Positions 1-37,091 of a DNA stretch of 37,091 bases are shown piece after piece; position 1 is the first letter of the stretch; every line of letters begins with the position of its first letter. Origin of the DNA: Clostridia bacterium (GTDB taxonomy: Bacteria; Bacillota; Clostridia; Oscillospirales; CAG-382). Location of the stretch: the NCBI GenBank assembly GCA_017466805.1, contig JAFTTN010000015.1, positions 1-37,091 of the forward strand, read 5' to 3'. The translations under genes were made by a program, and so were the position numbers. The notes beneath the pieces are model-generated. The model was not told where the DNA came from. It was given only the letters and a program-made list of their open reading frames with translations, and searched no databases.

Positions 1-14
1 CCCGAATGTGAAAT

Positions 15-143
15 GAAATAAATCCCTATACGCCGAAGCGTATTTCACATTGCGAAGCAATATTTCATATCCGTAGGATATTTCACAAATCCCGCAAGGG
101 ATTTATTTCGTTGGCGTAATGTCCGTTAAGGACATCACGCCAA
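15..143. repeat. Composite array of nested short hairpins
   Basis: Five perfect or near-perfect hairpins follow each other. Arms are ATACGC/GCGTAT (28-43, loop CGAA), ATTGC/GCAAT (49-61), ATATCC/GGATAT (67-81), AAATCCC/GGGATTT (87-104, loop GCAA) and TTGGCGT..ATGTCC/GGACAT..ACGCCAA (111-143, one mismatch). The first four are joined by the spacers TTTCAC and TTTCAT. An outer arm at 15-26 (GAAATAAATCCC) is the exact reverse complement of 98-109, so it could enclose the three inner hairpins or compete with the fourth. The array lies 25 bp beyond the stop of the DUF4956 gene and may serve as its 3' end. Small modular palindromes with TTTCAC/TTTCAT spacers look like a dispersed genomic repeat, but no second copy is present in this window. 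Confidence 0.8.
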
Positions 144-168
144 ACTAAGCGGACTTTTTATTTGTCCT

Positions 169-834
169 TTAGTTTCTGCAATCGACGAGCGAAACGCTTT
201 TAACGTCGGGCAGGTTGGAAAGCGCGGAAACGAGCTTTTGCTGCTTTCCGCCGAGTGCGATTTCATAAATCACCTCGGTATATTCGCCGTTATTTACGAG
301 CGAGGAGAGGCGGTTTTTTATGTTGTTTTCGTTTAAAAGGCGTGCTGTATAATCGACAGCCTTATCGCTGTCCGAACGGACGACCAAAAGATAGGGACGC
401 GCGCCGACCGACGAAAGCTTTAACACGAGGAAGGATGCAAGACCGATAAACAGACAGCCGATTATGGTGATTTTATAGAAGTGTGCGCCTGCGGTGATGC
501 CTGCGGCAACCGACCAAAACATAAACGCGGTATCGCTCGCATCTTTGATTGCGGTACGGAAACGGATTATCGAAAGTGCGCCGACCATACCGAGCGAGAG
601 CGCAAGGTTGGAGGTGATGGTGAGAACTATCATTGCCGAGATGGGAGTGATAAGCAGCAGGGTTACCTCGAAGGTGCGGTTGCGCGATACTCCGCGGAGA
701 GTAAGACGGTAGATAACGAGGATGAAAAGACCTGCCAAAAACGCTACGATAAGCGAAATGATAATATCGGGAAGGGTTATTTCGGAGGAAAAGCCTTCCA
801 GAACACTTTTTTTGATTGCGTCAAAAATACTCAT
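169..834 (-). CDS. DUF4956 family membrane protein
   Basis: This 221-residue integral membrane protein has about four hydrophobic segments (roughly 22-44, 56-76, 104-122, 123-142). It carries the DUF4956 signature around residues 85-98, where GALSIIRFRTAIKD joins a membrane segment to a conserved arginine-rich turn. Residues 145-221 form a soluble alpha/beta tail that is probably cytosolic. The start has a good AAAGGAG ribosome site. It is the last gene of a three-gene operon, 12 bases after the VTC polymerase. DUF4956 proteins are commonly found next to VTC-type polyphosphate polymerases and CotH kinases. Their biochemical role is not established; a channel or scaffold for the polymerase product is a reasonable guess only. 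Family assignment is confident, function is not. Confidence 0.88.
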   Translation of the reverse strand: MSIFDAIKKSVLEGFSSEITLPDIIISLIVAFLAGLFILVIYRLTLRGVSRNRTFEVTLLLITPISAMIVLTITSNLALSLGMVGALSIIRFRTAIKDASDTAFMFWSVAAGITAGAHFYKITIIGCLFIGLASFLVLKLSSVGARPYLLVVRSDSDKAVDYTARLLNENNIKNRLSSLVNNGEYTEVIYEIALGGKQQKLVSALSNLPDVKSVSLVDCRN

Positions 835-846
835 ATTAAACTCCTT

Positions 847-1515
847 TTATATCACAGATGCGTTTCTGCACAGTGCGTATTTGGACACCGAAAGCTGCAT
901 TCCATAGGTGGCACAGCATTTGCGGATAAACGAGGGACAGCGTTCGGAATATTTTATTTCCATTATTATCTGTCCGCGCTCGATTGCGGGGAACGCGCGC
1001 TCGGTCTTGCCGAACAGCGTTGCTTTTTCGGGCGGGAGAGCATCGATATTGAAATCGAAGGTAACGCGTATGCCGAGCGGCTCGAAAATATAGGCTTCGC
1101 GGTCGTAGCGCACCGATATTGCGGGGCGGAACGCCTTTGATTGCATTTCGGCAACCAAATTGAAGCAGGGACTGCTTGCTTCGAGTTTTTCGCCCTTGAT
1201 TATTTTATCGAGCTCCTGCTCGGTAATAACCGCGGAATGCTTTTCGGTAACGATGCCGCGCTTGGTTTTGCGCTCCAAGCGAATCGTTTTATTACTGCCG
1301 TTATAGGTGCGTACGCGGAATTTTATATGAACGGCGTTGCCGTCCTCTTTTTCGGCGAGTGCCGTGCCGAACGGGTCGTCGAAATACAGCGAGCAGATCG
1401 AATATCTGCCGTTTTTGGCGTTTTTATCGTGGGGAAGAAGTGCTTTTAAACGGTTTGCGATAACCGAATATTCGCTGTAATCGAGCAGATATTTTTCCTC
1501 GCGGCGTTCTGCCAT
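847..1515 (-). CDS. VTC-domain polyphosphate polymerase-like protein
   Basis: This 222-residue protein spans one VTC (vacuolar transporter chaperone) domain, a CYTH-like tunnel fold that in yeast Vtc4 makes polyphosphate from ATP. The charged tunnel residues are in the expected order: K8 in REEKYLL, the R-x-R of KFRVRTY (67, 69), E81 and K83 in RLERKTK, R136 in SVRYDREAY, E186 and K188 in IMEIKY, and K212 in SVSKY. These match by position the basic phosphate-binding residues and metal-binding glutamate known from Vtc4. There is no signal peptide or membrane segment, so it should act in the cytosol, probably at the membrane with DUF4956. A GGAGG site precedes the ATG, which lies 12 bases after the cotH-like gene. 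The family also includes members with unproven product, so polyphosphate synthesis is inferred. Confidence 0.87.
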   Translation of the reverse strand: MAERREEKYLLDYSEYSVIANRLKALLPHDKNAKNGRYSICSLYFDDPFGTALAEKEDGNAVHIKFRVRTYNGSNKTIRLERKTKRGIVTEKHSAVITEQELDKIIKGEKLEASSPCFNLVAEMQSKAFRPAISVRYDREAYIFEPLGIRVTFDFNIDALPPEKATLFGKTERAFPAIERGQIIMEIKYSERCPSFIRKCCATYGMQLSVSKYALCRNASVI

Positions 1516-1527
1516 TCGGGCACCTCC

Positions 1528-4500
1528 TTAAACCTCGAAGCCGTAGCTGCGCATTTGCTCGTCGGAAAGCGCGAAATAGTCCTTGACGTATTGCAAAAGG
1601 TATTTTTCGCGGTTTCTGCCGAAGCTTTTCAGGCTATCGACCGAGGATTTCCAGGTATCGTAATTTCTGTTCCAGCGGGTGCAGTCCTTGCCGATATCGT
1701 TGATTATCATTCCTTCGAAAATATCGACGTATTTATCGATGTTTTCGCTTGTCCAGACGTTGTTTATCTGATATGCGATTTCTTCCAAAAATTTCTTTTT
1801 GAACTCGGGGTTTTTAAGAAGCGCGTTGATAAGCCTTGTCGAGAACATATTCGAGCTTCCCGTGCCCTTGGGGTCCAAATGGTCGGCGACGGTATTATAG
1901 GTCGAGGAGCGGAACGCGTGGTCGACGTCGTACATTATCCAGCGCCATTTGCCGCCTTCGTAGGTGAAAAAGCGGATATTGCCGTTATCGGTATTACAGA
2001 TTATCATTTCGGCAACGATATAATCGATATAATTTTCGATATCCATAAGCGAGCCGACGTAATCGTAATGCTCTTGAATTTTTAGGTCGTGACTCGAGGC
2101 GTAATCGACGAGCGCCATATAGGCTTCGCTTGTTCTGCCGTTTGCAACCGCAACGGTGGCTTCCGAGGGGTCGCAGTTATAGTGCTGTGCAACGTAGTTT
2201 TCGTTAAGCTTTTCGCGGATGAAGTACAAGCCCCAATATTCGCCGTTAAGGTAAAGCACGACGGGGCGGCAGTTTTGCACGTCGAGCCCGAGCATATCGT
2301 TTGCCATAGTTGTTACCATAGCGTCGCGCATACAGGAATATTTATAGTCCTGACCGGTGTTTCTTAAAACCAACGCCTCGTAGCAATCGAGCTCGGTATC
2401 TTGAAACAGCTGATAATAGAGCGCGTCCGAGCCGTATGCCGAGCGGAAGAACAGCGCGAACGATTTTTTCGGCAATGCGCGCGAAAGACCGCCGAATATG
2501 CGTATACCGCAGTTTTCGGTAAAGCCTTCGTCGGTTTGGGCAAAGAAGGCAACGCTTGCTTCTCGCTCCCAACGGTAATAGTAGTTTGCGCCCTCGTAGG
2601 GGAACGCGGCGTTTGCGCGGGGGCCGGTTTCGTATATGCCGGAATAGTAATCCCAAAGATTTTTGGGCTCGGTTACTATCGAAATCGCTTCGAGCGTATC
2701 GTTTTCGTTAACGATATAGGTTAAATCGTTAACCTCGCTTTTTTGCTTGCCGCTTTCTATTGCTATACAGCGGATAACCGTGGTGGAGGAAATGGTTATC
2801 GGCCCTGTGTAGCGTGTCGAATCGGCGGTGGGCTCGGTGCAATCGAGTGTATAATATATATTTCCGTTACCCGAAAGCTCTACCTTTATGCTTTCGCTGT
2901 AAACCCCTTGGCCGAGCGAGGCTTGGGGTGAGGCGGTTTTTTCGGAGGCGCGCTTGGAGTTTGCTTTTTCGGGGGTTACCTCTGCAAGCACCGAAAATCC
3001 GTTTTCGTTTTCGGCTCTGCCGTATGCGGTGTTGGGAGCAAGCGAGGGAACCGACGCGCAATCGATTATTTTATCGCCTTTGGAAAGAGTAAGCGTTTCG
3101 CCCGATGCGTTTATGCCGAAGGGGAGCACGGTATAGCCGAGCGGGGTATTGATGCCGTCGCTCGAAAGAATTACCGCAACGTAGCTGTTTGCGGGAACCG
3201 TAACGCCGTCAAGCGCTGCCTTGCGGGGCTGTTCGGGGTCGTCGGAAAGGAACCAGCCGTCGAGAACTATATCGTTTTCGGTACGGTTGTGAAGCTCGAC
3301 GAAATCGTGGTAGGTCTTATAGGGGCCCGCAAGGTAAGCGGTGTTCGATGAAACGATTTCGCTTATTTCGATATCGGCGGGGCGAACGCTGTTTTCGTAC
3401 AGCGCAATGCCCGCTTCGTTATTTGCGTATCCGATCGAAATTGCTCCGTCGGTATAGACCGCTTCGCCGTTTTCGCTATGAAAGCTACGCGAATTACCTC
3501 TGCCCGCGGGAACGCAGGAAACGATTTCGCTTTTTTTGAATTCGGGGGTGGTAAGGTAAACCGATTCGCCAGAGGAAAGCGCAAAGCCGCAGGAGTAAGC
3601 GTTATCGCCCTTTTCGGCAAAAAGCAGCATACATTCGTTGGGGGCAAGCGTTTTTTCGGGGAGTGCGAATTTATACGGGTCTGCTTCGGAATCGCTTATA
3701 TACCAGCCCTTTGTGGAAATTTCGGATTCCGAAATATTGCATATTTCTATTACGTCGCGCAGGGCGCCGTTATAGGCGGTTAGGTCCTGCGAAAGAAGAA
3801 GCTCGCTTATAACCAGCGCGGGATTCTTTTCGGTACGGACTTCCTCCAGTGCTTCCTTGCCCGCTTCGTCGTTTTCGTAGCCGGGGGTTGCAAGCATTTT
3901 TATATATTCGGCACCGTTATCGCCCTCGATGCGCGAGAGGGAATAGTTATTTTCGCAATATACCGATTTTTGAGTAAGATACTTGCTTCCGACCGAAAGC
4001 ACGATATCCTCGCCGTCGGAAACACGGAAATCGGTGTGGAATTCGCCGTTTTCGGCAACGGTATCCTTGCCCGATGCGAACACGAGCATTATTTCGCCGG
4101 GGGCGAGCGCTTTTTCGGGAAGAGCGCATCTTGCGCGGTTTTCAAGCGTATCCGAAATAAAATATCCCTTTGTCGAAACTACGGCGGAGGTGGTATTTTT
4201 TATTTCTATAATATCGCAGAAATCGCCCTCGAAATCGGGAAGAGCAGAGCCGTTTGCGGTTAAAATTTCGTTGATTACGAGCGAAAGCGTGCCGTCGGTC
4301 GCGCCCGCACGGAATTGAGCCACGCCCTCCTTCGTATTGGGGTAGCCGGGGGAGGCCTCTTTGGTAAGCTCGAATTCGCCGTCGGACCAAACCATAACCT
4401 CGTCGCTTGCGGTTTTTACCGTGGTGGCTTTATCGATAACCGTGCCGTCCCAGGAAACCAGCGAGATATATTCGCCGCCTTCCGAAGAAAGCCTGAAGGG

Positions 4501-4878
4501 AACGGCGGTGCCGTCGAGGTATACCACGAGATAGCTGTTTGATTCGAAAATATAATCGCCGAAGGAGTAAGCCTTGCCGTTGCCGGTATCGTTGGAAAGG
4601 CCGAAATCGGCAAGATTAAAGCTGTCGCCGTAATTGTAAAGCTCGATATAATCGGGGTATTCGCCGTTGTCGGTGGCGATTATCGATTTGTTCGACGAAC
4701 AGATTTCGTTTATACGGACGCAAATGTTTTTCATTTCGCCGTCATAAAATATTGGCGTGCCGACCTTTTGCTCGACGAGCACCATCACCGCCACGCCCAA
4801 AAGCAGACAGGCGGCAAGCAGAACGGCGATCATTATTTCTTTTTTGGTTCTTGCGGGCATTCCGTTGGATTTTGCCAT
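1528..4878 (-). CDS. CotH-family kinase with four lamin-tail domains
   Basis: This 1116-residue protein is predicted to be anchored by one N-terminal membrane helix (about 14-35). Outside follow four lamin-tail (LTD) beta-sandwich domains at about 53-185, 197-335, 355-485 and 502-635. A chitobiase/hexosaminidase C-terminal-like domain (about 650-722) and a CotH kinase domain (about 735-1095) complete it. CotH is an atypical protein kinase, first known from Bacillus spore coat proteins. Key residues look intact: KKSF (804-807) for ATP, CMRD at 849-852, YLNGEYWGLYFIREK (876-890), NTDNGN (962-967) with the likely catalytic aspartate, and YDVD (983-986) for metal. It is the first gene of the operon with VTC and DUF4956. 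Four LTDs is a large number and suggests polymer or surface binding. The start has a GGAGAA site. Confidence 0.9.
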   Translation of the reverse strand: MAKSNGMPARTKKEIMIAVLLAACLLLGVAVMVLVEQKVGTPIFYDGEMKNICVRINEICSSNKSIIATDNGEYPDYIELYNYGDSFNLADFGLSNDTGNGKAYSFGDYIFESNSYLVVYLDGTAVPFRLSSEGGEYISLVSWDGTVIDKATTVKTASDEVMVWSDGEFELTKEASPGYPNTKEGVAQFRAGATDGTLSLVINEILTANGSALPDFEGDFCDIIEIKNTTSAVVSTKGYFISDTLENRARCALPEKALAPGEIMLVFASGKDTVAENGEFHTDFRVSDGEDIVLSVGSKYLTQKSVYCENNYSLSRIEGDNGAEYIKMLATPGYENDEAGKEALEEVRTEKNPALVISELLLSQDLTAYNGALRDVIEICNISESEISTKGWYISDSEADPYKFALPEKTLAPNECMLLFAEKGDNAYSCGFALSSGESVYLTTPEFKKSEIVSCVPAGRGNSRSFHSENGEAVYTDGAISIGYANNEAGIALYENSVRPADIEISEIVSSNTAYLAGPYKTYHDFVELHNRTENDIVLDGWFLSDDPEQPRKAALDGVTVPANSYVAVILSSDGINTPLGYTVLPFGINASGETLTLSKGDKIIDCASVPSLAPNTAYGRAENENGFSVLAEVTPEKANSKRASEKTASPQASLGQGVYSESIKVELSGNGNIYYTLDCTEPTADSTRYTGPITISSTTVIRCIAIESGKQKSEVNDLTYIVNENDTLEAISIVTEPKNLWDYYSGIYETGPRANAAFPYEGANYYYRWEREASVAFFAQTDEGFTENCGIRIFGGLSRALPKKSFALFFRSAYGSDALYYQLFQDTELDCYEALVLRNTGQDYKYSCMRDAMVTTMANDMLGLDVQNCRPVVLYLNGEYWGLYFIREKLNENYVAQHYNCDPSEATVAVANGRTSEAYMALVDYASSHDLKIQEHYDYVGSLMDIENYIDYIVAEMIICNTDNGNIRFFTYEGGKWRWIMYDVDHAFRSSTYNTVADHLDPKGTGSSNMFSTRLINALLKNPEFKKKFLEEIAYQINNVWTSENIDKYVDIFEGMIINDIGKDCTRWNRNYDTWKSSVDSLKSFGRNREKYLLQYVKDYFALSDEQMRSYGFEV

Positions 4879-4929
4879 TTAGATTTCTCCGTTCATATCA
4901 TTAGGTTAATACAGACGCGGAAAACGGCG

Positions 4930-4951
4930 TTTTGTCGATTTTTCGACAAAA
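4930..4951 (-). terminator. Possible hairpin between the DUF1667 operon and cotH
   Basis: A perfect 9 bp stem (TTTTGTCGA/TCGACAAAA, loop TTTT) lies 14 bases beyond the DUF1667 stop. Neither strand has a clean run of T after the stem, so termination is only possible. It may also be a binding site. Confidence 0.35.
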
Positions 4952-4965
4952 ACCGCAAAGCTTTT

Positions 4966-5307
4966 TTACATATTGCGCGATGCGATTATATTAGCACCGG
5001 TATCGCAGATATTTTCGATAAGCACTGCGCCGCGCTTTACCGGTGATTGTACCGAAAAGCTGTGGAGCTTGTTCATAATTTCGAACATTTTTTCCTTGGG
5101 GACCGCTTTATCGGTACGCACTGCCAAGCGGGGATGCACGCCGCCGATTATTTTTACCGAGCCGGTAACCGTACGCATAGGCGAAACGATTTCGTTTTTG
5201 CCGTATTCCTCGCCGCGCGCACAGGTGTTGCCGAATACCTCGAGCGTTTCCTCGTTTACCTGAAGATGACAGCCGCGGGGGCATACTATACAAATCATTT
5301 CCTTCAT
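4966..5307 (-). CDS. DUF1667 protein, small iron-sulfur-like partner of GlpA/GlpB-type oxidoreductases
   Basis: This 113-residue protein matches DUF1667. The N-terminus has cysteines C6, C9, C13 and C29 (CIVCPRGC, then GNTCARG), a spacing suited to an iron-sulfur cluster. The middle contains the typical PMRTVTGSVK stretch. Its ATG overlaps the stop of the upstream oxidoreductase by four bases (ATGA), indicating translational coupling. DUF1667 genes regularly follow two FAD-dependent oxidoreductases annotated as glycerol-3-phosphate dehydrogenase subunits in Clostridia. It may be an electron-transfer or assembly subunit, which is inferred from position and cysteines. No redox partner in the membrane is visible here. 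Confidence 0.85.
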   Translation of the reverse strand: MKEMICIVCPRGCHLQVNEETLEVFGNTCARGEEYGKNEIVSPMRTVTGSVKIIGGVHPRLAVRTDKAVPKEKMFEIMNKLHSFSVQSPVKRGAVLIENICDTGANIIASRNM

Positions 5308-6572
5308 TCGTTTACCTCCTCGCGCTCTATTGCGGAAACGGTGATACTGCCGTGTGCGCGTTCGAGCAACACCTTGGGAAGAGTGATTTTTTGCATTTCC
5401 GCGGGGGCGAGGAATTTTCTCGGGAACGAGGCAATCTTTTCGCCCTCGGATTCGACGACGATATCGGCGGATTCCATTTTTTTGCGTACACGCATAAAGA
5501 TATCGACGCCCTTTTCGACGTTTGCAACGGTTATTCTTTGGGGCACGGTATAGCTTATATCCGCGCCGTTTTTAACGGGAATGGCTTCGCCTTCGGCATT
5601 GCCGCCCGAAAGTATATATTTTGCCGCGCTTCTGCCCGCGCGCTCGCTTTCGGCAGAAACGTAATCGACGAGGTCGTGAACGTGCAGTACGTTACCGCAG
5701 GCGAAAACGCCCTCTTCGGAGGTTTGCATATCCTCGCCGACGGTTGCGCCCTTGGTGCGATTATCGAGCTCGATGCCTGCTTGACGGGTAAGCTCGTTTT
5801 CGGGAACCAAGCCGACCGAAAGAAGAAGGGTATCGCATTCGAAATATTTTTCGGTTCCCTCGATAGGCTTCATATCGGCGCCGACCTGCGAGAGCACGAT
5901 GCCCTCGAGCGAATTTTTGCCGAGCACCTTGGTTACCGTGTGTGACAGATAAAGAGGAATGCCGAAATCCTCGAGACATTGTGCGACGTTGCGCGAAAGT
6001 CCGTTGGTATAGGGCATTATTTCCGAAACGGCAAGCACCTTTGCGCCCTCTAAGGTCATACGTCTTGCCATAATAAGACCGATATCGCCGCTGCCGAGTA
6101 TTACCACCCTTTTGCCGACGAGATAACCTTCGATATTAAGATACCTCTGTGCCGCGCCTGCGGTGAAAACGCCCCTGCCTCTGTCGCCGGGAACGAATAT
6201 CGGGCCGCGGTTACGCTCGCGGCAGCCCATTGCGAGAATTATCGCCTTTGCCTCGATTTGCTCGAAGCCGTTTTCGACCGATACGGCGGAAACGATTTTG
6301 TTTTCGATATTAAGCACGGTCGTACCGAGCTGAAGGGTTACCGAGGTATCCTTTAGCATATCGATAAATCTGCCCGCGTATTCGGGACCGGTAAGCTCTT
6401 CGCCGAAGCGGTGAAGACCGAAGCCGTTATGGATACACTGGTTAAGTATGCCGCCCGCTTCGCAATCGCGCTCGAGCAAAAGGATATCCGTTACACCCGA
6501 TTCGTACGCTGCGACAGCCGCCGCCATACCCGCGGGGCCTGCGCCGATGATAACTATATCGCGTTTAGTCAT
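5304..6572 (-). CDS. NAD(P)/FAD-dependent oxidoreductase, GlpB-like
   Basis: This 422-residue two-dinucleotide-fold flavoprotein belongs to the pyridine nucleotide-disulfide oxidoreductase superfamily. The FAD motif IIGAGPAGMAA sits at residues 8-18 and the NAD(P) motif ILGSGDIG at 158-165. Conserved cysteine-containing stretches are LNQCIHNGFG (43-52) and AMGCRERNRG (114-123). In Clostridia this family sits between a GlpA-like dehydrogenase and DUF1667, and is thought to pass electrons from the GlpA flavin to NAD(P) or another acceptor. The chosen ATG at 6572 overlaps the glpA-like stop by eight bases and begins directly with the Rossmann strand. A longer reading frame upstream adds residues with no family similarity. 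Substrate and acceptor are not proven by sequence. Confidence 0.88.
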   Translation of the reverse strand: MTKRDIVIIGAGPAGMAAAVAAYESGVTDILLLERDCEAGGILNQCIHNGFGLHRFGEELTGPEYAGRFIDMLKDTSVTLQLGTTVLNIENKIVSAVSVENGFEQIEAKAIILAMGCRERNRGPIFVPGDRGRGVFTAGAAQRYLNIEGYLVGKRVVILGSGDIGLIMARRMTLEGAKVLAVSEIMPYTNGLSRNVAQCLEDFGIPLYLSHTVTKVLGKNSLEGIVLSQVGADMKPIEGTEKYFECDTLLLSVGLVPENELTRQAGIELDNRTKGATVGEDMQTSEEGVFACGNVLHVHDLVDYVSAESERAGRSAAKYILSGGNAEGEAIPVKNGADISYTVPQRITVANVEKGVDIFMRVRKKMESADIVVESEGEKIASFPRKFLAPAEMQKITLPKVLLERAHGSITVSAIEREEVNE

Positions 6573-8007
6573 TGGATTCACCGACCTTTCCCGCAACTAT
6601 ATAAGAGCCGTCCTTGTCCCAAAGCACCTCTTCGGCGGGGACACCGTAGTATTTACAAAGTATTTCGTGCACTTTTACACCGCAAAAGCCGCCTTGGCAT
6701 CTGCCCATTCCGCTGCCGGTACGGCGTTTTATGCCGTCGAGCGTGGTGGGCTTGATATAGGAGTTTTCGAGCGCATCGAGAATTTCACCCTCGGTTACGA
6801 GATTGCAACGGCAGACAACGTTGCCGTAAAGCTTATTGCGTCTGCACGCCTCTGCCTTTTGCTCGTTCGAAAGCTCGGCAAAGCAGATATGGGGCTCGGG
6901 GTATTCCCAATTTTCCTTTTCGGTAAGTATAAGGCCGCAATCCTCGAGCACCTCGATAACGTATTCGCCGATAGCGGGCGAGGAGGTAAGACCGGGGGAT
7001 TTTATACCCGCAACGTTGATAAAGTGACGGCAGAGCGCAGATTCACCTATAATAAAATCGCGTTTATCGGAATTCGCGCGCAAGCCCGCGAACGAGCGGA
7101 TGTTTTCGCGGTAATCGATAAGCTTTGTGGTTTTTGCCGCTTCCGCGGATACGAATTCAAGCCCTTCACGCGTGGTGGAAACGTCGTCGCGCTCGTTATC
7201 GCTTTCGGCGTTCGGGCCGACGATTATATTGCCCTCTGCTGTGGGGGAAACGAGAACGCCCTTGCCCTTTTCGGTGGGGCATTGGAAGATAACCGAGTTA
7301 ACTATCCAATCCGAAGTTTTGTCCAAAAGATAATACTGTCCCTTCGAGGCGTGGATTTCGAAATCCTTCGCGCCGACGAGCTCGGCGATTTTATCGGAAT
7401 ACAAGCCTGCGGCGTTGATGATATAGCGCGTATCGAACACCTTGCCGCCCGCAGTAACGGCGAACGCGCCGTTGATTTTTTCTATTATGGTTACTTCGCT
7501 GTTGAGGAAGAATTCAACCCCGTTTTTAGCGGCGGTTTCCGCCATTGCCAAGCACAAGCGCCAGGGATTTACGACAGCCGCCGAGGGAGCGTAGAGCGCG
7601 CCGGTTACGTTGGGGGAAAGGTTGGGCTCGCGCTCGAGCAGGGTATCCTTGCCCAAAAGCTCCATTCCGCGCACGCCGTTTGCAATGCCGCGCTCGTAGA
7701 GCTTATGAAGGTGCGCTTCGTCCTTTGCGTCGAACGCTATAACCATAGAGCCGACCTTGCGGTAGGGGATATTGAGCTTTTCGGCAAGATGCTCGATAAG
7801 CTCGCAGCCGCGCACGTTAAGACGTGCCATTAGCGTATCGGGCTCGGGGTCGTAGCCTGCGTGGACTATACCGCTGTTGGCGCGAGTCGTGCCGATAGCG
7901 ATATCGTTATCCTTTTCGAGCAGACAGCACTTTACGTCGTACTTGGAAAGATACATTGCAATAGCCGCGCCGCATACGCCGCCGCCTATTATCGTTATAT
8001 CGTACAT
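6565..8007 (-). CDS. GlpA-like FAD-dependent dehydrogenase with BFD [2Fe-2S] domain
   Basis: This 480-residue protein has an N-terminal DAO-type FAD fold (IIGGGVCGAAIA, residues 6-17). Its C-terminal BFD-like iron-sulfur domain holds cysteines C399, C401, C437 and C442 (VVCRCN and GRCQGGFC). This architecture is that of anaerobic glycerol-3-phosphate dehydrogenase subunit A and of the related clostridial family often annotated as NAD(P)/FAD-dependent oxidoreductase. The probable reaction is oxidation of glycerol 3-phosphate or a related 2-hydroxy acid or alpha-glycerophosphoryl compound. No glycerol kinase or facilitator gene is adjacent, so the substrate is uncertain. The start at 8007 is preceded by AGAGGTG. 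The 23 residues that could be added upstream lack family similarity. It is the first gene of the three-gene operon. Confidence 0.88.
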   Translation of the reverse strand: MYDITIIGGGVCGAAIAMYLSKYDVKCCLLEKDNDIAIGTTRANSGIVHAGYDPEPDTLMARLNVRGCELIEHLAEKLNIPYRKVGSMVIAFDAKDEAHLHKLYERGIANGVRGMELLGKDTLLEREPNLSPNVTGALYAPSAAVVNPWRLCLAMAETAAKNGVEFFLNSEVTIIEKINGAFAVTAGGKVFDTRYIINAAGLYSDKIAELVGAKDFEIHASKGQYYLLDKTSDWIVNSVIFQCPTEKGKGVLVSPTAEGNIIVGPNAESDNERDDVSTTREGLEFVSAEAAKTTKLIDYRENIRSFAGLRANSDKRDFIIGESALCRHFINVAGIKSPGLTSSPAIGEYVIEVLEDCGLILTEKENWEYPEPHICFAELSNEQKAEACRRNKLYGNVVCRCNLVTEGEILDALENSYIKPTTLDGIKRRTGSGMGRCQGGFCGVKVHEILCKYYGVPAEEVLWDKDGSYIVAGKVGESND

Positions 8008-8057
8008 TTTGAATTCACCTCTTGGGTTTTTGATAAAAATTATATTTATAACGCAAC

Positions 8058-8091
8058 CGCGAAGACATTCGCGCATAGAATATACTATGCG
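8058..8091 (-). terminator. Two overlapping hairpins at the end of the 8085 gene
   Basis: CGCATAG/CTATGCG (8072-8091, loop of six) contains the stop codon of the minus-strand gene. CGCGAA/TTCGCG (8058-8073, loop of four) follows directly, sharing two bases. On the minus strand the sequence then becomes AT-rich with a TATAAT-like box about 20 bases later. Termination is plausible; alternatively these hairpins form an operator ahead of the glpA-like operon. Confidence 0.45.
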
Positions 8092-8591
8092 TTCGTATTT
8101 TCCGAATTCCGTTTTGCGTTTTTGATTTCGTTTTGAACTATTGCAACGAATTCGCGGTTGGGCTCGAATTCGATCATGGCGCGTTTTCCGTTAAAATCGC
8201 AAAGGAAAACGTAGCTTTCGGCTTTTATGTTTTGGTTGAGCGAATATTTTATTATCGCCTTTTCGGAGGAGGGGAGATGGTCGTAATCGCGCTTTTGCAT
8301 AAGCTCTATTGCGGTTTCGAGCGCAACGTGGCAGACGGGTGTGCGTTTATTGCCGACTATTTTGGTTACGGCGAAGCCTCCTTCGCCGACGCTGTATTCG
8401 AATTCGGTTAAAGCATAGCGCACGATAAGCAAAATTGAAAACATTACCGCGGCGATGCCGCAAAATTCGATAAGCGACTTATACGCCGGAACTACGGTAG
8501 AAACGAAAAACAGGGTTAGCGACACCAGCGCACAGGAAAACAGAAGCACGCGGGTCTGTGTGACGTTTCTTTCGGGCTTGCAGATATACAA
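8085..8591 (-). CDS. Two-helix membrane protein with soluble tail, unknown function
   Basis: I do not recognise this 168-residue protein. Two hydrophobic helices lie at about 17-37 and 41-61, followed by a soluble alpha/beta tail of about 100 residues. Strands and helices alternate in a way that recalls a bacterial PH-like fold, but I cannot confirm this. I chose a TTG start at 8591 because AAAGGAG stands nine bases before it. The longer upstream frame would overlap the divergent gene at 8641 by about 150 bases and has an unnatural serine-rich composition. It is transcribed divergently from the trio of small genes starting at 8641, with 49 bases between start codons. No close neighbour in the same direction reveals a role. 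Confidence 0.62.
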   Translation of the reverse strand: MYICKPERNVTQTRVLLFSCALVSLTLFFVSTVVPAYKSLIEFCGIAAVMFSILLIVRYALTEFEYSVGEGGFAVTKIVGNKRTPVCHVALETAIELMQKRDYDHLPSSEKAIIKYSLNQNIKAESYVFLCDFNGKRAMIEFEPNREFVAIVQNEIKNAKRNSENTNA

Positions 8592-8640
8592 CTTTACCGA
8601 CTCCTTTTTTTGAATAATTACGATACACGGAGGAATTATT

Positions 8641-8904
8641 ATGGATTTTGACCGCAGACAGCTTGAAAAGCTGCTTTCTATGGACGATGAAAGCTTTGCC
8701 GCACTTGCGCGGAGCATTGCTTCCGCCGCGGGCGCGAGCAAAATGAAAACCGAAATGATGCTTTCCAACCCCGATGCCTTAAAGCGACGCATTGCAAGCG
8801 TTAGCGCCGAGGATGCGCAAAAGCTTATCGATTCGGCAGGGAAGGAAAAAAGCGAGGAAATTTTGCGACTTCTGCGCGAGCGGGGTGTAGACCTTGGACA
8901 ATGA
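8641..8904 (+). CDS. Small conserved-looking helical protein, unknown function
   Basis: This 87-residue, highly charged and probably all-helical protein has no membrane segment and no signal. A GGAGG site precedes the ATG. Near residue 41 it has LSNPDALKRRI, which resembles LSDPDAMAKIM in the next protein, so the two may be related or interact. Its end overlaps the next gene by 11 bases, suggesting coupled translation. It is the first of three small genes in a row. I cannot assign a function. Confidence 0.7.
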   Translation: MDFDRRQLEKLLSMDDESFAALARSIASAAGASKMKTEMMLSNPDALKRRIASVSAEDAQKLIDSAGKEKSEEILRLLRERGVDLGQ

Positions 8905-9214
8905 TTTTTCCGAAAAGCTGAAAAGCGTGCTTTCCGACCCCGACGCGATGGCGAAGATTATGAGCATTGCTTCGGGCTTGGGGGCTTCCGAGCCGCAAGC
9001 AGAGCAAGGCAACGTCGATGCGGTTGCCGACAGCAAGGAAAGCGAAGCGAATGCGATGCCTGCGTTTTCGGGCGGGCTCGGAATACAATCCGACCCGAGA
9101 ATTGCTTTATTAAGCTCTTTAAAGCCGCTTCTGCGTGAGGAAAAACGCGACCGTATCGATGCTTTGGTGCGTGCCTTTACGCTTGCCGCGGTTATGAAGG
9201 GCTTCAGAAGGTGA
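8894..9214 (+). CDS. Small helical protein, unknown function
   Basis: This 106-residue soluble protein starts with TTG at 8894, inside the end of the previous gene. The N-terminal helix includes LSDPDAMAKIMSIASGLGA. After a polar middle, the C-terminus has ALLSSLKPLLREEKRDRIDA, a pattern I associate with small hypothetical proteins of Clostridia (a run of leucines and K-P-hydrophobic, then basic residues). The motif and the fixed order with its neighbours suggest a conserved three-gene cassette. Function is unknown. The absence of membrane segments makes it the likely soluble partner of the membrane protein encoded next. Confidence 0.7.
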   Translation: MDNDFSEKLKSVLSDPDAMAKIMSIASGLGASEPQAEQGNVDAVADSKESEANAMPAFSGGLGIQSDPRIALLSSLKPLLREEKRDRIDALVRAFTLAAVMKGFRR

Positions 9215-9223
9215 GGTGTATTT

Positions 9224-9511
9224 GTGTACAGCCGTGATTTTGGCGGAATAAAAAGCGACGGACAGCTTTACAATATGGAGCGCGAATACAACGAAAGCCG
9301 CGCACAGAGCGAGGAAAAGCATACAAGCCGCGAGGAGCAATGCGAGTTGCCGCAGAAAAGCGAGGCGCGCAAGGGATTAAGGCTTGATTTTCTGCGTGAT
9401 TTAAAGGCAGACGACCTTATACTTATCGGCATAGGGCTGCTGTTGCTGCTCGATTCCGACGGGGAAAACGATATATTCCTGCTTATAATTGCCTTTTTGC
9501 TGTTCTTTTAA
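9224..9511 (+). CDS. Small protein with C-terminal membrane hairpin, unknown function
   Basis: This 95-residue protein begins with GTG at 9224, nine bases after the previous stop, with GTGAGGTG as ribosome site. The first 60 residues are polar and charged. Residues 64-95 are strongly hydrophobic (LILIGIGLLLLL and IFLLIIAFLLFF) around an acidic turn DSDGEND, which implies a short membrane hairpin at the very C-terminus. This leucine-rich pair with an acidic turn is typical of small clostridial hypothetical proteins found with the two upstream partners. The stop overlaps the convergent HTH gene by four bases. Confidence 0.7.
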   Translation: MYSRDFGGIKSDGQLYNMEREYNESRAQSEEKHTSREEQCELPQKSEARKGLRLDFLRDLKADDLILIGIGLLLLLDSDGENDIFLLIIAFLLFF

Positions 9512-9897
9512 AGCTCTGCGTTGCCTTTTTTAATATCCTCGAGCAGAAATTCGATAAATCTGTCGACGGTTTTGCGTTCCTTCGACGGAAGCGAACGGTA
9601 TTTATCGATCGGAGTTTCGGCGGCTTCGGTGCTTTCGCGGAATGCCATCGTATCGCTTGTGTGGATACCTGCGGCGAACATTAAATCCTCGAGGTCGATT
9701 TCGCCGAAGGCGTGCATCGCAACCTTGCGGATAAGCTTGGGACGCGGGGGATTTTCCTGCGTTCCGAGCGCAAGCTTGCGCATTTGTACGTAGCTTATAT
9801 CGCAATCGGATGCGAACTGGCGCCAAGAGCGGACTCCCTTTGCCTCGGCAAGCAGCATTGCGAATATTTTTTTGTTCCAGCGGTGGTTTTCTGCCAT
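9508..9897 (-). CDS. Helix-turn-helix protein (XRE-like), probable regulator
   Basis: This 129-residue protein has an N-terminal helical region in which SWRQFASDCDISYVQMRKLA (residues about 24-43) fits an XRE-type helix-turn-helix. The C-terminal part has SLPSKERKTVDRFIEFLLE, an amphipathic helix of the sort used for dimerisation in small XRE regulators. It lies four bases after the pantothenate kinase gene in the same direction, with an AAAGGGG ribosome site, so the two are probably one operon. The target is unknown. Regulation of the kinase operon itself is possible but not shown by the sequence. Confidence 0.7.
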   Translation of the reverse strand: MAENHRWNKKIFAMLLAEAKGVRSWRQFASDCDISYVQMRKLALGTQENPPRPKLIRKVAMHAFGEIDLEDLMFAAGIHTSDTMAFRESTEAAETPIDKYRSLPSKERKTVDRFIEFLLEDIKKGNAEL

Positions 9898-9901
9898 TGC
9901 G

Positions 9902-10735
9902 TTACCCCTTTGCCAAGCCTTCGAGTGCGGCGCCGATAACCGTGCCGTACGCCGAATTTTCGGGAATGAATATATTTACGTTGAACATATTTTCGAGCGA
10001 TTTGAATATTTCGGGTGCTTGCGGCAATATCGAAAGGTTGCCTACAAGCACTATATTTTTTATATTCTTCATACGCGCCGAGAAGATTGCGAGCATCGCG
10101 ATGGTTTCGTAAACCATATTTATAAGCCCGAGCGCAATATCCTCACGCGAGGCGAGGTCGCTCACCTTGCCGAAGTTTGCGGCGGTGGCGTTATTCGAAA
10201 GGGAGGGGATAATATCGTGCTCGGTAATGTCGGAAATGCGAAGGTCGATATTGTTCAGGTTGCCTTCGAGCGCAAGGCTTGCGATATTTTGCACCGAGCG
10301 TATTCCCAAAAGCCTATCCGAAAGCCCGGTAAGCGTGCCGCCGCCGACACCCGTGCCGCCGAGATAGCTGTATTCCGGCGTTTTGGAATTGGAGTAGACA
10401 TAGGAGGTGCCGGTGCCCATGCTTACGACGATTGCCTCGTCGAGCCCGGTAAGATACAAGCCGCCTTTGCCGTTTGCGATAAATTCGTTTACGTGAACCG
10501 TTTCGATGCCGTATATATTATCGCCGAGGAAGGACGAGCCTACACCCGTAACCATAACCTTTTCGATGCTTTCAAGGGTTATTTTGTTGTCGGTGGTGAA
10601 TTTGCCGAAGCCGCCGTAGACCGATGCGATAGGGTCGTTTGCCTTTACAAGCACCGGCTCGAGCAGCACGTTTCCGTCGAAGCCGACGATTTTGGTGGTG
10701 CTTCCGTCGACGTCTATACCTACGATAATGCTCAT
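9902..10735 (-). CDS. coaW: Type II pantothenate kinase
   Basis: This 277-residue protein is an ASKHA-fold kinase that makes 4'-phosphopantothenate in the first step of coenzyme A synthesis. The first phosphate loop is GIDVDGSTTK (6-15). The second nucleotide-binding region has VSMGTGTS (104-111), and GGTGVGGGTLTGL (126-138) is the glycine-rich stretch typical of type II enzymes. E84 in VHVNEF is the likely catalytic base. Length matches the short bacterial type II form (Staphylococcus CoaW, about 267 residues). I start at the ATG at 10735, which has an AGGAA site and directly precedes the first strand. Type II kinases are usually insensitive to CoA feedback. It is cotranscribed with the HTH gene. 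Confidence 0.88.
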   Translation of the reverse strand: MSIIVGIDVDGSTTKIVGFDGNVLLEPVLVKANDPIASVYGGFGKFTTDNKITLESIEKVMVTGVGSSFLGDNIYGIETVHVNEFIANGKGGLYLTGLDEAIVVSMGTGTSYVYSNSKTPEYSYLGGTGVGGGTLTGLSDRLLGIRSVQNIASLALEGNLNNIDLRISDITEHDIIPSLSNNATAANFGKVSDLASREDIALGLINMVYETIAMLAIFSARMKNIKNIVLVGNLSILPQAPEIFKSLENMFNVNIFIPENSAYGTVIGAALEGLAKG

Positions 10736-10798
10736 AAACAATTCCTCGCTTTCCGATAAATGCGCACAATAATACATTATATCTTTTATAACTAATTA

Positions 10799-10827
10799 AG
10801 TGTATAACTTTTTTATTGATTTGTCAA
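10799..10827 (-). promoter_or_regulatory. Probable sigma-A promoter for coaW
   Basis: On the minus strand TTGACA (10822-10827) is followed after 17 bases by TACACT (10799-10804), about 63 bases upstream of the coaW start. A second TATAAT at 10776-10781 has no good -35 box. Confidence 0.5.
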
Positions 10828-10847
10828 ATTATTTTTTCGAAAATCCC

Positions 10848-10876
10848 TTTTCATATCGAAAGTTTTGTGATATGAT
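10848..10876 (+). promoter_or_regulatory. Possible promoter for holB-ricT
   Basis: TTTTCA (10848-10853), 17 bases, then TATGAT (10871-10876), 34 bases ahead of the GTG start. The -35 box is weak. Confidence 0.4.
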
Positions 10877-10910
10877 AATAATGAGCAAAAATAGTTTGGA
10901 GGGTTTGACG

Positions 10911-11867
10911 GTGTATAACAGCGACGAATTGCGGCTGTTCTCGCAAAAGGCGAGGAACGGTCTTTGCTCGCATGCGTATATCGTCGACGGCGACGCGGGT
11001 ATAGGAAAGCTCGATTTTGCGCTCGAGTGTGCGCGCGCGTTGCTCTGCACCGAAAGGGACAAGCCCTGCGGCTATTGCCAAGGCTGTCGAAAGGTTTTAT
11101 CGAACGAGCACCCCGACGTTTATATTATCGGGCGTGAAAAGACTGCGGCTATCGCCGACGTGCGCGAGCTTATACGCCGCTCGTTTTTGAAGCCGAACGA
11201 TTCCGACAGGCAGATATTTATCGTTAAAAATGCAGGCAAGCTACGCGAGGATTCGCAGAACGCACTTTTGAAGCTTTTCGAGGAGCCGCCCGAAAGCGTT
11301 ACGATTTTTTTGCTTACCGAAAGCCGCTCTTCGCTGCTTCCTACCGTGCTCTCGCGCGCGCAACGCATACATCTCGACGGTATGCGTGATTTTGAAATAG
11401 CCGAAAAGCTGCGCGAGTGTTATCCCGAGCTGCGCGAGCGTGAAATTAATACCGCAATCGATATTGCACGCGGCAATTTGGGAACCGCTTTGAAATATCT
11501 TTCGAAGGAAAGCGCGGCAACACGCTTGAAGGCGGAAAAGCTTTTGGTGTACGCGCTTTCGAAGCAGAGCTACGAGCTTACCGGCGCTTTGCTTTTGCCG
11601 AAATACAAGCGCGAGCAGCTTGCGGCAGTTTTATACGAGCTAACCGTTCTTTTGAACGAAGCCGAAAAAATGAAATACGGCGTACCGAAATACAACCTGC
11701 CCCAAAGCCCCGAGCTTTTGGAGCTGGTAAAGGGCGCATCGAAAAAGGCTCTTGCCAAAATGGGCGAATCGGCTTTTTTGTGTATGACGGCGCTCGAAAA
11801 CAACGCGAACGTTACAGCCGCGGCATCCAAGCTTGCGATAGAGCTTTTGAGCGCGGCGTCAAGATAG
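10911..11867 (+). CDS. holB: DNA polymerase III delta' subunit
   Basis: This 318-residue AAA+ protein is the clamp-loader delta' subunit. It has GDAGIGK (27-33) as a Walker A-like loop, a zinc-binding cluster C53-x2-C56-x2-C59 (CGYCQGC), the NALLKLFEEPP motif (117-127) shared by delta' and gamma/tau, and SRA at 148-150 where most members have SRC. I chose the GTG at 10911 because GGAGG stands eight bases before it. The upstream 37 codons look like promoter DNA. It is followed after 12 bases by ricT, the same order as holB-yaaT in Bacillus subtilis, which supports both calls. The missing SRC cysteine is probably neutral, since the arginine is retained. Confidence 0.87.
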   Translation: MYNSDELRLFSQKARNGLCSHAYIVDGDAGIGKLDFALECARALLCTERDKPCGYCQGCRKVLSNEHPDVYIIGREKTAAIADVRELIRRSFLKPNDSDRQIFIVKNAGKLREDSQNALLKLFEEPPESVTIFLLTESRSSLLPTVLSRAQRIHLDGMRDFEIAEKLRECYPELREREINTAIDIARGNLGTALKYLSKESAATRLKAEKLLVYALSKQSYELTGALLLPKYKREQLAAVLYELTVLLNEAEKMKYGVPKYNLPQSPELLELVKGASKKALAKMGESAFLCMTALENNANVTAAASKLAIELLSAASR

Positions 11868-11879
11868 GAGTATAAAGCA

Positions 11880-13127
11880 ATGGAAAATAATCAGAACAAC
11901 GGCAACAACAACGAAAAGCGCGAGCATCAGGGCGGAAACAAGGGCGGACACCACAACCACCACCGCAACAACCGCCGCAGAAACGGCAAGGGCTATAACA
12001 AAAAGCCGAAGAACAAGCCCGAAAACGCGCTGACCGAAAACGCAGATGAAGATAACGCGCAGGCAGAGCCCGCGGCAGAAGCGAGCCAACAGCCCCGCGA
12101 AAGCCGCGAAAGCCGCCACGAAAGGCGCGAAAGCCAAGGCAACAAAAGAAAAATGGACGAGCAGGCAGAGGAATTCGGATCGGGATTCGTGCCCGAGCCC
12201 GAGCCCGAGCGGAAATATATGTTCGATTACGAGCCGCTTCCCGCAGACGAAAAGGAGGAAGAGGCAAAAACTATCGAGGTTGTCGGAATAAAGTTCCGCA
12301 ACGGCAGTAAGATTTATTATTTCTCGCCGCTTGATATAAAATTCGAAAAGGGCGAGCACGCGATTGTCGAAACGGTACGCGGAGTCGAATACGGCGAGGT
12401 GGCGTTGGGCAACAAGATGGTTGGCGAATCCGAGGTTGTATTCCCCTTGAAGCCGGTGCTTCGCAAGGCAACCAAGGAGGACGACGAGCGAAACGCCGAA
12501 AACCGCAAATTAGAGGAAAGCGCAAGACCTATTTGGCACGAAAAGGTTGCCAAAAACGGTTTGGATATGCAGCTTGTCGACGTTGAATACACCCACGACA
12601 ACGCAAAGCTGTGCTTTTATTTCACTGCGGACGGCAGAGTGGACTTCCGCGAGCTTGTTAAAGACCTTGCGGGAGTATTCCGCACCAGAATCGAGCTTCG
12701 CCAGATAGGCGTGCGCGATGAGGCAAAGCTGTTCGGCGGCTTGGGCAGCTGCGGCAGACCTTTTTGTTGCAAGACCTTCCTGCCCGATTTTACACAGGTT
12801 TCGATAAAAATGGCGAAGGAACAAAACCTTTCGCTTTCCTCCTCGAAGATAAGCGGCAGCTGCGGCAGACTTATGTGCTGTCTGCGCTTCGAGCACGACA
12901 CCTACGAGCGTGAATACGCAACCTTCCCGAAGGTAGACACTATCGTCGACACGCCCAAGGGCAGAGGCGTTATTGTGGAAAGCAGCTTTTTGACCGGAAA
13001 GATAAAGGTTAAGATGAACAACGACCAATCGATAAAGGTGTTTGGCAAGAGCGAGCTTAAGGCGCTCGGTATGATTAAGGTTAAGGACGACGTAAGCGAG
13101 GACCTTAAAAAGCTCGAAGACAAATAA
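11880..13127 (+). CDS. ricT: RicT (YaaT)-type PSP1-domain protein with long disordered N-terminus
   Basis: This 415-residue protein has a PSP1 core from about residue 132 to the end. RicT works with RicA and RicF as an iron-sulfur-bearing complex that stimulates RNase Y processing of mRNA and affects sporulation and biofilm in Bacillus. Diagnostic features are GVRDEAKLFGGLGSCGRPFCC (shown in part: C291, C296, C297) and CGRLMCC (C328, C333, C334), which hold cluster ligands. Bacillus YaaT is about 275 residues; the extra roughly 130 here are asparagine, histidine and arginine rich (HHNHHRNNRRRN) then acidic, and are surely disordered. They look suited to RNA or metal contacts. AGGAG precedes the ATG. 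No ricA or ricF gene is in the window. Confidence 0.88.
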   Translation: MENNQNNGNNNEKREHQGGNKGGHHNHHRNNRRRNGKGYNKKPKNKPENALTENADEDNAQAEPAAEASQQPRESRESRHERRESQGNKRKMDEQAEEFGSGFVPEPEPERKYMFDYEPLPADEKEEEAKTIEVVGIKFRNGSKIYYFSPLDIKFEKGEHAIVETVRGVEYGEVALGNKMVGESEVVFPLKPVLRKATKEDDERNAENRKLEESARPIWHEKVAKNGLDMQLVDVEYTHDNAKLCFYFTADGRVDFRELVKDLAGVFRTRIELRQIGVRDEAKLFGGLGSCGRPFCCKTFLPDFTQVSIKMAKEQNLSLSSSKISGSCGRLMCCLRFEHDTYEREYATFPKVDTIVDTPKGRGVIVESSFLTGKIKVKMNNDQSIKVFGKSELKALGMIKVKDDVSEDLKKLEDK

Positions 13128-13191
13128 ATTTCAGGGACAAAAATCACTTGGGGTAAAAACAAAAAACAAATAAATACAAAGGGGTTTATTT

Positions 13192-16100
13192 ATGAAGAAA
13201 GCAATTTTAAGACTCGTTGCATTTTGCTTGATTACCGCGCTAGCTTTCTCCGCATTGGTAATGCCCGTTTCGGCGTTCGAATGGGATAACGCAGGTGCGA
13301 GCAAATATGCAACACACTACTCGAGCGACTACTACACCTACGGCAAGTTTTACAAAAACATGACCCGTATTCCTCTTACCGGCGACGGCGCGAGGGACGT
13401 TGTAGCGGTTGCGGCATCGCAGGTCGGCTATCTCGAGGGCGACAGCTCTTACGGCTACACCGGCGAGGTCGGCGGCTCGACCAACTATACCGAATACGGC
13501 TACTATATGGGCCTTTCGGGCGGAGCCTCGCACGCTTGGTGCGCCGCATTCTGCTCTTGGGTGTTCCGTACGGCAGAGGTAACCACCGTAGACGGCTATT
13601 ACAGCGACACCAACTCGGGCAACATTTGGGCAGACACCTACGTTCCCGACTGGAGCACCTATCTTATTTCTGCGGGCAGATACAGATATTCCGAAGCCTT
13701 CAGAAGCAGCTATGCTCCTTCGCAGGGGGTATATATCCCTCAGCCCGGCGACCTTGTATTTTTTGCGTCCTCCTACAGCGATTATCCCGGTTGGGAGGGA
13801 CACATCGGCTTGGTTGCATATTGCGACGGCAATTACGTTTATACGCTCGAGGGCAACACCTCCTCGCAGGAGGGAGTTGAATCCGAAGGCGGCGGTATGT
13901 TCTTTAAGTCCTATTCGCTTTGGAGCGACAGCCTTGTGGGCTTTGGCGTAATGCCCTATGAAACGGTTAGCGGTCTTCCCGCAATCGATTATTCGGGCGC
14001 AAACCCCACCCCCGGTCTTTACGTTACCGTTTCCGGCGCGAAGAGCGTTTATCTTGACAAAAACGATTCGGTTGCAAGCTGGACGCTTCCTATGTCCTCG
14101 GTTTTCGAGGTTATTAACATCGATTACGATTCCGACGGACTTTTGATGCTGTATTCGAAGTGCGAAATTAACGGCGAAACGGTTTACGGCTGGATAGTAC
14201 ACGGAAGCGGAAGCAACGGCTATACCAGAACGCTTCAGATTTACGCCTCCGACGACCCCGTTGAAGACGTACCCGTAGACGGAAATCCGTTTTGGGTAAC
14301 CCATTTCAACAACATCGAAACCGAAGGCTCGGGCGTTATTATGACGAACAGCTATACCGGCGGCACGTGGAATATACACGTTGCGTTCAAGCCTGTTTCG
14401 TCGGGCACGAACGCTTACGAAATTACCGCTATTTCCGACGGTACCGAGGCGGGCGGTGCTTCTCCGCTTTCTATTCCCACCGGCGGCTTCGTATACACGC
14501 TTAACCGCGGTAACGACTGGCCCTCGATTTACGCATCCGACCCCGAAACTTATTCTTGGGCGGCAGGCTATCCCGACTACACAAACGCTTCCTGCGAGGC
14601 GATGATAACCGCCGCACAGAGCTGGAAGGTCGGCGACAGATTCGTATTCACCAATATCGACATAAATGCTAAAAGGGTTCCCACGCCCACTCCCGCGGTG
14701 AAGTGGTACGAAAGCGGTTATAAGTGCGTGGCGGGCTACAAGCCCTACGGCTCGGGCGGAACCACACCCGGTCCCGACCCTGATCCCGATCCCGATCCCG
14801 ATCCCGACGAGCCCATTCCGGTTCCTCCCTCGACTCCCGCCAAGCCCAACAAGGTGCAGGAGGCGGGTATACCCGGCAGCGCAGCAAATATTGCGTTCGG
14901 CTGTGACCTTTCCTTCTATAACGTAGGCTCGAGCGGTTATTCGGAATCGGATGCCGATTATTCGCTCGTTGACTTCAAGAAAATGAAGGCTGACGGCTGT
15001 GATTTTGCAATTCTCCGTCTTGGCAGCGCGGATTCCACCGGCAGATATTACGATCCTCACTTTGTTACTTATTCTAATATGGCGCGTGAAGCGGGCATGG
15101 ATTTGGGTGTATATTATTACTCCTATGCATATTCGTATGCCGATGCCGTTGCCGACGCGGAATTCGTAATGGACGTTATCGAAGACTGCGGAATGTACTT
15201 CGAATACCCCATTTACATCGACATCGAAGAGCCCGATCAGCTTGCGCTCGGCACCACCGCGCTCGACAACATTTGCCTCGGCTGGTGCGAAACGCTCGAA
15301 AAGAACGGCTATTTCCCCGGCATTTACGGCAACTACGAGCTTTACGATCAGCTCTCTTCGGGCGTTATTAATACCTATGATACCTGGATCGCTTGGGTTT
15401 CCTCGGCGGATTCGATGAGCAGCTACACACCTTGGGCTTACAATTTAAGCGATGAATGCGGCATGTGGCAGTATTCCTTCTATGGCTACGAATACGACGG
15501 TATCGGGCTCGATATGCTCGACGTTAACGTAGCATATAAGGATTACCCCGCGATTATGAAGAAATACGGCTTTAACAATATCAACGGTGAGGGCGGCAGT
15601 AATATTCTTTCGCAGAAATATTACCCCGACGCAAACACCCGTGACGACGTTTATGCCGATGACGGAAACCGACTTGTCGACGGCAACAAGGGCAGTCTTT
15701 ACGGCGGTGAAATCGGACGTTATTCCGGCTGGAACACCGATTCGCTCGATATTATCGTTGAAACCGACGGCGTTTACGGATACAACACCTTTAACGTTTA
15801 CGCGGCAATAAACAGCTCTTGGGGCATTAACGCTCCTCCCGTTTCGCTTACCGTTTCGGTATCCAACAGCCTAAACGGAACCTATACCACCATCGCGCAC
15901 AGCGAGGACGTGGCACTTACCGCAACCGGCAGCGACGGCTGGAAGACCTATATGCTTACCGCATATATTTCCAAGCTTACCAACAAGCGTTACGTTAAGT
16001 TTACCATTACTCCCGTTTTGGGCGACGAGGGCAAGGGTCACATCTGGCTTGACGAAATCGAGGTTGCATACACCGCGAACGTCAATCCCGGCGACACCGA

Positions 16101-16320
16101 CGACGTTATCGACAACACCAAGATTGCTTTGGGCGACGTTAACAACGACGGTGCGATCAACCAGTACGACTACATACTTGTAAAGCGTCATTATTTCGAA
16201 ACGCGTTATCTTACCGCAGACGAGGAAGTTCGCGCAGACGTAAACCGTGACGGCAAGGTAGACCAATACGACTATATACTTATCGCACGCCACTATTTCG
16301 GCACTTATAAGATAGGTTGA
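13192..16320 (+). CDS. Secreted wall hydrolase: CHAP + GH25 lysozyme + dockerin
   Basis: This 1042-residue exported protein has a signal peptide (1-28, ending MPVSA). Then come a CHAP peptidase/amidase domain (about 66-256, with C117 in AWCAAF, H204 in EGHIGLVA and PGDLVFF), an SH3-like segment (274-340) and a repeat domain shared with the neighbouring NAGPA protein (365-517). After a D-P linker (526-541) come a GH25 muramidase (565-795, with D572 and the D677-I-E679 pair), a discoidin-like beta sandwich (805-962) and a type I-like dockerin (976-1042). Both dockerin loops are canonical (DVNNDGAINQYD and DVNRDGKVDQYD). It should cut both the peptide and the glycan of peptidoglycan. AAAGGGG precedes the ATG. 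The dockerin implies docking to a cohesin, unusual for a wall hydrolase. Convergent with the NAGPA gene. Confidence 0.9.
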   Translation: MKKAILRLVAFCLITALAFSALVMPVSAFEWDNAGASKYATHYSSDYYTYGKFYKNMTRIPLTGDGARDVVAVAASQVGYLEGDSSYGYTGEVGGSTNYTEYGYYMGLSGGASHAWCAAFCSWVFRTAEVTTVDGYYSDTNSGNIWADTYVPDWSTYLISAGRYRYSEAFRSSYAPSQGVYIPQPGDLVFFASSYSDYPGWEGHIGLVAYCDGNYVYTLEGNTSSQEGVESEGGGMFFKSYSLWSDSLVGFGVMPYETVSGLPAIDYSGANPTPGLYVTVSGAKSVYLDKNDSVASWTLPMSSVFEVINIDYDSDGLLMLYSKCEINGETVYGWIVHGSGSNGYTRTLQIYASDDPVEDVPVDGNPFWVTHFNNIETEGSGVIMTNSYTGGTWNIHVAFKPVSSGTNAYEITAISDGTEAGGASPLSIPTGGFVYTLNRGNDWPSIYASDPETYSWAAGYPDYTNASCEAMITAAQSWKVGDRFVFTNIDINAKRVPTPTPAVKWYESGYKCVAGYKPYGSGGTTPGPDPDPDPDPDPDEPIPVPPSTPAKPNKVQEAGIPGSAANIAFGCDLSFYNVGSSGYSESDADYSLVDFKKMKADGCDFAILRLGSADSTGRYYDPHFVTYSNMAREAGMDLGVYYYSYAYSYADAVADAEFVMDVIEDCGMYFEYPIYIDIEEPDQLALGTTALDNICLGWCETLEKNGYFPGIYGNYELYDQLSSGVINTYDTWIAWVSSADSMSSYTPWAYNLSDECGMWQYSFYGYEYDGIGLDMLDVNVAYKDYPAIMKKYGFNNINGEGGSNILSQKYYPDANTRDDVYADDGNRLVDGNKGSLYGGEIGRYSGWNTDSLDIIVETDGVYGYNTFNVYAAINSSWGINAPPVSLTVSVSNSLNGTYTTIAHSEDVALTATGSDGWKTYMLTAYISKLTNKRYVKFTITPVLGDEGKGHIWLDEIEVAYTANVNPGDTDDVIDNTKIALGDVNNDGAINQYDYILVKRHYFETRYLTADEEVRADVNRDGKVDQYDYILIARHYFGTYKIG

Positions 16321-16391
16321 TAGGGCATAAAAGCGGAAAAGCCTTTTACACAAAGCTTTCCCGCGGCTGTTACGAAAATCAGCATAAAAAC

Positions 16392-16430
16392 AAATCAAGC
16401 TTCGAAATTGCTTCGAAGCTTGATTTTTTT
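16392..16430. terminator. Bidirectional terminator between the two large secreted-protein genes
   Basis: A perfect 15 bp stem, AAATCAAGCTTCGAA (16392-16406) and its complement (16412-16426), has a five-base loop and a run of T on the plus strand to 16430. The left side is A-rich (AAAAACAAATC), which serves as a T run for the minus strand. It lies between convergent genes. Confidence 0.9.
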
Positions 16431-16456
16431 GTTCGTTATAAATTGTTAATTGCTGC

Positions 16457-19400
16457 TTATTTGTTTACGGTAACGGTGGTCATATCGCTCGAAACGATGA
16501 CGGTATCGCCGGATTTGAGCGCCATAGCAGCAACCTTGCTTTGCCAGTTATCGTAATCGCCGGGGCAGGATGCCGCCGAGTGAACTACCATTACGATATC
16601 GCCGCTCGACCATTTAAAGCCTGCGTTTGCGGCAGAGCCGGGAGTCACGGCAACCTTGACAACCTTATATTCGTTTGCGTTTCCGGTAGCGCGGAGCTGA
16701 ACGCTTATTGCCCAGTTGGGATTGCAGTTATTATAGTAGGATTCGCTTGTTACGATAGTAGCGTCCTCGCCTGCGATAGTGCCGTTAACGGAATCGATAT
16801 TGAAGGTATAGCCGTATGCGTTATCGAAGCTGTAATCGCCGTCGCCGTTGACGGTAGCGCCGTAGCTGTCGGGAATGCCGTCGCCGTCTGCGTCGGCAAG
16901 CACGCCTGCGGAAACGACGGTAACGGTGGATTTATCGGAAGCGACGGTTACGACGTCGCCTGCTTTAAGTGCCATAGCGGCAACCTTGCTTTGCCAATTA
17001 TCGTAATCGCCGGGGTGGGATGCCGCCGAGTGAACTACCATTACGATATCGCCGCTTACCCAAGTGATATTTGCGTTTGCGGCAGAGCCGGGAGTTACGG
17101 CAACCTTAATAACCTGATATTCGTTTGCGTTGCCTGTGGGACGGAGCTGAACGCTTATTGCCCAGTTGGGATTACAGTTATTATAGTAAGACGAGCTTGT
17201 TACGATAGTAGCATCCTCGCCTGCGATAGTGCCGTTGGTGTAATCGATATCGAAGATATAGCCGTATGCGTTTTCGAAGCTGTATTCGCCTTCATCGTCG
17301 ATAGAAACGCCGTAGCTGTCGGGAATACCGTCGCAGTTCGCGTCGGGGTTTTCGGGATCAACGGGGGGTTCGGGTTCTTCGGGAGTTTCGGGAACTTCGG
17401 GTTCTTCGGGTTCTTCGGGTTCTTCGGGAGTTTCGGGAACTTCGGGTTCTTCGGTTTCTGCAGCCGCCGCGGTTATATAGAAGTCTACTGCGTAGCGGGT
17501 TTCGCTGCAGTTTGTGGTGTATTCTTCGCCGATATAGCTGCCGTCGGGGTTAACGAGGGTGACGGTGCAGCTTTCGCCGATAGTATAATCGCCTGCGGTA
17601 TCGAAGCGGACGTAGAGGTCGTAAAGCGTGCCTGCGGTCATTACCGTGCCGGCGCTGTAGGTGCTAAAATCGTCCGAGTTGTACCAGATTGCAACGTATT
17701 CGCCGATAGCGGTATCGCAAAGAGAGGTATCGCCGTTTACACTGTAAAGAACAGGAGTGAAGATCGCGTTGCCTTCGGTGAAGCTGATTTCGGTGCGGAA
17801 TTCAACCGAATCGATAACGAGCTCAACCTCGGGCTCTTCGGGAACGTCGGGAGTTTCGGGAACCTCGGGTTCCTCCGGGACTTCGGGCTCTTCGGTTTCG
17901 GGAGCGGCGGAAATTACGGTAACGGTGGATTTATCGGAAGCGACGTTGACTATATCGCCTGCTTTAAGTGCCATAGCGGCAACTTTGCTTTGCCAATTAT
18001 CGTAATCGCCGGGGTGGGAAGCGGCAGAGTGAACTACCATTACGATAGTGCCGTTATTCCAAGTGATATTTGCGTTTGCGGCGGAGCCGGGGGTTACAAC
18101 AACCTTGGAAACGCTGTATTCGTTTGAATTTTCGGTTGCTTCGAGCACAACGCTTATTGCCCAGTTGGGATTACAGCTGTTGTAGTAGGATGCGCTTGTG
18201 ATAATCGTTGCATCCTCGCCTGCGATAGTGCCGTTGGTGTAATCGATATTGAAGGTATAGCCGTATGCGTTTTCGAAGCTGTATTCGCCGTCTTCATCGA
18301 TAGAAACGCCGTAGCTGTCGGGAATGCCGTCGCCGTCTGCATCGGGATCGATCGGCTCTTCGGGAACTTCGGGAGTTTCGGGAACCTCGGGTTCTTCGGG
18401 AGTTTCGGGAACTTCGGGTTCTTCGGGAACTTCGGGTTCTTCGGGAACTTCGGGTTCTTCGGGAGTTTCGGGAACTTCAGGAGTTTCGGGGACGGTGCCT
18501 TCGCCCAAAAGCTTAATATAGGGAGCAACTCCGAGCGAGCGCGATTCGAGGTCGATGCCGTAGAGTGCGAGCGTTTGACCTGCGGTTGCGGCGGCAAGGA
18601 GGTTTTTGTTGTTGGTGCTGGTGCCGTCTTCGTTATCGTGAACGGCTACCAAAATTTGATTACTGCCGACGTAAACCGTTTCGGTTTCTTCGCCGATGCC
18701 TTGAGCGTTGCTTGTGAGAACGTATGCGCCGAGCGAATCGTCCCAGGTGAAGAGCGCGTTTTGCGTCCAGTTGTGGTTAGCCGCAGTGGTGGAGATCCAG
18801 CCGCCGTTGAATTCGTTGGTGAAGATAACGGCAGAGCCTGCGGTAACGGGGGTGTTGAATGCGGTTATATAGATGCCGTCTTTAATTCTGTCGTCGTTTT
18901 CTGCAGCCGCTTCGGTGTATTCCGCGATCGTTGCGGTGCAGACGTAGGAGGAATCGTACCAATTCTTCGAGGGTGTGGTAGTGGGAACAGATGCGGAGGA
19001 AAGGTCGAGTCCGCCGAACAGGAATCTGTCGCCCACAGACCAGGTAAGCGCTCTTTCGACCATATCGAAGCAGGCTTCGCTGGTATAGTCGGGAAGCGAT
19101 GCCGCCCAAGAATATGCGCTCGGGTTGGCGGCGTAAACGGTGGGCCAATCGTTACCCTTGTTTATGGTGTATACGAAGCCGCCCGAGGGGATTGCAAGCG
19201 GAGTACCCTCACCTGCCTTGATACCGTTGGAGATAGCGGTGATCTCGTAGGCATCGGTGTTTGCAACGGGGCTGAACGCAACGTGGAGGTTCCACGCGCC
19301 GCCGGTGTAGCTGCTTGTCATTATCGAGCCCGCGCCTTCGGCGTTTACGTTATTGTAGTGGGTAAGCCAGAAGGGCTCGGTGGGCAGGTTTGCGGTGGAG

Positions 19401-20848
19401 GAGGGACCTGTTTTTGCGATAAGCGCTTTGAGGTTTTCCGCTGCCGCAATATATTCCTCGTCGGTCGAATTTTCGTTTTCGTAAACCGCCTTTGCCGCGT
19501 TATATGCAACACGGATAGCGTTGAGGTTTGCTTCGGTGTAATCGTAGTGGTGAATCGCTTCTGCCGCGCGGAGAGCCGATTTCAAGGTGGGCTTGCCGGG
19601 ATCGCTTTTTACGATAAGGATACAGTCGGCAACCGCTCTCGAGTGCGACATAACGTATCCGGGATAGCCCGAGCCGGTGTTAGAAACGTACATTGCGGTA
19701 GATCCGCCGCCGTCCATACGGATAACGTCTACACAGCCGAGCTGAATCATAGCCGCGGCAACGTCTTTAAGCGTAAGAGATTGCGAGGTATCGCCGGTGC
19801 TTCCGCCTTCGGAGGTGAAGAAGACGTAGGTGCCGTCTGCCTTTTTGCCGAATACGGTCCAGCGGGCATAGGTGCCGGTAACGCTGTGTTCGCCGATATA
19901 GGAGTTATAATCGGTCATATCAACGCCGTCTTTAACAAGCCAGCCGACGTTAGTGATAACGCTTCCCGCGTTTTCCATTATTTCCTTCGATTCCTCGACG
20001 GTTTCCTCTACCGAGATTTCGATTTCATCGCCGACCGAAAGACCGGTGAGGTAGTTGATATAGGAGGAGCCCGAGGGAGTGGTTAAAACGAATCTGTCGG
20101 AATGCGAATAGTAATCGGAGATATATGATTTGCTGGTGTAGCCGTTGATTTGAACTACCTTGGCAGACATAGTTTCGCCGACCGAAAGGTCGCTGCCGTT
20201 GACCTTTTCGCAAACCACCTCGTAGCCGTAGGAGGAATCTGCATAGGTGCCGCAGGAGGTATCGTAGTAATAGATCGCGTCGGTTCTCCAAACGTCAGAA
20301 TCCTGCTGCTTGTTAATAAAACGCAATGCATCGGGCACCAAAGAGCCGTTGATGTAAAGGTTATATGCAAGCTGAGAATCGACTATATCCATGCTTCCGT
20401 CGTAGCCGAAGGCAACGACGCTGGTAAGGTTACCGTAGGTGTAGCCGATATCGGCGCAGGATACCTTGCCGCCGGAAATAAGCATACCCGTGAGGGTGCC
20501 GGTTTCGAGGTCGAAGTATGAGCCGTTGATAACGCCCACTACCTCGTAGCCGTATTTGTTAACGGCGATATCGTATTGCGTTTCGAGCAGATTGCAGCTG
20601 CCTGCATTTGCGGCGAACGCCATTGGGATATATCCGTCGTTCGGGTGGAATTCAAGAACGGTAGCCTGTTCGGTATGACCGCTGTAGCTGCCGTATACGC
20701 CGTAGCTTGCGTAGCTTACGCCTTCGGCAACGTCGAAATAGTTGTAAACCGACATCGAAACGTACGCCGATGCCGACGCGACGATGCACGCGGTTGCGAG
20801 CAACGCGATCAACGTAAGCAGCGCGGTTGCTTTTCTTAACGTTTTCAT
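16457..20848 (-). CDS. Secreted NAGPA-type phosphodiester glycosidase with repeat modules
   Basis: This 1463-residue exported protein starts at 20848, where AGGAG and a signal peptide (1-28, ATACIVASASA) begin. A NAGPA (phosphodiester alpha-GlcNAcase) domain spans about 68-414, with VINGSYFDLETGTLTG (106-121), FFTSEGGS (343-350) and RMDGGGSTAMYV (377-388). The family releases a sugar from a sugar-1-phosphate diester, in mammals from lysosomal enzymes. Bacterial substrates are mostly unknown, though wall or capsule phosphodiesters are likely. Then follow a FIVAR-like helical segment (420-480), a domain shared with the GH25 protein (490-640), a divergent relative (655-780), PE-rich linkers, and three copies of a 145-residue repeat (836-980, 1168-1312, 1318-1463), each starting with a calcium-loop-like DGDGIPD or CDGIPD. 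No anchor is visible. Confidence 0.88.
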   Translation of the reverse strand: MKTLRKATALLTLIALLATACIVASASAYVSMSVYNYFDVAEGVSYASYGVYGSYSGHTEQATVLEFHPNDGYIPMAFAANAGSCNLLETQYDIAVNKYGYEVVGVINGSYFDLETGTLTGMLISGGKVSCADIGYTYGNLTSVVAFGYDGSMDIVDSQLAYNLYINGSLVPDALRFINKQQDSDVWRTDAIYYYDTSCGTYADSSYGYEVVCEKVNGSDLSVGETMSAKVVQINGYTSKSYISDYYSHSDRFVLTTPSGSSYINYLTGLSVGDEIEISVEETVEESKEIMENAGSVITNVGWLVKDGVDMTDYNSYIGEHSVTGTYARWTVFGKKADGTYVFFTSEGGSTGDTSQSLTLKDVAAAMIQLGCVDVIRMDGGGSTAMYVSNTGSGYPGYVMSHSRAVADCILIVKSDPGKPTLKSALRAAEAIHHYDYTEANLNAIRVAYNAAKAVYENENSTDEEYIAAAENLKALIAKTGPSSTANLPTEPFWLTHYNNVNAEGAGSIMTSSYTGGAWNLHVAFSPVANTDAYEITAISNGIKAGEGTPLAIPSGGFVYTINKGNDWPTVYAANPSAYSWAASLPDYTSEACFDMVERALTWSVGDRFLFGGLDLSSASVPTTTPSKNWYDSSYVCTATIAEYTEAAAENDDRIKDGIYITAFNTPVTAGSAVIFTNEFNGGWISTTAANHNWTQNALFTWDDSLGAYVLTSNAQGIGEETETVYVGSNQILVAVHDNEDGTSTNNKNLLAAATAGQTLALYGIDLESRSLGVAPYIKLLGEGTVPETPEVPETPEEPEVPEEPEVPEEPEVPETPEEPEVPETPEVPEEPIDPDADGDGIPDSYGVSIDEDGEYSFENAYGYTFNIDYTNGTIAGEDATIITSASYYNSCNPNWAISVVLEATENSNEYSVSKVVVTPGSAANANITWNNGTIVMVVHSAASHPGDYDNWQSKVAAMALKAGDIVNVASDKSTVTVISAAPETEEPEVPEEPEVPETPDVPEEPEVELVIDSVEFRTEISFTEGNAIFTPVLYSVNGDTSLCDTAIGEYVAIWYNSDDFSTYSAGTVMTAGTLYDLYVRFDTAGDYTIGESCTVTLVNPDGSYIGEEYTTNCSETRYAVDFYITAAAAETEEPEVPETPEEPEEPEEPEVPETPEEPEPPVDPENPDANCDGIPDSYGVSIDDEGEYSFENAYGYIFDIDYTNGTIAGEDATIVTSSSYYNNCNPNWAISVQLRPTGNANEYQVIKVAVTPGSAANANITWVSGDIVMVVHSAASHPGDYDNWQSKVAAMALKAGDVVTVASDKSTVTVVSAGVLADADGDGIPDSYGATVNGDGDYSFDNAYGYTFNIDSVNGTIAGEDATIVTSESYYNNCNPNWAISVQLRATGNANEYKVVKVAVTPGSAANAGFKWSSGDIVMVVHSAASCPGDYDNWQSKVAAMALKSGDTVIVSSDMTTVTVNK
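16460..18343 (-). repeat. Three coding copies of a 145-residue repeat
   Basis: Copies occupy about 17909-18343, 16913-17347 and 16460-16897. Shared signatures are DGIPDSYG, NGTIAGEDATI, NPNWAISV, TPGSAANA, IVMVVHSAAS and YDNWQSKVAAMALK. The last two copies are nearly identical over most of their length and almost adjacent, suggesting recent tandem duplication. The first is separated by an unrelated 120-residue domain (17465-17821). Confidence 0.88.
18350..18496 (-). repeat. Low-complexity DNA encoding proline-glutamate-valine linker
   Basis: About 49 codons encode alternating PET/PEV/PEE units (VPETPEEPEVPEEPEVPE). Shorter versions occur at about 17825-17902 and 17345-17461. Such linkers separate domains in exported wall proteins and are prone to length change by slippage. 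Confidence 0.85.
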
Positions 20849-20884
20849 AAAAACTCTCCTATAAAAATAAACAATACTGAATTC

Positions 20885-20913
20885 ATTATATAAAATTCGG
20901 CCACTTATGTCAA
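20885..20913 (-). promoter_or_regulatory. Consensus sigma-A promoter of the NAGPA gene
   Basis: On the minus strand TTGACA (20908-20913) and TATAAT (20885-20890) are separated by exactly 17 bases, 37 bases upstream of the ATG. Both boxes are perfect, so strong basal transcription is expected. Confidence 0.9.
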
Positions 20914-20920
20914 CGACGTT

Positions 20921-21030
20921 TGTGCACATTTTATATTTTTGTACATTGCCCCGAAATTTTGTGGCAATATATACCAAATTGGCTTTTTCATTTTTTGCAG
21001 TTTCACCACATATTTCGGGGTAAGTGCACA
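20921..21030. promoter_or_regulatory. Long inverted repeat with flanking GTGCAC palindromes upstream of the NAGPA promoter
   Basis: CCCCGAAAT (20949-20957) and GTGG (20961-20964) pair with ATTTCGGGG (21012-21020) and CCAC (21006-21009). GTGCAC occurs on both outer sides (20922-20927 and 21024-21029). Further GTGCA copies follow to 21107. The region between the NAGPA promoter and the S8 terminator holds no gene. A regulatory role is a guess. Confidence 0.4.
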
Positions 21031-21056
21031 AAAGTGTTCGTTAAAGTGCAAAACAA

Positions 21057-21091
21057 AAATCCCCCGCGGAAGCAAAAGCCGCGGGAGATTT
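21057..21091 (-). terminator. Terminator of the S8 peptidase gene
   Basis: On the minus strand the stem AAATCTCCCGCGG pairs with CCGCGGGGGATTT (one mismatch) around a nine-base loop, followed by TTTTTGTTTTG. It lies 45 bases beyond the stop of the S8 gene. Confidence 0.85.
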
Positions 21092-21135
21092 GGATGTTTT
21101 TTGTGCATTTTTCGGAAATTACGAAAAAATCGATT

Positions 21136-24100
21136 TTATTCCTTATTACGCAATTCCTCGTCGCGCTTGGCGAGCTTGATATACATAGTGATAACAGCCG
21201 CGGCGAATACGAGCGCACCGATTATTGCGAGCACCGTGACGAGCGATATACCGTCGTTCGTATCGTCGGGGAGCGATTGCTCCGAGCTTTCGACAATCGG
21301 CGGAAGAATATTTACGTACACCGTGTAGGTAAGCGATTCGCCATCGGGCGAGCCGACGGTTATCGTTATCGGAGTGACGCTGCCTTTTAGTGTAGTATCG
21401 CCGATTATTACGCGTGCGCTCGGGCTTTGCGCCACACAGTAGAGATTTATTTTTTCGGTACCGTAGGGAACCGAAACCGAATAATCGAGAATATCGGGAT
21501 TGAACAGCGGCGAAAGCCGATGCCCTTCGATTTCGAGCGTTGCAAGGCGGCAGTTGGTATCGAAGCGCGGCTCGTCGTCACGGCGTACGCGTATGGTATA
21601 CAGCGTTGTCGAGCCGTTTTTATCGGTTACGCTTATGCTTACCGTACCCTTGCCGGTATCGTCGATAACCAGTCCCGAAACAGCCACGTCGAAGTCGGCT
21701 TTGCGGGTGACCGAAATATCGGCGAGCGCGCTGTTATAGGGGATAACAGCGGTATAATCGTATTTTTCGGGATCAAAGACAAAGCTTTGTGCGTTGTGGA
21801 AGGCTATATTGAATTCGCCCTCGGGTACGCCGTAAACGAAGCTCGAGGAGGGCTCGAAGCGAACGGTTTTACAGCCGTCCTTGAAGGATGCCGTAAAGCC
21901 ATTCGAGGCGAATTCGACGGTGCTTCCCGCTTCGGCGGTAACGCGGAAGCGCAGAACGAGCAATACCTTGAACGCCTTTTCGCAGTTTTCGCCGTTGTTT
22001 CCGTGGGCGAAAAAGCTGATTTTGCCATTGCCGATATCCTTTGCGCCGATTTCCCAGCCGGCAGCTTCGGCTTCGATAAATTCAAGCCCTTCGCTTATTT
22101 CGAGCACGCCCGAAACGCCGCGGGTGTATTTGCATCCGCTTATACAGATCGCAACGTCGATAACCGAGCCGCTTTCGATATAGGTGAGCGTTTGCACCGA
22201 GCTCAAGCCGAACAGATTTTCCGGCGGGGTTGCCGCATTGCTTTCGCCGGGACGCAGTATAAGATTTTTCAGCGCGCGGTGGTCGTTATCGGCGGTAATA
22301 CCGTTGCCGTTGACGTCTGCCGCGGCAATAAACGCGCTTTCGTAGCTTTGGCCGCGCAGAATGCGCTCGTGGATATAAATATCGTATGCGGAGATATAAC
22401 CGTCGCCATCGCAATCGCCGGGGACTACCGCGGTAAGAGTGTCGGTTACTTCTCCGTTTTTGGTTAGAACAATTTTATCGCCCGTGCCGATTACGCCTGA
22501 TTTTTGTCTGCCGTCTTTATCGGTTACGCTTACTCCGTTTGGGTTTATAAGCTGTGACAAAAGCGAGCTCGAGTCGGTGGCGGGGGGAATTCCGATTGCA
22601 AGACCGCTGTTTCGGTCGATGCGCAGTCCGCTTTCGCCGTTGAATACCAGCAGGTCGTCGCGCACGGTGATTATACAGCTTGCTCGGAAGCTGCTGTAAT
22701 CGGTTTCGGCAAGCGCGGTAACGGTATAAACGCCGATTTTGTTTGCGGTTATTACGCCCGATTCGGATATGGTTATTCCGTCGGAATCGCATTGGAAGAC
22801 CGCGGGTACTGAGCCTGCGCCCTCGGGCAGATATTTAACCCGCAGGGTTACGGTTTCGCCGACCGACATTATTCTGTCGCCGACAAGAAATTCGATAGCT
22901 TCGATATTTGCTTCTATAGTGAAGTTAACCGAAACGCTTCTTCCGCAGGGGAGCGAAACGAGGAAGGTGTGCGTGCCCGCGCCGCTTGCTGCAGAACCCG
23001 ATTCGAACGGCTTGCCGTCGAGATATCCTATACCGTGCGAATATTCGATAACTACGCTGTCGATATAAATGCTCGACTCGGTTATGCCGCGGATTTCGGG
23101 GCTTTGGGTGACCGGAATACCGTTGCCGAAGCTGCAGACCGAAACGAGTGCATTGCCGAACGAAACCACCGAATTGCTCGAGGTTACCGCGGCGGCTTTG
23201 GGGCTTTCTAATCCGAGCGTACCGATATATTGGCTATTTACAAGGTCGAAAACGCCGTCTTCGGTTATTATCGCGCTGTTGCTTACCGTTAGAATTTCTC
23301 CGTCGAGGTGCGCGAATTCGGCGTTTAAGGTAGGGTCGTAAACCACGCCGCCGACGGCGACGCCCTTGCCGAGCACAAAATCCTTTGCGTTCGTTTGAAC
23401 GCTGCCGAGGAGAAGAAGATTTTCGTTATATACCGAAAGACTGTCGTCGTCGAGAACGTACAGCCTTTCGCCGTCGCTGTCGACCGACGATGCGCGAATC
23501 GAGGTGATCGCAACGTTGCTTCCGTCGGGAAGGCAATGGGTTATTCTTCCGCCCGAAACGGCATACAGCCTGCCGTTTGCAACCGCGGCGGAATCGCAGA
23601 TTGCGGGGAGGTTTATATAAACGCCATCGGAAAGCGAGCTTTCGGGAGCCAGATATATTTCGGAGCGCTCTTCGAAGCAGACTGCGACGTAGCCGCCCGA
23701 AACGAACAGCTTTTTGGGCGAAAATCTTAAGGGCACGCTTGCCTGCTCGCCGAAATCCGCCGAGGAAAAGCCGCAAAGCGAATTTTTATCCGAGAACAGA
23801 AGGAAAACCGTTTCGCCGCTCGCCTTTGCCGAAAGAACTTTTGAATACGGGGAATAGAACACGTCGGTACGGTAGGGGTTGATCTGCTCGGGCGGAGAAA
23901 GGGTATATTCGCACCGAACCGCCGCGCCGTATTTGGCAATACCTTCGACGCCTTCGTCGATAACCGTCATTACCGCCTCGGTACCGAAGAGATAGACGCG
24001 GTTTTCGGAAATTTCGATATCCGAAAGCTGATAAGCAAAGCTGCCCAGCTCTTTGCCGGTGGAAATTTCGATTATTCGGTTATCGGTATACAAAAGACCG

Positions 24101-26577
24101 TTTTCGATTTTGACTGCGTAATTCGAACAAAATTCAAGCACGCATTTTCGGCTTGCCGTATCGATAAGCTCGTTGCCCACGGCAAGATACCCATCGCCGT
24201 AGCAGAGCGGAACACCGTCTATCGACCTGCCGATATCGAATATGGAAAGTGTATCGTTTATCGGGTCGTAAATTCTGGCAAGCCTATCCGAAGAGGGTGC
24301 AAGCAGGCAGAAAAGACCGTTTGAGTAATAAACGAGCTCGGGCGTGAAGGAAAATCTGCGTATATCCTCGAAGCTGCCGTCGAGCGATATTTTTCGCATC
24401 ATATTGTTGCCGAAGCCGTAGATTTCGTTTTCGGCGTAGATATAGTAGCTCGATTCGCCTATAAAGCCGAGGCTTTGCGCCGCTTCCTCGCCCGAAAGCG
24501 CGTTTTTGCGGTCGAGCAGGGTTATACCGCCTTCGCTGAACAGAATTAGGTATTCTTCGGTAAAGGCGTGGCTGTAAACACGCTCGATAGGCAGGAAATA
24601 GGCGTATTGCTCGGGCAGGCTTATATCGTAAATGCGCGCGCCGACGAGCGATTCGCCGTAGAGGCAGAAATATCGATTTTCGGAATCGACTGCGGCGGAA
24701 GCGTTTTCGTAATCGGTTAAATAGCTGCTTGCGTGGGGGAAATCGAGCTCGAAGGCATATTCCTCCGAAATCGCGCCGTCGATGCTTTTCACTGTAAGCG
24801 TGTGGCTTCCGCTTTCGCACACCGCCGCTTCACCGAAGATTTCGACTCCGTCGAGCTCGGCATAGCCGTTGCCGATTATTTTGATTTCAATGGGTGAGTT
24901 ATAAACACCGCCGTTTTCGACACCGTATACGGCGGGAAGCGAATATTGCAGGTCGATCGTTTTTTCCAAACGCTCGTCACCGTCGGTCAGCACGAATTCG
25001 TGTCTGCCCGTGGTGGAAATACGGTCGCCCGAAAGATAGGGGAAGCCGTCGAGAAGTGCGGTTCCGCGGGCGAATTCGAAGCAAGCAAAGGTGGCGAATT
25101 TTTTGAACTCGTAGGAAAGCGGGTCGTAATCGAGGATAAACACCATGCTTCTTTCGCTTTTACCGTCGACTACGGTGATTATATGTCTGCCGCTTTCGAT
25201 AACCGTTTCGCCGTCCTCGAACGGCTCGCCGTCGAGCGTGGCGGTGCCGCGGTTAAAGCCGATACGGACGCTGTCGGAATATCTGCCCAAATTGCTTATG
25301 CCGGTAATTATCGGGAGCGACGCACGCGTTACCACTGTGCTTGCGTTTATTATGCCGTAGCCGAGCTCGTCGGTGCGCTTGTTGCCGCAGGTATCGATTA
25401 TCAGCGCCAAAAATTCATCTCCGCCGAAGCGCGCTGTGCCCGCTTTCGTTGCAGCGAGCGCGGCGATACCGCTTACTATCGCGCAGGAATAGCTTGTGCC
25501 CGAATCGGTACGGTAGACCGATGCGCCGAGCTCATCGACATAGGGAAGGGTTAAAAGCTCGCCGTTCACCGCAACGTCGACCGCATCGTTATATTGCGAA
25601 AAATCGCTTCTTTCGCCGTTTTCGTTGCAGGATGCGACCGATATAACGTTATCGTAGGATGCGGGATAGCTTTTTTGGTCGGCGTAGGGGCGGTTGCCGC
25701 CGTTGCCTGCCGCCGAGATAAGTATACAGCCCTTTTCGGCGGCGTAGTTTACCGCGTCCTCCTCGGCGTACGAGAAGGAATAACCGCCGATAGACATATT
25801 TATTATTTTTGCGCCTGCATCTGCGGCGAAGCGGATTCCTGCGATAAGGTCGGAGGAATAAATGGTGGTGCCGCCGGTAGAAACCTTTACCGGAAGCACG
25901 GTCACGCCGTGTGCGACGCCCGCAATGCCAAGTCCGTTATCCGCCTGCGCGGCGATAATGCCTATAACTCCGGTGCCGTGGCCGACCGCATCGCCATCGA
26001 CGTAGGCGGTTTTGGTGACCGCGTCGTAGCCGGGAAGCAGATTAATGCCGGCAATATCCTCGTGCGTGCGGTTTACGCCGGTATCGAGCACCGCTACGAT
26101 AATATCGCTGCTTGCCTTTACGCTGTCCCAAGCGGTGTTTATCCCCGCGGATTCATATACGGGAAGCGCAACCGGATCGTTTGTAAGTGCGAGTGATTCG
26201 CGCGCGAAATCGGGCTCGTAATAATCGATAATATCGCCGTGCGATTTAAAAAAGTCTTTGCTTTCCAATGAGATTGCGAAAATGCGCTGTTCGCTTTCGG
26301 CAAGCAGGCGGTAGGGAATGCCGTTAAGCACGCTTTCGATTTTTTCGAGCTCGGTATTTTTTTTGAACTGCACGATATAGCGTTGGCTTTCGGGCAGGGG
26401 GGATACAGCCTCGCCTTTCGTATTGCCGTTGCCGAGCGCCGATTCTATAGCCGATTCACGTTGGGTATCGGCCTGCTCGAACGGCGATTTGGGCGCAAAA
26501 AGAACGCCGCCCGCTACGCACAGTGCAGGCAGAAGCGTTAGAAGTATTAAAATCAACGCTACCGTTCTTTTCGTCAT
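21136..26577 (-). CDS. Membrane-anchored S8 subtilisin-like protease with dockerin and cohesin-like domains
   Basis: This 1813-residue surface protein starts with a hydrophobic signal (7-27), then an inhibitor-like propeptide (about 66-125) and an S8 catalytic domain (about 140-415) with intact D165 (VLDTG), H200 (GHGTG), N292 and S362 (GTSYS). Next come three immunoglobulin-like LDG repeats (424-613), a long beta-rich, propeller-like part (about 615-1150), a fourth LDG repeat (about 1157-1219) and a BIG2 domain (about 1224-1305). A dockerin follows (about 1386-1441, loops DCDGDGYISAYD and DVNGNGITADND), then a cohesin-like domain (about 1455-1575), two cadherin-like sandwiches and a C-terminal membrane helix (about 1778-1800) with a basic tail. 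There is no LPXTG motif. The ribosome site is weak. It follows trmN6 by eight bases. The proteolytic call is firm; the cohesin call is moderate. Confidence 0.9.
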   Translation of the reverse strand: MTKRTVALILILLTLLPALCVAGGVLFAPKSPFEQADTQRESAIESALGNGNTKGEAVSPLPESQRYIVQFKKNTELEKIESVLNGIPYRLLAESEQRIFAISLESKDFFKSHGDIIDYYEPDFARESLALTNDPVALPVYESAGINTAWDSVKASSDIIVAVLDTGVNRTHEDIAGINLLPGYDAVTKTAYVDGDAVGHGTGVIGIIAAQADNGLGIAGVAHGVTVLPVKVSTGGTTIYSSDLIAGIRFAADAGAKIINMSIGGYSFSYAEEDAVNYAAEKGCILISAAGNGGNRPYADQKSYPASYDNVISVASCNENGERSDFSQYNDAVDVAVNGELLTLPYVDELGASVYRTDSGTSYSCAIVSGIAALAATKAGTARFGGDEFLALIIDTCGNKRTDELGYGIINASTVVTRASLPIITGISNLGRYSDSVRIGFNRGTATLDGEPFEDGETVIESGRHIITVVDGKSERSMVFILDYDPLSYEFKKFATFACFEFARGTALLDGFPYLSGDRISTTGRHEFVLTDGDERLEKTIDLQYSLPAVYGVENGGVYNSPIEIKIIGNGYAELDGVEIFGEAAVCESGSHTLTVKSIDGAISEEYAFELDFPHASSYLTDYENASAAVDSENRYFCLYGESLVGARIYDISLPEQYAYFLPIERVYSHAFTEEYLILFSEGGITLLDRKNALSGEEAAQSLGFIGESSYYIYAENEIYGFGNNMMRKISLDGSFEDIRRFSFTPELVYYSNGLFCLLAPSSDRLARIYDPINDTLSIFDIGRSIDGVPLCYGDGYLAVGNELIDTASRKCVLEFCSNYAVKIENGLLYTDNRIIEISTGKELGSFAYQLSDIEISENRVYLFGTEAVMTVIDEGVEGIAKYGAAVRCEYTLSPPEQINPYRTDVFYSPYSKVLSAKASGETVFLLFSDKNSLCGFSSADFGEQASVPLRFSPKKLFVSGGYVAVCFEERSEIYLAPESSLSDGVYINLPAICDSAAVANGRLYAVSGGRITHCLPDGSNVAITSIRASSVDSDGERLYVLDDDSLSVYNENLLLLGSVQTNAKDFVLGKGVAVGGVVYDPTLNAEFAHLDGEILTVSNSAIITEDGVFDLVNSQYIGTLGLESPKAAAVTSSNSVVSFGNALVSVCSFGNGIPVTQSPEIRGITESSIYIDSVVIEYSHGIGYLDGKPFESGSAASGAGTHTFLVSLPCGRSVSVNFTIEANIEAIEFLVGDRIMSVGETVTLRVKYLPEGAGSVPAVFQCDSDGITISESGVITANKIGVYTVTALAETDYSSFRASCIITVRDDLLVFNGESGLRIDRNSGLAIGIPPATDSSSLLSQLINPNGVSVTDKDGRQKSGVIGTGDKIVLTKNGEVTDTLTAVVPGDCDGDGYISAYDIYIHERILRGQSYESAFIAAADVNGNGITADNDHRALKNLILRPGESNAATPPENLFGLSSVQTLTYIESGSVIDVAICISGCKYTRGVSGVLEISEGLEFIEAEAAGWEIGAKDIGNGKISFFAHGNNGENCEKAFKVLLVLRFRVTAEAGSTVEFASNGFTASFKDGCKTVRFEPSSSFVYGVPEGEFNIAFHNAQSFVFDPEKYDYTAVIPYNSALADISVTRKADFDVAVSGLVIDDTGKGTVSISVTDKNGSTTLYTIRVRRDDEPRFDTNCRLATLEIEGHRLSPLFNPDILDYSVSVPYGTEKINLYCVAQSPSARVIIGDTTLKGSVTPITITVGSPDGESLTYTVYVNILPPIVESSEQSLPDDTNDGISLVTVLAIIGALVFAAAVITMYIKLAKRDEELRNKE

Positions 26578-26585
26578 TCTTTAAA

Positions 26586-27314
26586 TCAAAATCTTTCGTA
26601 TATTCTTTGCATTTCCTCGGTTTGCGAGGTATGCGATTCATCGGTATAAATCAAAAGGTCGTTTTCGTAAATCAGACCCTCGCGCCCGTCCTTGCGGCCT
26701 TCGACAAGAATAAGCGAGGGCTTTTTGCCTGCCGACGCGGTCACCGCGCGCAGACGCTTCGGCTCGATTTTGTTGGCACGCATGGCACAAAGCAGGTTTA
26801 CCAGCCTATCTGGGCGGTATACGGCAAAAAAGCTGCCGCCGCTTTTAAGGCACCAGGCTGCCGCTTGGCAAAACATATCGATCCCGCCCGAGATTTCGCG
26901 CCGTGCGATATTAAGCGGGGTGCTTTCGTTTTCGGCGCCGCAATCGGCACGCATATACGGCGGGTTGGTTACCACGTAATCGGCCCTGCCGCTTTCGAAA
27001 AGCGATTTGTAATCGGCGGCGCTGCCGCAGATTATTTTAAAGCTTTCGCCATATCCGTTCGCGCGCGCGTTTTCGGCGGCGAGAGAAGCGTATTCGGGCT
27101 GAAGCTCGAGCCCGCAAAAGCTTGCTTTACTGCCCGAAGCGAGCATTAACAAGGGGATAACCCCCGAGCCTGTGCCGAGGTCGATACAAGTGCCGCGCTT
27201 TGCGGCGGATGCAAAATCGGCAAGCAGCAAAGCGTCGGTCCCGAATCGGATGCCGCCCTCGAGCTCCTTTAACAGCAGGTTTGCGTTTATTCGGTTTTCG
27301 TAAAGCTCTGCCAT
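26586..27314 (-). CDS. trmN6: tRNA1(Val) adenine-37 N6-methyltransferase-like protein
   Basis: This 242-residue class I methyltransferase has the SAM-binding motif CIDLGTGSGVIPLL (43-56) and the N6-adenine catalytic motif NPPY (117-120). The N-terminal RFGTDALLLADF is typical of the TrmN6/YfiC family, which methylates A37 of tRNA1(Val) in Escherichia coli. Length fits the family. Clostridial members are often found near rsmI or yabA; neither is here. The ATG has GGGGTATT upstream. It is probably the first gene of a two-gene unit with the S8 protease, an odd pairing that may only be read-through. Confidence 0.85.
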   Translation of the reverse strand: MAELYENRINANLLLKELEGGIRFGTDALLLADFASAAKRGTCIDLGTGSGVIPLLMLASGSKASFCGLELQPEYASLAAENARANGYGESFKIICGSAADYKSLFESGRADYVVTNPPYMRADCGAENESTPLNIARREISGGIDMFCQAAAWCLKSGGSFFAVYRPDRLVNLLCAMRANKIEPKRLRAVTASAGKKPSLILVEGRKDGREGLIYENDLLIYTDESHTSQTEEMQRIYERF

Positions 27315-27502
27315 AAATAATACCCCAATGCAACGAAAAAGGTTGCCATATATATTAAACTACATTTATATGAAAAAGTGACACAAAAAGCAGTCTTTTT
27401 ACAATTTGTTTACAACTTTAGAGCGGGCTTGGCGTACAAGACACGTTTTTTGACGGAAATACGCGTATTCTGACGTATTTTGCTGAATTCGGCAGAATAA
27501 CA
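27315..27502. other. Intergenic region upstream of trmN6
   Basis: AT-rich leader. A small hairpin GCAAC/GTTGC (27330-27346) sits just ahead of the trmN6 start. No convincing -35/-10 pair was found, though TATAAA and TATATA boxes are present on the minus strand. Confidence 0.4.
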
Positions 27503-27539
27503 ATAATGCGCCCATAGGGAAAACCTATGAACGCATTAT
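27503..27539 (-). terminator. Terminator of the ferredoxin gene
   Basis: ATAATGCG..CATAGG (27503-27518) pairs with CCTATG..CGCATTAT (27524-27539) with a two-base internal mismatch and a five-base loop. On the minus strand TTGTTATTCTG follows. Confidence 0.7.
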
Positions 27540-27558
27540 CGGGTTTCTGCTCTGGGAT

Positions 27559-27732
27559 TTACGCCTGAGGAGCATCAACGGGACATACGCCTGCGCATGC
27601 GCCGCATTCGATGCAAAGATCAGCGTCGATTACGTACTTGCCGTCGTCACCAACGGTGATAGCGCTTACGGGGCATTCAGCTTCGCAAGTGCCGCAGCCG
27701 ATGCAAGTGTCGTTAACGATAGAATATGCCAT
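27559..27732 (-). CDS. 2[4Fe-4S] ferredoxin
   Basis: This 57-residue clostridial-type ferredoxin has two CxxCxxCxxxCP clusters: C10, C13, C16, C20 and C40, C43, C46, C50. It transfers low-potential electrons in the cytosol, for example for pyruvate:ferredoxin oxidoreductase or hydrogenase. The ATG at 27732 has GGAGG eight bases upstream, and the in-frame GTG nine bases earlier overlaps that site, so I exclude it. It is monocistronic, between its own promoter and terminator. Confidence 0.95.
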
Positions 27733-27760
27733 GGTATACACCTCCGTATTTATTACTTAC

Positions 27761-27789
27761 GTTATATCACATTTATTTTCGAATTTCAA
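27761..27789 (-). promoter_or_regulatory. Sigma-A promoter of the ferredoxin gene
   Basis: TTGAAA (27784-27789), 17 bases, TATAAC (27761-27766) on the minus strand, preceded by an extended TGTGA. It lies 29 bases ahead of the start. Confidence 0.8.
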
Positions 27790-27829
27790 TAGCATAACGC
27801 GGGTTTTAAGCAAATTAATAAACAATTTT

Positions 27830-29116
27830 TTACTCAAACGCCTTTTCGAGCGCTTGCTTTAGGTCGGCAAGGATATCGTTTATATCCTCGATTCCGACAG
27901 AAATTCTTATAAGTCCGCCGTCGATTCCCGCTTTTACAAGCATTTCATCGCTTAGCTGGCGGTGGGTGGAGCTTGCGGGATGAAGCACGCAGGAGTGCAC
28001 GGTTGCAACGTGGACCGCGTTTACGAACAGCGAAAGCGAATTCATAAATCTTTCGGCCTTTTCTCTGCCGCCTTTTATGCAGAAGGAAACGACGCCGCAG
28101 CAGCCCTTGGGAAGATATTTCTTTGCCAATTCGTTATATTTGTTGCTTTCGAGCCCTGCATAGTTGACGTATTCGGCATAGCCGCTGTCTTCGAGATATT
28201 TTGCAACGGTAAGGGCGTTTTCGCAATGGCGCGCAAGGCGTACGTCGAGCGTTTGCATACCCAAATCGAGCAGGAACGCCGCCTGTGCGGTGGGGTAAAC
28301 GCCGAAGTCACGCATTAGCTGAACGCGCATTTTGGTTATATAGGCGAGCTTGCCGAAGGATTCGGTGTAAACTATGCCGTGGTAGGATTCGTCGGGCGTG
28401 CAAAGGCCTTGGAATTTATCGTTTTGAGTCCAATCGAAATTGCCGCTGTCGACAACGCAGCCGCCGAGCTGAACGGCGTGTCCGTCCATATACTTCGTGG
28501 TGGAGAGCACGACTATATCCGCACCGAAATCGATAGGTCTGCAAAGCACGCCGGTGGCAAAGGTGTTATCTACGATAAGCGGAATGCCGGCATCGTGCGC
28601 AACCCTTGCGATACGTTCGGTGTCGAACACCGAAAGCGCGGGATTTGCAATGGTTTCACCGAATATAAGCTTGGTGTTGGGCCGGATTAAAGCCGCCAAT
28701 TCCTCGCTCGGAATATCCTGGTCGAAAAAGGTGCAATCGATACCGAAGCGGCGAAGCGTTACGTTGAAAAGGTTGGTGGTGCCGCCATAGATTTTCGAGG
28801 AAACGAGAATATGGTCGCCTGCCGATGCGATGTTTACGATAGCCAAAAAGCTTGCCGCTTGGCCCGAGCTCGTGCAGAGCGCGCCGACGCCGCCCTCCAA
28901 ATCGGCGATTTTGCTTTCGACGCAGGCAACCGTCGGGTTGGATATGCGCGAATACATATGTCCGTCTGCGGTGAGGTCGAACAGCTTGCCGATTTCGGTA
29001 GGGGAGGAATAGGAATAGGTTGTGCTTTGATATATGGGCAGAGCGAGCGGCTCGCCGTTTTGGGGCTCGTAGCCCGAGTGAATGCATTTGGTTGCGGGGG
29101 AATAGTTCTTTTTCAT
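27830..29116 (-). CDS. metY: O-acetylhomoserine sulfhydrylase-type PLP enzyme
   Basis: This 428-residue Cys/Met metabolism PLP enzyme is most like O-acetylhomoserine (thiol)-lyase, which makes homocysteine from O-acetylhomoserine and sulfide. The PLP lysine is K208 in STTKYMDGHA. SSGQAA (83-88) binds the cofactor phosphate, and YSRISNPT (55-62) and DNTFAT (183-188) are family signatures. The insert around 217-240 and the length over 420 favour MetY over cystathionine gamma-synthase or lyase (about 380-400). Methionine gamma-lyase is a less likely alternative. It follows the LCP-like gene by 12 bases on the same strand, so it may share its promoter. I see no S-box, T-box or other methionine riboswitch upstream. 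Confidence 0.85.
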   Translation of the reverse strand: MKKNYSPATKCIHSGYEPQNGEPLALPIYQSTTYSYSSPTEIGKLFDLTADGHMYSRISNPTVACVESKIADLEGGVGALCTSSGQAASFLAIVNIASAGDHILVSSKIYGGTTNLFNVTLRRFGIDCTFFDQDIPSEELAALIRPNTKLIFGETIANPALSVFDTERIARVAHDAGIPLIVDNTFATGVLCRPIDFGADIVVLSTTKYMDGHAVQLGGCVVDSGNFDWTQNDKFQGLCTPDESYHGIVYTESFGKLAYITKMRVQLMRDFGVYPTAQAAFLLDLGMQTLDVRLARHCENALTVAKYLEDSGYAEYVNYAGLESNKYNELAKKYLPKGCCGVVSFCIKGGREKAERFMNSLSLFVNAVHVATVHSCVLHPASSTHRQLSDEMLVKAGIDGGLIRISVGIEDINDILADLKQALEKAFE

Positions 29117-29128
29117 TTTGCGCCTCTG

Positions 29129-30103
29129 TTATTTTTTATAGCTTCCGTCCAAATCGCGCAGCTTTACTACAGCTGTTTCCCAATTGGAAGGATAAGTGGT
29201 TTCGTGCAGCATAAAATTATCGTACGAGAAGATGGTTTCCAAATGGCCGCTTGCCGCATCGAGAGTGAGGTTGGTTTCGCAGTTTTTAAGCACCTTCGAC
29301 ATGGTTTCGGTGCTCTTTAACGCGTTTTCCGAAGCGAAGAACTGCTTTATTACCGATCTTGCAATCTGCGAATAGAGTGCGTTGTATTCGCTGCCGTCTG
29401 TCGAGGGGTTGTATTCGAGAAGCCAATCGAGCTTGGATTTGCCGTTTAACTGCTCGTTAAGAAGCACTCTGCCGTCGACGTTGGAAATGGTAACGTAATA
29501 ATCGTCGGGGTAGGGCTGACCGACAACGGGGATATAATCGGCATACGCGGGGTTGACGATTATAATGTCCTCGTTAAGCGTAACGCTTGCGCCGGGGATA
29601 AGCTTTGCCATTGCTCGAACGCCGTCGCGGTTAAAGCGCAGGCAATATTTGGTTTCGATACCCGTCATTGCCGAAGCGGTCTGGCAGATTGCTTCGGGCG
29701 TCATCGTGGCGAAAAGGTCGCCGACCGGCATCATCGAGCCGACCTCGTTATAGTTTTTAAGAGTCGAGGGGATAGAGCAATATATAAATTGCTTGGTTTT
29801 GCCGTTGGAATCGATAAACACGGTGTTTACCGCGCTTCCCTTCGAATCGACGCACATTATCATCGCGGTGAACACGTCGCCGTTTTCGTCGTAATCGTCG
29901 GGCACGACGACGGGTGCGGAGCTTTCGGGCTCGCTCGTATCGCCGGAAATATCCTCGCTCGTATCGCCCGAGGTTTCTTGGCCCATATCCTCGAAATTAA
30001 CTATATCGGACACCCAGGGATAGATAAATTTAAGACCTACGAAGCCGAACACCAGCAGGCAGACCGCGAAGGTGATGAAAAAATTCTTGAATGCAGAGGA
30101 CAA
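29129..30103 (-). CDS. Membrane-anchored LytR-CpsA-Psr (LCP)-like protein
   Basis: This 324-residue protein has one N-terminal membrane helix (7-27), a serine/threonine/aspartate-rich stalk (about 40-75), and an extracellular domain. The domain shows the LCP pattern, with IPSTLKNY, then AMTGIETKYCLRFNRDGVRAM and LIPGASVTLNEDI (about 155-205). LCP enzymes attach undecaprenyl-linked polymers to peptidoglycan. The usual cluster of arginines that bind the lipid pyrophosphate is hard to find, so this may be a divergent or non-catalytic member. I chose a TTG start at 30103 because AAAGGAG lies eight bases upstream and a consensus promoter is 43 bases upstream. A longer frame reading through the promoter is rejected. 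Confidence 0.65.
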   Translation of the reverse strand: MSSAFKNFFITFAVCLLVFGFVGLKFIYPWVSDIVNFEDMGQETSGDTSEDISGDTSEPESSAPVVVPDDYDENGDVFTAMIMCVDSKGSAVNTVFIDSNGKTKQFIYCSIPSTLKNYNEVGSMMPVGDLFATMTPEAICQTASAMTGIETKYCLRFNRDGVRAMAKLIPGASVTLNEDIIIVNPAYADYIPVVGQPYPDDYYVTISNVDGRVLLNEQLNGKSKLDWLLEYNPSTDGSEYNALYSQIARSVIKQFFASENALKSTETMSKVLKNCETNLTLDAASGHLETIFSYDNFMLHETTYPSNWETAVVKLRDLDGSYKK

Positions 30104-30145
30104 AACGTCATCTCCTTTAGTTCGTTTCTCTTGTGTTTCCAAACA

Positions 30146-30174
30146 ATTATACACCAATACCGCCTGTTTGTCAA
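30146..30174 (-). promoter_or_regulatory. Consensus sigma-A promoter for the LCP-like gene
   Basis: On the minus strand TTGACA (30169-30174) and TATAAT (30146-30151) are spaced by 17 bases. The mRNA would start about 30-35 bases ahead of the TTG codon. Confidence 0.9.
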
Positions 30175-30196
30175 TCGAATTGTTTTTTCTTCTCGC

Positions 30197-30225
30197 TTGA
30201 CAATTATGGAATATAAGGTTATAAT
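30197..30225 (+). promoter_or_regulatory. Consensus sigma-A promoter for the solute-binding protein
   Basis: TTGACA (30197-30202), 17 bases, TATAAT (30220-30225), 56 bases ahead of the ATG. It is divergent from the LCP-like promoter, with 22 bases between the -35 boxes. Confidence 0.9.
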
Positions 30226-30281
30226 ATAGAATAATATTAAAGTGCCTGTATGCGCGCTTCGAAAAATTGAAAGGAAAAATT

Positions 30282-31769
30282 ATGAAAAAGCTTTTGATTT
30301 GCCTTCTCGCTATCGTAATGCTCGTGCCGCTTATGGCAGCCTGCAACGGAGGCGAGGATGAATCCTCGGCATCGGATGAATCCAAGGGTCTTACCCTTAC
30401 CACTCCCGTAGTCGACTTCGGCGGCAGAGAAATCAACGTGCTTTGCCACCACTTCGGCGCAGGCTCGTCCTCGATTCTCGGCTACACCGGCGAAATCATT
30501 TACGAGGAAGAAAATCCCTCGTCGGTTGACGATGCGAAAAAGCAGGTTGTCGATTACATCGAAACCACCTATAACTGCACTATTAAGGGTGAAATGGTAA
30601 GCGACGCCTCTACCTCCAGCAACGTTCCCGACCTTATCAAAAATCAGGTTACCTCGGGCCTTCACACCTACGATATCTGCTTCGATTCGCTCGGCAGAGC
30701 ATCGACTCTTGCTTTGGAGGATATGATCGTAGATTTGAACTCTGTCGAAACGATCGACCTCACTAAGCCCTGGTGGGACCAGAACGCAGTTAACGACCTT
30801 TCTATCGCAGGAAGGGTATATTTCACCTGCGGCGATATTAATACCTATGACGACCAGGGCACTTGGTGCGTTCTTTTCAACAAGAAGCTCAAGAGCACCC
30901 TTGGTATCGAAGAGGATTTCTACCAGCTCGTTAAGGACAACAAATGGACCTTCGATAAGCTCGTTGAAATCTGCACCGACGATATTACATACGATTCCAC
31001 CGGCGACGGCGTGCTCGATGAATTCGACACCTGGGCGTTCGGCACCGAAACCTACAACATATACGTTCACGTTGTAGCGGCAGGCGAAAAGATTGCGAAG
31101 AAGGGCGACGACGACCTTCCCTATCTTACTCTTTCCAAGGAAACCGAAGCTACCTACACCATTTTGAACGACGTTCTTGAATTCTATAACAACGATAACG
31201 TGGTTATGGTTGCAAACAGCCCGAAGTACGAATCGAAGTACCCCTATCCCCAGAACGTTTGGGAGGCAACCGTTCACAAGTCCTTTGTCGAAGGCAGAGA
31301 GCTCTTCTATATGTGCGGTCTTATTAACGTTGCTTCGTTCAGACAGATGGAGGACGAATTCGGTATTCTTCCCATGCCCAAGTACTACGAAACTCAGGAC
31401 AGATATTACCACACCGTTTCCAAGGATAACGCATCGGTAATGTTCCTTCCCGTTACCCACAGCACCGAGCAGCTTAACGATATCGGCACCTTGATTTCGG
31501 CAATTTCGGAATACTCGATGCATCTCGTTACCCCCGCATACTACGACGTTCAGCTTAAATACCGTGACTCGCGCGATGACGAATCGGGCGAAATGCTCGA
31601 CCTTATCTTCGATTCGCGTACCTTCGACCTTGGCTCCGCATACGGCTGGGGCGGCATTTTGGGTCAGTATATGCTTCTCGATAAGAACGTTGCTTCGCGT
31701 TTTGAAACAAACCTCAGCAAAGCCGAAACCGAGCTTCAGGATATGCTCGAATCGCTTAATTTTCAATAA
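30282..31769 (+). CDS. Extracellular solute-binding lipoprotein of an ABC importer (family 1-like)
   Basis: This 495-residue lipoprotein has a signal peptide with lipobox LMAAC (cysteine at about 20) and a serine-rich linker. The mature part resembles family 1 sugar-binding proteins: an N-terminal DFGGREINVL strand, a central WCVLFNKKL and DNKWTFDKLVEIC region, and a C-terminal YGWGGILGQYM. Family members carry oligosaccharides or related solutes to an ABC permease. No permease or ATPase gene is next to it, so it either serves a distant transporter or senses. AAAGGA precedes the ATG at 30282, and five codons further upstream are non-signal residues. Codon use is strongly biased, which hints at high expression together with the perfect promoter. 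Confidence 0.82.
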   Translation: MKKLLICLLAIVMLVPLMAACNGGEDESSASDESKGLTLTTPVVDFGGREINVLCHHFGAGSSSILGYTGEIIYEEENPSSVDDAKKQVVDYIETTYNCTIKGEMVSDASTSSNVPDLIKNQVTSGLHTYDICFDSLGRASTLALEDMIVDLNSVETIDLTKPWWDQNAVNDLSIAGRVYFTCGDINTYDDQGTWCVLFNKKLKSTLGIEEDFYQLVKDNKWTFDKLVEICTDDITYDSTGDGVLDEFDTWAFGTETYNIYVHVVAAGEKIAKKGDDDLPYLTLSKETEATYTILNDVLEFYNNDNVVMVANSPKYESKYPYPQNVWEATVHKSFVEGRELFYMCGLINVASFRQMEDEFGILPMPKYYETQDRYYHTVSKDNASVMFLPVTHSTEQLNDIGTLISAISEYSMHLVTPAYYDVQLKYRDSRDDESGEMLDLIFDSRTFDLGSAYGWGGILGQYMLLDKNVASRFETNLSKAETELQDMLESLNFQ

Positions 31770-31787
31770 TCAATAAGCTTGTTATAT

Positions 31788-31819
31788 TCTGCTCCCGCCG
31801 TTTTTTCGGCGGGGGCAGA
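31788..31819 (+). terminator. Strong hairpin after the solute-binding protein
   Basis: TCTGCTCCCGCCG pairs with CGGCGGGGGCAGA (one G-T pair) around a loop of six T. The stem is very GC-rich, but no T run follows, so it may also stabilise the mRNA 3' end. Confidence 0.65.
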
Positions 31820-31841
31820 AAGCAACCTTGGAGGTATTTAT

Positions 31842-31886
31842 TTGCATATTCAATCAAGCCAATCGGCAATCGGTTTGCCTGCTTGA
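31842..31886 (+). CDS. Possible 14-codon leader peptide ahead of uppP
   Basis: TTG at 31842 has GGAGG eight bases upstream (TTGGAGG). It reads LHIQSSQSAIGLPA and stops at TGA (31884-31886). The frame lies inside a nested stem-loop: 31846-31853 pairs with 31883-31890, and GGCAA (31865-31869) pairs with TTGCC (31875-31879). The stop codon falls in the closing arm, so translation would open the structure. This is inferred; it may be chance. Confidence 0.35.
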   Translation: MHIQSSQSAIGLPA

Positions 31887-31927
31887 ATATACAAAACACA
31901 GCTTTTATATAGAGAGAAAGGGTTTTT

Positions 31928-32764
31928 ATGGGTATACTCGAAGCGATAATATACGGAATAATCCAAGGCATAGCCGAATTTTTGCCTGTATCCAGCTCGG
32001 GACATCTTGCGCTGGCGCAAAACTTCTTCGGCACGCAGACCGAAAGCGGCTTTACCTTTAACATTGCACTTCATCTTGCTACGCTCGTTTCGGTTTGTAT
32101 AGTTTTCCGAAGCGACGTGCTTATGCTTATAAAAGGCTTTTTCTCGCTTGCAAAAAAGCTGTTCACCGGCAAAATCAAGCAGGGCTTGAACAGCGGCGAA
32201 AGGCTGTTTCTTATGCTTTGCATCGCAACACTGCCGCTTATTCCGGTAAAGCTTTTGGGGCTTGACGAGGCTGTCGAGGCGTTGAGCGGTGTTTCGTGGG
32301 CGATAGGCCTGCTGCTTATTTTTAACGGTCTTATGCTTGTTTTGAGCGACAGATTGCGAAGCAAGAGCGCGACGGCGGAAAACGGCGGATATCTTCGCCC
32401 GCTCGGTGTTGGCGTTATGCAGGCGTTGATAGGTATATTCCCGGGTATTTCACGCTCCGGCTCTACCATTACCGGCGGCAGAATATTCGGTTACACGCGT
32501 GAGGAAGCGGTGCGTTTTTCGTTTTTAATGTCTATCCCCGCAATATTGGGTGCTTGCGTTACCGAGCTGCCCGATATGTTCGAGGAGGGTATTTCGGCAT
32601 CGATGCTCGCGCCCGTATTGGCAGGTGCGGTTACCGCCGCGGTTGTCGGATTTTTCGCAATAAAGCTTTTGCAATATCTCACGAAGAACAAAAGCTTCAC
32701 GTTTTTTGCAGTTTACTGTATTATTATAGGCGTCTGTGCGGTTATCGCGGACGTATTGATGTAA
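31928..32764 (+). CDS. uppP: Undecaprenyl-diphosphatase
   Basis: This 278-residue integral membrane protein recycles the wall lipid carrier by removing one phosphate from undecaprenyl diphosphate, which also gives bacitracin tolerance. Both BacA/UppP motifs are present. GIIQGIAEFLPVSSSGH (10-26) contains the catalytic glutamate and serines. GIFPGISRSGSTITGG (about 168-183) contains the conserved arginine. About eight hydrophobic helices are visible. AAAGGG precedes the ATG. It is 13 bases ahead of ftsK and probably in the same transcript. Confidence 0.95.
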   Translation: MGILEAIIYGIIQGIAEFLPVSSSGHLALAQNFFGTQTESGFTFNIALHLATLVSVCIVFRSDVLMLIKGFFSLAKKLFTGKIKQGLNSGERLFLMLCIATLPLIPVKLLGLDEAVEALSGVSWAIGLLLIFNGLMLVLSDRLRSKSATAENGGYLRPLGVGVMQALIGIFPGISRSGSTITGGRIFGYTREEAVRFSFLMSIPAILGACVTELPDMFEEGISASMLAPVLAGAVTAAVVGFFAIKLLQYLTKNKSFTFFAVYCIIIGVCAVIADVLM

Positions 32765-32777
32765 AAAGGAGTCTGTT

Positions 32778-35201
32778 GTGGCAGATAAGAAAAAAAGCAA
32801 GGCGTCTAAAGCAAGCGCGAAGAAGCAAAGCGCGCCCAAGCAAACGCAGATAAAGGTAGACCGCAGCGAAATAATACGCTGGGCGGTCGGTTTCGTTGCG
32901 TTTTTTATAATACTTACCTTTTTCCCGTTTATGAACAACGGCTGGTTCGGCAGTGCGATTTCGACCTTTTTAAAGGGACTTTTCGGGCCGATGTATTACG
33001 TTGTGCCGTTTCTTATTTTAATTATCGATATTTTTTGGGGCAAGGACCATGCGAACAACGTCGCAAGGACCAAATATTTGCTGTATTTTCTTGAATTCGT
33101 ATTCATATCGCTCGTGGTGCAGGTTGCCGTAGCGGGCGGTGACGAAATGGCACTGCGCGACCTTTATCCGAAGGGTATCGAGCTTCAGAGCGCGGGGCTT
33201 ATAAGCGGTGCGGTGGCAATGCTGTTTATAAAGCTTATCGGTGCGACCGCTTCGATGGTGCTTGCAATACTCGGTATATTCATATGCACGGTGCTGCTTT
33301 GCGGCACCACTCCCAAGGATACGGTTATGGCTATTGTGAACTATTTCCGTGACGCCGCAGAGCGTGCAAGGGAGGAGCGCGAGGAAGAGGATGAGGAAAT
33401 CCCCGAGCCTGCGCCCAAGCGCAAAAAGAAGGAAGCGCAAGCAGAGCTTCCCGAGCCGTTGCCCGCAGACCCCGCCGAAGAGGAAGAAAACGGCGGATAC
33501 GAGCTTATTTCGGAATACGACGCGAGCAGCGACACCGAAATCGGCGGAGCATTACCCGAGGACCCGCAGGGAGATGGCGACGAGCTTCCGTTTGAGCCCG
33601 ATCCGATTCCCGAGCCGGTTCCCGAAACCATTCCCGAAATTATAGAGGAAGGCGACGAAGAGGAGCTTTGTCTTGAACCTATAGAGGACACACCTTACGT
33701 CTTCCCGCCCATATCGCTTCTTACCGCAGACAGCGGCAACGGAAGCGGCGGCCCCACCGGCGCGGAGGTCGAGCGCACCAGCAGAAAGCTCGAGGAGGTT
33801 TTGGCAAGCTTTAACGTTAAGGCAAAGGTTGTTAATTCCACCTACGGTCCTACCGTTACCCGCTATGAGCTTCAGCCCGAAACCGGTGTTAGAGTAAAGG
33901 CGATAGCAAATCTTTCCGAGGATATTGCGCTTCACCTTGCGGCTACCGCGGTACGAATCGAAAATATTCCCGGCAAGGCGGCTGTGGGTGTCGAAATCCC
34001 CAACAAATCCACCTCTACGGTGCGTTTGCGCGGACTTATCGATAACCCCATTTTCCGCGAAAACAAGAGCAGGCTTTTCTGTGCGCTCGGCGAAGACGTT
34101 GCGGGCAGTCCGGTTTATCTTGATATTGCAAAAATGCCCCACCTTCTCGTTGCGGGCGCAACCGGTCAGGGTAAATCGGTGTGCATAAACTCGCTTATTA
34201 TCTCTTTGCTTTACCGCAACCACCCGAACGACGTAAAGCTTATACTTATCGACCCGAAAACAGTTGAATTTTCCGATTACAAGGATATTCCGCATCTTCT
34301 CGTTCCGGTTATTAACGACCCGAAGAACGCGGCGGGTACGCTTAATTGGGCGTGCACCGAAATGGAAAACCGCTATAGGCTTATTCAGGAGGTCGGCGCG
34401 CGCGACCTTATGGGATATAACAACGCGGTTGCGAACGACCCCGAGCGCGATTTGCTTCCCCAGATAGTTATATTTATCGATGAGTTTGCCGATTTGATGA
34501 TGACTGCACCCGACGACGTTGAAACCTCGGTTTGCCGTCTTGCGCAAAAGGCGCGTGCTGCAGGCATACACCTCGTTATCGGTACGCAAAGACCCTCGGT
34601 CGACGTTATTACCGGTCTTATCAAGGCAAACATCCCCTCGCGCATTGCGTTGACAACTACGAGCGCGGTCGACTCCCGCACGATTTTGGATATGACGGGT
34701 GCCGAAAAGCTGCTCGGTAAGGGCGATATGCTTTATTACCCTGTCGGCGCGATGAAGCCTTTGCGCGTGCAGGGCGCATTCGTCGACGGTAAGGGCGAGG
34801 TTGCTTCGGTAACTCAGTTTATAAAGGAAGCGGCACACGCACAGTACGATGAAAGCATTATGCAGCAGATCGAGCAGGAAGCAAAGCTTTGCGGCATGAA
34901 GGGCAAGAAGGGCGCGGCGGCTGCCGATTCGGCGGACGATGGCGACGACAAGACCGATCCGATGTTTATGGACGCGATAGAGGTTGCGATAGAATGCGGA
35001 ACCGTTTCTACCTCGCTGCTTCAGCGCAGGCTTTCGCTCGGTTATGCGCGCGCGGCAAGAATTATCGATAAAATGGAGCGCCGCGGATATATAGGCGAGT
35101 TCGATGCCGCAACAAAGAAGCGCAGTATTCTTATCACGCGCGAACAGTTTGCCGAGCTGAAGCTTAACGGCGACGGCAAAAAGGAGGACGGCGATGCGTA
35201 A
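32778..35201 (+). CDS. ftsK: DNA translocase FtsK/SpoIIIE
   Basis: This 807-residue protein moves chromosomal DNA through the septum. A basic N-terminus is followed by about four membrane helices (roughly 30-190), an acidic and proline-rich linker (about 195-300), and the motor. Walker A is GATGQGKS (about 459-466) and Walker B is VIFIDEFADLMM (about 562-573). The C-terminal gamma winged helix (about 725-800, AIECGTVSTSLLQRRLSLGY) reads KOPS/SRS sequences. A GTG start follows AAGGAG. Length matches Bacillus SpoIIIE and SftA-type proteins (about 790 to 950). Which of cell division or sporulation it serves is not decidable from this gene alone. Confidence 0.95.
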   Translation: MADKKKSKASKASAKKQSAPKQTQIKVDRSEIIRWAVGFVAFFIILTFFPFMNNGWFGSAISTFLKGLFGPMYYVVPFLILIIDIFWGKDHANNVARTKYLLYFLEFVFISLVVQVAVAGGDEMALRDLYPKGIELQSAGLISGAVAMLFIKLIGATASMVLAILGIFICTVLLCGTTPKDTVMAIVNYFRDAAERAREEREEEDEEIPEPAPKRKKKEAQAELPEPLPADPAEEEENGGYELISEYDASSDTEIGGALPEDPQGDGDELPFEPDPIPEPVPETIPEIIEEGDEEELCLEPIEDTPYVFPPISLLTADSGNGSGGPTGAEVERTSRKLEEVLASFNVKAKVVNSTYGPTVTRYELQPETGVRVKAIANLSEDIALHLAATAVRIENIPGKAAVGVEIPNKSTSTVRLRGLIDNPIFRENKSRLFCALGEDVAGSPVYLDIAKMPHLLVAGATGQGKSVCINSLIISLLYRNHPNDVKLILIDPKTVEFSDYKDIPHLLVPVINDPKNAAGTLNWACTEMENRYRLIQEVGARDLMGYNNAVANDPERDLLPQIVIFIDEFADLMMTAPDDVETSVCRLAQKARAAGIHLVIGTQRPSVDVITGLIKANIPSRIALTTTSAVDSRTILDMTGAEKLLGKGDMLYYPVGAMKPLRVQGAFVDGKGEVASVTQFIKEAAHAQYDESIMQQIEQEAKLCGMKGKKGAAAADSADDGDDKTDPMFMDAIEVAIECGTVSTSLLQRRLSLGYARAARIIDKMERRGYIGEFDAATKKRSILITREQFAELKLNGDGKKEDGDA

Positions 35202-35613
35202 AACATTTGCTTGTGCATTGCTGTTGCTCTGTTTTCTGCTTTCCGCCTGCTCCGAGGTGAACGAATACGGATTGGTTTACAATTCCGACGGCGGAACGGA
35301 TATCGATTATATTTATTACGACGACGTACGCGTGGTATACGTAGTCGGCGGCTTGATGATGGTCGATATAGACGGCGAAGCGAAGCTGCTTGAAATGGCG
35401 CTTAACGAGGGCGACGTTACGGTTGACGATATTCTTGCTTCGGCGGAGGAAAACGCTGCCGACGGCGATTTGAAGTATACCGAATATCCCGACGGAAGCC
35501 GCGAATATTATTACGAAGGCTTTACCTTGGTTGCGCTGAACACGCATTTGAGCAACCGCGACGTATATTTCGTTCCCACGGGAATGGGATATTACGACGT
35601 AACCAACTCGTAA
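35194..35613 (+). CDS. Small lipoprotein, unknown function
   Basis: This 139-residue protein has a signal peptide with lipobox LLSAC (cysteine at 19) and a mature domain rich in tyrosine and acidic residues (DIDYIYYDDVRVVYVVGG). I do not recognise the family. It overlaps the ftsK end by eight bases, so translation is coupled and the two are cotranscribed. The location outside the membrane is the only clear property. Confidence 0.75.
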   Translation: MRKTFACALLLLCFLLSACSEVNEYGLVYNSDGGTDIDYIYYDDVRVVYVVGGLMMVDIDGEAKLLEMALNEGDVTVDDILASAEENAADGDLKYTEYPDGSREYYYEGFTLVALNTHLSNRDVYFVPTGMGYYDVTNS

Positions 35614-35656
35614 ATACGGCTTGTTCACAAAAATTTAAAAAAATTTAAAAAAAGAA

Positions 35657-35685
35657 TTGATTTTAACGGAATAGTATGGTAAGAT
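35657..35685 (+). promoter_or_regulatory. Probable promoter of the zinc-ribbon membrane protein
   Basis: TTGATT (35657-35662), 17 bases, TAAGAT (35680-35685), 35 bases ahead of the ATG. An A-rich tract with two AAATTTAAAA copies lies directly upstream and could act as an UP element. Confidence 0.6.
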
Positions 35686-35720
35686 AAAATCAAGATTTAA
35701 CCTTTAAGGAGGAAAACACA

Positions 35721-36215
35721 ATGTTTTGTTCACAGTGCGGCATGAACAATGCCGATAACGCTGCTTTCTGTGCAGGCTGCGGAGCACCGCTCGCAAACGA
35801 ACAGCCTGTTGCTCAGGAAGCACCCCAGCAGCCCGAAGCTCCTGTAGTTCAGCAGCCCCAGGGTGATTTCCAGCCCTCTTACACCCCCACTCCCAGCCCC
35901 GAGCTTCCCGGCAAGGGTATGGGTATCGCAGGTATGATTCTCGGTATCGCATCGATTGTTTTGATGTGCTATTTCTATATCGCTCTTCCCTGCGCTATCG
36001 TTGGTCTTATCCTTTCCTGCAGCGCAAACGGCAAGGCTAAGAAGGTTGGCATGAAGAACGGCTGTGCGGTAGCAGGTATCATTACCTCGTCTATCGGTCT
36101 CGGCCTTGGCGTTATTTATCTCTTGCTCGCAGCTATCGGTTTTGCTGCAATTTCCGAAATGGGCTACGATTTGGAAGACTTTATGGAATATATTATCTTC
36201 CACAAATTCTTTTAA
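35721..36215 (+). CDS. Zinc-ribbon and DUF4190 membrane protein
   Basis: This 164-residue protein begins with a zinc ribbon (C3-x2-C6 ... C17-x2-C20, FCSQCG and FCAGCG). A glutamine/proline-rich linker (25-65) follows, then a DUF4190-like membrane part with two to three helices from about 68 to 150 (GIAGMILGIASIVLMC). Such proteins are common in Clostridia and have no known activity; zinc sensing or protein binding in the cytosol is a guess. AAGGAGG gives an excellent ribosome site. The codon bias, promoter and terminator suggest a well expressed single gene. Confidence 0.85.
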   Translation: MFCSQCGMNNADNAAFCAGCGAPLANEQPVAQEAPQQPEAPVVQQPQGDFQPSYTPTPSPELPGKGMGIAGMILGIASIVLMCYFYIALPCAIVGLILSCSANGKAKKVGMKNGCAVAGIITSSIGLGLGVIYLLLAAIGFAAISEMGYDLEDFMEYIIFHKFF

Positions 36216-36230
36216 TTAAAACCTAAAAAT

Positions 36231-36270
36231 AGGGGTTGCTGTGTTCTACGGCAACCTCTGCTTTTATTTT
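36231..36270 (+). terminator. Terminator of the zinc-ribbon gene
   Basis: AGGGGTTGC (36231-36239) pairs with GCAACCTCT (36251-36259, one G-T pair), followed by GCTTTTATTTT. It overlaps the potential GTG at 36241, which supports the later start of the next gene. Confidence 0.85.
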
Positions 36271-36282
36271 GGTGGATTTGCT

Positions 36283-36567
36283 ATGAACGAACAAAACGGA
36301 TACAAATATATAAAAACGCTTGCGGTATGCGCGGTTATGCTTGCGGTTGCGGCGTTTCTCATTTCGGGCACGCTGTGCTATGTTTTTGGGCTTTTGGCAA
36401 TAACCTTTGCTATAATTGCGAAAACGCGGGGATATATCGGTAAAATGCCGGTGGTTGCAATAGTTTTTGCCTGCGTGGCGTTGGTGCTACAGCTGCTTTT
36501 CGATTTGTTTTTCGAATCCTTGCTCGGCAAGGCGTTCGAAATGCTGCTTTCGCAGTTAGGGTGGTAA
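36283..36567 (+). CDS. Small membrane protein, unknown function
   Basis: This 94-residue protein has about three hydrophobic segments (roughly 13-33, 33-50, 57-78) and no known family that I recognise. I chose the ATG at 36283, preceded by GGTGGA, because an earlier GTG would lie in the loop of the upstream terminator. Its stop is three bases before the next start, so the two are probably cotranscribed. Confidence 0.65.
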   Translation: MNEQNGYKYIKTLAVCAVMLAVAAFLISGTLCYVFGLLAITFAIIAKTRGYIGKMPVVAIVFACVALVLQLLFDLFFESLLGKAFEMLLSQLGW

Positions 36568-36570
36568 GCG

Positions 36571-36942
36571 ATGAAACGCCGATTTATCGATATTTTTCTC
36601 GATATATTAAAGGCGGTCTTTATCGCTGCGCTTGCCGTGCCGTCGGTATTTTTGTTTTACCGCGCGGCAGAATCGTATATGTACGACCTTGTTCATTTGG
36701 GCGACGAGGGGTATCACAGCGGATTTGGGCTTTTGGTATTTCTTTCGGTGATATTTTTAATATTCGTCGGGCTGTGTGTGCTTTTGCTTATCGGGCTTGC
36801 AATACTTATAACTCGATTAAGCAAAACCACGCAAAGAAAAAAGAACCATACGCGGTTTTTCCTTTGGCTTTTGCTTGCTCCGCCCGCAAACGTGATGACG
36901 TACGTTACCGCAACGGTTTTAATAACGTTGATTGTAAAATAA
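36571..36942 (+). CDS. Small membrane protein, unknown function
   Basis: This 123-residue protein has four hydrophobic segments, at about 10-29, 50-62, 62-82 and 97-120. A basic loop (KTTQRKKNHTR, about 85-95) divides the last two. It is adjacent to the preceding membrane protein and shares its composition, so the two may form a complex. I do not recognise a family. Confidence 0.65.
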   Translation: MKRRFIDIFLDILKAVFIAALAVPSVFLFYRAAESYMYDLVHLGDEGYHSGFGLLVFLSVIFLIFVGLCVLLLIGLAILITRLSKTTQRKKNHTRFFLWLLLAPPANVMTYVTATVLITLIVK

Positions 36943-36979
36943 AAAGACGACAAGGGCGATGCACCATAGTGATAAATCG

Positions 36980-37087
36980 CCTTAAAATCGCCATTTTTGC
37001 ACAATACTGCATCAAAAATCCGCGATATACGCTCGTATTATCGCGGATTTCTTCTTTGTCTTGCGACAAAACTATCTGATTTTAAGG
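36980..37087. repeat. Hairpin-rich element flanked by short inverted repeats
   Basis: CCTTAAAATC (36980-36989) and its reverse complement GATTTTAAGG (37078-37087) bound about 88 bases. Inside are a perfect 12 bp hairpin AAATCCGCGATA/TATCGCGGATTT (37016-37050) and a second, TTTGTC/GACAAA (37055-37070). The layout resembles a miniature inverted-repeat element or repeated 3' structure. No second copy is in the window and it runs close to the edge, so its borders are uncertain. Confidence 0.55.
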
Positions 37088-37091
37088 TGCG

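Follow-up and report, generated by a model that had tools for sequence, protein, structure and literature searches.

A genome-wide cohesin-dockerin system with putative wall-active and phosphodiester-cutting cargo in an uncultured gut clostridium, and a distinct dockerin- and cohesin-bearing subtilase

Results

We analyzed a stretch of 37,091 nucleotides (the window) from the metagenome-assembled genome (MAG) of an uncultured Clostridia bacterium, in which a wall hydrolase and a large subtilase lie close together with a single gene between them. The features that concern us are as follows.

13192..16320, forward: CHAP and GH25 peptidoglycan hydrolase of 1042 aa, putatively secreted and ending in a dockerin (ORF, translation, Pfam, motif residues)
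14266..14739, forward: "FWVTH" domain of the hydrolase, aa 359-516, with no function assigned (local BLASTP over fetched stretches)
16129..16290, forward: type I dockerin of the hydrolase, aa 980-1033, belonging to the main dockerin set of the genome (Pfam, genome scan, identity)
16457..21031, reverse: NAGPA-family phosphodiester glycosidase protein with an FWVTH domain and three repeat copies (Pfam, BLASTP)
21136..26577, reverse: subtilase of 1813 aa, in the order S8, X module, dockerin, cohesin-like domain, Cadherin-like repeats, C-terminal hydrophobic segment (translation, Pfam, alignment)
21853..22215, reverse: NagJ-like cohesin-family domain of the subtilase, about aa 1455-1575 (hhalign, PDB profile search, Pfam in homologues)
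22255..22422, reverse: divergent internal dockerin of the subtilase, aa 1386-1441, recognition dyads AY/DN (Pfam)
26586..27314, reverse: SAM-dependent methyltransferase gene, presumably TrmN6-like, upstream of the subtilase (Pfam)

The hydrolase carries a CHAP domain (aa 112-222, E 1.1e-7) and a GH25 domain (aa 593-762, E 5.7e-16) by Pfam, with AWC at 115, GHI at 203 and YIDIE at 675, which we take to be motif residues of these two domains. It ends, as the original prediction stated, in a two-loop type I dockerin: Dockerin_1 (PF00404) matches aa 980-1033 with E 8.8e-12 and a score of 45.5 bits (cut-off 22.9), and both calcium loops are legible. The subtilase, which was likewise said to carry a dockerin two genes away, matches Peptidase_S8 at aa 157-408 (E 4.9e-44; LDTG at 164, HGT at 200, GTSYS at 360), Dockerin_1 at aa 1386-1441 (E 2.7e-6) and Cadherin-like domains, and its C-terminal hydrophobic segment reads as a putative membrane anchor. 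The sole gene separating the two encodes the NAGPA-family protein (E 1.7e-18), in which Pfam found no dockerin. Local BLASTP showed that the FWVTH domain is common to the hydrolase, the NAGPA-family protein and an anchored cohesin protein on another contig of the same genome (C36). The better matches elsewhere of the NAGPA-protein repeat, among the fetched stretches, are also cohesin-bearing proteins (that of C36 and a cohesin ORF of the related genome G020), and its weaker matches are a cohesin ORF of G012 and the GHL10 dockerin protein of contig C92.

Since 37 dockerins exceed the Pfam cut-off in the MAG, which is 73% complete, the hydrolase dockerin belongs to a large set. It shares 76-85% identity with 22 of the 36 others, and the one least similar to it among the MAG's own dockerins is that of the subtilase (30% identity). 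A helix motif, [KR]Rx[YF]F, is found in 36 of the 37, the sole exception again being the subtilase dockerin, and Q[YF]DY is found in 31 of 37. Thus, dozens of putatively secreted proteins of this uncultured gut bacterium appear, from their sequences, to be tagged with closely similar docking modules. That the dockerins are chance or degenerate EF-hand matches was ruled out by the E-values and by the number of dockerins in the genome.

We then considered what these dockerins are attached to. By Pfam, the cargo includes wall-active and phosphodiester enzymes, so that the proposal of a cohesin-dockerin system with such targets was borne out at the level of the genome. It had also been claimed that neither a cellulase nor a xylanase nor a scaffoldin is visible. 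The enzymatic part of this claim stood: GH9 was found in none of the 24 genomes of the genus, our own included, by a search whose control was positive, while a GH48 search with a silent control carries no weight for or against. The Pfam matches of the MAG's own dockerin proteins (73% completeness) include no cellulase, xylanase or mucin-type GH family, hence no dockerin-bearing cellulase of the kind by which cellulosomes are recognized, and no GH20, GH29, GH33, GH84 or GH101, families by which a mucinolysome would be recognized. All NCBIfam matches lay below the curated cut-offs. The scaffoldin part is true of the window alone, as two cohesin-bearing proteins are encoded outside it.

The whole set might nevertheless be a plant-fibre or mucin cellulosome, with its glycosidases overlooked owing to gaps in the MAG or to families that went unrecognized. 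Consistent with this idea, several dockerin proteins have no other Pfam domain, and others include a CBM26 protein, a pectate-lyase-like beta-helix protein, a Cthe_2159 carbohydrate-binding protein and GHL10/GH66-type glycosidase-like matches. But the GH9 result across the genus and the composition of the cargo argue against it, as does the relative G004, with 50 dockerin ORFs, where the families listed (25 of 46) likewise include no cellulase, xylanase or mucin-type GH. We therefore regard a missed plant-fibre or mucin cellulosome as unlikely.

Three cohesin matches over the cut-off were found outside the window in the MAG. Two of them, on contigs C36 and C21, read as the ends of one gene broken at the contig junction, with an exact 141-base overlap of the contig ends; the protein has a hydrophobic C-terminal tail in which no canonical LPxTG is seen, and there is one sortase match in the genome. 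The third lies in a protein on contig C86 that also bears a main-set dockerin and thus has the form of a cohesin-dockerin adaptor; Pfam detected one cohesin in it and hhalign two, at 80.4% and 96.0% against scaffoldin cohesins. Together, the scaffold cohesins match 13 PDB sequences, of which 11 bear the names of scaffolding, anchoring or cohesin proteins; the remaining two are named "Endoglucanase" and come from entries in which a dockerin is the other chain. In G004, four cohesin matches occur in a frame of 1873 aa and two in a frame of 1156 aa, both of which have a dockerin. One further match in the MAG, on contig C91, reached 15.3 bits, below the cut-off.

The subtilase domain at about aa 1455-1575 had been called cohesin-like, a description that holds at the level of profiles and of homologues but not by Pfam in the window copy, where no cohesin was matched at E <= 1. 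The same domain exceeds the Pfam cohesin cut-off in the homologous subtilases of G043 and G062; that of G001 passes it only when its neighbours are counted, that of G041 stays below it, and cohesin was matched at E <= 1 in five of 19 aligned subtilase rows. Compared by hhalign with scaffoldin cohesins, the domain profile gave 94.9% and a score of 50.7 bits, whereas controls with the subtilase's own two Cadherin-like, X and dockerin profiles gave at most 20.9 bits and 30 column shuffles at most 15.4 bits; the highest control overall, the scaffoldin cohesin profile against the second Cadherin-like repeat, reached 26.4 bits (30.7%). The non-cohesin beta sandwich that had been named beforehand as the contrary outcome for this segment was not what we found, since the profiles match cohesins; a generic beta sandwich was ruled out by the controls and shuffles. 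Thus, we conclude that the domain belongs to the cohesin family, with a putative docking function.

It appears, however, to be a different kind of cohesin. The only PDB match of its profile is the NagJ cohesin of C. perfringens (E 0.0016), so that in the subtilase a catalytic chain bears a cohesin of the NagJ type. Neither of the C86 cohesin stretches, used as single sequences, aligned with the profile of the subtilase cohesin (0.5% and 2.2%). By sequence, then, the scaffold cohesins are of the cellulosomal kind and the subtilase cohesin is of another, NagJ-like kind.

We also considered that the dockerin and cohesin-like domains of the subtilase might form only a rigid stalk, without docking. 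The order X, dockerin, cohesin, Cadherin recurs in an alignment of the subtilase with 29 relatives (some rows partial), the window copy falls under the Pfam cohesin threshold, and the dockerin loops are degenerate in several distant relatives, all of which suits a stalk. But none of the 19 aligned rows departs from the aspartates of the calcium loops (D89, D93, D100, D122 and D133 in segment numbering), a constancy beyond what a spacer would need, although folding alone could explain it. A simple stalk is a possible reading, but not the one that we would choose.

The relative G025 (97% complete) is informative in this respect, as its subtilase has both the dockerin and the cohesin-like domain, and the dockerin is the only one in that genome at E <= 0.05. 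Because the pair persists where the only detected dockerin is its own, it looks self-contained. This argument presupposes that Pfam detects all dockerins; Pfam found no cohesin in G025, missing even the cohesin-like domain of its subtilase, and thus other partners could escape as well.

We considered two ways in which the subtilase could take part in the docking network. The first, which the original prediction favoured, is that the cohesin of the anchored subtilase docks the muramidase at the surface in a local protease-muramidase complex. Both modules lie within 14 kb, the subtilase domain is of the cohesin family, a dockerin could in principle bind a cohesin of another class, and proteins that combine peptidase, cohesin and dockerin are known, namely ScaO and ScaP (available part of PMC6780208). 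Nonetheless, the hydrolase dockerin falls in a 36-member set that excludes that of the subtilase, cellulosomal cohesins are on offer elsewhere in the genome, the subtilase cohesin is NagJ-like, and the subtilase pair persists in a genome with no other detected dockerin. Moreover, the gene neighbourhood is not conserved: in 14 named loci, no GH25 or NAGPA homologue was found downstream of the subtilase over distances of up to 5 kb, and the first downstream gene bears a dockerin in two of these 14, with no recognizable GH25. The conserved neighbour is the methyltransferase gene, which stands next to the subtilase at 13 of the 18 named loci compared; these two sets of neighbourhoods (18 and 14) led us to reject a conserved pairing of the muramidase and subtilase genes. 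Because the dockerin sets differ, scaffold cohesins exist, the cohesin kinds differ and no GH25 or NAGPA gene was found downstream in those 14 loci, docking of the muramidase on the subtilase is unsupported, and we consider it highly improbable.

Second, the subtilase could be an enzyme-bearing scaffold of the same network, similar to ScaO and ScaP, whose dockerin binds a scaffold cohesin and whose cohesin recruits cargo. Peptidase, cohesin and dockerin are indeed joined in its single chain, as in the peptidase scaffoldins of C. alkalicellulosi and A. cellulolyticus (as far as described in PMC6780208), a likeness at the level of architecture. Furthermore, the best solved match of its dockerin is 8x39, named "Serine protease", probably the S8 protease of C. 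thermocellum with a double dockerin, the first of whose two dockerins favours the cohesin of the cell-bound ScaD (in the accessible text of PMC12484212). Against this role, a C-terminal hydrophobic anchor is already part of the subtilase, whose dyads and helix depart from the main set; the protein also persists in G025, where no other dockerin and no Pfam cohesin were found. We consider this role improbable.

Discussion

We think it likely, with a probability of roughly 0.7, that the hydrolase is cargo of a genome-wide cohesin-dockerin system and docks on scaffolds encoded elsewhere, with the subtilase separate from it. This reading builds on the domain matches, the dockerins found across the genome, the cohesins of the scaffolds and the distinctness of the subtilase modules, from which we infer binding, surface location and substrates. 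Differences in dockerin dyads between species also speak for it; the mixed dyads of several relatives, the failure of the C86 stretches to align with the subtilase cohesin profile, the incompleteness of the MAG, the broken anchored cohesin gene and the lack of a canonical LPxTG speak against it. Once secreted, the hydrolase would bind scaffold cohesins through its C-terminal dockerin in the usual calcium-dependent way; the receiving scaffolds would be the C-terminally anchored cohesin protein of C36/C21 and the C86 adaptor, with its cohesins and main-set dockerin, and wall-, phosphodiester- and ester-cutting enzymes would thereby be gathered at the cell surface. The subtilase would be a separate, widely conserved membrane protease that does not hold the muramidase, and the most likely role of its divergent dockerin and NagJ-like cohesin is to bind one another, within a chain or between copies, or to form a stalk. 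Overall, our best reading is a surface system that resembles a cellulosome, in which no classical cellulases were detected and whose cargo would cut peptidoglycan, phosphodiesters and esters.

Systems of related form are known. As in the Ruminococcaceae cellulosomes of R. flavefaciens and R. champanellensis, there are many type I dockerin proteins, an anchored cohesin protein and, in the relative G004, multi-cohesin scaffoldins; unlike them, the genus yielded GH9 in none of its 24 genomes, and the matches of the dockerin cargo showed neither cellulases nor xylanases. Dockerins of R. flavefaciens also occur on transglutaminases, peptidases and LRR proteins (in the part of PMC2930009 at hand), and ScaK of R. 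champanellensis joins GH25 with one cohesin (PMC9210761, in part). The Limousia mucinolysome, as set out in the available sections of PMC12997984, is likewise a cellulosome-like system of a gut clostridium with a target other than plant fibre, an anchoring scaffoldin and dockerin-carrying scaffoldins, but it is defined by dockerin-bearing GH20, GH29, GH84, GH101 and others, none of which we found among the Pfam matches of the dockerin proteins here. Lachnoclostridium sp. MSJ-17, presumed non-cellulolytic, encodes four proteins with cohesins, to which up to 39 dockerin proteins might attach; C-terminal TM helices perhaps tie two of the four to the cell. Its cargo, unlike that proposed here, is not described as wall-directed in the available portion of PMC11557425.

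The closest parallels of the subtilase are of two sorts. NagJ and NagH of C. perfringens and the two-module GH31 proteins also have dockerin and cohesin on one catalytic chain (PMC12997984, same sections), and NagJ is the only PDB match of the subtilase cohesin profile; here, however, catalysis would fall to a membrane-anchored subtilase, encoded in a genome that also has a scaffoldin-type system. ScaO, ScaP and the C. thermocellum protease resemble it in combining peptidase and dockerin, with or without a cohesin, but differ, in the portions of PMC6780208 and PMC12484212 available, from its single dockerin with an X module and NagJ-like cohesin, and have Rhs or galactose oxidase parts where the subtilase has Cadherin-like repeats and a hydrophobic anchor.

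The substrates usually associated with cohesin-dockerin assembly are plant fibre, starch and, recently, mucin. Among the titles and abstract openings listed in the literature searched, outside which most subscription journals lie, none concerned a cohesin-dockerin system directed at the walls of bacteria. Here, a gut-clostridial genus combines large dockerin sets and scaffoldins with GH9 undetected in 24 genomes and with cargo that has peptidoglycan- and phosphodiester-cutting domains. Tentatively, and with more doubt than confidence, we suggest that the surface system may be specialized for bacterial envelope polymers, docked on anchored scaffoldins beside an independent, self-paired dockerin-cohesin protease, and may digest the walls or teichoic-acid-like polymers of other bacteria or remodel its own. 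Its enzymes would be muramidase, CHAP, amidase and glucosaminidase, together with phosphodiester-cutting (NAGPA, GDPD) and ester- or acetyl-cutting enzymes. Action of the cargo on bacterial envelopes, if it occurs, would carry the docking principle to another class of substrate.

The subtilase provides a natural test case, with a dockerin and a cohesin unlike the main docking set in one conserved chain. Recognition dyads appear to differ between related species, while those of the subtilase seem to change little among close orthologues, AY being kept in the first loop in nine of the 12 closest (L069-L080); therefore, partner prediction is testable. Dyads of our own MAG are mostly QY and those of G004 are several (SM, AV, SI and others), regex totals being inexact because some loops are missed or mis-assigned. 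In the other genomes, where the samples are small and come mostly from the best-scoring dockerins, the HMM scan gave AR in 8/8 loops of G012 and AA in 6/6 loops of G020, and dyads are mixed in G006, G007 and G011. In G017, serine comes first in all 18 loops of nine fetched dockerins (HMM scan), and two further dockerins, on cohesin loci, read VI/ST and VF.

The subtilase domain reads as a cohesin of a separate class

The window is a contig of an uncultured MAG (G000; 1.89 Mb, 92 contigs, 73% complete), and its central genes are the following.

10800-13127, + strand: the two genes preceding the hydrolase, which we take to be DNA polymerase III delta-prime-like and PSP1-like
13192-16320, + strand: hydrolase, with CHAP, GH25 and a C-terminal Dockerin_1 (Pfam)
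between hydrolase and subtilase: NAGPA-family protein (Pfam)
21136-26577, - strand: subtilase, with S8, Dockerin_1 and Cadherin-like domains (Pfam)

The original prediction placed a dockerin at the C-terminus of the hydrolase, and a dockerin with a cohesin-like domain in the subtilase. Pfam confirmed both dockerins as Dockerin_1, and profile comparison assigned the additional domain to the cohesin family. For both dockerins the best solved match was 8x39, whose sole given name is 'Serine protease'; the NAGPA-family protein had no dockerin match in Pfam. The S8, GH25 and CHAP domains of the window proteins carry their catalytic motifs.

A Pfam search for a cohesin at residues 1455-1575 of the subtilase gave nothing in the window copy (no match at E <= 1), but it succeeded in homologues. 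The same domain scored above the Pfam cohesin cut-off in two relatives (G043, 30.8 bits; G062, 30.0 bits), passed it only when neighbours were counted in a third (G001, 24.1 bits) and fell under it in a fourth (G041, 22.3 bits); 5 of 19 aligned rows matched at E <= 1. Aligned by hhalign to scaffoldin cohesins of the same bacterial family, the profile of the subtilase domain reached 94.9% and 50.7 bits, compared to at most 20.9 bits for four other profiles and at most 15.4 for 30 column shuffles used as controls. Against the second Cadherin-like repeat, the scaffoldin cohesin profile itself reached at most 26.4 bits (30.7%). Taken as single sequences, the two cohesin stretches of the C86 protein of G000 aligned at 80.4% and 96.0% with the scaffoldin cohesins (hhalign), but not with the subtilase profile, where they gave 0.5% and 2.2%. 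In the PDB, the subtilase profile matched four sequences with E values up to 10, and each is the C. perfringens NagJ cohesin (best E 0.0016). The scaffoldin profile found 13, of which 11 are named as scaffolding, anchoring or cohesin proteins, and two as 'Endoglucanase' in entries whose partner chain is a dockerin. Based on the Pfam matches in homologues, the profile alignments and the NagJ-only PDB matches, we read the domain as a cohesin of a class different from that of the scaffoldin cohesins.

The hydrolase dockerin belongs to a genome-wide set

We found 43 dockerin matches in G000, 37 of them above cut-off; these counts, like those of cohesins, are lower bounds, since this MAG falls short of a complete genome and its contigs break within dockerin and cohesin sequences. 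The helix motif [KR]Rx[YF]F is present in 36 of the 37, the sole exception being the subtilase dockerin, and Q[YF]DY occupies the recognition positions in 31. Twenty-two other G000 dockerins (two of them cut at contig ends) share 76-85% identity with the hydrolase dockerin, while its lowest identity, 30%, is to that of the subtilase. A 99-base dockerin sequence is common to four contig ends (C64, C39, C5 and C3), where two cargo genes are cut; the assembly breaks there because the dockerins are near-identical.

No scaffoldin had been visible in the window; cohesin proteins do exist elsewhere in G000, with matches above cut-off on C21, C36 and C86. The ends of C36 and C21 overlap exactly over 141 bases inside a cohesin, and we read them as one gene, encoding in order a signal peptide, a repeat domain, an FWVTH domain, the cohesin and a hydrophobic C-terminal tail; we call its product the anchor. 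From this break we suspect that the cohesin is repeated or that strains differ here, and further cohesins may hide there. The C86 protein (the adaptor) has one cohesin by Pfam and two by hhalign, and its dockerin carries the main-set motifs. G000 has one sortase match. Of 63 genomes of the bacterial family, 61 have dockerin matches and 54 have Pfam cohesins; the relative G004 (97% complete) yielded 50 dockerin ORFs, with four cohesin matches in one frame and two in another, each frame also bearing a dockerin.

The subtilase stands apart in distribution and neighbourhood

Searching at E <= 1e-5 with the subtilase C-terminus, we found matches in 48 of the 63 family genomes, and in at least 38 of these the match spans more than 350 of 514 residues; the anchor cohesin query matched 27 of 63, some by the tail alone. 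In one relative (G025, 97% complete), the sole dockerin at E <= 0.05 is that of the subtilase and no Pfam cohesin was found at E <= 0.001, although profiles place both modules in its subtilase. Since Pfam overlooked this cohesin-like domain, further partners may be overlooked too.

The same C-terminus led to 33 named loci. The MAGs behind the 18 long matches (L128-L145) mostly bear the label Clostridia or Oscillospiraceae; eight titles give gut samples of yak, goat, water buffalo or sheep as the source, and three have the label Lapin. A methyltransferase adjoins the subtilase in 13 of these 18; four others have a truncated subtilase, and L144 has room but no methyltransferase match. Up to 5 kb downstream of the subtilase, none of 14 loci has a GH25 or NAGPA homologue, and in two another dockerin ORF adjoins it (that of L128 cut by the contig end). 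PSP1 directly follows the subtilase in L134 and lies one gene further on in L133. Because PSP1 abuts the subtilase in L134, the slot held by the hydrolase and NAGPA genes is, judged by gene order, a variable one.

Recognition dyads were compared in samples most of which came from top-scoring dockerins. They are mostly QY in G000, QY/QY and QY/TY in G016, AR in 8/8 loops of 4 dockerins in G012, and AA in 6/6 loops of 3 dockerins in G020. G017 has serine first in 18/18 loops of 9 dockerins, with another two dockerins, from cohesin loci, reading VI/ST and VF; several kinds (SM, AV, SI) occur in G004, and G006, G007 and G011 are mixed. Dyads are thus near uniform in some species (G000, G012, G020), mixed in others and different between congeners, as though some lineages had changed their docking code in a concerted way. 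In 9 of the 12 closest subtilase orthologues (L069-L080), the first loop of the subtilase dockerin retains AY.

The idea that the anchored subtilase docks the muramidase at the surface is not supported. Because the cohesin and dockerin classes differ, the dyads differ, the G025 pair persists where no other dockerin was detected and no GH25 homologue lies downstream of the subtilase in the 14 loci, we consider the subtilase an unlikely socket for the hydrolase. Most likely, the hydrolase would be secreted, its dockerin would fold with calcium, and it would then bind a scaffold cohesin, either surface-anchored or on the adaptor. The NAGPA protein may reach the same surface through its C-terminal repeat, without a dockerin, since its FWVTH domain is also found in the anchor and the hydrolase and the repeat best matches cohesin-bearing proteins (a GHL10 dockerin protein matches it weakly as well). 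The FWVTH domain lies at 14266-14739 (+) in the hydrolase and at residues 549-705 of the NAGPA protein, and among the fetched stretches it occurs in 9 G000 proteins, including the anchor, with one weak match in those of G004. The subtilase would stand apart, its dockerin and cohesin pairing with each other in one chain or across copies of it. All docking, anchoring and substrate assignments in this scheme are predicted from sequence.

Cargo of the dockerin proteins

We scanned with Pfam 40 ORFs of the 43 dockerin matches, all but the C26 match and two contig-end fragments of 51 residues. Of the 37, five carry peptidoglycan-type hydrolase domains: GH25 with CHAP (C10, the window), GH25 (C39), CHAP (C64), amidase (C91) and glucosaminidase (C22, whose dockerin scored 22.7 against a cut-off of 22.9 in the ORF-level scan).

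Table. Further cargo of G000 dockerin proteins (Pfam), by contig
NAGPA: C3, C8
GDPD: C84
GDSL esterase: C41, C84
Deacetylase: C68
Transglutaminase-like: two at C49
C39-like peptidase: C69
CotH: C24
GHL10: two proteins, one with an additional GH66-type match
DUF4855: C71, C51
Metallophosphatase: C57
LRR: C41

Several dockerin proteins have no further Pfam domain. The cargo also includes a CBM26 protein, a pectate-lyase-like beta-helix protein and a Cthe_2159 carbohydrate-binding protein, which count against a purely envelope-directed cargo. The matches of the 40 scanned ORFs include no cellulase or xylanase family, and GH9 was found in none of 24 genomes of the genus (G000 among them; 10 have a completeness of 90% or more) with a positive control; GH48 was likewise 0/24, a count made uninformative by an equally silent control. 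By position, two of three GH25 proteins in G000 and two of two in G004 carry a dockerin; G017 has no GH25 match. Among the 25 of 46 families listed for the 50 dockerin ORFs of G004, F5/8 domains occur in 20 ORFs, GDPD in 4, GH25 in 2 and CHAP in 2.

Published work describes comparable parts: cohesin-dockerin use beyond fibre, in mucinolysomes and C. perfringens enzymes (both PMC12997984) and in presumed non-cellulolytic bacteria with few cohesins and many dockerins (PMC11557425); dockerins on peptidases, transglutaminases and LRR proteins in R. flavefaciens (PMC2930009); R. champanellensis ScaK, which combines GH25 and a cohesin (PMC9210761); peptidase-cohesin-dockerin chains in C. alkalicellulosi (PMC6780208); and a C. 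thermocellum S8 double-dockerin protease that prefers a cell-bound cohesin (PMC12484212). The parts are therefore of known kinds, and the variation lies in their combination and in the non-fibre cargo.

The window also groups DUF4956, VTC-domain and CotH/lamin-tail proteins at 169-4878 (-), and the dockerin of the CotH protein on C24 has the main-set motifs. A Gut-1 RNA (RF01706, 73.7 bits) lies at 37-113 (-).
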